The translations under genes were made by a program, and so were the position numbers. Positions 1 to 64,000 of a DNA stretch of 64,000 nt are shown in pieces (within the stretch, counting starts at the first letter, position 1; each line of letters opens with the position of its first letter). The notes below the pieces were generated by a model, which saw nothing but the letters and a program-made list of their open reading frames with translations, had not been told where the DNA came from and did not search any database. Origin of the DNA: Antedon mediterranea (taxonomy: Eukaryota; Echinodermata; Crinoidea; Comatulida; Antedonidae); contig NC_092673.1 in the NCBI RefSeq assembly GCF_964355755.1, forward strand, positions 11,909,001-11,973,000, written 5' to 3'.

Positions 1-906
1 TGTACAGTACAGCAGTTCACCTGCAGTACACTACAGTTTTAAAATCAAGTGTATCAATATATAATAGATAGGTCCCTATTCCCTCTAACCCTACCAGCTA
101 GGGATACCTACTGTAGGCCCTAGGCTATATTAGTTTAATTTTTAGACTATGGCTTAGGCCTACTATAATCTGCTTAGACTTACCCATAATGGGTACCGTA
201 AGTCTAGGCAGTGAACAGGCGATCGTGGCCAAGGATGATCACAGAGATGATCGGGCCCATTATTTTTATATGGCATGCCCATCATCTTATATATTATGTA
301 TTATTTTAGAAAATGTTATCTGTACTTTTTGTCCGCTGAGTATAGTTTTTCCGTTGATTTACCTTGACCTTAAAAAGTACTTATATTTAACAGAGTATTT
401 TGAGCGTTGAGATTGCGTTGTTAACGTTTTCTAGATTTTTTATTACTGTATTATTTCTATTAAGGTTCAAGGCGATTAAACATTTTGGCAGATATTTTTG
501 CTACATGTTTTTGACTGGGGATTTCCATTTTATAAAAAAAAAACATGCATTATTAATATTGTGTGAAATAGACAACACAATAATGAAGTATGATTTTTCC
601 ATAATTTTATTAAATAATTCAGTGAAATGATCATTTTAGTATACTGTAGTGTGTCAAATGAATGACGTACAATCATTTTTTGCCATGGCCGGCAGCAATG
701 GAAGTCATCTTATTTACTAAACTAATAATACAAACGTTGTGAATGGCTACCTGCACGTGTTTGAGCTGCGTATCGTCGGCAATAAAGATGGTTTTTAGTG
801 TTATTTTATTTTATTTTTATTTATTCATTTCTTAACCAACAGTGAGCTCATGGTTCACCACTTACAGGAGGGAACTTTATTATTTATTTTGATCGTCTAA
901 TTATAT
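1..906. other. No gene recognised, AT-rich
   Basis: Short open frames only, none with a recognisable domain or splice context. No RNA gene seen. The stretch is AT-rich with scattered TAGGCC words. Confidence 0.5.
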
Positions 907-1022
907 TGGCCCAAACATCCACACAGTTGAGCCCAAATGTCCACAAAGTTGGGCCCGAATGTCAACACGCGTTGTTGGTACCCGATTGTCCTTGTCCCCA
1001 ATCGTCCTTGGCCCCGATCGTC
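907..1022. repeat. Short degenerate tandem repeat
   Basis: Phrases of the type GGCCCAAATGTCCACA and CCCGATTGTCCTTG recur at roughly 18-25 bp spacing with substitutions. It looks like a decayed minisatellite. Confidence 0.45.
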
Positions 1023-1084
1023 TGTGTGCAAACTAGGTAGGCCTATTCCAGTAACTACTCGGGTTTTTGTGAAAAAGTGAATCT

Positions 1085-1260
1085 CCTACTACGTAGCTAG
1101 ACCTAGGCTACGTAACATAACATAGGCCTAACCACTAGGCCTAGTAGGGGAATATGCATATTATATGGATGGCCTAGGCCTAGGTAGGCCTAGCCTAGCC
1201 TCTAGGCCTAGGAGGCTAGCTAGCCTAGGGCCTACTACATTTTCAGCCTCATTTATTTTG
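1085..1260. repeat. TAGGCC palindromic low-complexity block
   Basis: Dense AGGCCTAGGCC / CTAGGCCTAG words. The same words are scattered through the whole window and dense again near 2640, 49316-49640 and 55260-55430, so this is a genome-wide compositional feature rather than a local element. Confidence 0.7.
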
Positions 1261-3096
1261 ATGAAGGCTTTCTAATTTATAGGGCATCCTGCTCCTTCAA
1301 TAATACCACTGTAGTACTGTACCTCATCTTTGTGTCCATCAAATGTTTTATAACATTTGTTTTCATAATTAACTTGTTCTTGTAGGGCTAGCCCTAGGCC
1401 TAGGTGTTCACCAGCCAGCATGCTATGATGCTCCAAATCCGTTTACACCCGGCGTCATTCCTGTACAGTACTATCTTTGATGTTGCTGCTGGCATGGGTA
1501 CGGGCGGTATTCGCTGGTGGGCGGGCGGTAAGTTGTTTTTGTGAAGAAGAATCCCGTTGTGAACGGCGCCCGCTGGGGGGTCGGTGTGAACGTAAATAAT
1601 AAAATACCAACGATCATCTATCTTTGACCATACCAAAGAATATAATCACAAGAATGAGTATTCCGCAATTTTTGCATGAGAAATTTGTAACAGAGAGCTC
1701 CAGAGAGTGATGTCTACTGTTACTACATACTAAATAAGACTTGATTTAATAGATTATGTCACATTAAATAGAATTATGATAATATATTTCGCAATTGTAA
1801 ACTATTTTATAATACATATTTATTAACAAACTAGGCTAGTGTACATTCATTTTTACAGACAATTATTTACTAACATGCTAAATTAGTTCACAAAAAAGGC
1901 CTAACACAGCAACACCAAAATCAACGAATCGTTACTCACACTACTTACTATTCTTTATCATTGCCGCGTACTACTCTACGCCCGGTAAATTAAGTATTGT
2001 TTTTATGATATAAATTAGTATAAAATACATGTTATTATAGGATAAAATGTTAAATGTCATTAACATTTATTTGTTTTACCAGAAACAAGTTAAATATAGG
2101 AATATTATTAAACTATCCTTCGTGAAAACGCGTAAACACCACGCCCGGTCACGCTATCGTAGCGCCCGGTTGATAAAGCGAACTGTTTAAAATACGGCAG
2201 TTTTTACTAAATAAATTGCATAAAACGAACAATTAAATATCCAAATAGCATTTAACATGATGTTGGCATGTAGTTGATAACATTTTTTATCATGAAAATA
2301 CTACCGGTGGTCCAGCCTTTGATTAGTGAAACCGTCACAAAAAGTTGTATACATCCCAGATACATCCTCACTTATGGCGGAGCCCTACCACATGGGCAAT
2401 ATTACTGTTACAGGGAAAATCGCGGATTACTCATTCTTGTGATATATATTCTTTGACCATACACACCACCACGACCACCGACCGAACAAGGGCGTTGCCA
2501 CGATAGTCTGTTCTGCATAGGGTTATAAAAAATGTTAACTATATAAATGGTAAAATATACTCTAGGATCTGTTTCTACACTTTGATTTTAGTACTTGGGA
2601 ACGGGTGAATAAAGGTAAGGGTAATTCTGGCTGCAGTTAATTAGGCCTAGGCCTAGGCCTACATTGTTTTATTAAATTATCTGTTGTATTTCGTTAACCT
2701 TTTTTCCGTTTTCTTTTTTAAAACACATTTTCCACACTTATTATAATAATAATATAAAACAAGTACGATACAACAAGTAAAAACATTTTACGTATGGAAG
2801 CCTAAATAAATTGTACGAAAACGTTACGCCAAGGCTCCCAGAAACAAACGAATAAAAATAGAAAATAGTAACAATAGTCAGGCAGTAGACAATATAAAAC
2901 TACAGTAATCATAGGCCTATTAATTATCAACATAACTTTGGTAATAATTTGTTTCAACCTCTTAAAGATATATTGCCCCTCGGAAAAATAATTTTTTTAA
3001 ATGTTTTAGTTGAATGCCATTTAAATAATATAATAATAATCAGTTATTAAATTTTACCAAGACAACTCACTTTTTTATTCTATGAAAAAAATCCAC
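1261..3096. other. No gene recognised
   Basis: AT-rich sequence with two or three GC-richer islands near 1440-1600 and 2100-2180 (CGCCCGGT words). The open frames across 1400-1636 (minus) and 2274-2456 (plus) have no recognisable domain and no partner exons. Confidence 0.4.
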
Positions 3097-3110
3097 AAGT
3101 AGTTTTAAAA
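3097..3110 (+). repeat. Left target-site duplication of L1-like insertion
   Basis: AAGTAGTTTTAAAA, identical to 4573-4586 on the other side of the element. Confidence 0.8.
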
Positions 3111-4572
3111 TGAATGATGATGGTGCTAAATGGAAAAATATTCCAATGTATTATATTAAAAAAATATGTGATGTTAATGTTTTACTTAACATGTCATATT
3201 ATAACATTATTGATGTTAATTCTGATAAAATTCCACTGTTTTACAAAAATATGATAAAAGCCTACATAAATTATAACAGAATCTCTAAAAAAAAAACCTG
3301 AAACTTATAACGATATAATGAATGAGCAACTGTGGGGAAACCACTACGTTAAACTAAAAAAAAATCGCTTTTCTACAAGCATTGGATTGACAGTGGCATT
3401 ATCAGTATTAAAGACATTGTTAATAAGAACACTTTTTTAACATCAAACGAAATACTGGTGAAACTACAATGTAAAACAAACTGGTTAAATGAGTATTTAT
3501 GCATTATTAAGGCAATATCAATTCAATGGAAACGTATTATTAAGGAGGTAGATATTTTTAATTGTGATGATAATGATGAATTAGTTGGGACCAAGTATGA
3601 GATTAATACTACCAAACTAATATACTCATGGTTTGTGAAAGAATATTTCATTATTCCAATGTCACAACTAAAATGGGAAGAGTACTTCAATGATAACAAC
3701 ATTGATTGGAAAACTTCTTGGTTACGGAAAGTATGTAAAATGAAAGATAAGAAACTAGCACAATTCAATTATAAGATGTTACATAGAATACTGCCTACCA
3801 ACAAACGGCTGTATCAGTGGAAAGTTAAGGAAACACAAACGTGTGACAAATGTGGAGAAATTGAAAATGAAAATCATTTGTTTTTTAGTTGTAGATTTAT
3901 TCAGAAATATTGGAGGAAAATGCTTAGTATCTTTGTAAGTTTAAATCACAATAATATATCATTTAAACAATTAATACTAGGAACGGGAGATAAGCTAATA
4001 GATTATATTTACACTTTTGCAGCATTTACTATTTATAGAATAAAAATGTTATCTGCACTAAATAAGCCAGTGGGTAAATCTTTATGGAATTCATTTAAAA
4101 GCAATATGTTATATAACATTGAATGTGAAACATATAACAATAAAGAAACAAGTATAGAAAAATGGGTAGCTTTAAGAAATAAGATTATGATAATATATTT
4201 TCTAATTTGATACGATTAACTGAAAAAGAATTACAGTGATACGGGTTACTGGTGGTACTGAGCTATTATTGTTTTTTTTTTTTATCATGTATATAAATAT
4301 ATTGTATAATCCGGGTTGTAAAATGAAAACAAACAAATGAAAATGTGTGAACTATTTTAAAACGGGATAGATGATAATGATGATCCTGTCAAGTGTATAA
4401 CAAAATATAAGAAAATTAATGAAAAAAGGAATAATACAGAATTCATATATGTAAAAATGTTACTTATGAACTGTAACGACATTTACAAGTTAAATAATAC
4501 GATTTTATGTAATATGAGATAATATGAATGTGAATAAAAGTGGTGTTTGCGCCACAAAAGAGAGAAAAAAAA
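3111..4572 (+). mobile_element. L1-like non-LTR retrotransposon, 5'-truncated
   Basis: The element holds the C-terminal end of an L1/Tx1-type reverse transcriptase ORF. It opens with NDDGAKWKNIP, shifts frame near 3300 and 3420, then reads 250 residues (3458-4210) ending in the conserved post-RT region: KLAQFNYKMLHRILPTN, YQWKVKE, then a cysteine/histidine motif CDKCGE-(6)-HLFFSC. This region is known at the C-terminus of L1-like ORF2. The 3' end is A-rich (run of A at about 4565-4574) and both sides carry a 14-bp direct repeat, the signature of target-primed reverse transcription with 5' truncation. A second, older fragment of the same family (ENDDAKWKYLP) is at 38.2-38.4 kb. Dead copy: no endonuclease or RT core. 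Confidence 0.85.
3458..4210 (+). pseudogene. L1-like ORF2 C-terminal fragment
   Basis: A 250-codon open frame, the longest intact piece of the truncated retrotransposon above. It carries the HRILPTNKRLYQW block and a CCHC-like motif (CDKC at about residues 127-130, HLFFSC about ten residues later). Enzymatically inert without the RT core; the ATG at its start is internal to the ancestral ORF. Confidence 0.75.
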
Positions 4573-4586
4573 AAGTAGTTTTAAAA
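4573..4586 (+). repeat. Right target-site duplication of L1-like insertion
   Basis: AAGTAGTTTTAAAA, perfect match to 3097-3110. Confidence 0.8.
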
Positions 4587-5936
4587 AGTTTTGTAACTTA
4601 TCATTATAAAATGGGGAAAATATAATTTTTTTTTTCCGGTTGTAGATTTTTATATCTTTACTTCTATTTCATGATAGGTTTTCATGTGAAATTTTGCTTC
4701 AACTTCAAATATTATGAGAAAAAAATAAAAGAACCTGCTATTAAAATTCTCTAGGTTCTTTTTTAGTTTAATACATCCCTATTTTTCATAATGGAAGAGT
4801 CCAAAACTTGTGCGTTTACATTTTTCGCTATTGCTGACTATTTCAACTTTTGTAAGACTATCTTTTAATTTTTTAAATTAATATTTTATGTATCTGTAAA
4901 GTAGTATTAATAACGTAATAAATCATATAGCATCATAGTAGCTTCTCAAAACATTGCTTCTAGCATTACTATGTGTGTTTGCTGTGTTTTTGTAGGGACC
5001 ACTTTTTCTAGGCCCACGTACTTGCTTTTCCGCTGAATTTGCTGCTGCTGCATAGTCAGGTCTCCCTACAACATACAACATTTGTATATTTTAAGCTAAA
5101 AATGATGAATGGATAGAAATATCCAGCTCTAACAACGATATATTTTATGTGCTTCAAATATTGACTAGGTTTGTGCTTTAAATATTGACTAGGTGAACCG
5201 TATGGCCTAGCCTCCCTTTAATACTAATAATTAATAATAATACTGATGTGATAGGCTAGCTAGCCTGGCTAGGCATTTAAAGCTCAGATACAGGCATGAA
5301 TTTTAAATATAATATCTGGTTAATTGTACATAAATCAAATATTTGTAACAGAAATCAAGACGAAAAAACATGAATTTCCCCTAATATGGTCAAATACAAA
5401 ATTTGGCAAAATTCTGCCAAAAAAACAAGGAAGACTTTTTTTCAGTAGTTAGGTAGTTAACATAATGTAATAACATGTCTGGTGACTCCCTAGAAGGTGA
5501 AAAAAGATGGTGGATATACGGTGGATAATTTTTGCTATAGCATAAAAATAAAATTCTGAAGTTGAATAAAAATACAAGAAATGTAAAATTCAAGTTATAT
5601 TACCTATATTTAGTCATCTGATAACATTTTTTACCACACCGTTTATTTTTCATAGCTTTTTAAAATGCCTCTCTACTTTCAAAATTTGTGTACAAAAGAA
5701 TAGAGATTTTACTGTGTAATTTGAACTATCCCACCCCCCTCCCCCACTGATATGAAAGTGCTAATTTTCAACAAGCTCCTGTAACACAAATAAAATTCCA
5801 AATATTATGAAACATGGGGGAAACTATAGATCGATAATTATTGGAATGTATGATCAATAGAAATGTTTTGCCCGCACCTGGCCTTTAACTTTTATAGACA
5901 CTCTAGGCCTAGATATAGCTTTCAGTACAGTAATTG
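4587..5936. other. No gene recognised
   Basis: AT-rich. Contains a 10-bp inverted repeat (AAAAGAACCT ... AGGTTCTTTT, about 4733-4763) and a 24-bp period direct duplication at 5149-5194 (GTGCTTCAAATATTGACTAG twice). No coding signal. Confidence 0.45.
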
Positions 5937-8199
5937 TTTTTTATTTTTATTTTATTTTATTTTATTCAAACTCATTCCACAGCGGGAAACCCGCCCCTTA
6001 CAGAATGGAATAAACTATACCATATAAAAATATATATAAATCTTAAAATCTAACAATACAAAATTATACAATTTTACTAATTTTATTACAAAGACAATTA
6101 TAACGGTCAAAAAAGAGATCAATAGAATTATCTTTAAGAACACAATTATTAAAAAGAAGACAAATACGTGAAATAAATCCATTCTTGGTAACATTAACAC
6201 GACAATACGGCACATAAAGAAGATTACATTTGGAATTACGAGTACGACAACCAACAGCTTTAACATGAAAGGAAAACAAGGAGATAAAATTACAATTGAA
6301 ACGGGAATTCATACATTTATACAAAAACTGAAGATCGAACATAGAACGACGAGAGACAAGCGAAGGAAGAGAGACAGACAAAGGAGGACAGTGACAAGTA
6401 GCATACACAAAACGAAAAACGATCTTGGACTCTTTGAAGACGGGTACTATGAACAGACGAAAACGAATTAGACACAACACTACAGTATTCAAGATGGGGA
6501 CGGACAAGAGAAACATATAAATGAATTAAAGTATTAGAATTTTTAAAACACCAGCAATTACGACGTATCATGCCTAACATTCTATTTGCTTTACTAACAG
6601 CAGCATCAACTTGAGGAATAAAATTTAAGTTACAGTCGATAATAATACCAAGATCTTTATGACGGTCAATTCTTTCCAAAACATGATTATTAATGCTGTA
6701 ATCATATTGGATATATTGTCTTTTTTTAGTAATCGTCATAATTTTGCATTTTGGTAAGTTTAAAATCAGCTTCCAGGTGGTGGTCCATCTAAAGAGAGTA
6801 CAAGGTCATTTTGAAGGGAAACAGTGTCATTAGGGCCATTGATAGTATTAAAGAGTTTAAGATCATCCGCAAAAAGTAAGCAAGAAGAAGAAAGATTAGA
6901 AGGGAGATCATTGATAAAGATATTAAATAAAAGGGGACCAAGGATCGAGCCCTGGGGGACCCCAGACAAAACAGTGAGCCAATCAGAAGCTTGACCTTGA
7001 AACATAACGCGTTGCTGCCTGAAATCAAGGTAACTAACAAATAATTTAAGGATAGGGCCAGAAATACCAAATTTGGAAAGTTTATGAACAAGAAGTTGAT
7101 GGGAGACGAGGTCAAAGGCTTTCGAAAAATGAGTGTAAATAACATCAAGTTGAGATTTGCTTTCGATAGCAGAGTAGGCAAAGGTAACAGAGAGGTAAGA
7201 TTAGTGAGACAAGATCTTTTGGGGAAGAAACCATGTTGGAAGGGGCTAAGAAGAGGAGAAACGTGCGTGAAGACATGACGATAAATTAAGCGTTCGAAAA
7301 TTTTGGAAAGAGCAGGAAGTAAAGAAATGGGGCGGTAGTTACAAACTAAAGATTTAGAACCTCCCTTGTGAATGGGAAAAATATCAGCCCTTTTCCAAAG
7401 AGAGGGAAAATTACCATCGAATAAGGATCGAGAAAAAATATGACTTAAAGGGTAAGGTAAAGGGTTAGCACCAAGCTTGAGAATGTTGTTAGGTATGAGA
7501 TCATTACCCGGGACTTTACGAGTATCAATAGAATTAAGAAGTTCAGCGACTTTTTTTAAATTGGTCCGGGCTACTTTGAATAGTGAAATATAGAAGTCAG
7601 AAGGATGCTTCTTCTTTTGTTTAAAGGATTGTTCTTTAGCCTTAAGACTAGCAAGGAGTTCAGCATCGAACCATGGAGATAGCTTCCTGCGTGGTTTATA
7701 CATTGGAACAAGATCACGAAGGGTAGCTAAAACTAAATCATAAAAAAGGTCAACAGAATCATCAACATTATTGCACAAGTCTAAAAGGTTCCAGGGAACA
7801 CGATTAAGAGTTTCAATTAAGTCAGCATGATCTAATTTCTTAAAATGATAAAAATATCGAGAATTCTTAACATTTCGTGCAGAGGTACCAGAATAAAACG
7901 AATAAAAAATAATATAAAGACGAATGATCAGAATTAAAAATATCATTACAGCAGTATTCACTATTTGAAATATCCTTATTACAGAGTATCAAGTCTAAAA
8001 TATTACCATTACAAGTAGGTTCTTTATTACATTGATAAAAAGAAAAAGGATTAAAAATAGAGTCCAAGAAAATCTGTTCATTGTTGTTTGACGAGGCTGG
8101 AAATTGAGTCCATAAAATATTAGTAAAGTTAAAATCACCGAACACAAGGAAATCAGCATCAGGTTTTTGGCTAGATATCTGTTCAATTGCCGAGCTCAT
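5937..8199 (-). mobile_element. CR1-like non-LTR retrotransposon, 3' part (endonuclease end + RT)
   Basis: Read on the minus strand from 8199 down: the C-terminal half of an APE-type endonuclease (FLVFGDFN, later SDHSSL), then a reverse transcriptase broken by several frameshifts: CNYRPISLLPALSKIFERL (about 7.35 kb), VPQGSILGPLLFNIF and FADDLKLF (6.77-7.0 kb), then the thumb region DLGIIIDCNLNF ... MLGMIRRNC ... SLVRPHLEYC, and a C-terminal part to about 6.06 kb. The 3' end is a short-unit tail of AATAAA/TAAAA repeats (5937-5977), the tail type of CR1/L2/Rex elements rather than poly-A. The 5' part of the same copy is at 11646-12295; a foldback element interrupts it. Confidence 0.85.
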
Positions 8200-8733
8200 A
8201 GTAGAGCAGTTAACGCCATAAAAATAGCCAAGTTGTGCACTTTATTACCAAAGCATGAAACTTTCCACAAAGTTTCTTTGATGTATATAGATTCAAAATA
8301 TGGGGGGGGGGGGGGTGCCAAGTGTCCAACGTCCGGTATGGCGGCCATCTTGATTTCAAAATGGCCACCATAAAAACAAAAAGTCTTCATATCTTGGCAA
8401 CTATAAACAGTAGAGACTTGATTCTGGTGTTAAATGGTTCACAGACCACATATTTCTATTTGCTCTAATGAAAAGTTTCGTCCAAAAATGACCGGAAATT
8501 ACATTTCTTCCAGTTTGACCTTTGACCTCTTATCTGTATATCTCAGTAACTACTGATCATTTTCAATCGATTTTGGTGTCATTTTGTTCTGAATAGAGAC
8601 ATTTATATTTGTAGTAATGAAACATTTTCACATAAAATGACTGGAAATACAATTTATAACCTTTGACATATATAATTATGTAAACATACTGTATGTGGTT
8701 TAATTGGTATAAATGCACCTAATTTCTTAACCG
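8200..8733 (+). repeat. Left terminal inverted arm, copy 1
   Basis: Aligns to the reverse complement of 11110-11645 with scattered substitutions. Contains a run of 14 G at 8302-8315 that is only 5 G at the same place in copy 2. Confidence 0.8.
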
Positions 8734-9173
8734 AAATAAATGACACGGAATTATTATTCTGAATTTTTAACTTTTGATGTGATAGGATAGGCATAAAGTA
8801 TGACAGATCACTGAGCTCATCTATGCCGACTTGTTTGCTAAACTGTGATGTGTCAATCGTTTTTTCGTTGCATCTAAAAAAATGTACTCCATTTTTATGG
8901 TAAAGGGCCTTTGCTGTAAACCTTTCATCTGAATCCTTTTCCTCGATTTTCTCTAGTCATTGATTTTTTAGCAAAGTCCGAACTAAATCAATTCGTAAAA
9001 GACATCTCAATATAATTATTCAAGTAATCCTCAAATTAGTGACATGGACCTACAATATACTGTTCTGTACAAGACCTGTTTAGGCATCCACCTGTGGACT
9101 TTCACTTTAAAGGTGTTGGTTTCCTAATCATACAAGAAACAATGTCTAATTTAATCAATCAAAGTAGTGGGTC

Positions 9174-10732
9174 CAGACAAAGAAGGGGGTGTAAGACCAT
9201 CCACAGACAAAGAAGGGGTTGTAAGACCATCCACATACAAAGAAGAGGGTATAAGACCATCCACAGACAAAGAAGGGGGATTTAAGACCATCCACAGACA
9301 AAGAAGGGGGTGTAAGACCATCCACACACAAAGAAGGAGGTATAAGACCATCCACAGACAAAGAAAGGGGTGTAAGGCCATCTACAGACAAAGAAGGGGG
9401 TGTAGGACCGTCCACAGACAAAGAAGGGGGTATAAGACCATCCACTGACAAAAAAAAGGGGTATAGGACCATCCACAGACAAAGAAGGGGGCGTAGGACC
9501 GTCCACAGACAAAGAAGGGGGTGCAAGACCATCCACTGACAAAGAAAGGGGTATAGGACCACTTACAGACAAAGAAGAGGGTATAAGACCATCCACAGAC
9601 AAAGAAGGGGTGTAGGACCATCCACAGACAAAGACAGGGGTGTAGGACCATCCACAGACAAAGAAGGGGAGAAGACCATCCACAGAAAAAGAAGGGGATA
9701 TAAGACCATCCACAGACAAAGAAGGGGGGTATAAGACCATCCACAGACAAAGAAATAAGAGGAAAGACCATCCACAGACAAAGAAGGGGGCGCAAGACCA
9801 TCCACAGACAAATTAAAGGAGTGAACGAACATCCACACACAAAGAAAGGGGTGTAAGACCATCCACATACAAAAAAGGGGTGTAATACCATCAACAGACA
9901 AAGAAAGGGGTGTAATACCATCAACAGACAAAGAAGGGGGTATAAGATCATACACAGGCACAGAAGGGGGTATAAGACCGTCCACAGAAAAAGAAAGGGG
10001 TGTAAGACCATCCACAGACAAAGAAGGGAGTGTAGGACCGTCCACAGACAAAGAAGGGGGTGTAAGACCATCCACCACTGACAAAGAAAGGGGTATAGGA
10101 CCACTTACAGACAAAGAAGGGTATAAGACCATTCACAGACAAAAAAAGGAGGTGTATGACCATCCACAGACAAAGAAGGGGTGTCGGACCATCCACAGAC
10201 AAGGAAGGGGATGTAAGACCACCCACAGACAAAGAAGGGGTGTAAGACCATCCACATACAAAGAAGGGAATATAAGACCATCTACAGACAAAGACAGGGT
10301 GTAAGACCATCCACACACAAAGAAAGGGGTTTAATACCATCAACGGACAAAGAAAGGGGTGTAATACCATCAACAGACACAGAAGGGGGTATAAGACCAT
10401 CCACAGACAAAGAAAGGGGTATAAGACCGTCCACAGACAAAGAAAGGGGTGTAAGACCATCCACAGACAAAGAAGGGTGCATAAGACTATCCACAGACAA
10501 AGAAGCGGGTGTAGGACCATCCACAGAAAAAGAAGGGGGTGAAGGACCATCCACAGACAAAGAAGGGAGTGTAAGACCATCTACAGACAAAGAAATGGGT
10601 GTAAGACCATCCACACACAAAGAAAGGGGTGTAATAATACCTTCAACAGACACAGAAGGGGGTATAAGACCATCCACAGACAACGAATGGGGTATAAGAC
10701 CATCTACAGACAAAGAAGGAGGGTTAGGACCA
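9174..10732 (+). repeat. 30-bp minisatellite, about 52 units (copy 1)
   Basis: Consensus on the plus strand is ACAGACAAAGAAGGGGG then TGTAAGACCATCC, 30 bp. Because 30 is a multiple of three, several frames on both strands stay open for hundreds of codons and spell ten-residue repeats such as SVDGLTPPSL; these are not genes. Unit variants (e.g. ACAAATTAAAGGAGTG near 9800) occur in the same order in copy 2. Confidence 0.9.
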
Positions 10733-11109
10733 TATTAACCCAGGAAGCATACGAAAATAAGATGCAATCAAAATAGGCCTACCACTTGGAAAACAATACA
10801 TTGTAGAATAATAGAAAGGGTTCTTTGTAAGGTCATTAATAATATATTGATATAAACACGATCATCATACTATTCATTTGACATTCAAATACAGTCTGTC
10901 TCGAAAAGAAGCTCATACTATCACCTTTTCGAGGTTTTACGGTATTCAATAACATGTATGTTATTTCCTCTGTCAAACTATTAAAACTTTTAGCGAATCA
11001 GAAGGTGCCAACATCATTGAACTAATGGTACCACCAAGCACAATGTTTACCAATTTTATGTACTATATACAATTGAAGTCCATTAATCATTTAATATAAT
11101 TACGCCTAC

Positions 11110-11645
11110 AAGGTCAAAGTTCAAAATTAGGTGCACTTTAGACCAACAAAAACCACATACAGTGTATTCACATAATTAAAAATCAATAAATTAATGTCAA
11201 AGGTCATAAATTGTATTTCCGGTCATTTTATGTGAAAATGTTTCATTACTACAAATATAAATGTATTATTCTGAACAAAATGACACCAAAATCGATTGAA
11301 AATGACCAGTAGTTACAGAGATATACAAATACAAGGTCAAAGGTCAAACTGTAAGACACGTCATTTCCGGTCATTTTTGGACGAAACTTTTCATTAGAGC
11401 AAATAGAAATATATAGTTTGTGAACAATTTGAGACCAGAATTAAGTCTCTAATGTGTATAGTTGCCAAGATATGAACATTTTTTGTTTTTATGGTGGCCA
11501 TTTTGAAATCAAGATGGCCGCCATACCGGACGTTGGACACTTGGCACCCCCCGATATTTTGAATCTATATACATCAAAGAAACTTTGTGCCAAGTTTCAT
11601 GCTTTGGTAATAAAATGCACAGCTCATGTCATTAACTGCTCTACT
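11110..11645 (-). repeat. Right terminal inverted arm, copy 1
   Basis: Inverted counterpart of 8200-8733, ending in CTGCTCTACT next to the AT duplication. Confidence 0.8.
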
Positions 11646-12295
11646 ATCATAAGTTCGGTGTAGCGAGAGTCCTTATCAGGTGGACGGTAGATAACGCCAA
11701 CAATTAGTTTCTTTCTCCGAGAGGCTTGAATTTCCACAAAAATTGCTTCTAAGTTATGACAGTTCACGATGTCAAGTCTCTTGGATTGAAAATCATCAGA
11801 CACAAGGAGCAAGACACCACCTCCTCTTCTTCCATCGTCTCGGTCCCTTCTATGTAAATGAAATCCAGGAACTGCCAGTTCGGCATCTAATATAGTGTCA
11901 TTTAACCAGGTTTCGCATAAGCCCACTATTTGGAATTTGTTAGCTAATAGATGACTAACAAGTTCAGTTTTGTAACAGGTTACCTTATTCTTTAGGCTGC
12001 GAATAATCTGGTAGTACACGTTGAGATGATGTTCAGATTGATCAAACGAATTAGTTGGTCCTGGATTAGGCTCCACATCGCCGCTTAACAACAGCATAGT
12101 AAATGTTGCCACAGAATTGTCGTAGTATAAACGGGGAGAACTGTATTTATTCCGCCTGGGTAACACGAACGTTGCTCCGCCGTGGCTGGAACGACTGGTT
12201 GAAATAATATAAAGATCAGTCCAGCCGGCAGTTAGCGACACATCATGGTCTCGCGAATAAAAGACTACATCGCATTGATCAAAGCACGAACGCAC
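11646..12295 (-). mobile_element. CR1-like retrotransposon, 5' part with 2A-like peptide and endonuclease
   Basis: Minus-strand open frame from the ATG at 12295. About 80 residues in, it reads LLLSGDVEPNPGP, a match to the 2A consensus D(V/I)ExNPG|P, at which ribosomes release the upstream peptide and continue; such sequences are known at the start of CR1-clade elements in sea urchin. An APE endonuclease N-terminal half follows: RSLKNK, GLCETWLNDTILDAE, RRDRDDGRRGGGV, VGVIYRPP. The frame is cut at 11646 by the foldback insertion and resumes, in frame once one AT is removed, at 8199. Confidence 0.85.
12056..12097 (-). other. 2A-like ribosome-skipping motif
   Basis: Codons for MLLLSGDVEPNPGP, residues about 67-80 of the retrotransposon ORF. 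All invariant residues (D, E, N, P, G, P) are present. Confidence 0.8.
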
Positions 12296-12299
12296 AAAC

Positions 12300-12905
12300 T
12301 GATCACCACCGGTATGAATTTCATGATCACAACTTTAGTACGTCATGAATTTTTGTGAATCTATATTTTAAATAGTTTAGATCGGTCATATTTATAATTA
12401 ATTTAATAAGTTATTGAATTCATCTTTTTTAGTGGGTTGTGTAATTGTAACACAAAGAAATATCATTTTAATGACGACAGAACCAACTGCTCACGACGGT
12501 TGTCATTTTTTTAAATTATTTGTTTAAATTAATATTATTACTATTATTACTATTTTAGTATTAGCTATTATTATTATTATTATAATTATTATTATTATTA
12601 TCTAAGTATTAGTTAATTATTACTGTTATTATTATTTATTATTATTATTTTTATTATCATTTTTTGTTTTGTTTAGATTAAACCTTAGGACAACCCATGT
12701 AATTTAGATACCGTAGCTAGAACGGTCATATTTTTTAAATTACTGCTCTAACAGAGGTGAGTTTAAATAAGTTATTATACACTATTAATTTCTCAAAAAA
12801 TTTCATCTGATTTCAATGGATATTAAATAAATACAGATTAACTTTTAGTTAAACCAGTTGACAAGTACTTACTTGCTACGTTTCAGCTACTTTCAGTAGC
12901 CTTGT
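12300..12905. other. No gene recognised; TTA/ATT-rich microsatellite
   Basis: AT-rich spacer with irregular (TTA)n/(ATT)n around 12530-12660. Confidence 0.6.
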
Positions 12906-12921
12906 TCACGCAATCATCATC

Positions 12922-14428
12922 ATGATCATGAACACCCCCGATTACAAACGGAAGGTAAACACCATGATGGAAGATGGGGATGTGTACGAAAAACTTAAAA
13001 AGGATCCTACAAAGAAATACAAGAGAAACCTTGTGGAAATCCTAAACAGATTACTAGAAGAAAAGAAAATAACATATCAATGGAAAACCAAACTCTTCCC
13101 CACTGCAGAAATCATCCCACGATTGCACACCTAAAATCCACAAACAGAACAGTCCATTACGCCCAATCGTAGACAATATTAACACAATATACTATGAAGT
13201 CTCCAAATTGCTCTCAAAATTATTATCACCGTTGGTTGGAAACACAGAATTCCATGTGGAAAATTCTAAACAATTAGCAGTCGACATAAAAGCACTGAAC
13301 AACATAGACATGGGAAAACACGCACTTGTATCCTTTGATGTTATATCGCTATTCACAAAGACACCTATAAAACCAACAATCAACATAACACACAACACTT
13401 TACTGAAAGAAACCAAGATTCTGGAACAAGTCCAAAGAAAATTAAACACTAATTTGAAAACGGAGGACATCATGGAGCTGTTAAGCCTAGTTCTTAACAC
13501 AACATATTTCACATTTAATGGTGATATTTACAGACAAAAAGGGGGAATGGCAATGGGCAGTCCTGTCAGCCCCATAATGGCAAATATATTCATGGAAGAC
13601 TTGGAACAACGTGCCACAGAAACAGCACCATCACATATCAAACCGATTTTCTGGCGCAGATATGTAGACGATGTCCTGGCAATTGTACCAATTGGATTTG
13701 AAGAAGAACTCCTCCAACATCTGAACACCATTGACCAGACAGGCCAAATAAAATTCACCATGGAGAACATGAAAAACAACGCCATCCCTTTCCTCGATAC
13801 TCTAATCACTATCCAAGACAATGGTAACATAAAAACATCAGTGTACAGAAAATCGACACACACAGACCAATACCTGCACTTTCAATCAAATCACCCACTC
13901 GAACATAAACTTAGCGTAGTCAACACCCTAGTGGACAGATGTGAATCCATCGTATCAACAGAAGAAGGACAAAAACAAGAAATGAGTCGTATAAAAGCAG
14001 CTTTATCAACATGCGGATATCCAGACTGGAGTTTTAAAAGAGTTAAAGACAAAAGGGAACATAGAAAAGCAAACAAAGACAAAGAAATAACAACAGATAA
14101 AGAAAAATCCAAAGTCAACATTGGTTTACCATATGTCGAAGGAATGACTCAAAGGCTAAGAAGAACATTGAAACAGCACAATATAAATACATATATCACT
14201 CCCAAAAACAAATTAAGAGAAAGTCTCGTTCATCCTAAAGACAAGATTGACAAAGATCAACAGTGTGGTATAGTCTACCAAGTAGGTTGCCACAACTGCA
14301 AGAAGGTATACATAGGGGAAACGGGCAGAGCATTAAAAACAAGAATAATCGAACACAAAACAGACGTGGAAAAAAATACGGTAGGGACAAGAACCAGGAG
14401 CGCTCGCCAGTCACAATCTAAAATCTAA
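12922..14428 (+). mobile_element. Penelope-like retroelement, RT and GIY-YIG, truncated
   Basis: Two frames joined by a one-base shift near 13120. The first (12922-13134) holds DYKRKVNTMMEDGDVYEKL and KDPTKKYKR; the second, open from upstream of the ATG at 13208, gives LRPIVDNINTI, SFDVISLFT, the palm blocks GGMAMGSPVSPIMANIFME and WRRYVDDVLA, FLDTLI, YRKSTHTDQYLHFQSNHP, and a GIY-YIG endonuclease start GIVYQVGCHNCKKVYIGETG followed by LKTRIIEHK. This RT plus C-terminal GIY-YIG order defines EN-positive Penelope-like elements. The endonuclease is cut off after EHKTDVEKN, where RTE-like sequence takes over at about 14430-14450. The catalytic YVDD is intact, but the frameshift and 3' truncation make it dead. 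Confidence 0.9.
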
Positions 14429-14439
14429 AAAAATGAAGA

Positions 14440-16056
14440 GATAGATAACTTTTATGCGACCTTAGACCAGGCCAAATCCCAATGCAAATCAGATGAGATA
14501 AATATCATCATGGGTGATCTGAATGCAAAGGTTGGCCATGGACAGGATGGAAACACAGTTGGAGAGCATGGGATGGGTGAAAGAAATGAGCGTGGCGATA
14601 GATGGATGAACTGGTGTAAAGCTAAGGATATGACCATAACAAATACATGGTTCAAAGAGCATCCCAGACGAATATACACATGGAAGAGCCCTGGTGATGT
14701 GACGAGGAATCAGATTGACTACATTGCAGTAAACAGTAGGTGTAAAAGGGCAGTGACTCATGCAAAAACGTATCCAGGGGCAGATTGTGGAAGTGACCAC
14801 GTTCCAGTGGTTTGCAAACTTCAATCAAAGTTTTAAAAAGGTGAAGAAAGCCAAAAATGTACAGAAATTAGACTTTAAGCAGCTAAACAGTCCGAAGATG
14901 TGAAGAATAAGTTTGACATCCTTGTAGATGAAGATGAAGAGATTACGTGGGATACAATGAGAGACATCCTTGTTGAGACAGCCAAAGAATCCTTACCCAA
15001 GAAAGAGAGAAGAAGGAAGAACAAATGGGTGTCGGAAGAGATACTATCAATGATGAGGGATAGACAGAAGATTAGTAGTAGATCAAGTAAAGAATATATA
15101 TGCTGTAGAGTGTGAAAAACATCGTACAATCAGCCTCATGAGTCATGTCACCAAGATCATTCTGAGGATACTACTTATGAGAGCAAGAAGTAGATTAAAA
15201 CCAGAGATTGGGAGTGAGCAGTTTGGTTTTGTAAAGGATTCAGGCACCAGGAATGCCATCTTTGTGATAAGAATGATAACTGAAAGGGCAGTGGAGATGC
15301 AGAAAGATGTATACATGTGTTTCATAGACTACACCAAGGCATTTGACAAAGTAAGGCATGAGCAGCTATTTCAAGAACTTAGCAAGCTTGACCTACATTG
15401 TTGCAAAATTTGTACTGGAAACAGACTGCATGCATGAGGGTAGATGGGGAGTGCAATGAATACACAAGTATTGGAAGAGGAGTAAGACAGGGCTGTGTAA
15501 TGTTACCAGACTTGTTTAACTACTATAGCGAGTTGATCTTGAGGGAGCTAGAGAATGAGAAGGGTTTGAGAGTTTGTGGTAGAAATATTACAAACATCAG
15601 ATATGCAGATGACACAGTTCTACTGGCAGAGTCAGCTGAAGATCTCCAAAGGTTGCTGGATGTGGTTGTAGTAGAGAGCGAAAAGATGGGTCTGTCTATA
15701 AATTTTAGTAAGACAGAGTGTTTAGTAGTGTCGAAAAAAGAGAGTCCAACGTGTAACCTTCGAGCAGGAGACCAGTTAATTCAGCAAGTGTCCTCTTTTA
15801 ACTATCCTGGGAGCAAAATAACAGATGATGCCAGGTGCGTAACGGAGATAACGAGAAGGATAGTCCTTGCGAAATCCGCATTTGGAGAAATGGAGAATAT
15901 CTTGAAGAACTGTACGATGAGTATGGAAACCAGGTTGCGTGTATTAAACTGCTATATCTATCCTGTGCTGATGTATGGAAGTGAAGCCTGGTCAATCACA
16001 ACTGACCTCAGAAAAAGATTGGAAAGCTGTGAGAGGTGGTTTCTAAGGAGAATGTT
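14440..16056 (+). mobile_element. RTE-like non-LTR retrotransposon, 5' and central part
   Basis: Frames: endonuclease C-terminus (MGDLNAKVGHGQDGN, GERNERGDRWMNWC, NQIDYIAVNS, PGADCGSDHVPVV; 14510-14836); a linker (14900-15115); RT (HVTKIILRILLMRARSRL, EQFGFVKDSGTRNAIF, CFIDYTKAFDKVRHEQL at 15138-15380, then GRGVRQGCVMLPDLFNYY, RYADDTVLLAESAEDL, MYGSEAWSITTDLRKRLE to 16056). These blocks match RTE/BovB-type ORFs, the family whose endonuclease is often annotated as 'craniofacial development protein 2-like'. Between 15115 and 15138 the RT fingers region is deleted, and stops and shifts separate the parts. The C-terminus continues at 16465 after a nested insertion. Confidence 0.85.
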
Positions 16057-16464
16057 TGAGGTAGCATTATTGATCTGGTCTTGTGCAATAACCCTGACAT
16101 TGTATGTAATTTCAGAAGTCATCCCGGTCTCAGTACAAGTGACCACCTTGGGGTTTATTTTAATATTAACGCTAGACGCAGTAAAGTTAAACCTGTAGAT
16201 AGATATTATTATCAATATAGTAAATGTGACCATGACGATCTTTTTACAACGTTGGGGGCGGTTCCTTGGGTTCTGTGCCTGGAACAATCAGACTGTGAGG
16301 AAATGTGGAAACATTTTAAAGACCTCTTTCTCGCCACTATTGGTTACCCGCAGGTGCTGATAGTACTTTTTTTCTGTTTTATTGAATGATGCCGTAACTT
16401 GTTTATGATTTTTTGTATGTTACCTGGAAATTGAATAAAATAAAATAAAATAAAAAATAAAAAT
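16057..16464 (+). mobile_element. CR1-like fragment nested in the RTE-like element
   Basis: Plus-strand frame CNNPDIVCNFRSH, LSTSDHLGVYFNINARR, SKCDHDDLFTTLGAVPW, WKHFKDLFLATI: the end of an APE endonuclease (SDH) and following linker, as at 8.0-7.7 kb on the other strand. It then jumps straight to a 3' tail of AATAAAATAAAATAAA (about 16433-16464), so the RT is deleted. RTE coding resumes right after the tail. Confidence 0.75.
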
Positions 16465-16618
16465 GATGAGAATTCCATGGACAGATAGAGTTAGTAATGA
16501 AGATATATTGATAAGAGCTGGAGTGTGCAGGAAACTACTGAAGGATATTAGGATTAGACAGATGAGATTCATGGGACATGTGTTGAGTAAGAGAGGTCTG
16601 GAGAACTTGGCAACCTGA
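16465..16618 (+). mobile_element. RTE-like element, C-terminal end
   Basis: Frame MMRIPWTDRVSNEDILIRAG, RKLLKDIRIRQMRFMGHVLS, RGLENLAT then stop. It continues the RRM at the end of the 16056 segment, showing the CR1 piece was inserted into it. Confidence 0.8.
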
Positions 16619-18905
16619 AAAACTGTAATTTAACAAAAAAAATTGACTGGAAGTTAATTGGTTTTTAGTTGTATTTAACCGTTTATTTATATTATTATTA
16701 TATACCGTTATGAATTTGATTAGTATCAATATTATTGTGTATAGAACAACGGGGTTTCTTAGTCACTATATAACTTTACAGCTTTTTTAAATAGCGTTAA
16801 TTGATGACATAAAATCTAGTAGAATTAACCATATCACATACCGGGAAATTTAAAGACTTGAATTCAACCACGGTTTACTAAATAGTGATTTATTTGTTAT
16901 GCATAACGTACTTATTTTCTCATTCCTCTGAGTTTTAACTTTACATTATGCTTTTAGGATAAAATTATTAAATCGTTTTTAAGCATATTTTTAATGTACA
17001 ATTCATTTTAGACCTAATATACATATTTGATAGACTTTTTAGTTATTAGACATTTAAGGGTAGATTTACTCACGTTTAAAGAAGAAAATAATCCTTTATT
17101 AATATTAGGCACACTCGGTGGGTATTGTTTTATTTATATCAGAAAAAATATATATGTTTATTACAAACATGGTCATTCCTACCCAACGGGAGCTACTGTA
17201 TGGCCCCAGGTCGCCACCTCGCTGTTGGATACGTATGGAATAAATAAACACGAATTAAGTTGAAATACATTCTAAAACTTAGACTACATATATATATTTT
17301 ATTGTATATATTGTGCTTATCAACGTTACGTAATAATATTGTTTACAAGTTACATTTCTAGTTTCCGGGCACCCAGCCTAACTTGAGAGGTTGAATCACA
17401 GTTAACACCACCTTTTCCTGTGTTCTATATCAGAATATTTATTTTATGTTTTTCTTTATTACCGCTACAAAGTTATATAAAATCTTGTTATCTCAGTAAC
17501 CATAACAAATGTTCGTAACTTGTTCTCTAAATAAATGTTTAAACAATGTAAAGTACTGTTTTACGTGAATTACAATGTATTAGACCTACGGATTTAAAAC
17601 TATATGCATTGCAAATTATTAATTTCATATCCTATTGGCATAGGTTTACAGAATGAATCAAAATATGTTTTAACTTCCTTAGTTGCTCATCATAATATAG
17701 TTATTTGGAAGTTCAAATTTCAGTTCACTTATCCACGGAGGCCCAACAACACATGGAAATTCCAGATATTATTATGGATCACTCTGCATGTTTATACTAT
17801 TATGTTAGCGAGAGCACGCAGTACAATAATAGAAACAGAAACGAAGAACATTTTCATCTTGATGAGTTACTTGTTGCCTTTACGTTGAGTAGTCTTCTGA
17901 CTGCTCCCTGTGCTGCTTTGGTAAGGTTTCGGATGAGATCTTTCCAAGATGAACTATGTTGTGCGCTTTGTATTATGATGTAAAGTTCTTTAAAATTTAA
18001 ATTTTAAATGTGTATGAAGAGAATAAATGTCGGATTTTAGAGTTGGTGGTATAAGGTAGGTGATAAGTACGGTATCAAAAATATAATTTTTCTTTTATAA
18101 TATAGTTTTCTTCAGACCATATATGCCTAGATACTCTGCTATCCAATGGTAACGAATGAAGTTTAAATTCGAGAAAACTCCTTCAAAATCTAATCTGTCG
18201 AATATATACTGTGTCCTTTAGTCAAACATAATCTGAGAAAGGTATCTTACTAACAATATTCTCTTTTCATTCATTTTTTAAATTCTTTTCTTTTTTTTAT
18301 CAATTAAACTAAATGATTCAATTTTCAATTATGCTATTTTAACATAAACATACACATATACTCACATGGACAAATGACATTCTCATTTGACACGTATTAT
18401 AGTTAACAATAGAAATATTATGAAACTAATTAATGTTTTGTTGCAGAGTGGATTGGCGTCTTTATGGACCATCTTAGGTTATAATAAAAACCTTAAAAAA
18501 ACTGTAAAACCATATCAAAGTATAAACAATGTATATATACAGCCATGGATGAGTGATGTGGGATGCTAAGGATAAATAATTCATTAAAAAACAAGACTTA
18601 TAAAAAAAACATTTTCAATCACACAAATTGTAATATTTAGAAAAACATATCTGAATTCATTACAAAAAAAATACAACGCTGCAACTCACAACCTGCTATG
18701 TTAATGAAGTTGAGGAAACAAAGCCTGGATATGATGACATTTCACTAAAAGTTGTAGGCCTAAAGAAGTAAGGTATAATATTTTAGCGCCGCTGACACAT
18801 ATTTTCATTTTTTTTCGTTTCAAACCTCTGGACACCAGAGAGAATTTCACAACTGGCTCCATTGCATTAACCGCCATTTGGCTTCAAAATCGTCCAATAT
18901 CGCTA
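16619..18905. other. No gene recognised
   Basis: AT-rich. A 92-codon open frame at 17705-17983 (plus), containing HLSTEAQQHMEIPDIIMDHS, has no domain that I recognise, though an AG acceptor-like TTTCAG lies just inside its start. I see no partner exons. Confidence 0.35.
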
Positions 18906-18912
18906 TTGCCTA

Positions 18913-18965
18913 TTTTTAGTCGCGTGCGTGCAATGATAAACACTAACTTGAGTACGCGACTGCAG
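18913..18965 (+). repeat. GTCGCGT-type miniature inverted-repeat element, deleted copy
   Basis: TTTAGTCGCGTGCGTGCAA, AAACACTAACTTGAG, ACGCGACTGCAG in order. The same parts occur, inverted and fuller, at 38393-38479. Confidence 0.6.
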
Positions 18966-19009
18966 TCATGTATATGACCTTGTTGTTTATATATCGGTGT
19001 AATTATACC

Positions 19010-19058
19010 TGAGACAACAATATGCAAAGAGATTGGCTGTTTGCATATTGTTGTCTCA
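19010..19058 (+). repeat. Perfect 19-bp hairpin with 11-nt loop
   Basis: Left arm TGAGACAACAATATGCAAA (19010-19028), loop GAGATTGGCTG, right arm its exact reverse complement (19040-19058); a further C-G pair extends it to 20 bp. No larger element around it is evident. Confidence 0.8.
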
Positions 19059-19998
19059 GACGAAAATTAAACTGCTCAAACTATTGTTGTTCTATCAAAC
19101 AGAAAAAGTAATGATAACATTATAGGATTTGCTCAATTTTTAAATTATTCATTAGAAATTCCAAACCAAACTAGGGGTCTTTATTGTGTTTTATTGTGCA
19201 ATTATCTGCTTCTTTATCAGTATCAACATCAAGCACAATCGTAAAGGTAGTTTTGAAAATAATTAAATATAATTGAAACGTCGACTTTTCAAAATATGTT
19301 TAATCTCTTTATTTGGAGTTACGGGCCTGGTTTGCCTATATGTTATGATATTTGTAGAGAGAATGAAATCAATTTTAACCAGTATGAAAGTGATCACCAT
19401 AAAAGACCGGGCATTGATCTGATTTTCGGAAATTAAAGAGACAGACTAATAATATGATAGTCATCATCCTGATGTCCTTCATTGATATAGAATAGAGGAT
19501 GTAAGAAAATAACAAATTTAAAACAACTCGCACAAGACTTTAAATTGAAATAAAACGTAACAAGTTAGAGGTTTTAATTTTTTTCATTTACTATTAACAT
19601 TAAATAAATCCTATCATCAATTATTAATAATCCGTATAAAAATGTACTGTAAGTTATTTATGTTAAAAAAACTATAAAAAGAATTAATAAATAGTTAGGC
19701 CTATGTGAAAAAATTAAGCAAGCACATTTACTAGCTGGAATACCGCTCCAAATTAGAAGAATGTTCATAATTTGTTACATTCCAAAATTTCAAAATTGTA
19801 AATGTCCTACTCTTTAAACTTCATTCAAGAAACAAAACTTTTAAATGACCTTTGTGGAGTGTTAGGTTTGTAAATTGTTGTACCTATCAACGTACCCCCA
19901 GTTGTGAACACGTGAGTACCGAAATAGGCTTGTCAGTTCGTAATCTTCAACAGTTGGGTCGTCGATGTTTCGAGAAAAGTTCTTCCGTGTTTGGAATG
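19059..19998. other. Region 3' of the protease gene
   Basis: No coding signal. On the minus strand AATAAA words occur near 19172-19187 and an ATTAAA near 19573; any of these could be the polyadenylation signal of the protease-CCP gene, but nothing selects one. Confidence 0.3.
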
Positions 19999-20057
19999 TT
20001 AACTGGATAAAAGAAGCTGTAATACTGGCCATACCATGTGGAACCTTACAAATGCTT
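19999..20057 (-). CDS. Possible terminal exon
   Basis: An acceptor TATTTAG|AA at 20058 in phase 1 would give EAFVRFHMVWPVLQLLLSS then TAA. The short hydrophobic tail could be a GPI or membrane signal. An alternative acceptor eight bases upstream leads to a stop within three codons. No homology support; the true end may lie elsewhere. Confidence 0.25.
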
Positions 20058-20393
20058 CTAAATACCTATAAACACAAGAAAATGCATTGAATATAATATT
20101 TAAATTATAATACACCTACAGTGTAGCGCCCGTAAAGTTCGCCGTCTACTCCGCATCCAAAATCCGAGTAGTATTTTTTGTAATTTCATTTTGAAGCGGA
20201 TTAATTGAATAAAAGTTTATCTTAGACCATGGTTATTTTACTCTCATGACAACTCCCATTCAACTCATATGAATTATGTGTTTACTCCACAATAGAGCAT
20301 TCACATGAGAAAATGATGAATACTGATTTTAAAGATATTACCTTCATGATGGAAGGCATATTTCAACAGGACAAGAACGACAATTTCACTCAC

Positions 20394-20633
20394 CACATGA
20401 TAGCAATTCTTGGCTCCATCCCGAGTCATAGCACCTAATGACAAGCGACGTTACTGGATTACCAAAGCTTGATAAAACAGTATATCCCGGAGGACACCTA
20501 ATGATCAGAATACTTCCAACGTCTAGGATAGTTCCTACTTTTGGTGTATTTCCCACGTAACCACTGCCATACACAACCACGTTTGTGTTGTGTAATAAAG
20601 ATATTCTGCAGTCCGATTCCATAGTTTCAAGAA
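20394..20633 (-). CDS. Exon: CCP19
   Basis: 240 bp, acceptor TTAAATAG|TT, donor TGTG|GTGAGT. SDCRIS, IRCPPGY, IRCYDSGW, LSC. It has a long first loop (HNTNVVVYGSGYVGNTPKVG). Confidence 0.8.
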
Positions 20634-23600
20634 CTATTTAAATAATATAAAAGTTACCGCATATGTCTATTGCTAATAGAATCTTAATTAAAATGTTTAA
20701 AACATATTAATTTAGTGTTCGTTTAAATGTATGTAAAGTAAAACAGGATGTAACCTGAAAGGTTTGATTAGGCCTATACTATTCGTTTTCAATTAGCAGA
20801 GTTTACGCTGCTTCATTATGTCAATTTTCAATCTGGTTTTGTTGATGACACATTATTCTATAACACTGCAGAAATTCAAATTATTTTGCCTTTACCAGCA
20901 TCGTAATTGATTGGTGTTTTTTTTTTACTCAAAGAGCGACTGCGTATTTTAAACAAGTAGCACACTGTTATAGTTTGAATTTCTCTATATAGGCCTATTC
21001 AATATTTGAATACGTACCGCACGTAGGAGGTTGGCCGGACCATTGGTTACCTGGTAAGCAGAGTAAGCTTGATGGGCCACTAAGGTAGTATCCTGCATTA
21101 CATTCGTATATTACCATATCCCATGTGTTAAAACTTACTCCAGTTATTTTCCCATCTACAATGCTACCAGGATCGCCACAATAGTTTTCTACATAATAAT
21201 GAAAATCAGTTTTAATTTTTTTGAATCATTATTTTTGATATATTTTGATAATTTGGACAAATTTAAGGAAAAGAATATTTGAAATTCCATGAGGTATATA
21301 AAACGTTCAATACTCGGAAGTATCAATAAGCCAAATTGATCTTCATTTCCCATTTTCAAACAGCGAAATAACGGAGAATATCTTTAACTGCAATCGGACA
21401 ATTCTGCTATATGAACGATCGTCTCTTTTCACTCGCCGGCAACAGTGCATTTTTTGTTTATCTTTTCTTCCTGTTTCCCCTGTTATTGTGCATGCAGTGA
21501 AGATAATTACTTTTTCGTCATTTTATGTACCCCTAAGATTTTATGCCTGCCTTTTCCGCTTTTCGTGCTAATTTCTTAAACTATATCTACCAATTTAGAA
21601 CTTTTCCCTTAACGATCTCATAGCCGATTCCACATTCTCTTTATCGTCTCGTGCACATCGTCTTCAGTCACATTAAGACATCAATACTTCTAAGGGCAAC
21701 TTGATATACATCTCCATAAACGCAGTAGATTCCTTTTTTGAAGCAGTATGGCAACTTCTCTTTTGCTTTACTTACTTTATGTTTCAGTCTCTCAGTCTCT
21801 TTCCTCTCCTCTTTGCATGCTTTCGATGAATACCTCGGTAAAACGGTACTTTCTCTGCTGATTTAACTTAGGTGAGAACATGAAAATCAAGTGTTTTGTA
21901 TAACATTGCGATGCGAAATCAGTGGTATTCATGTCCCAGCGGAGATAGGCCTATGTTGATGCAATGTAGCTATTTCGTTGCTCAAGAGATTCATTATTAT
22001 GCACGCGTCTGGTCTTAACTTTTTTTTCAGTTTAGGCCTATATTCAACTCATACATAAATTCAGTCATTGGTATTTATAAATCGTCTATACCCCTTCCTC
22101 CTCTTCTTGCTCTTCTTTGTCTTGTAGCTTCTTCCAGAATTTAACTTTCAGTTATCAATGACAATAATCAAAAATTGCTTACAATAATTTTTCAATCGTT
22201 TTTCTAGCACACGGTATAATAATTAAATTGCCATTTTTGTAGACACATGATCGAAAATGCTTTGTAACTCTCAAAAATTTGTTTGTTTGTAAATCATGTT
22301 TTGTCAATTGGCCGGCCATCAACGCTTCTAAGATGTCGCAAAATGTTTTATTGTCAGTTTTTGTTACATTAAGTGAATGCAATGTAATCTTAATCTAAAT
22401 GCAAATTATGTGATTTTCTGAACTTCCTTATAACCGTATTGATCTTTTTCTATAATTTATCTTACAGCGGAGCAATTGGTGCTAAATTCGGAGAAATTGT
22501 CAGTAGAGCATCGCATCGATGAATTATAGCATATTCATATATAGCAGAGAAAGTGTCGGCGGAGCAATTTTTATAACAAAGGTTTTGTAAGTAAACTTTT
22601 ATTCAATTAATATTTAAATCAATGCCACACGATACGAGGTCAACCGATCTAATTGTATGGATATACATAGTTGATAACCAACTATTATTTTATTATATTG
22701 CTAAAATCCTGCCTGATCAGTTAATAATAACACAATAAAGCAATGATTCCATTGCCTACTAATGCACGGAATAGGGATTACTGATTAACGTGTATAAATA
22801 GAAATTCATTAAATATTGCCTTTTCGGCTTTACCTATAGGACTGCAAGATACATCTCTACCACTCCATTCACCGGATCCAGTGCAAACACGTCGTCTGCT
22901 ACCTCTCAGTCTATATCCTTCATTACAAGAAAATGTTAATGATTGCGTCCTGTAGTATTTATCTCCAGTTACTAAACCATTCACTGGGGCGTTTAAAACT
23001 GGACAGTTTATATCTGCATGATAATCAAAATAATAACTGATTAAAACCATACTACCATACTACCATACTACCATACTACTACAATAAACATTAAAGAAAA
23101 CATAATAATAAATCAATAAAGACATTTATATACACTATACTGAGTAACTGTGACGTCAACGAAACGTGAATTTGACATTTCTGTTGCGTAAAATCGACGT
23201 AGGCAGAAACTGTGTCGTGAAATTATTTAATTTTTCCTGATCTTACTAAGGGAACATTAATTGGTTATTTGAGGTGGTGTAAAAATTGAACTAAATTTGA
23301 AAACTGCCCTGGAGTTGGAGGGATTACTACCTATGGCGAGTATCTTGTCTAGTAGGGGCCTACACCAATTGCATAACTGTATCTTTCTTCTTTTGAACAT
23401 GCTATCCTACTACATTATTATTCCACCTTGATACATTAGTTGTTAAATCAATGGCCATTTATCAATCCTTCAAATGGAATGTTTCACTTATGTAATACAG
23501 GCTTTCTTATAGGCTTACCGGGAAAGAGTGAATTTATAGTTTTTATTACTGGTTTTATAGAAACAATCCTATTAGGCCTATTTTTAATTAACCACGTCGT

Positions 23601-26600
23601 TTAAATGCGGAATGTATTGTTAAACATTAATTGTTTAGCGATTTATCTTAACACAGAACATATACATATATACATAGATAACGGATATTCAATAAACTCC
23701 ATAATGAAAAACAATTACTTACAACATTTAGGATTTTCAGAATGTGACCAGCTTCCATTTACGCATGTGCTTGTTTGTTCTGTTATTAAAGTATGTGTAT
23801 ATGGATCGGCACATTGGAAGTCGATGTGCGTATCATGTTCTAGTGTGCGCTGTTCATTCCTATCCACAACTGAACCCGATGTTGTGATGACAACTGGTTG
23901 ATTTCCTACGCCCGGGACAACACATGGCCACTTACTATTGTCTATATGTTATAGAATCATTATATATAATAGATTATCATAGTCCTAATTATCTAAAAGA
24001 GAAGTTTGTAATGGGTAGAACATTTACTGAGGGTACGACAGATACTAGCAAAATGTTGTAAGTAGAAACAATGGCTTCAAGATATTCTTTAAAAATGCAA
24101 TTGTGGATCGAAGTGTCGAATTGTACTTTTCTCAAAATGTACTTTTATATGATAATATGACTTAATTTTACGTTTTTGGTGTTTTTATTCAACGTTGGAT
24201 TTATTTTTATTTTTGTGGAGTCACCAGCTGATGGTAACGTATATATATCTAAACAAGTTTTAGAGCAGAATTTTTTCGAATTTTATATTTAACCATTTTA
24301 AGAGAATTTAATGTTTTTTTATTGTCATTTCTATGTGTTTAAATCTATGTCCAAATGTTGAATCTAAAATTCATGTCTGTAAAAAGCAACACTTTGTTTA
24401 CGGTGACTTTTAGTTTTAGTTAATAAAACCATGGATTAATGAATAAAACATATATAGGCCTACTATTTTCAACCCAATTATTTGGAATAAATTATATTTT
24501 TACATAAAAAAAATTAGTTTGGTTCCCTTATATAAATCTTTCAACATTAAAATTAGAATTGTAACAGGACGTGGGCCTAATAATTAAAATATTAAACACG
24601 TTTGTGTTCATCTTACCCATGCAGTAAGTTTCGGTTCCTGTCCATTCACCAGTTGAGTTGCATCTTCTACGCCGGCTTCCTTTTAAGTTAAAACCATCGT
24701 CACATGTGATTTCTACCCATTGGTTCCGGTAGAATTTGTCGCCAACTATATTCCCATTTTCAGGAGCAGAAATTTCTGGACATCGAATTACTAATTAATC
24801 AATCAAAATATTAAATTAAAATAAATGTATTTTTAAAATAGACATATTTAATAAAAGAAATAATGCAAGTGTTATGCAACATATTATTATAGATGACATT
24901 ATATGGTAGTTAAACTTACAGACTATTATACTAATTACTTTGGTAATACTGTATATGTTTTACTCTAAACTAAATTACTCTCATTACATTTATTTATTTC
25001 TAGGTCACCAGATACAAATGGGACATTACAGTTTTCACATTTAAATTAAACGTGGAGAAGAATTGTATACAATTGTATGAATAACATGTTGTAGATGCAA
25101 AGCTTACAAAAACAATCAGACAATATTAGAGGCCCTAATATTTAAGTTACATTGACTTAGCAAGCGCCGGAATGAAATTGATTAAGTTGATGACATACGT
25201 TACTTAGCACTCCATATTATTTTTGTATACGAATTACTCATATTAAAACATTAGACCAATTTATTCTCACCACATCTTGGATTTGAAGTAACTGACCATT
25301 CACCATTGTCACATTCGCTTACTGGTTCTGATGTTAGAATATACTCTTCAGGGTTAACGCATCTAAATGCTAAAAGAGTGCCATGTTCTGCCCTTCTTTG
25401 TATACTCGGATCGATTATACCACCACTGCTCGTATAAATAAGAACTGGTGTTTGTGGTAATGGAATTATACACGGTGAAGCATTGGAATCTATGAGAAAG
25501 ACACAACCATTTATTTAATTAGTACATACATAGCAACGTTTATAGCTGGCGTTTATAATGTCGTTTTCAGTCATTGTTGAAGAAGTAGAAAACGATGTGC
25601 AGATTATAAACGTTTTAGATGTTACCGTTGTTTTGTTTTCTATGACGTTATAAATCATGAGTCAGGTATTAGTAAGGAAAAATGTTAAACCACAATGGCC
25701 AGCACAATCATAGCTGACAAACGCCCATTGTCTTTATTGTACAGCACTAATATTATTCAGAAGCAGCCGTAGGCTAACTTATTCTAATTGCTGATAGTAA
25801 AATAATTATGTAATATGTTCAAATATATTTTCTTTTCGTAAACTGGTATTAATCTCAAACATATATTTTGGAGAAAGTTTCTTGTTCATCATTACCCATG
25901 CAGTAAGTTTCGGTTCCTGTCCATTCACCAGTTGAGTTGCATCTTCTACGTCGGCTTCCCTTTAAGTTAAAACCTTCATCACATGTGAATTCTACCCATT
26001 GATTCCTGTAGAATTTGTCTCCAACTATATTCCCATTTTCAAGAGCAGATATTTCTGGACACCGAATGACTAATCACAAATTATACAATGTTATAAGTCT
26101 GTAATGGTTTATATATTGAATATAATTATAAAACAAAAACAACGTTAGTTAAAGGATATCCATTAAAGTTAGCCTGATGGTAGAATTTAGTAGACTAAAA
26201 GTGGGCCTAATAATAGTAATTGTTATTGAAGATGTAACCACTCACCACATCGAGGGCTGGAGGTATGCGACCAAACAGCATTAGTGCAAACGCTTTCTGA
26301 TTCAGATATTAGAATGTATGTTTGAGGATCACCACATCTGAACTCTAGACGTCTTCCATGTTCAACCTGACGTATTACAAATGGGTCAATAATATCACCA
26401 CCACTCAAGATGATGACGTCTGTCTGTGGTCTTGGTACTACACACGGAGATTGATTTGAATCTATACAAAAGCAAATGTATTAGTTTAAATAACAAAATA
26501 ACAATAGTAGGTTCATAGTTATGATTATTACTACCAGTAGCAGGATACAAATAATACGATATTTATGTATTTAGTTAGTTCTGCATCTGCAGGCATTTAT

Positions 26601-29600
26601 TGGTTGAAAGAAAAACAAAGTTTAATTGCAGTAAGTAAGTATTAATTATGCTTAATAATAATAGAGTATGACCTGTATATTTTCGTTGACATATAATTAT
26701 TGTAATGAATGTAGGATGTGACTAAATCGTAGTGATCGCTCAATTCGTTTGTACAAGAATTAAATTATTCGAGTTACATTTTTTGTGACGAAATTGGTAT
26801 CTACAGAGTACAGTTAGCTTTGAATTGCCTAAGTATGTCACTGAAACATTTCTACTAAATTTTACCGTTTGCTTTGAAAGATGTCTAAGCCGAAAAAGTT
26901 GCACATAGAGAGCTCAATGGAAAGGCAAAATCTAATCTACCAAGACTAATTTTAGATAAAATAGACGCAAAATTGTGTGAAATGGAGCGGGAACGATGAA
27001 TCTTTATGAAGCTCCCAATAAACAGATTTTTTCTTCAAACTTCCAAAAGGACATGTCTTGATTGATGGAATGAATATATGTTTGAGCCACAGTCAATTAT
27101 TACTTGGTAACTAATGACCAGTTTTTAGGGAAATCTTTATGTACGTATTCAACAAAAATCAAGAATTGTACAAATTGTCTACCAATAGTATATAGTTTGA
27201 TTGCTATGTCTCATTTTTATGAAAATGTTTTCCTGTTCCTTATTTCAACATTCAATTTAAAACATCAGCAGCCGATTTTCCATATGGATTTATATATACA
27301 GTATATATATAATGAATGTAGGCCTACAAATTGGCATCATTATGATGTACACGTGTAACTGATCGCAAGGAAAAAATCCTGCAAAGAAATTTGTTTGGAT
27401 GAGGCAATGGATAGAACAGCGACAATAGCATGGTCCGTAATAATAATAAGTAGAGGACATAGAAAAGCAATACAACAATGTTAGAGTACACCCACAGACA
27501 AATTATCAGACAAATACATATTGTCTTATTTTGTTAACCAATACCTACGAATAATACAAATAGTTAGTTCTCCAGACCACTGTCCATCTTGTTGACAAGT
27601 TCTCTGTCTACTGCCTTGAAGGTTGTATCCAGTGTTACAATCAAACTCTATGACGTCATTATATGAAGATCCCTGAGTAACAATAACGCCATGCATCGGA
27701 GGATCAAGTACTGGACACATAACAGCTGTTAAAAGTAACCAGAACGTCATAGCAATATTACTGTACATTCACATTCTGTATCCTTTAGTTTTTCTACACA
27801 AGTAGTCTATTTAGAAGCCATACTCACGGTTACAAGTAGTTAGTTCTCCAGACCACTGTCCATCTTGTTGACAAGTTCTCTGTCTACTGCCTTGAAGGTT
27901 GTATCCAGTGTTACAATCAAACTCTATGACGTCGTTATATGAAGATCCCTGAGTAACAATAACGCCATGCATCGGAGGATCAAGTACTGGACACATAACA
28001 GCTGTTTAAAAGTAACCAGAACGTCATGGTAACATTACTGTACATTCACATTCTGTATCCTTTGGTTTTTCTACACAAGTAGTCTATTTAGAAGCCATAC
28101 TCACGGTTACAAGTAGTTAGTTCTCCAGACCACTGTCCATCTTGTTGACAAGTTCTCTGTCTGCTGCCTTGAAGGTTGTATCCAGTGTTACAATCAAACT
28201 CTATGACGTCATTGTATAAAGATCCCTGAGTAACAATAACGCCATGCATTGGAGGATCCAGTACTGGACACGTGACAGCTGTAAATTATACAGAAAACGT
28301 GATAACAGTACACAGTAACTGAAGATTCACATTCTGTATCCTTTGGTTTTTCTACACAAGTAGTCTATCTAGAAGCCATACTCACGGTTACAAGTAGTTA
28401 GTTCTCCAGACCACTGTCCATCTTGTTGACAGGTTCTCTGTCTACTGCCTTGAAGGTTGTATCCAGTGTTACAATCAAACTCTATGACGTCATTATATGA
28501 AGATCCCTGAGTAACAATAACGCCATGCATCGGAGGATCAAGTACTGGACACATAACAGCTGTTAAAAGTAACCAGAACGTCATGGCAATATTACTGTAC
28601 ATTCACATTCTGTATCCTTTGGTTTTTCTACACAAGTAGTCTATTTAGAAGCCATACTCACGGTTACAAGTAGTTAGTTCTCCAGACCACTGTCCATCTT
28701 GTTGACAAGTTCTCTGTCTGCTGCCTTGAAGGTTGTATCCAGTGTTACAATCAAACTCTATGACGTCATTGTATGAAGATCCCTGAGTAACAATAACGCC
28801 ATGCATTGGAGGATCCAGTACTGGACACGTGACAGCTGTAAATTATACAGAAAACGTGATAACAGTACACAGTAACTGAAGATTCACACTTTTTATCATT
28901 TAGTTGTTCTATAGAGGTAGTCTGTTTAGAAGTCATACTCACGGTTACAAGTAGTTAGTTCTCCAGACCACTGTCCATCTTGTTGACAAGTTCTCTGTCT
29001 GCTGCCTTGAAGGTTGTATCCAGTGTTACAATCAAACTCTATGACGTCATTATATGAAGATCCCTGAGTAACAATAACGCCATACATTGGAGGATCAAGT
29101 ACTGGACACATAACAGCTGTTAAAAGTAACCAGAACGTCATGGTAACATTACTGTACATTCACATTCTGTATCCTTTGGTTTTTCTACACAAGTAGTCTA
29201 TTTAGAAACCATACTCACGGTTACAAGTAGTTAGTTCTCCAGACCACTGTCCATCTTGTTGACAAGTTCTCTGTCTGCTGCCTTGAAGGTTGTATCCAGT
29301 GTTACAATCAAACTCTATGACGTCATTGTATAAAAATCCATGAGTAAGAATAACGCCATTTATTGGAGAATCTAGAACAGGACACGTGATAGCTGTAAAT
29401 AGAAACAGAACGTCGATACAAATAATCATTTACTTTTATTTTTAACTTTTAACTCAAAAGAATACTTAAATATATAAAGATATACCTAAGATAGTAATGT
29501 TGTCTTATGAAAGACAATGGGTGAAGTCACTAGTTTGACTATCAAGTACTAAGCATATAACTTGAATTCTGCTGGATTTAGACAAAAAAATACCCTATTT

Positions 29601-32600
29601 TGGAATCTAATTGCAAAAAATTTAGTTATTAGAAATGAGTTTTTGGACCATAAGCAACCATTATCGACGTTTGAAACTGAATGAATGAAATCTACACTAA
29701 TAAATCATTTGATACTTAGTGTTCTAGTATGGTTTTTACTTTACTAGTTTTATTTACTGGTGGTATATGAGTTACTGTTTATTTTATTTTGTGATGTTCT
29801 AATGGCAATTGTAAACCTACCTGTATATTTTTATATAACTTCTGTCTATTTTTTAAATGCTTTAACTTTTTATATATGTAAAATACTCAAAATAAGAAAA
29901 ACAAAAAAAAACTATAGATTATTGTAACAATTGTAAAGAATGAAATAAAAGTCAGTGAATCTCACAAAAGACAAAAAAAAATAAATCATTTGATTCAACA
30001 ATGTGAATGAATGTGGTATTTCTTATTGGGTATCACGTCAACGAATTGTTAGTGAAATACTATACTATATAGGGCTTTAATTGTTCATATACTATTTATC
30101 TAAATTAATAGTTTAATGCAAAGTTTCTGACGTGTTGTGTTTGTGTGTCTATGCTCATACAAAACAAATTGTTGAAATCTAAATAGTCGAAAATCGTAAA
30201 TTGTATTCATTTCATTCTCACAGATGTTTAGTCTAAGGCTGTGTTTATATATTATTATGATTTTGTATCAGTCTATAGTATTGTAAAGTAGTCCTGTTCA
30301 TGCTTTTTATATTTATGACTCGGATTTTCCGTTTACACAATTTTGTAATAATTTGGTTGCAGCTACAGACTGTACAGATTAGTGTACTCATAGTGTAATA
30401 ATATAGTGTCTTTTTTCTCAAACTAAATTTTAACACACATATTTATGAATATTAAAAAACTGTTTTGTATTTTGAGTGTATGGTCAGTATAGTATATAAT
30501 AGATTGAGACTACAAAACAAAAAATAAGGGGAAAATAGGGTAAAAAAATCCAAGTTCAATTCCAAAAATTTCATTTTAGATTATCTCACTCTTCCTATCA
30601 AAATAGCAATATTTGCTTACCACAAAACGGTTCCTGTCCTGACCATTGTCCCTCGGTACAGATTCGCTTATTTTCAGTTGTAAGATGTAATTGCGTTTCA
30701 TTAGCACATACTATTTGAAGCTCGTAGCCTTCCTGAAAGACGTGCTGTTGTGATGCGGTAAGTGGGACATCCCCTATTAGTAGAATTACGACGTCGTTTA
30801 CCTCATTAGGTCTACTGCAGCTTATTTCTCTGTCAATAAGTACTATATGAAAAGGAAAAATATACAATTGTGTTCTAAAAAAATGCCATCAATTTACTAT
30901 CGAGTGAATTAGAACGCACAGTGCCTACAATCAAATAAAATTAAACATACCACCAATTGTTTTGTATTATGATACATGTTATGAAGTAGTCATAGATTCA
31001 ATCTATTTACTTACCACAATTAGGGAATGGTGAGCGCGACCAATCTCCATCCACACATACACTTTCTCGAACTATTTCTCCTAAACCATCTCCCAACACG
31101 TGATCAGGATCACATACAAGCTCTATATGATAACCGTGATCAATTAAGGTACCAGGATAAAGTGGAATTGTGCTTGCCTGATTAAACTCGTAAAATGAAC
31201 CATTGTCGAGGTTCGGTATTATACAACTTCTTGGTACTTCAGGCATTGTGGAAGTTACTGGAGCCAGTGTCGTTGTTTCTAAAAAAATAGAAAACGGACT
31301 CTTAATGATGACAAGCTAAATTAATTACAAGAATTGTTATTACTTGAATAGGCTATTCCGTGTCTATGTTCAATTCTCCTTCATAATTATGTACGCGTAT
31401 GAAACGCTGCTACACAAGTTTTTGACGATTCTATTTTTGACGTGATATCTTCATTCATCACATGTACTCCATCGTCATAGTTTTCAGTTGTCGTGAGCGT
31501 TGGGCAATTAGTCGATGCAATTTAGTTGATGTAATTTACCCGATATTTATCACATCAAAAAATCGGACAAAATTTGGCGTCGATTCAATATTCATTAATA
31601 AAGTAAAACATTGAATAGTCTAAAACTTTCTATAACGTTCTTACCAAAAAACATTTGCTTGATTGATTGCAACCATTCATGATGTCGATATATTCGTACA
31701 TAAACCCCTGGAATTCCATCTCGAGCACATCCAACTCCCCAGCTAACAAGGCCAACTAACTTCCATTCACCGGTTTCATAATCCTGTAACAACATTTCTT
31801 GATTGTTTCTATGTAATATATGCTATTCATTGCGGTAACTTTAACAATAGTTAGCATGGAAGTACTGTACTGATTTGTTAACGATATCATCGAACATACA
31901 TCAATTTTGATCACGATCATGTCACAGAATGGTTACAAAAATAGAAAATGACGGATTCAGACACACGTAAACAGCAAAGGATTTTCAACAAGAATTTTTT
32001 TCCACAAAATGGACGAAGTTCAAAATATCTAAATTGTGTTTTAATTAGTGATACAGCACACTATGTTAGACTTTCCCCAAGTCTGTATTAATTCATTGTC
32101 TTTTTTTGTATTTATTTATTTTTATTTCGATTTTCGAGTATCCAACATCAAGTAGTATACTTATGAAACGCCATATGTGCCAAAACATTTATCTTTTTAC
32201 TAATATTAAGTAAAAAACTCCGTCTGGGACCCAGAATACACATATGTATACATTGTGTTTGTATTAAAAAGTTGTGATTAAAAAAAAACATAATAAAAAA
32301 AATCGCCAAAAAATTTATTTCGAAGCGGTTTAAGAAACATTTCTGTGAAGAATATTCCAGTGTTTTTTTAGATAAGATGACTTACAGATTTTGACCGACC
32401 ATTTTCATATGATAAAAGCTTTAAAAATGACTAAACCACCTGATCATGAACAGTAAAATACCATTAGCTGGAGAATTTAGATGCCCGTTGCGTTAAAAAC
32501 GCCGAAAAATATCGTGCATAGCCATAATTATACGTTATTTTGGCCACCGGCCACTTTTCCCGGTCCCGAGGGTGGCCGCGTACGAGGGTTCAACTGTATT

Positions 32601-35600
32601 GATTTTTACATTTTAAAAATATCAAGAAAAAACAAAACAATTTCAATACAGAAAATAGAGTTGTATTTCAATACAAAAAAAATTATTATGAATTGCCAAC
32701 TCCAGACTTCATCACATGAGGAGACTTACTAGTCAACAATTTGTTTTGATCGCTTTGTAAATGAGACATCTTATTATCTTTAAATCAACAATTATTGTTC
32801 GTGTAAATTATTAAAAATCCAAATATGCCGTTATTTTAGGTATAGGCCTAATGCTAATTAGTAAGAAAATAATGTAATGTAATATATCACCAGCTTACGG
32901 CGTTTAATTCCTATTTAAATATATCTCTATGGAAAGAAAGACCATTTGAAGTTTTATTAATGCAATGGAGAAAAATCACCACACCAATGTCATGTAAAGG
33001 CGTCAGTAGAGTGTTTAAAACATATTATTTTTTTCTTCTGTTTTCCTTATGTGCTGTGATCTCATGATTCGATTATACGACATGTTAAACAAAAAGAGTT
33101 ACTCAGATAAATTGAAACCATATTGTGGAGAGAACAACTGAAGATAAAATATTGTTCATAAGATTTTACTCAACTGTATTAAAGAGGAGAAAACAAATTA
33201 ATGATGATTATGTTGTAGCCACTAAAATCATTACTATATAATACTATTTGTTGATTAATTAATTCAATTCAATTCAAATAATCTTTATTGCAATCTAAGT
33301 AAACAAAGATTGAATTTTAGATAGATAAAAAAAACACATTATAGTGATATCACATAGAGTAGTTATTGAAAAAGAATATAATGCTACAACAATTTGTTAA
33401 TGATTTAAATAAAATTTTAAAAAACTGCCGTTTTTTCATAGTATGAAGAACCACTTGCATTTGATTATATATATTATTAGTATAAATTCTAAAACAACGC
33501 CTCGTTAAATATAACATTCATAATTGTATAATTATTCCAGTAAAAGAATGGTTGAACCTAGAACAAATTGCAACATATTTTTGTTTTACCTGGTTGATAT
33601 GTTCCAAATGAGCATCATATCCAAAGTTTAACAAAATCAAACATCGAAAAGTGGGTTAATTAGCATATATTCAAAATGGCCGCCATTTGCTATTTTAAAG
33701 CCCCATATCTCCTTAACGGTTGGATTTAGACAATCTAAGTGCATTACGAGTAGATATAAATGTGATATTAAACATTCTAATTAGCATATTTAAATTCCCA
33801 TATGACGTACATATGATGTCATATGGTAGTTGTGACGTCATACATTATGTTATAACTGCTTAAATGACTTTATATTATGCGAACAATTTAGAAACTGCAG
33901 GAAAACAAGTTTTTTAACGTTCTCCTTGTAGAAATGAACATCATTTTCAAAGTTTACCATAATCGGACGTCATGAAGTGGGTTAATTAGCATAAATGGCC
34001 ACTATTTACTATACCATTTTGAAGCTCTGTATCTCCTTAACGGTTGTTTTAGACCACCTAAGTGCATTGCGGGTAGATATAGATGTGATATTTCCCAAGT
34101 AGCACATTTAAATTACCATATGACGTAACTATGACGTCATTGAACCATATTTACCAGACAAAACAAAACAAAATTCTGTTGCAATTTTTTCTAGGTTCAT
34201 CCTATTTTTGACTTAGGCCTATCTTTACTGGACTCAATATTTCGTAATTTACCTGGTATGTAACTGGACCACCACTATCACCATTACACGCATCTTCTCC
34301 TGTATTACCTCCCATGCAAAACATGTTGTCAGTGATATCGCCTGTATGTGCTATACGGCATGTTCGCTGGCTAACCACAGGTAACTCAACCTAAACCATA
34401 TACATAGGGTAATTTAAGTGGTAAGAATTACTTTTATGACACTAGAACAGCTATGAATCTAATAATAATAATAATAAGACAGATTTCTGTGCACACGCAC
34501 AGAATGTCATTTATACTCGATAACTTCATGGAAGAATCCCTAATCTTAGAGCATACAACAGTTTAATATAAACTGCTAATGTGGAATGCTTTACATTAAC
34601 ATTGAAAATGCACCTTTTTTAAAAATCTTGATAGTTCACCGCCTTCCCGAAGTCTACCCCATCCAACAACAGTAAAAATATTATCCGGTATAATTAGACT
34701 CTCTGCTGAATCAGGCTCTGGTAGACATACTAATATAATATAAAAATAACTCATAAAAGACATAGCATGAAGGTGTTACTAAGCACAACGAATACATAGG
34801 ACCACTTCGGCTAAATCGAAAAAAAGTTTAGGACACCAAAAACATCTCATCCAAAAATTCCCTGAATCGTAGTATTCTTAAATATAACAATTTTCTATCC
34901 CCACAAAATCTCAGACCCACAATTGCATGGTTTATCAATATTCCCAATGGCAGATCTTTATCCTCCCTAATTAACGCGTCAAATAGCCAAAATTGTTTAC
35001 TTACTTTTACGATATGACCAGCAATTTATTCAGCAGTTAAAGAGATATGATTTCAACCTAATACGGCATCATTGTTCATTACCGACCCTAAACCTCATCT
35101 CACTCACCCCGTGGAGTCCAAGCCTTTGCAAAGGGTAGGATTAGGACATGGCGAATCTTTGCACAAGCCTCGGATATGACCCTGACATTGTAGTTTTAGG
35201 AATAAAATATTTACTCAAAATCACTACATGTAGTAACGAAAACTCCCATAACCTAGAATAATGTATGTGCAGTATTTAGACTACCAAGATGCAAAGTATT
35301 TACAGGAGTTAATAAGATATTACTTTTAGAAAAAAACAATTACTTAAACAATAAAATGACACTATGGGCTATAATAATTGTTTTAGGCCTACCTGGTATA
35401 ACGTTGTCGGTAAAAGTAGCATCTCTGTCAAGTCGAACCAAAGCAATATCATTATAAAGTGCATCCAGATCAAAATCGGGATGTAAAAATACACGTTCAA
35501 CTCCAAACGATTGTTCATGCGATTCAATTATTTCTCTGTTATGCTTTCCTAATCGAACAGTAAGTCCACTAGCATCTGTTACGTATGCATAAACACAATG

Positions 35601-38600
35601 TCCTGCAGTCAGAACCCATCTTTCATCAATTAATGCACCACCACAAAAGTGATCATTAAATGGTGATTGTGTGAAAGACACTGCCCATGGGACAGCCCCT
35701 CGTCGAACCAGATCACCACCAACTATTCTGTAATCCTGAAATATAGGTCTACCACACACGTAATCATCTGAAATGTTATGTAAACTATGTTATATTATAC
35801 AATGACGTACATTCTGTTTAGCTAAATTGTAAGAATGATAATAAATTATAATGTAAGCATAATAATAAGCAAATCCATTAATAAATGTGTTAGATAGGCC
35901 TATAGGCCTACAGTATTCCACTACCACACACTAAGTTTGATAGTTATTGTATTATCCGTGAGGTATACCTATGCGGGTACAAGATGGAACGGCTCCAGAC
36001 CACATTCCGTCTGGTTGGCATGTTCTTTCCATAAGAGTTTGATTAAACAAACGGTAACCGTCACGACAAAAGTACGTTGCAGTAGCTCCTACAGTCCGTG
36101 TGGAAGGTTCCACATCAACAAATACCCCGTTGTCATTGTCGTCGAAAAGTTCTTCGCATATGACTATGAAAACAAGATTACGTTATTAATGATTATCTAT
36201 AATAAACACAATAATTACCATTAATTTAAAAAGATTAAAGATTTCACTACCAGATGGATACATTCAAACAGGATTTAAAACAATGTCTTCTTAATCCGAT
36301 ATTTTTTTTAAAGTGATTTAAAAAACATATTTTCAGTAATAATTCAACATTTATTAGTTTCTATCAATGGTATAACAATACAATAAAAAAAGAATGATAA
36401 TTTATTCTTTTTTACACTATATCTTTAAAGTAGTAATGTAATAATATACTACTAATTCGACTACATACTAATAATGAAATGAAAACAAAAATATAATTTA
36501 ATGCTTGCGCTTTTAGTTAGAGCCTGGAGGTGATTCTATAACGAATGCATTGTGAAAGGATGAAGAAGATAAAGGAGCTGTTCATGTGATATTTTGGTAC
36601 TGATATGCTATTATCTTACCAGCTTTAATGCACACCGGAGAAGTTCCGGTCCATTGTCGGTCTCCTCGGCAAATACGGACTTCGTCACCTTCATCTGATA
36701 GCATGTAGCCAGTGGAACATGAAAAAGTAGCTATTGCTCCAAACCGAATAGGCAAAGGCGCTACTTCAACTTTTAAGATACCAGATGAGTTGAACTCTTT
36801 ACAATATTCAGTTCTTTCTGTGTTACAAGAAATAATGATAATTATTATTAGGACGATCTGGCCAGGAAACCAAGGTGACAGGCCAAATTAAGCTCCGGGT
36901 AAAAATAGTTATTTTTACACTATATTACACTGTAAAACCAGAATCAAGTAAGTAATACTGATTTACTTAAAGATTCTGAACAAAACGACGTTTGTCGATT
37001 GGTATATTACGATAATATACTCAAGTTTAAAGTGTAAAATCAAACGTAGCAGAATGGCTACATACCAACCGAAAACTCCCGCCGCGGGTGCTATGAGCAA
37101 CGGAGTAAACAAATCCGGTAGGCAAACAACAAGGAGGTGTGAAGCCTGTGTTTTTAAAAGCAGACCAAATTCCAGCCGATCTATGCATTACATTAACAAA
37201 AAGTATACCCGCCGATCACATCGAATTCATGTCAATGATAGGAAAGACAGAGTGCAACTAATAACTAACGGTATAAACATAAGACATTGTCAATTATCAA
37301 GAGGTCTCCGACAAGGATGCCCTTTCTTACCATACTGATTTATATTGTGTGCCGAAATATTGTCTTCTCATATTCGCCACAACCCAAGAATTAAAGGTGT
37401 TACAATTAATAATCGAGAAATTAAACTAATGCAATATGCCGACGATACAGTTATTCTCGATGGTCTTAAAGAGTCTATTTTGGGCACTATGAAAGTTCTT
37501 GAAAATGTTGCCAATATTTTTGGATTAAAAATATATCAAGGTAAAACACAAGTGATGTGTATAGGATCGGATTAACAGACCTACTAAAATTTGAAGAGGA
37601 TACCAAACTAAAAAAACTTAATGGACAAAAGGTCCGATACTTGGAGTTAAATTTACCCTTGATCCTTCGGATCTGTTTACTCTGAACCTATTACCTCAGC
37701 TTGACAATTTTCTTTTTTAGAAACCTTGAATAAATTCAATTTAGGTATGTCATTTGTGAACTGGGTAAAAGCGCTGTATAACAATTGTATATTCACAAAT
37801 AATAGTTGGCAATCAGAAAGTTGTGTTATGCATCAGGGTATTAGGCATACCCTGGCATACCAGGGTATTAGGCATACCCTGGCATACCAGGGTATTAAGC
37901 AAGGATGTCCCTTGTCTGCTCTACTGTTTATTTTAGTAGCTGAAGTTCTAGCTACAAAAATAAGAACATGTGATATAATCAAAGGCCTGATTGTTAAAAG
38001 ATATAAGATTGCACAGCTGCAGATGACGCTGTATTTTTTCTAAAGGACGTAAATAAATTAAATAGTTGATGCATTGGAGAATACCCTAAAAAAGAATTAC
38101 TATTGTAAACACATTAGCGCCCTAAAAAAATATATACAATTCCAGCATTTTACTAGTACCAGAAAAGGTAATAAAAGAGGCGGAAAAATTAATTTGGGAA
38201 ACTAAGTAAGAAAAAATAAAAGGAAAAACCATGTGCGCCAATTACAGTCAAGGTGGTCTAAAAATGGTAGATTTCAGATCTCGGGTAATATCTTTCCAAG
38301 TTAAATGGTACAGGAGACTGTATGAAAACGATGACGCCAAATGGAAATATTTACCAACATTGTATATATAGAAAAAATGCCATATACATGGCTGCAGTCG
38401 CGTGCTCAAATTTGAGTTAGTGTTTACCGACCGACCGACCGACATAGTGAGCTATAGAGTCGCGTTGCACGCGACTAAAATATGCCCAAAATCAATAACC
38501 TCAAATATATCAAAAGTGTCGTGTAATCTCTAGGTTATTAATTCTATCTCAGTAGCTAATGCTTGTAATAATATATTAAATAAGAAACCAATATAGGCTA

Positions 38601-41202
38601 CCGTATGATGATATTATTAATTAATCAATCACTATGGGGTAATGCGCTTATATGTATTAAAAAGAAGATGATATAGATCAGTTTTTAAAAGTAAGATGTA
38701 ATAAATAATAATGTGTTTAAGTCTGCGATAGAGATAGAAAGAGGGTTAAGATGTACACAAAATTGGATTAGCGAATATTGAAAGCCATTCCACAAGAATG
38801 GAAATGTATTTTAAAAATCAACATGTGACATTAATGTAAATGATATACTTATTAGGACTTCTAGTCCATGCATATACACAGGACCGTTTAAAATTAATGT
38901 TTCTGTGTCTGTTTTGTAGAGTTGCATATGTATAAATCCAAATGTAGAAAAATTTCAATGCTGTGAGTATCAAAAGTACTAAGTAAGATAATAAATGAAT
39001 ATATAATTGCAAAATGACAAAGTTAAACAGTAAATTTGCATTTTATATGTGTGTTTTTTTTGTAAGATGTTTATGTATAAGTAGTTAAATGTGTATTTAT
39101 CAAATGCAGTTCGGATAAAAATAGTCTAGGAAATGGAATATCGGGTGTGTGGGGTCTGTTTTTTTAGAATTATTAATAATAAAGTGAAGTGTGACTATCT
39201 TATACAAACTCTCCAAAAAATATTCGATAGTGTTCATTAACTGATCCCTCAAAGCTATACAGCGTATTACAAAAACAACCCTTTTAGAGGACTCGTAAGG
39301 TAAGTTTTAAGGAGAAATATATTTAAAAGTAGGTTAGATCAAATATTATCATTTTAGTGCATGGATAATTGGATTGTCAACACATTTTTATAACCTATCA
39401 ATAAAACCTATAATTGCAGTCGTACAGAAATATGACGTATGAGATTCTTATAGCAAATTAATCGTCATGATTTTTAGGCTAAATGTAACTTAAGGTTTAA
39501 ATTTTCAGTAGACAGCAGTGCCATTTTATTTGAAAATTACTCAAAACATTTTCATATTATAGATGATGATAGGTAAAACAATAGAATGTATTGTGTGTCA
39601 ACCTATCCCCTCATCTTTCAATGTTATTGAATATCTAATAAATGGCCATATTTTATTTTGGAAGTCATTACCATGGCATCAAAAAATCGTTTAAAAAATG
39701 CGGTTGTAGTTAAGCCTAACATAATACACTTAATCTTCAGGACGCCCGCATGTTGACGTTTCTCCACTTTTACAGGAAGAACCAACTCAAGTGGTTAAGC
39801 AGATTGATAAAGTCAAAAGCGATGTCCAACCACTAAAAATCTTCTTCATAATTGAAGAGGTCCGGTTCAAAAATCACTTACTGACGGTGTAAATAAGAAA
39901 TTTAAAAAACCGCACAAATATATAAACCTAGAAATATAGGTTAATGCTAAAATGACTAAGTCTAGTTTATGAATTTAAACAAATTAAACAAAAAAATTTT
40001 ACAAATTTGCTTACGAGTTAATATACATGTCCGTCCACATATACCGTCACATACGCACTCTCTACGAGCGTTGTCGCATGATCTAGTCACTTCGCATTGC
40101 TGTGCTGCACAGCCTCGTCCTGTGGCCAATAAAGCTACTTCGTCTCTAATGCAATCTTGAGCTTAAATTAAATCAAAACGTAACATATAATGCTATTGTT
40201 TTTTTTCCTTTATCTAAATATGAAATAGCAAAGCTGTAACAAAACTGTACATATTTAAAGTGTATAGGACTAAATATTTTTTTCTGTTGTAAAATTTGTT
40301 TAATTAATTATTAATTAATGTGACTATGGCCTTTCTGATAAAATTTTCTCCAAACTTTCATAAACAAAAATAAAATAAATATTAGTATTAACAAAATTAT
40401 GTAGGTCATGTTGTGACGTCATCAATATACTATTAGATAAAGATTAAGTCAAATAAGTTGTACTACTTTACTTTTTTTGTCGACCTTGGACCATGTAAAT
40501 TCGTCATTATGAATCATTTAATATGATATAATCAAAACAATTATTGATGTAAAAGAACAAGGGGAACAAACAAAAAATATGATGAATGTTATAAATCATG
40601 TTTGAAAATTGCATAAAACAAGAACTGATAAGAGGAGGAGAGAAATAATTATACATATTAGTTCTTAGTAAACGGAAAAAAAGTTATTGTCTGTCACATC
40701 AAATTACGATACATCTATATTAATGATACGATTACGGTATATTCTGTCATTCAGTTTAGTTATTTTTGTACTTATAAATGTAAAATAGAGTTTAATTTAT
40801 TTTAAATATCTTTGAAAAGGAGAAAAATCAGTACCGTATAATATGTGATTGGAATATTTTAAATACAATTTTAATCTACAGATTTTATAAATATCACATA
40901 AATTAAGACTATCCAATTTAAATAAAAAGACGTTCATAATGAGCATTATCATTCACATTCACATTATATGAAACAAGGGGAGAGAAATCTATTCAAATCA
41001 TCAGCGGTTTCACTGTAACTTATTCTGATAACAATTACAATAGCCGAGTAGTGCGGCCTCCTCAATTTTGTATCCACCTTAATATAATGCGTATCTTAAA
41101 TCGTACTCATAGGCCTACTCTACTTAGGCCTACTCTATTTAACTTACCCCAACATGGAAACGTTGACAATAAACAATAAGACACTAATAACACGGCTAAC
41201 AT
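20394..41202 (-). CDS. Secreted CCP/Sushi mosaic serine protease (whole gene)
   Basis: Gene model from hand-read splice sites; 25 exons plus a doubtful last one, about 1,554-1,573 residues. Domain order: signal peptide, WAP-like eight-Cys module, CCP1-2, trypsin-like protease, CCP3-19. Almost all exons are symmetrical phase 1-1 CCP exons; within the protease the junctions are phase 1, 0, 0 and 1, and the last protease exon ends G|GTAAGA in phase 1, feeding straight into CCP3. The protease has the complete triad, an R|IVGG activation site and Asp189, so an Arg/Lys-specific zymogen is expected. CCP modules bind proteins and carbohydrates in complement and clotting factors (C1r/s, MASP, factor B, Limulus factor C); in those the protease is C-terminal, here it is not. 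Role in humoral immunity or clotting is inference. If the intron after 31645 were retained, a short form would stop at 31595. Several L1-like fragments lie in the intron between 40.0 and 36.8 kb. Confidence 0.75.
21018..21188 (-). CDS. Exon: CCP18
   Basis: 171 bp, acceptor TATGTAG|AA, donor TGCG|GTACGT. NYCGDPGSIVDGKITG, YECNAGYYLSG, LLCLPGNQW, PTC. Confidence 0.86.
22834..23013 (-). CDS. Exon: CCP17
   Basis: 180 bp, acceptor CATGCAG|AT, donor ATAG|GTAAAG. INCPVLNAPVNGLVTG, FSCNEGYRL, RVCTGSGEW, VSC: a textbook CCP. Confidence 0.88.
23048..23082. repeat. CATACTAC microsatellite
   Basis: Four to five copies of an 8-bp unit in the intron before CCP17. Confidence 0.8.
23723..23941 (-). CDS. 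Exon: CCP16, long type
   Basis: 219 bp, acceptor ATATAG|AC, donor TGTT|GTAAGT. WPCVVPGVGNQP, FQCADP, STCVNGSW, PKC. Third and most diverged long-type CCP. Confidence 0.83.
24617..24790 (-). CDS. Exon: CCP15
   Basis: 174 bp, acceptor AATTAG|TA, donor ATGG|GTAAGA. IRCPEISAPENGNIVG; differs from CCP13 at only a few residues. Confidence 0.87.
25271..25489 (-). CDS. Exon: CCP14, long type
   Basis: 219 bp, acceptor CTCATAG|AT, donor TGTG|GTGAGA. SPCIIPLPQTP, FRCVNP, SECDNGEW, PRC. It is the paired homologue of CCP12. Confidence 0.85.
25548..25614. repeat. Imperfect hairpin in intron
   Basis: CGTTTATAAT..CGTTTTC is followed by GAAAACG...ATTATAAACG, an imperfect palindrome in the intron upstream of CCP14. 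Possibly a miniature element; no ends defined. Confidence 0.45.
25896..26069 (-). CDS. Exon: CCP13
   Basis: 174 bp, acceptor GATTAG|TC, donor ATGG|GTAATG. IRCPEISALENGNIVG, FTCDEGF, RRCNSTGEW, YC. Nearly identical to CCP15. Confidence 0.87.
26246..26461 (-). CDS. Exon: CCP12, long type
   Basis: 216 bp, acceptor TGTATAG|AT, donor TGTG|GTGAGT, phase 1-1. QSPCVVP, EFRCGD, SVCTNA, PRC with Trp in VWSHTS. It shares with CCP14 and CCP16 the SGG.IDP...RQVEHG body. Confidence 0.85.
27549..27725 (-). CDS. Exon: CCP11, array copy 7
   Basis: 177 bp, type B start. Its 3' end has changed: the last cysteine is followed by II and the donor is ATTC|GTAGGT, so it is one codon longer than the others. A second GT a few bases on (GTAG|GTATTG) would break the phase. 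Confidence 0.78.
27828..28001 (-). CDS. Exon: CCP10, array copy 6
   Basis: 174 bp, type B. Core SRQRTCQQDGQWSGELTTC is shared across the array. Confidence 0.87.
28105..28278 (-). CDS. Exon: CCP9, array copy 5
   Basis: 174 bp. Type A start, with GSLYND in place of GSSYND. Confidence 0.87.
28386..28559 (-). CDS. Exon: CCP8, array copy 4
   Basis: 174 bp. Type B start VMCPVLDPPMHG; 276 bp from the previous copy. Confidence 0.87.
28662..28835 (-). CDS. Exon: CCP7, array copy 3
   Basis: 174 bp. Type A start VTCPVLDPPMHG; upstream intron is the GTAAATTATACAG type. Confidence 0.87.
28943..29116 (-). CDS. Exon: CCP6, array copy 2
   Basis: 174 bp, same splice signals. Type B start VMCPVLDPPMYGVIVTQG; upstream intron is the TTAAAAGTAACC type. 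Confidence 0.87.
29219..29392 (-). CDS. Exon: CCP5, array copy 1
   Basis: 174 bp, acceptor TTTACAG|CT, donor AACC|GTGAGT, phase 1-1. Most diverged of the seven-copy array at its N-terminal end (ITCPVLDSPINGVILTHG). Confidence 0.87.
30621..30842 (-). CDS. Exon: CCP4
   Basis: Acceptor TCATATAG|TA, donor TGTG|GTAAGC, 222 bp, phase 1-1. Cysteines in ISCSRP, IVCANE, RICTEG and PFC; GQWSGQ holds the Trp. Confidence 0.85.
31015..31278 (-). CDS. Exon: CCP3 with Thr/Pro linker
   Basis: Acceptor TTTTTAG|AA, donor TGTG|GTAAGT, 264 bp, phase 1-1. Begins with ETTTLAPVTSTMPEVP, a Thr/Pro linker after the protease, then a CCP with cysteines in RSCIIPN, LVCDPD, SVCVDG and PNC and Trp in GDWSRS. It is longer than a usual CCP. 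Confidence 0.83.
31645..31783 (-). CDS. Protease exon d: C-terminal end of the domain
   Basis: Acceptor GTTACAG|GAT, donor TTTTTTG|GTAAGA, 139 bp, phase 0 to 1. LVGLVSWGVGCARDGIPGVYVRI, then HHEWLQSIKQMF, the usual C-terminal helix. Gly216 and Gly226 positions are glycine, leaving the S1 pocket open. With it the domain's eight cysteines make the four canonical pairs 1-122, 42-58, 168-182, 191-220. The strong donor means translation normally continues into CCP3. Confidence 0.9.
33583..34150. repeat. Diverged tandem duplication in protease intron
   Basis: Two blocks (about 33620-33845 and 33945-34140) share AGTGGGTTAATTAGCATA, ATCTCCTTAACGGTTG, CTAAGTGCATT, GTAGATATA and TGACGTCAT in the same order. 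Between protease exons c and d. Confidence 0.65.
34253..34390 (-). CDS. Protease exon c: catalytic Ser195, Asp189
   Basis: Acceptor GGTTTAG|GTT, donor CAG|GTAAAT, 138 bp, phase 0-0. VVSQRTC ... NMFCMGGNTGEDACNGDSGGP. Ser195 is coded AGT (AGY type, as in C1r/C1s/MASP2 rather than the TCN type of MASP1 and trypsins). The residue six before Ser is Asp, giving trypsin-like preference for Arg/Lys. Confidence 0.92.
34614..34729 (-). CDS. Protease exon b
   Basis: Acceptor ATATTAG|TA, donor AAAAAG|GTGCAT, 116 bp, phase 1 to 0. Joins as IPVCLPEP (Cys122 partner of the propeptide Cys), then FTVVGWGRLREGGELSRFL, the usual GWG turn of the protease core. Confidence 0.88.
35393..35767 (-). CDS. Protease exon a: activation site, His57, Asp102
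   Basis: Acceptor ATTTCAG|AT, donor CCAG|GTAGGC, 375 bp, phase 1-1. It reads VCGRP (cysteine that pairs with Cys122), the activation bond QDYR|IVGG, FCGGALIDERWVLTAGHC with catalytic His, and YNDIALVRL with catalytic Asp. TAGHC replaces the commoner TAAHC. The region AVPWAVSF after the activation site is typical of the chymotrypsin fold. Confidence 0.93.
35969..36163 (-). CDS. Exon: CCP2
   Basis: Acceptor TTCATAG|TC, donor ATAG|GTATAC, phase 1-1, 65 codons. Cysteines in VICEE, YFCRDGY, RTCQPDG, PSC; MWSG is the CCP tryptophan. The CCP-CCP-protease order here equals the catalytic fragment of C1r, C1s and MASPs. Confidence 0.88.
36620..36817 (-). CDS. Exon: CCP1
   Basis: Acceptor AACACAG|AA, donor GCTG|GTAAGA, phase 1-1, 66 codons. 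Four CCP cysteines: EYC, TFSC, RIC, PVC; Trp in RQWTG before the fourth. No further CCP exon was found between this and exon 2, where retrotransposon fragments fill the intron. Confidence 0.85.
37054..37575 (+). mobile_element. L1-like RT fragment 1
   Basis: Frames with LSRGLRQGCPFLPY, then AEILSSHIRHNPRIKGVTIN, LMQYADDTVIL. RT palm blocks of an L1-like element, interrupted by a stop at about 37338. It lies antisense in the protease gene's intron. Confidence 0.75.
37731..38371 (+). mobile_element. L1-like RT fragment 2
   Basis: FNLGMSFVNWVKALYNNC, HQGI...KQGCPLSALLFILVAEVL, a frame-shifted YADDAVFF (about 38018), then GGLKMVDFRS and RRLYENDDAKWKYLPTLY. It repeats the RQGCP block of fragment 1, so it is a separate copy. 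A 27-bp palindromic segment is duplicated inside the RQGCP block at about 37837-37890. Confidence 0.75.
38393..38479 (-). repeat. GTCGCGT-type miniature element
   Basis: CTGCAGTCGCGTGC, GAGTTAGTGTTTACCGACCG, GACCGACATAGTGAGC, then GTCGCGTTGCACGCGACTAA. Ends AGTCGCGTGC are inverted. It directly abuts the end of L1-like fragment 2. Deleted relative at 18913-18965. Confidence 0.65.
40015..40161 (-). CDS. Exon 2: WAP-like eight-cysteine module
   Basis: Acceptor ...TTTAAG|CT, donor ACTC|GTAAGC, 147 bp, phase 1-1. The 49 residues hold eight cysteines: QDC, GRGC, QQC, RSC, then ECVCDGICGRTC. The end C-x-C-x3-C-x3-C resembles the CC-x3-C-G-x2-C end of WAP (four-disulfide core) domains with one extra residue between the adjacent cysteines. 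Assignment to this gene rests on strand, phase and the join with exon 1. Confidence 0.65.
41148..41202 (-). CDS. Exon 1: signal peptide
   Basis: ATG at 41202 opens MLAVLLVSYCLLSTFPCW, a hydrophobic secretion signal, and ends TGG G|GTAAGT (phase 1). Joined to exon 2 it gives CWA-QDC, a good signal-peptidase site after Ala. A TATA-like TATTTTATAA lies about 25-35 bases upstream on the minus strand (41228-41238). Too short for an ORF scan; found by looking for a donor in the right phase. Confidence 0.6.
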
Positions 41203-41818
41203 AGCTCCACTCTTCAAAATACTACAGTTATAAAATAGGATGACAGTTAAACATCGAGCAGATATTTCGAGTCTAGAGATCTTTTTCCTAAGTCAGTAAA
41301 AACTTAAATGACCTCCACATGTCCTGGTTGTTTGTATTTAGTACAAATGCCCGGATGTTAGACGGATTAAAGTTTATATCCGTGAAAGTTTACCGTAATA
41401 TAAACTTAATCATAGGCCTACTCTTGTTATACACAGTTATTAGCGTTGGTTACACAGCCTTTAGTAAAGTATGCTTTCGATGGAACATAGGCCTAATGAT
41501 GCATTGCTGATACTATTTGTAAACGTCGGAAGAACAGTTTATTAATTCACCCCATTACTACAATGTAAGTTTCATAAGTAAATATCCTGTATTTGCTCTT
41601 CTGTTCCTTAGTATAATTATTTAAAAATAATAATTGATATTTGCCTTTTTGTTGTCTTTCTATTATGACTTCAAATTAAGTAAGACTGCGGTGTTATTAT
41701 GTTGATATCAACTTGTTTGCGGTACACCACGTACATTATTTCTGAAAAAGGACTGTTGAGTTTGAATTTTGTCCAAAATTAGGAAATTTCTGTTCAGAAT
41801 GGGGAAATATTTTGTCCA
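41203..41818. other. Upstream region of the protease-CCP gene
   Basis: No coding feature recognised. It should hold the minus-strand promoter if exon 1 is right. A 63-codon plus-strand frame at 41319-41510 has no domain or partner. Confidence 0.35.
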
Positions 41819-41819
41819 G

Positions 41820-42290
41820 AATAACGGCAAAAGCGATAGGTGGCGCTATACCGTGTCCAAAATAGCGATGCTGTCCAATATACAGAAATCCGATTTGTTC
41901 AAAATGGGGAAATTTCTGTCCAGAATGAGGAAGTTGTGTCCAAAATAGGAAAGCTGTCTAATATAAAGAAATTCGATTTGTCCAAAATGGGGAAATTTCT
42001 GTCCAGAATGGGGAAGTGCTGTTTCCAAAATAGGTTAGCTGTCCAATATAGAGAATTCCGATTTGTCAAAAATGGGAAAATTTTTGTCAAGAATAAGGAA
42101 GTTGTGACCAAAATAGGGAAGCTGTCCAATATAGAGAAATACAATTTGTCCAAAATGGGGACATTTCTGTCTAGAATGGGGAAGTGCTGTGTCCGAAATA
42201 GGTTAGCTGTCCAATATAGAGAATTCCGATTTGTCAAAAATGAGGAAATTTCTGTCCAGAATAGGGAAGTGCTGTGTCCCACCAGACAAG
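41820..42290. repeat. 84-bp tandem repeat, about 5 units
   Basis: GTCCAATATA or GTCTAATATA recurs at 41873, 41956, 42041, 42124 and 42209 (83-85 bp apart). Alternate units are closer to each other, suggesting a ~168-bp dimer. Open frames across it on both strands are repeat artefacts. Confidence 0.8.
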
Positions 42291-43255
42291 GAATTACTAT
42301 TATTTTTTAGCTGTTGAATTAATGGCCATAAGCATTAGAAACAATGATAAGTGTAACGGTATAAAAGTAATCTAGATGAAGTAGCCTATTTTCGTTTTGC
42401 AAATTTGCAGTGATTGGTTCAAGTAAACAAAACCATTCGAAATTCAATGGGTAAAAGAACCAGTCAAGTTTTAGACATTTTTGGTGGATATCGTATAACA
42501 GGGTAAATGGGTTGAACAGTTGTGTGAATCTATTTGGTAAAGTAACTGTAAATAAAATCATTATCATTGCCAATGCATTTCCACAAATGTTTTACTGATT
42601 ATAACTATGAGAAAACAAATGGGAAATTTGCTTTGACATAGTAAAAGAACTATACATTTGGGAAACATGGCAAACCAAGTATGGTGTATGGTCTAAACAA
42701 ATTTGCACATAAGCTTTTGCACAACAATTAGTTTGTAATGAAAATCTCCAATATCATGTATGAAATGTAATGAAAGTGTCGTTAAATGAAGAGCACACGC
42801 TAGTAAATATGTTAAAAAATGGTCTAAACTTTATAAATTGTGTAACCGTTGCTTAAAGGCAGACCAGAAATTGTAAGCAGTAGGCTACTATAGCGTCTTT
42901 AAGCATATAGATAGTTGTTGGTGGCTGCAACCGTCTTATATAGACATGTTTATTTCAATTCTAGCATATTGTATATGCCTATAGTATAGAGCTCATATTA
43001 TTAAGAGAACTGGAAATATTTGGTATTTGTTTTGTTTAGAAATCATCACATTAAGAGAAAATAAATACCAGGTGAATAAAGAATCAGCAAAAAGAAAATT
43101 GAACGTTCTAGATTAATATGTATTAATTAGAGCATTTTTTACAAATGTAAATTAAGATACAATAATGTAACAAACACATCATATATATAATAGACAGAAA
43201 ATAGAGCAAAACCAATTACCAATTTTACATATTTGTCAATAAAGCACACAAGAAG
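42291..43255. other. No gene recognised
   Basis: AT-rich spacer without coding, splice or repeat structure that I can support. Confidence 0.4.
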
Positions 43256-43259
43256 AAGA

Positions 43260-43450
43260 TACAAGATGCAATCAAAGTAGGCCTACCATTTGGATAATAA
43301 TACATTGTAAGTAAAAATATATGAGACTTGATTGTTGAGATTAAAGGTTGTAAGGTAATTAATATTGATATTATACACGATCATATATTTCTATTCATTT
43401 AACATTCAAGTAGGCCTACAGTATATCTCAGAAAGAAATGCATACTATCA
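43260..43450 (+). repeat. Relic of foldback element right internal domain
   Basis: Aligns in the plus direction with 10760-10925 and 48105-48290: AAGATGCAATCAAA.TAGGCCTACCA, ACATTGTA, ACACGATCAT, TATTCATTT.ACATTCAA, AAGAAA.GCATACTATCA. No arms or minisatellite remain. Confidence 0.65.
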
Positions 43451-43496
43451 GTGGGCTTGATTTTGAGATGAGATTACTTTTTTTGCAAACTACAAA

Positions 43497-43513
43497 GGGG
43501 GGGGGGGGGGGGG
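43497..43513 (+). repeat. Poly-G tract (17 G)
   Basis: Uninterrupted run of 17 G. Length may be affected by sequencing. Confidence 0.85.
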
Positions 43514-43519
43514 TTCTTC

Positions 43520-45160
43520 TTAACGAGGTTTTAGAGTAGTTTATTCAGAATTTGATTCGATAGATTTCGTAATAAACTGACAACGACACTAAGGTGTTAC
43601 TGGTAGAAGAGGACCAATCAAAATATTATTTTTATAGGTCGAGTGTTAAGTACGTTTATAAAGCCTAAGTACTTATTTGCTGTTTAGGGCATACTTAAAT
43701 AAAATTCCATTGAATTTTGACCGGTTGTGTTGAGTCGAGGAGGTTAAAGCGAACATGTTGATGCAATAACTTATTACGCATAAATCAAATTTTTAAATGT
43801 TAATGACATTTTTTAATGTTCTTTTAATTGAATTTTAATTATGAACTAACAGCAACTGAATGCAATTTTATTTAAATAAATTAATGCATGTGACCATTAA
43901 AAGCACCAGGACCCACTCTACCCTTCCAAATTCACTTTCTTTCTGCCATTCCGGATGCTTTTTTTTTTTTTTGCAGTTCAATGACAATGAACTAGATATT
44001 ACATCCTCTATTCTTATTCCATTGGATCAGTTCCATCTACTCCAATTTACAACTGCAACTTTAAATTATTGAATGTGCTGACGGTATTCATGCGAATGCC
44101 CTTCGTGGATCCTGATTTTTATGTTCTTTGTATAATGCTGTTCAACGACTCAATATCATCGGTTCATATCGCCCAAGATTGGAAATATCGATATTCAGTT
44201 CCAACAACCAATTTCTTGTCACCAACACGGTTTTTTTACCAGAAGATCTTGTAACAACACGCAATTGCTGAGGTAGCAGTTGAATTGACGTCAACTGGAT
44301 TTCTCTAGCGCGTTTATATATATATCAATTAACAATATTGGTATCAAGAAAAACAATTTTGGATTAATAACGATCCTTACTGGTAGAAGAAAGTAGCCTA
44401 GCCCACTGGGTCATTCTTCGCAATGGTAGATCGAAATGAAAAAATGTAACAAAATGGCGTAAGGACTCAATGCTGGGGTCATTTGATCTTTCTTCTATAT
44501 GATGTAAACGAATATATGTCCGTTGTCGAATCCACTGCCAACATGATTTTAACCATCTTGGTCACAGCAATAGTTTCTCTGCTTCAACGCATCCAAATGT
44601 GTAGTTCTATTTAAATATGCTTACTCGTCGCGTTGGTGGTGTGAGCGGGCCTTTAAACGGATCTTATCTCAAAGAAGCGACGAATAAAAAAATTAAAAAA
44701 AAGTACATTAACAATATGAAGAAGACATCACTGAATTAGAAAAGCTCAGAAAAGATGACTATTTTTGTCAAACTGAAATAAAAATAGAGGTCCCATTCCA
44801 AGAAATTCCAAAAAGTAAAATACAGTTCAGACATTGGAAAGAAGTTGTTTTAGCAACCGAATAATTGATAACTGAATGTTCTAATTGTCACTCTCGTGAG
44901 TCGTCTTTTAAGAAGAGTGAGACCCTTAAATGATATTATTCAATGTGTTGCTTAACGGCTATGAATGAAACATTTCAATTTTTTTTCACTTTTTAATTCC
45001 TGTATTCTGTATGTGCGAACCCTAGCCTAACGCATTACATTGCGAGACCCGGGGCACTACACCCATTCATCGTTCATCCATCCATGTATGGTATGGAGCT
45101 ATCTAATTTTATACTAGCTCCATGGTGTTCATCCGACGACCTCACGTGACTTTCGCTGTT
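43520..45160. other. No gene recognised
   Basis: AT-rich. A 50-codon frame at about 44714-44863 (plus; YEEDITELEKLRKDDYFC ... HWKEVVLATE, stop) is lysine/glutamate rich but I cannot assign it. Confidence 0.35.
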
Positions 45161-45162
45161 GT

Positions 45163-45695
45163 AGTAGAGCAGTTAACGCCATAAAAATGGCCAAGTTGTG
45201 CACTTTATTACCAAAGCATGAAACTTTCCACAAAGTTTCTTTGATGTATATAGATTCGAAATATTGGGGGTGCCAAATGTCCAACGTCCGGTATGGCGGC
45301 CATCTTGATTTCAAAACGGCCCCCATAAAAACAAAAAGTGTTCATATCTTGGCAACTATAAACAGTAGAGACTTGATTCTGGTGTTAAATTGTTCACAAA
45401 CCACTTATTTCTATTTGCTCTAATGAAAAGTTTCGTCCAAAAATTACCGGAAATGACGTTTCTTCCAGTTTGACCTTTGACCTCTTATCTGTATATCTCA
45501 GTAACTACTGATCATTTTCAATCGATTTTGGTGTCATTTTGTTCAGAATAGAGACATTTATATTTGTAGTAATGAAACATTTTCACATAAAATTACTGGA
45601 AATACAATTTATAACCTTTGACATATATAATTATGTGAACATACTGTATGTGGTTTAATTGGTATAAATGCACCTAATTTTTTTACCGAAATAAA
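45163..45695 (+). repeat. Left terminal inverted arm, copy 2
   Basis: Inverted relative of about 48475-49006; contains GTCCAACGTCCGGTATGGCG as in copy 1. Confidence 0.8.
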
Positions 45696-46130
45696 TGACA
45701 CGGAATTATTATTCTGAATTGTTAACTTTTGATGTGATAGGATAGGCATAAAGTAGCCTATGACAGATCACTGAGCTCATCTATGCCGACATGTTTGCTA
45801 AACTGTGATGTGTCAATCGTTTTTTCGTTGCATCTAAAAAATGTACTCCATTTTTATGGTAATGGGCCTTTGCTGTAAACCTTTCATCTGAATCCTTTTC
45901 CTCGATTTTCTCTAGTCATTGATTTTTTTAGCAAAATCCGAACTAAATCAATTCTTAAAAGACATCTCAATATAATTATTCAAGTAATCCTCAAATTAGT
46001 GACATGGACCTACAATATACTGTTCTGTACAAGACCTGTTTAGGCATCACCTGTGGACTTTCACTTTAAAGGTCTTGGTTTCCTAATCATACAAGAAACA
46101 ATGTCTAATTTAATCAATCAAAGTAGTGGG

Positions 46131-48076
46131 TCCAGACAAAGAAGGGGGTGTAAGGCCACCAACAGACAAAGAAGGGGTTGTAAGACCATCCACATACAAA
46201 GAAGAGGGTATAAGACCCCCCACAGACAAAAAAGGGGGTGTAAGACCATCCACAGACAAAGAAGGGGGTGTAAGACCATCCACAGACAAAGAAGGAGGTA
46301 TAAGACCATCCACAGACAAAGAAAGGGGTGTAAGGCCATCTACAGACAAAGAAGAAGATGTAGGACCGTCCACAGACAAAGAAGGGGGTATAAGACCATC
46401 CACTGACAAAAAAAGGGGTATAGGACCGTCCACAGACAAAGAAGGGGGTGCAAGACCATCCACTGACAAAGAAAGGGGTAGGACCACTTACAGACAAAGA
46501 AGAGGGAAATAAGGGGTGTAAGATCATCCACAGACAAAGAAGGGGGTGTAGGACCATCCACAGACAAAGAAGGGGAGAAGACCATCCACAGACAAAGAAG
46601 GGGATATAAAACCATCCACAGACAAAGAAGGGAGTATAAGACCATCCACAGACAAAGAAGGGGGTGTAAGACCATCCACAGACAAATTAAAGGAGTGCAA
46701 GACCATCCATACACAAAGAAAGGGGTGTATAAGACCATCCACATACAAAAAGGGGTGTAATATCATCAACGGACAAAGAAAGGGGTGTAATACCATCAAC
46801 AGACAAAGAAGGGGTATAAGATCACCCACAGGCACAGAAGGGGTATAAGACCGTCCACAGAAAAAGAAAGGGGTGTAAGACCATCCACAGACAAAGAAGG
46901 GGGGTGTAGAACCGTCCACAGACAAAGAAGGGGGTGTAATACCATCCACCACTGACAAAGAAATGGGTATAGGACCACTTACAGACAAAGAAGGGGTATA
47001 AGACCATCCACAGACAAAAAGGAGGTGTAGGATCATCGGACCATCCACAGACAAAGAAGGGGTATAAGACCATCCACAGACAAAAAGGAGGTGTAGGATC
47101 ATCGGACCATCCACAGACAAAGAAGGGGATGTAAGAATATCCACATACAAAGAAGGGATTATAAGACCATTTACAGTCAAAGACAGGGGTGTAAGACCAT
47201 CCACACACAAAGAAAGGGATTTAATAATATCAAAAGACAAAGAAAGGGATGTAATACCATCAACAGACACAGAAGGGTGTATAAGACCATCCACAGACAA
47301 AGAAAGGGGTATAAGACCGTCCACAGACAAAGAAAGGGGTGTAAGACCATCCACAGACAAAGAAGGGGGTGTAGAACCGTCCACAGACAAAGATGGGGGT
47401 GTAAGACCATCCACCACTGACAAAGAAAGGGGTATAGGACCACTTACAGACAAAGAAGGGGTATAAGACCATCCACAGACAAAAAAGGAGGTGTAGGACC
47501 ATCGGACCATCCACAGACAAAGAAGGGGATGTAAGACCACCCACAGACAAAGAAGGGGTGTAAGACCATCCACATACAAAGAAGGGATTATAAGACCATC
47601 TACAGACAAAGACAGGGGTGTAAGACCATCCACACACAAAGAAAGGGGTTTAATACCATCAACAGACAAAGAAAGGGGTGTAATACCATCAACAGACACA
47701 GAAGGGGGTATAAGACCATCCACAGACAAAGAAAGAGGTATAGACCGTCCACAGACAAAGAAAGGGGTGTAAGACCATCCATAGACAAAGAAGGGGGCAT
47801 AAGACTATCCACAGACAAAGAAGGGGGTGTAGGACCATCCACAGAAAAAGAAGGGGGTGTAGGATCATCCACAGACAAAGAAGGGAGTGTAGGACCATAC
47901 ACAGACAAAGGGGAGTAAGACCATCTACAGACAAAGAAATGGGTGTAAGACCATCCACACATAAAGAAAGGGGTGTAATAATACCATCAACAGACACAGA
48001 AGCGGGTATAAGACCATCCACAGACAAAGAATGGGGTATAAGACCATCTACAGACAAAGAAGGAGGGTTAGGACCA
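46131..48076 (+). repeat. 30-bp minisatellite, about 65 units (copy 2)
   Basis: Same unit as at 9174-10732. The extra length comes from an internal block duplication: the variant CCATCCACCACTGACAAAG appears at about 46943 and again at about 47408 (roughly 465 bp apart), and a 73-bp segment with GGATCATCGGACC is doubled near 47030-47110. Confidence 0.88.
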
Positions 48077-48474
48077 TATTAACCGAGGAAGCATACAAAA
48101 ATAAGATGCAATCAAAATAGGCCTACCACTTGGAAAACAATAAATTGTAGAATAACTGTGGCTTAATTGTTGAAATAGAAAGGGTTCTTTGTAAGGTCAT
48201 TAATAATATATTGATATAAACACGATCATCATACTATTCAATTGACAATCAAATACAGTCTGTCTCGAAAAGAAGCTCATACTATCACCTTTTCGAGGTT
48301 TTACAGTATTCAATAACATGTATGTTATTTCCTCTGTCAAACTATTAAAACTTTTAGCGAATCAGAAGGTGCCAACATCATTGAACTAATGGTACCACCA
48401 AGCACAATGTTTACCAATTTTATGTACTATATACAATTTAAGTCCATTAATCATTTAATATAATTACGCCTATC

Positions 48475-49006
48475 AGGTTAAAGTTCAAAATTAGGTGCAC
48501 TTTAGACCAACAAAAACCACCTACAGTATATTCACATAATTAAAAATCAATAAATTAATGTCAAAGGTCATAAATTGTATTTCCGGTCATTTTATATGAA
48601 AATGTTTCATTACTACAAATATAAATGTATTTATTCTGAACAAAATGACACCACAATCGATTGAAAATGACCAGTAGTTACAGAGATATACAAATACGAG
48701 GTCAAAGGTCAAACTGTAAGAAATGTCATTTCCGGTCATTTTTTGACGAAACTTTTCATTAGAGCAAATAGAAATATATAGTTTGTGAACAATTTGAGAC
48801 CAGAATTAAGTCTCTAATGTGTATAGTTGCCAAGATATGAACATTTTTTGTTTTTATGGTGGCCATTTTGAAATCAAGATGGCCGCCATACCGGACGTTG
48901 GACACTTGGCACCCGCTGATATTTTGAATATACATCAAAGAAACTTTGTGCCAAGTTTCATGCTTTGGTAATAAAATGCACAGCTCATGTCATTAACTGC
49001 TCTACT
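48475..49006 (-). repeat. Right terminal inverted arm, copy 2
   Basis: Counterpart of 45163-45695; ends in CTGCTCTACT followed by GT. Confidence 0.8.
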
Positions 49007-49059
49007 GTACAGAGTAGTACTGTTGACACGCTAGTTTTAATAGAGGGTCATAAATTTGA

Positions 49060-49067
49060 TGACGTCA
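49060..49067. promoter_or_regulatory. Perfect CRE palindrome TGACGTCA
   Basis: Full 8-bp cAMP-response/ATF site about 160 bp before a strong splice donor, in a less AT-rich stretch. Its use as a promoter element for the exon downstream is inference. Confidence 0.4.
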
Positions 49068-49089
49068 TTAGAGCCGATCGACGACTTTT

Positions 49090-49228
49090 CTTTTTCGTAC
49101 GTACGTACGTGATGATGAGGCTACCACCACTCGTCGATCTAGCTGCTGCTGATGAGATCGCCGGCCATCTTTCCATACACACAGTAGTACCTCCCTCTTC
49201 TGTAATTGTTTTTGCGAGCTTCAAAAAG
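49090..49228 (+). other. Candidate non-coding first exon (possibly Rab14)
   Basis: A CpG-containing, less AT-rich stretch (CGTACGTACGTACG, GATCGCCGGCC) that ends CTTCAAAAAG|GTAAGAAA, a near-ideal donor. Rab14's first coding exon begins with an acceptor eight bases before its ATG, so an upstream untranslated exon must exist; this is the best candidate seen on the plus strand. The start shown is arbitrary. It could belong to another transcript. Confidence 0.35.
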
Positions 49229-49315
49229 GTAAGAAATTTGCCCTAATATGTGAGGTATTAGATGATTATGGTAAATTTAGTTTTAAGGAAATTGTTATTT
49301 ATATAATTAGGTCTA

Positions 49316-49645
49316 AGCTTAGCCTCCTTCAGGCTAGACGCTAGGCCTAGCCTAGCCTGCTACTCATTCGTTTTATTTAAATAATTATAAATTAGTAGAC
49401 CTAGCGTAGGCCTAGCCCTAGGCCTAGGCCTACTCTAGCCTAGATATTAGGCCAAGCTAAATAAAATAGGCCTACTGGCCTACACCCTGTAGGCTACCTA
49501 TTCCTGGCTATCCTAGGCCTCTAGCCTACTATTAGCCTAGGATAGCTAGGCAGGCCTTGCTAGAATTGTTCTAGGGCCTAGGCCTAGCCTACCTAGCCTA
49601 ATAGTAGGTACTGGTAGGGATTACTATTAGGCCAAGTTGAGCCGC
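49316..49645. repeat. TAGGCC palindromic low-complexity block
   Basis: Dense CTAGGCCTAG/TAGGCCTA words, as at 1085-1260. Confidence 0.7.
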
Positions 49646-51170
49646 CGCCAGAACAACATTATTTTCTACCCCTATGTTATGTTATGTAGGCCTATTAGTT
49701 AATATCACAGTTTTTAGTATATATTATTAAATATTACAATTAAAAAAAATAATTATGAAACTCTGACTTCTTATAGTTTCCGCAATATAAGGTCTAAAAC
49801 ATCGCTGAAAATGATAATTTTTTAGCCAAAAACGACGTAAACATGTTGCCCCTCAGTCGGCAGTCATATGAACTACACCATTTTTCGGTAAAATAATTAC
49901 ATAAAATAACGTTTTTTGTGTTTTGTGTATTAACATTGTAAAATTCAATAAAATATGATATTAAATGATTAGTAAATAAAAAATAATATTTATTTAACCT
50001 CATTCAAAGAATTTCAATACTTTATTAGTTCTGAGAGACAACGTGACTTCACATGGTACATGCAAGAAAAATATCATGCAGTGCACTGAATTTTTAACTT
50101 TAAAGATTTAAAAACAATTAAATTATTAAATATTATGTTAAACAACTTTCCTTTGTTAGTGTTAGGCAGTTCAAACCAACAACATTCTAGTATGTAATTA
50201 TATATTATTTAATTTTATAACACAATAAACCTAAAGACCATGAACTTATGTACTACGCATAGTAATCACTACGGGAATTGTCGTAAAAGATGCACTGGGC
50301 GTTTCATAGAAATCACCGTCGGCTCAACTTGTGGGCGGCCAAACCGCTCATATGTCGTAGGTAGGCCGGTCCCAAACATGCTGCAAAGGATAAAATTGCG
50401 AATTCTGGAGCTTGTGTGAAAAAATTTACTGGATGACCCAATGGTCATACCCAAGAATTAATCTTTACTAATGCTTTTAGCCCTAACCTAGAGGCCTATG
50501 TTGAAAATAATCAATTTTGATAGTAATAATTGGTCTAATAATTGTACAATATTCCTGTTTTATTGTTGTCCATGTATACTAAGCCTGGCGCTAGTTTCAT
50601 TCGCTTGTATTTTGACACTAAATTTGATAACTAACTTTATCATTTGAATACCACACCTTAGAAAAAGTAAGTACATAAGTACTATTATAAAGAAGAATAA
50701 CATTAAAAAGTAGCAAATAAATCCTTAAATTAATGATTTTACAGACGTGTTTATCGCACACTGTTCGCAAATTTCACATATTGTTCAATATTTTTGTATA
50801 TATTTTTCTATGGAGTGGCAAAAGAGCAAAGATAATAGAGGACTAAACTCAGTGGAATGCGTTAATTTCTAATGCATTTATTGGTGAAATACACGTTTAA
50901 TTACAGTATTTTTGGTTAATCTATTGTTACAACTGGTAGAATATAATAATCGATCCTAAATCAACATCACTACCTAGCCTAGACCTAGGGCAATATATTG
51001 AGGATAATATTATGAATTTTTCGATTTTATTGAATAATTTATTGTTAATGAAATTTTGTACAGTATCAACAGTAACATTTTTTCTTATTGACAGTGAAAA
51101 ATTTGATGTGCATGAAATGTGACAAAAAATTATATTATACAAAATACTCACAAAATGAAAACAAAATATA
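49646..51170. other. No gene recognised
   Basis: AT-rich. A short plus-strand frame at about 50271-50420 reads GNCRKRCTGRFIEITVG and CGRPNRSYVVGRPVPN; it looks protein-like but is unassigned and has no neighbours. Confidence 0.35.
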
Positions 51171-51172
51171 TA

Positions 51173-51977
51173 CCGTATATTTCGGTGTATAAGTCGCACT
51201 TTTGACACGCAAATTTGACCTCTAAATTAAGGGTGCGTCTTATACACCGAACATAAATGCCTCACCACACAGATTGTACATAGGCCTAGTTTAGGCTATC
51301 GTCACCTCGTTTGCTAGGCCTGAGTAGGCTAGGCCTAGCTAAAGTAACTAACGTAACGGCAACCTGCTTCTGCCTAGTTTTCAAGGCATTTTAGCATGAT
51401 GTTATACTAAAAATATGATGAAAAGATTTGTTCATTATGGCGATAAAATTTAATTTGTAAACGTTTACGTACGATTGGAATAGTATTTATTTATACAGTA
51501 GTTATACGCACAATCGCCGTACCCCCAGCGCAAGCCCTTCTTGTCGGCCACATGGTGTACGGTATTCGACTAGTATATTCTCCAGGTGATTATAGCATGG
51601 ACCTAGCGTATACACTTCTTAGATACATGGATACTAATCGAATACGATTGTCCGTGAAAACGTCCGCCCTCTCGAAATGATCGAGCGAGGCTAGCACACA
51701 TGTACGTGTATACACACATGGTCATGCACTCGATGTTGCGGCTGTTGAGGCTGGGCGCGGCCGAGCCTAGGTAAGAAAAAACCTAAATAAAGGACGCCGT
51801 TGCAGATATAACAAAATATATTATTACAATAATATTGATTACAATTTAAAAAAACATTGTTTTGATGAAATATAAGGTGCGTCTTATACACCGACGATAT
51901 AAAAAATACCGATATTTTACTCTCAGTTAGGGGGTGCGTCTTATACACAGGTGCGACTTATACACCGAAATATACGG
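51173..51977. mobile_element. MITE with 27-bp perfect inverted ends
   Basis: Both ends carry CCGTATATTTCGGTGTATAA then GTCGCAC, an exact 27-bp inverted match (51173-51199 and 51951-51977), bounded by TA on each side. The related phrase GTGCGTCTTATACACCGA occurs inside near both ends. TA duplication suggests a Tc1/mariner-type or similar mover. No ORF of transposase size. Confidence 0.82.
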
Positions 51978-62773
<10,796 letters not shown>

Positions 62774-62886
62774 GTTAGTTTTTTTATAAGAAGTTCTAAA
62801 AATACAGTAACTTCAAAAGTGTATTTCATGATTATATAGTAAACTATAGTTTACAATATACAATCATTACTATTATCATAATAATA

Positions 62887-63779
62887 CAGTGTTCTCCCTA
62901 GGATTCACATCAAGCTTCCGTCCTAAGCTTCCGTCGGCATTCCGAAACTAAGTACATGAGTCACAGCCCCACCATGGTTTGCGCTGTGGCGAAGCGAATT
63001 TTGTTAATTGACACCTCTAGATGGCCGGAAATGGTACTCTTGCACGTAACATTCATGTTGAATGAAACCTCTAGTTTGACTAGAAACAGTAAAAAGATCG
63101 TAGCTTACTTTTTCCGCCGGTAAACAAACGCGATAAGAGAATGTTATTGTGTTCAATACGAACATCAGGGAGAAGTCCCTGATGAATTAAAGCTAGGCCT
63201 ACTCATCAGTAGGACAACTCTGTAGTTGACTGGAAAGGACACTTCATAGCACGCTAGCAAACCGCGCGATCGTAGCCTAGTGTTTCCGCCAGTAAACATA
63301 TGCGATAAGAAACATTTTTTGTGTTTATTATTACGAACGTCAAGGGGAAGTCCCCGATGAAATAAAACTAGGCCTACTCATCTGTAGGACAACTCTGTAG
63401 TTGACTGGAAAGGACACTTCATAGCACGCTAGCAAACAGCACGATCGTAGCCTACTGGTAAACACGCGATAAGAAACATTTTATGCGTTCATTACGAACG
63501 TCAAGGGGAAGTCCCCAATGAAAACAAAAATATGCCTACTCATCAGTAGGACAACTGTAGTTGGCCAGAAACGACACTTGATAGCGCGTTAGCAAACAGT
63601 AAACCAATCATTGCCTACTACTAATCCCATCAATCCATAGAGAGTTGATTAATTCAGTGTGAAGTGATATTGAAAATATCATTGATATTTATTTTTTAAT
63701 ACACATAACATTTTTACAAGAAAAACAATACAATCAATCATTGTTTTAACTGAAAACTTTAGGACTGGGGAGAACACTG
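62887..63779. mobile_element. Non-autonomous element with CAGTGTTCTCCC ends
   Basis: Left end CAGTGTTCTCCCTAGGATT; right end is the inverted GGACTGGGGAGAACACTG (12-bp core match). Only TA is shared outside the ends. The interior carries about three tandem copies of a 160-175-bp unit (AGGACAACT at 63211, 63386 and 63548), each with AGGGGAAGTCCC-type palindromes. Confidence 0.65.
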
Positions 63780-64000
63780 TAGTGTCCACAATGCGTAATT
63801 TTTCAGAATCAACTTTGTTGATTTTACTGTGTTACCCTTTTAGACCACTTGTTGTAGTGAAAGTGGTGTTATGCCATTGACTTGGTGGAAAAACAGAAAT
63901 TAAAATTATATCAAGGCCTTCAAAATACTCATGTCCGCAAAGCGACCGCAGCTGATTTTTTTTTGTGATGGGCACATGTGTGATTCTCCTATCTATGGGC
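63780..64000. other. No feature recognised to window end
   Basis: Rab14 intron 5 continues; no exon matching the Rab14 C-terminal tail was found. Confidence 0.5.

Follow-up and report, generated by a model that had tools for sequence, protein, structure and literature searches.

A trypsin-like protease between two runs of CCP modules in a predicted gene of the crinoid Antedon mediterranea

Introduction

In a 64,000-nt stretch of the Antedon mediterranea genome (contig NC_092673.1, positions 11,909,001 to 11,973,000; hereafter, the window), exons for a trypsin-like (S1) protease and for a long array of CCP modules lie next to each other on the minus strand. A preliminary description of this DNA proposed that the reading frame runs from an active-looking protease into a CCP tail of ~1,050 residues and that the resulting layout is new. 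Here, we ask whether protease and tail belong to one gene, how such a gene could have arisen, and how unusual it is.

Results

A single open frame with a protease in its middle

The exon set used for splicing consisted of the exons recognized initially plus protease exons 34729-34614 and 34390-34253. When these 25 minus-strand exons (41202-20394) are spliced, a single open frame of 1,554 residues without a stop is obtained. All exon borders are GT-AG, and the phases are consistent along the whole 25-exon chain. The frame specifies, in this order, a signal peptide, a WAP-like 8-Cys head, CCP1, CCP2, the S1 domain, and, after a Thr/Pro linker, 17 CCP-type modules. The features outside the protease and the tail are as follows:

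41148..41202, minus strand: exon 1; contains the start codon and encodes signal peptide MLAVLLVSYCLLSTFPCW; donor in phase 1
40015..40161, minus strand: WAP-like 8-Cys head module; phase 1-1; two genomic relatives elsewhere
36620..36817, minus strand: CCP1; phase 1-1; closest in the genome is CCP1 of both sister genes (see below)
35969..36163, minus strand: CCP2; phase 1-1
19313..20065, minus strand: probable terminal exon; Gly-Ile-stop, then 3′ UTR

The acceptor of the probable terminal exon, at 20065, is strong and in phase 1; two poly(A)-type signals (19578 and 19313) lie downstream of the stop, and the protein end predicted from this exon contains no membrane segment. Judged from the sequence, the locus is probably a single gene encoding a secreted protein of ~1,556 residues, with the protease in mid-chain, that originated by entry of a protease cassette into a protein made of the head and a CCP array. 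The head resembles WAP modules in its cysteine pattern as judged by eye (C-x5-C spacing and a GxCGxxC-type end). It has no match in Pfam and none in PDB; in a sibling gene, the corresponding module gives a weak match to Pfam WAP (E = 1).

The protease is encoded by four exons:

35393..35767, minus strand: protease exon 1, with Cys1, activation site DYR|IVGG, His57, and Asp102; phase 1-1
34614..34729, minus strand: protease exon 2, Cys122 region; phase 1-0
34253..34390, minus strand: protease exon 3, with Asp189 and Ser195 in GEDACNGDSGGP; phase 0-0
31645..31783, minus strand: protease exon 4, with LVSWGVGC and PGVYVRI; phase 0-1, ending with phase-1 donor GTAAGA

Pfam Trypsin matches this region at 8.3e-62 over the full domain (1-220/220). 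The features that define peptidase S1A (trypsin fold, H57, D102, S195, D189, and the R|IVGG site) are all present according to the translation and PDB alignments, the catalytic residues being found in motifs TAGHC (His57), NDIAL (Asp102), and GEDACNGDSGGP (Ser195, together with Asp189). The top PDB matches are crayfish trypsin and then MASP-2 CCP-SP, and the MASP-2 alignment reaches into the preceding CCP. Cys1 and Cys122 are found as well. The earlier characterization of the protease as active-looking stands, and an active enzyme with trypsin specificity is predicted.

The junction between protease and tail

The donor of exon 31783-31645 reads TTG|GTAAGA and is in phase 1; exon 31278-31015 also opens in phase 1. 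The two are separated by a short intron:

31279..31644, minus strand: intron between protease and tail, 366 bp; contains a stop in frame if retained

To score the splice sites at the junction, we derived a weight matrix from the gene’s other exons, with the junction left out. The donor outscores 98% of regional GTs, and the acceptor outscores 96% of regional AGs. The matched 1/1 phases at 31645/31278 and the one open 1,554-residue frame agree with the earlier proposal that the frame continues from the protease into the tail.

The same exons could, however, belong to two neighbors, one encoding an ordinary secreted CCP-CCP protease with its stop at 31595 and the other, which would begin near 31278, encoding the CCP array. 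Artefacts of in silico joining of adjacent genes are common and are known to yield false domain architectures (PMC3927609). The stop on which this reading draws is where it had been placed previously: When the intron is retained, the frame extends 18 codons beyond the donor and ends at 31595. The protease is terminal in this genome’s other CCP+S1 genes (7 of 7 checked, among the matches listed), which also favors two genes, and the first tail module, 31278, is under Pfam detection, which speaks against a single one. On the other hand, a scan of the 366-bp intron for a signal-peptide exon with a phase-1 donor gave no candidate, so a tail gene with its own first exon was rejected. As a control, the scan recovered the true signal exon at 41202; in the protease introns, its sole candidates overlap protease exon 34729-34614 itself. 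Neither AATAAA nor ATTAAA is present in the 366-bp gap, exon 31278 begins with a phase-1 Thr/Pro linker, and the head and the tail indicate the same two sister genes (see below). We therefore consider two neighboring genes quite unlikely; protease and CCP tail are probably joined in one gene.

One gene may nevertheless yield several products: the full-length protein, a short protease that results from intron retention and stops at 31595, and a form that lacks the protease because cassette 35767-31645 is skipped. The cassette comprises 768 nt and is in phase 1 at either end, so it can be inserted or skipped without a frame change, and the frame stays open in either alternative product. However, most of the splice sites are good, and skipping is not predicted by sequence. 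We regard such a set of products as a tentative option that is less probable than not. It is compatible with a single gene that acquired a protease cassette and would refine that explanation; the protease-free form would resemble the sister genes.

Composition of the CCP tail

The modules that follow the protease are distributed as follows:

31015..31278, minus strand: Thr/Pro linker ETTTLAPVTSTMPEVPR, followed by the opening module of the tail, a divergent CCP
30621..30842, minus strand: divergent CCP module, under the Pfam cut-off
27549..29392, minus strand: seven near-identical canonical CCP exons (29392-27725); introns of about 100 bp; recent tandem array
22834..26461, minus strand: three tandem pairs, each with one divergent (26461, 25489, or 23941) and one canonical CCP (26069, 24790, or 23013)
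21018..21188, minus strand: canonical CCP; its top two genomic relatives are CCPs of both sister genes
20394..20633, minus strand: final CCP-type module, divergent; phase-1 donor

As described initially, 17 CCP-type exons are located downstream of the protease, each in phase 1-1. Pfam Sushi supports 11 of them, the near-identical array and the 26069/24790 pair having been tested on representatives; the other six (31278, 30842, 26461, 25489, 23941, and 20633) fall below the cut-off and are divergent 4-Cys modules. The tail is indeed long, at about 1,100 residues, slightly more than claimed. When compared by hhalign, a profile of the six divergent modules matches that of the canonical modules (92.9%). 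The AlphaFold model of module 26461, the one of the six that was modeled, has a pLDDT of 92.3, and its best Foldseek matches in PDB are CCPs of factor H, C4BP, and CD46 (prob 1.00, but with E of 0.03-0.1). The tail thus has the properties of CCP/Sushi modules (four Cys plus Trp, about 57-80 aa, phase 1-1 exons), as assessed by Pfam for 11 exons, by profile comparison for 6, and by a fold model for one of these 6. At least part of the tail is under purifying selection, since dS is 0.27 and dN is 0.022 for exon pair 26069/24790.

Sister genes without a detected protease and the probable origin of the architecture

A search of the 354-Mb genome revealed relatives of the WAP-like head in two other genes only, C2:5898953 and C4:8474528. 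In both, a long array of CCP exons in phase 1-1 follows the head, and about 20 kb of sequence showed no protease motifs. The same two genes were recovered with modules from either side of the protease. On the 5′ side, the best non-self matches of CCP1 are the CCP1 modules of these two genes (56 and 46%). On the 3′ side, CCPs of the two genes occupy the first and second rank for exon 21188 (E of 4.4e-8 and 4.8e-7), with 42.1 and 38.8 bits versus 38.1 for the third gene; because the second match is barely ahead of the third, this ranking supports but does not prove a common origin of the flanks. The CCP order is not collinear between the window gene and the sister genes. One divergent CCP-type exon of the C4:8474528 sibling, located toward its end (C4:8491516-8491752), is duplicated with 92% identity on another chromosome (C9:18858607-18858843).

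Since both head plus CCP1 and exon 21188 lead to this one pair of genes, the two ends of the protein look like parts of one old scaffold. The sister genes share the start and the module chain, with no enzyme detected; the window gene therefore looks like a binding protein that gained a protease. The simplest account is that a head-plus-CCP scaffold captured a phase 1-1 S1 cassette; alternatively, both siblings may have lost the protease. The internal intron positions of the cassette match those of Ig-S1 gene C8:8283481 and not those of the inspected CCP-S1 gene C3:9626. In its fullest form, the capture scenario holds that a factor-H-like scaffold with a WAP-like head gained a mid-chain S1 cassette, that the enzyme is placed between two CCP arms, one linked by a disulfide and the other carried on the catalytic chain, and that skipping could still give the protease-free ancestral form. 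We lean slightly toward this version.

The Ig-S1 gene (C8:8283481-8285729) has three internal protease intron positions in common with the window gene. Its final codons, SCDNGK and a stop, overlap a perfect GTAAGT donor, and it may have a spliced tail; none was found before the neighbor gene. It was not accepted as a second example of the architecture, there being no cysteine-rich tail ahead of the next gene.

Other S1 genes of the genome

The seven genes with CCPs upstream of S1 mentioned above (C4:29213, C4:30945, C3:38551, C9:8168, C3:9628, C3:9634, and C10:24491) are closed by an in-frame stop, which lies between a few and about 35 residues past the S1 domain. Among the matches listed in the genome, no CCP+S1 gene other than the window gene has CCPs following the protease, and they include no paralogue with the protease-plus-CCP-tail layout; the Sushi and Trypsin match lists are lower bounds, and a further CCP-tailed gene is possible. 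We found no report of an S1-then-CCP protein from echinoderms in the open literature, although one may exist.

In three other genes, the S1 domain ends in a phase-1 donor and is followed by different modules, the joins being inferred from genomic sequence: LDLa and Fz in C1:14462827, CUB and LDLa in C8:23225239, and CUB, LDLa, and a Thr-rich region in C6:24291692. The C6:24210 array was not counted as another S1-CUB case because its CUB exon is nearer to the next tandem S1 copy. Mid-chain S1 is thus a recurrent layout, since at least three other S1 genes of this genome and OVCH2 carry module tails. The claim of a new layout consequently holds for CCPs after S1, which are unique among the matches listed, but not for a modular protease with a tail, of which C1:14462827, C8:23225239, C6:24291692, and OVCH2 are examples. 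What is new is the tail of CCPs, an internal S1 domain as such being already known.

Discussion

Comparison with known proteases and CCP proteins

MASP-1, MASP-2, C1r, and C1s share with the window gene the order CCP-CCP-linker Cys-S1, R|I activation, and the Cys1-Cys122 chain link. They differ in that the window gene lacks CUB-EGF-CUB and has a WAP-like head and 17 CCP modules past the protease. Pfam detected no CUB in residues 1-848, and the sole EGF-type entry, cEGF, was far under the cut-off. Neither the CUB-EGF-CUB head nor the C-terminal protease typical of C1r/C1s/MASP is present, and 1,100 residues follow S1 in frame. The factor B/C2 layout (CCP-VWA-SP with a C-terminal protease) does not apply either: Pfam gave no VWA match, and the protease is internal. 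Polyserases resemble the window gene in that the sequence continues past S1 in the same chain (PMC1435904), but there the continuation consists of more S1 domains instead of CCPs. Factor H and C4BP have a similarly long tandem CCP chain, and the modeled module 26461 is predicted to resemble their CCPs; they have no protease domain. The sister genes C2:5898953 and C4:8474528 are alike in the WAP-like head, the closest CCP1, and the long phase 1-1 CCP array and differ in that no protease motif was found and the CCP order is not collinear.

The ovochymase/oviductin layout is S1 followed by CUB; the tail of the window gene is made of CCPs, and CUB is absent in residues 1-848. To our knowledge, no CCPs have been described ahead of the protease in OVCH2. 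One could still regard the window gene as encoding a secreted ovochymase/oviductin-like trypsin in which CCPs take the place of the C-terminal CUBs and the tail is merely a dispensable anchor. OVCH2 is likewise a secreted trypsin-like protease with a C-terminal module tail, and its CUBs are dispensable for function in mouse (PMC10850435); S1-CUB genes are also present in the crinoid genome. However, the protease intron positions are unlike those of the S1-CUB array genes and like those of Ig-S1 gene C8:8283481, and the lack of CUB likewise argues against this relationship, which we regard as unlikely.

Possible mode of action and genomic surroundings

If the captured protease works as its family would suggest, a trypsin-like enzyme would cleave the zymogen at DYR|IVGG, and the new N terminus would switch on the protease, which is expected to cleave after Arg/Lys. 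The Cys1-Cys122 disulfide would hold the head and CCP1-2 on the activated enzyme, and the peptide bond would keep the CCP tail attached to the catalytic chain. Tethered through both arms in this way, the enzyme could be kept at a surface. The two arms would direct it to a surface or ligand, and its action would thus be local. The immune or clotting role suggested initially is hypothetical.

If the protein is working, it would show that a complement-regulator-type scaffold can take up an S1 domain as an internal, symmetric module, and a binding tail would be tied to the catalytic chain, not to the propeptide alone. Since protease-free siblings with the same head persist in the genome, it is directly testable how the architecture arose and what changes when catalysis is added to a CCP scaffold.

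The surroundings of the gene contain several repeat-like features:

6064-8199 (minus strand), 11624-12295 (minus strand), and 15398-16198 (plus strand): LINE-type retroelement-like fragments near the 3′ side of the gene
13208-14428, plus strand: ORF resembling a Penelope-like retroelement (reverse transcriptase and a GIY-YIG-type end), from reading the translation
9155-10713 and 46053-48057: the same kind of simple repeat, with GWSYTPFFVCG-type ORFs in several frames
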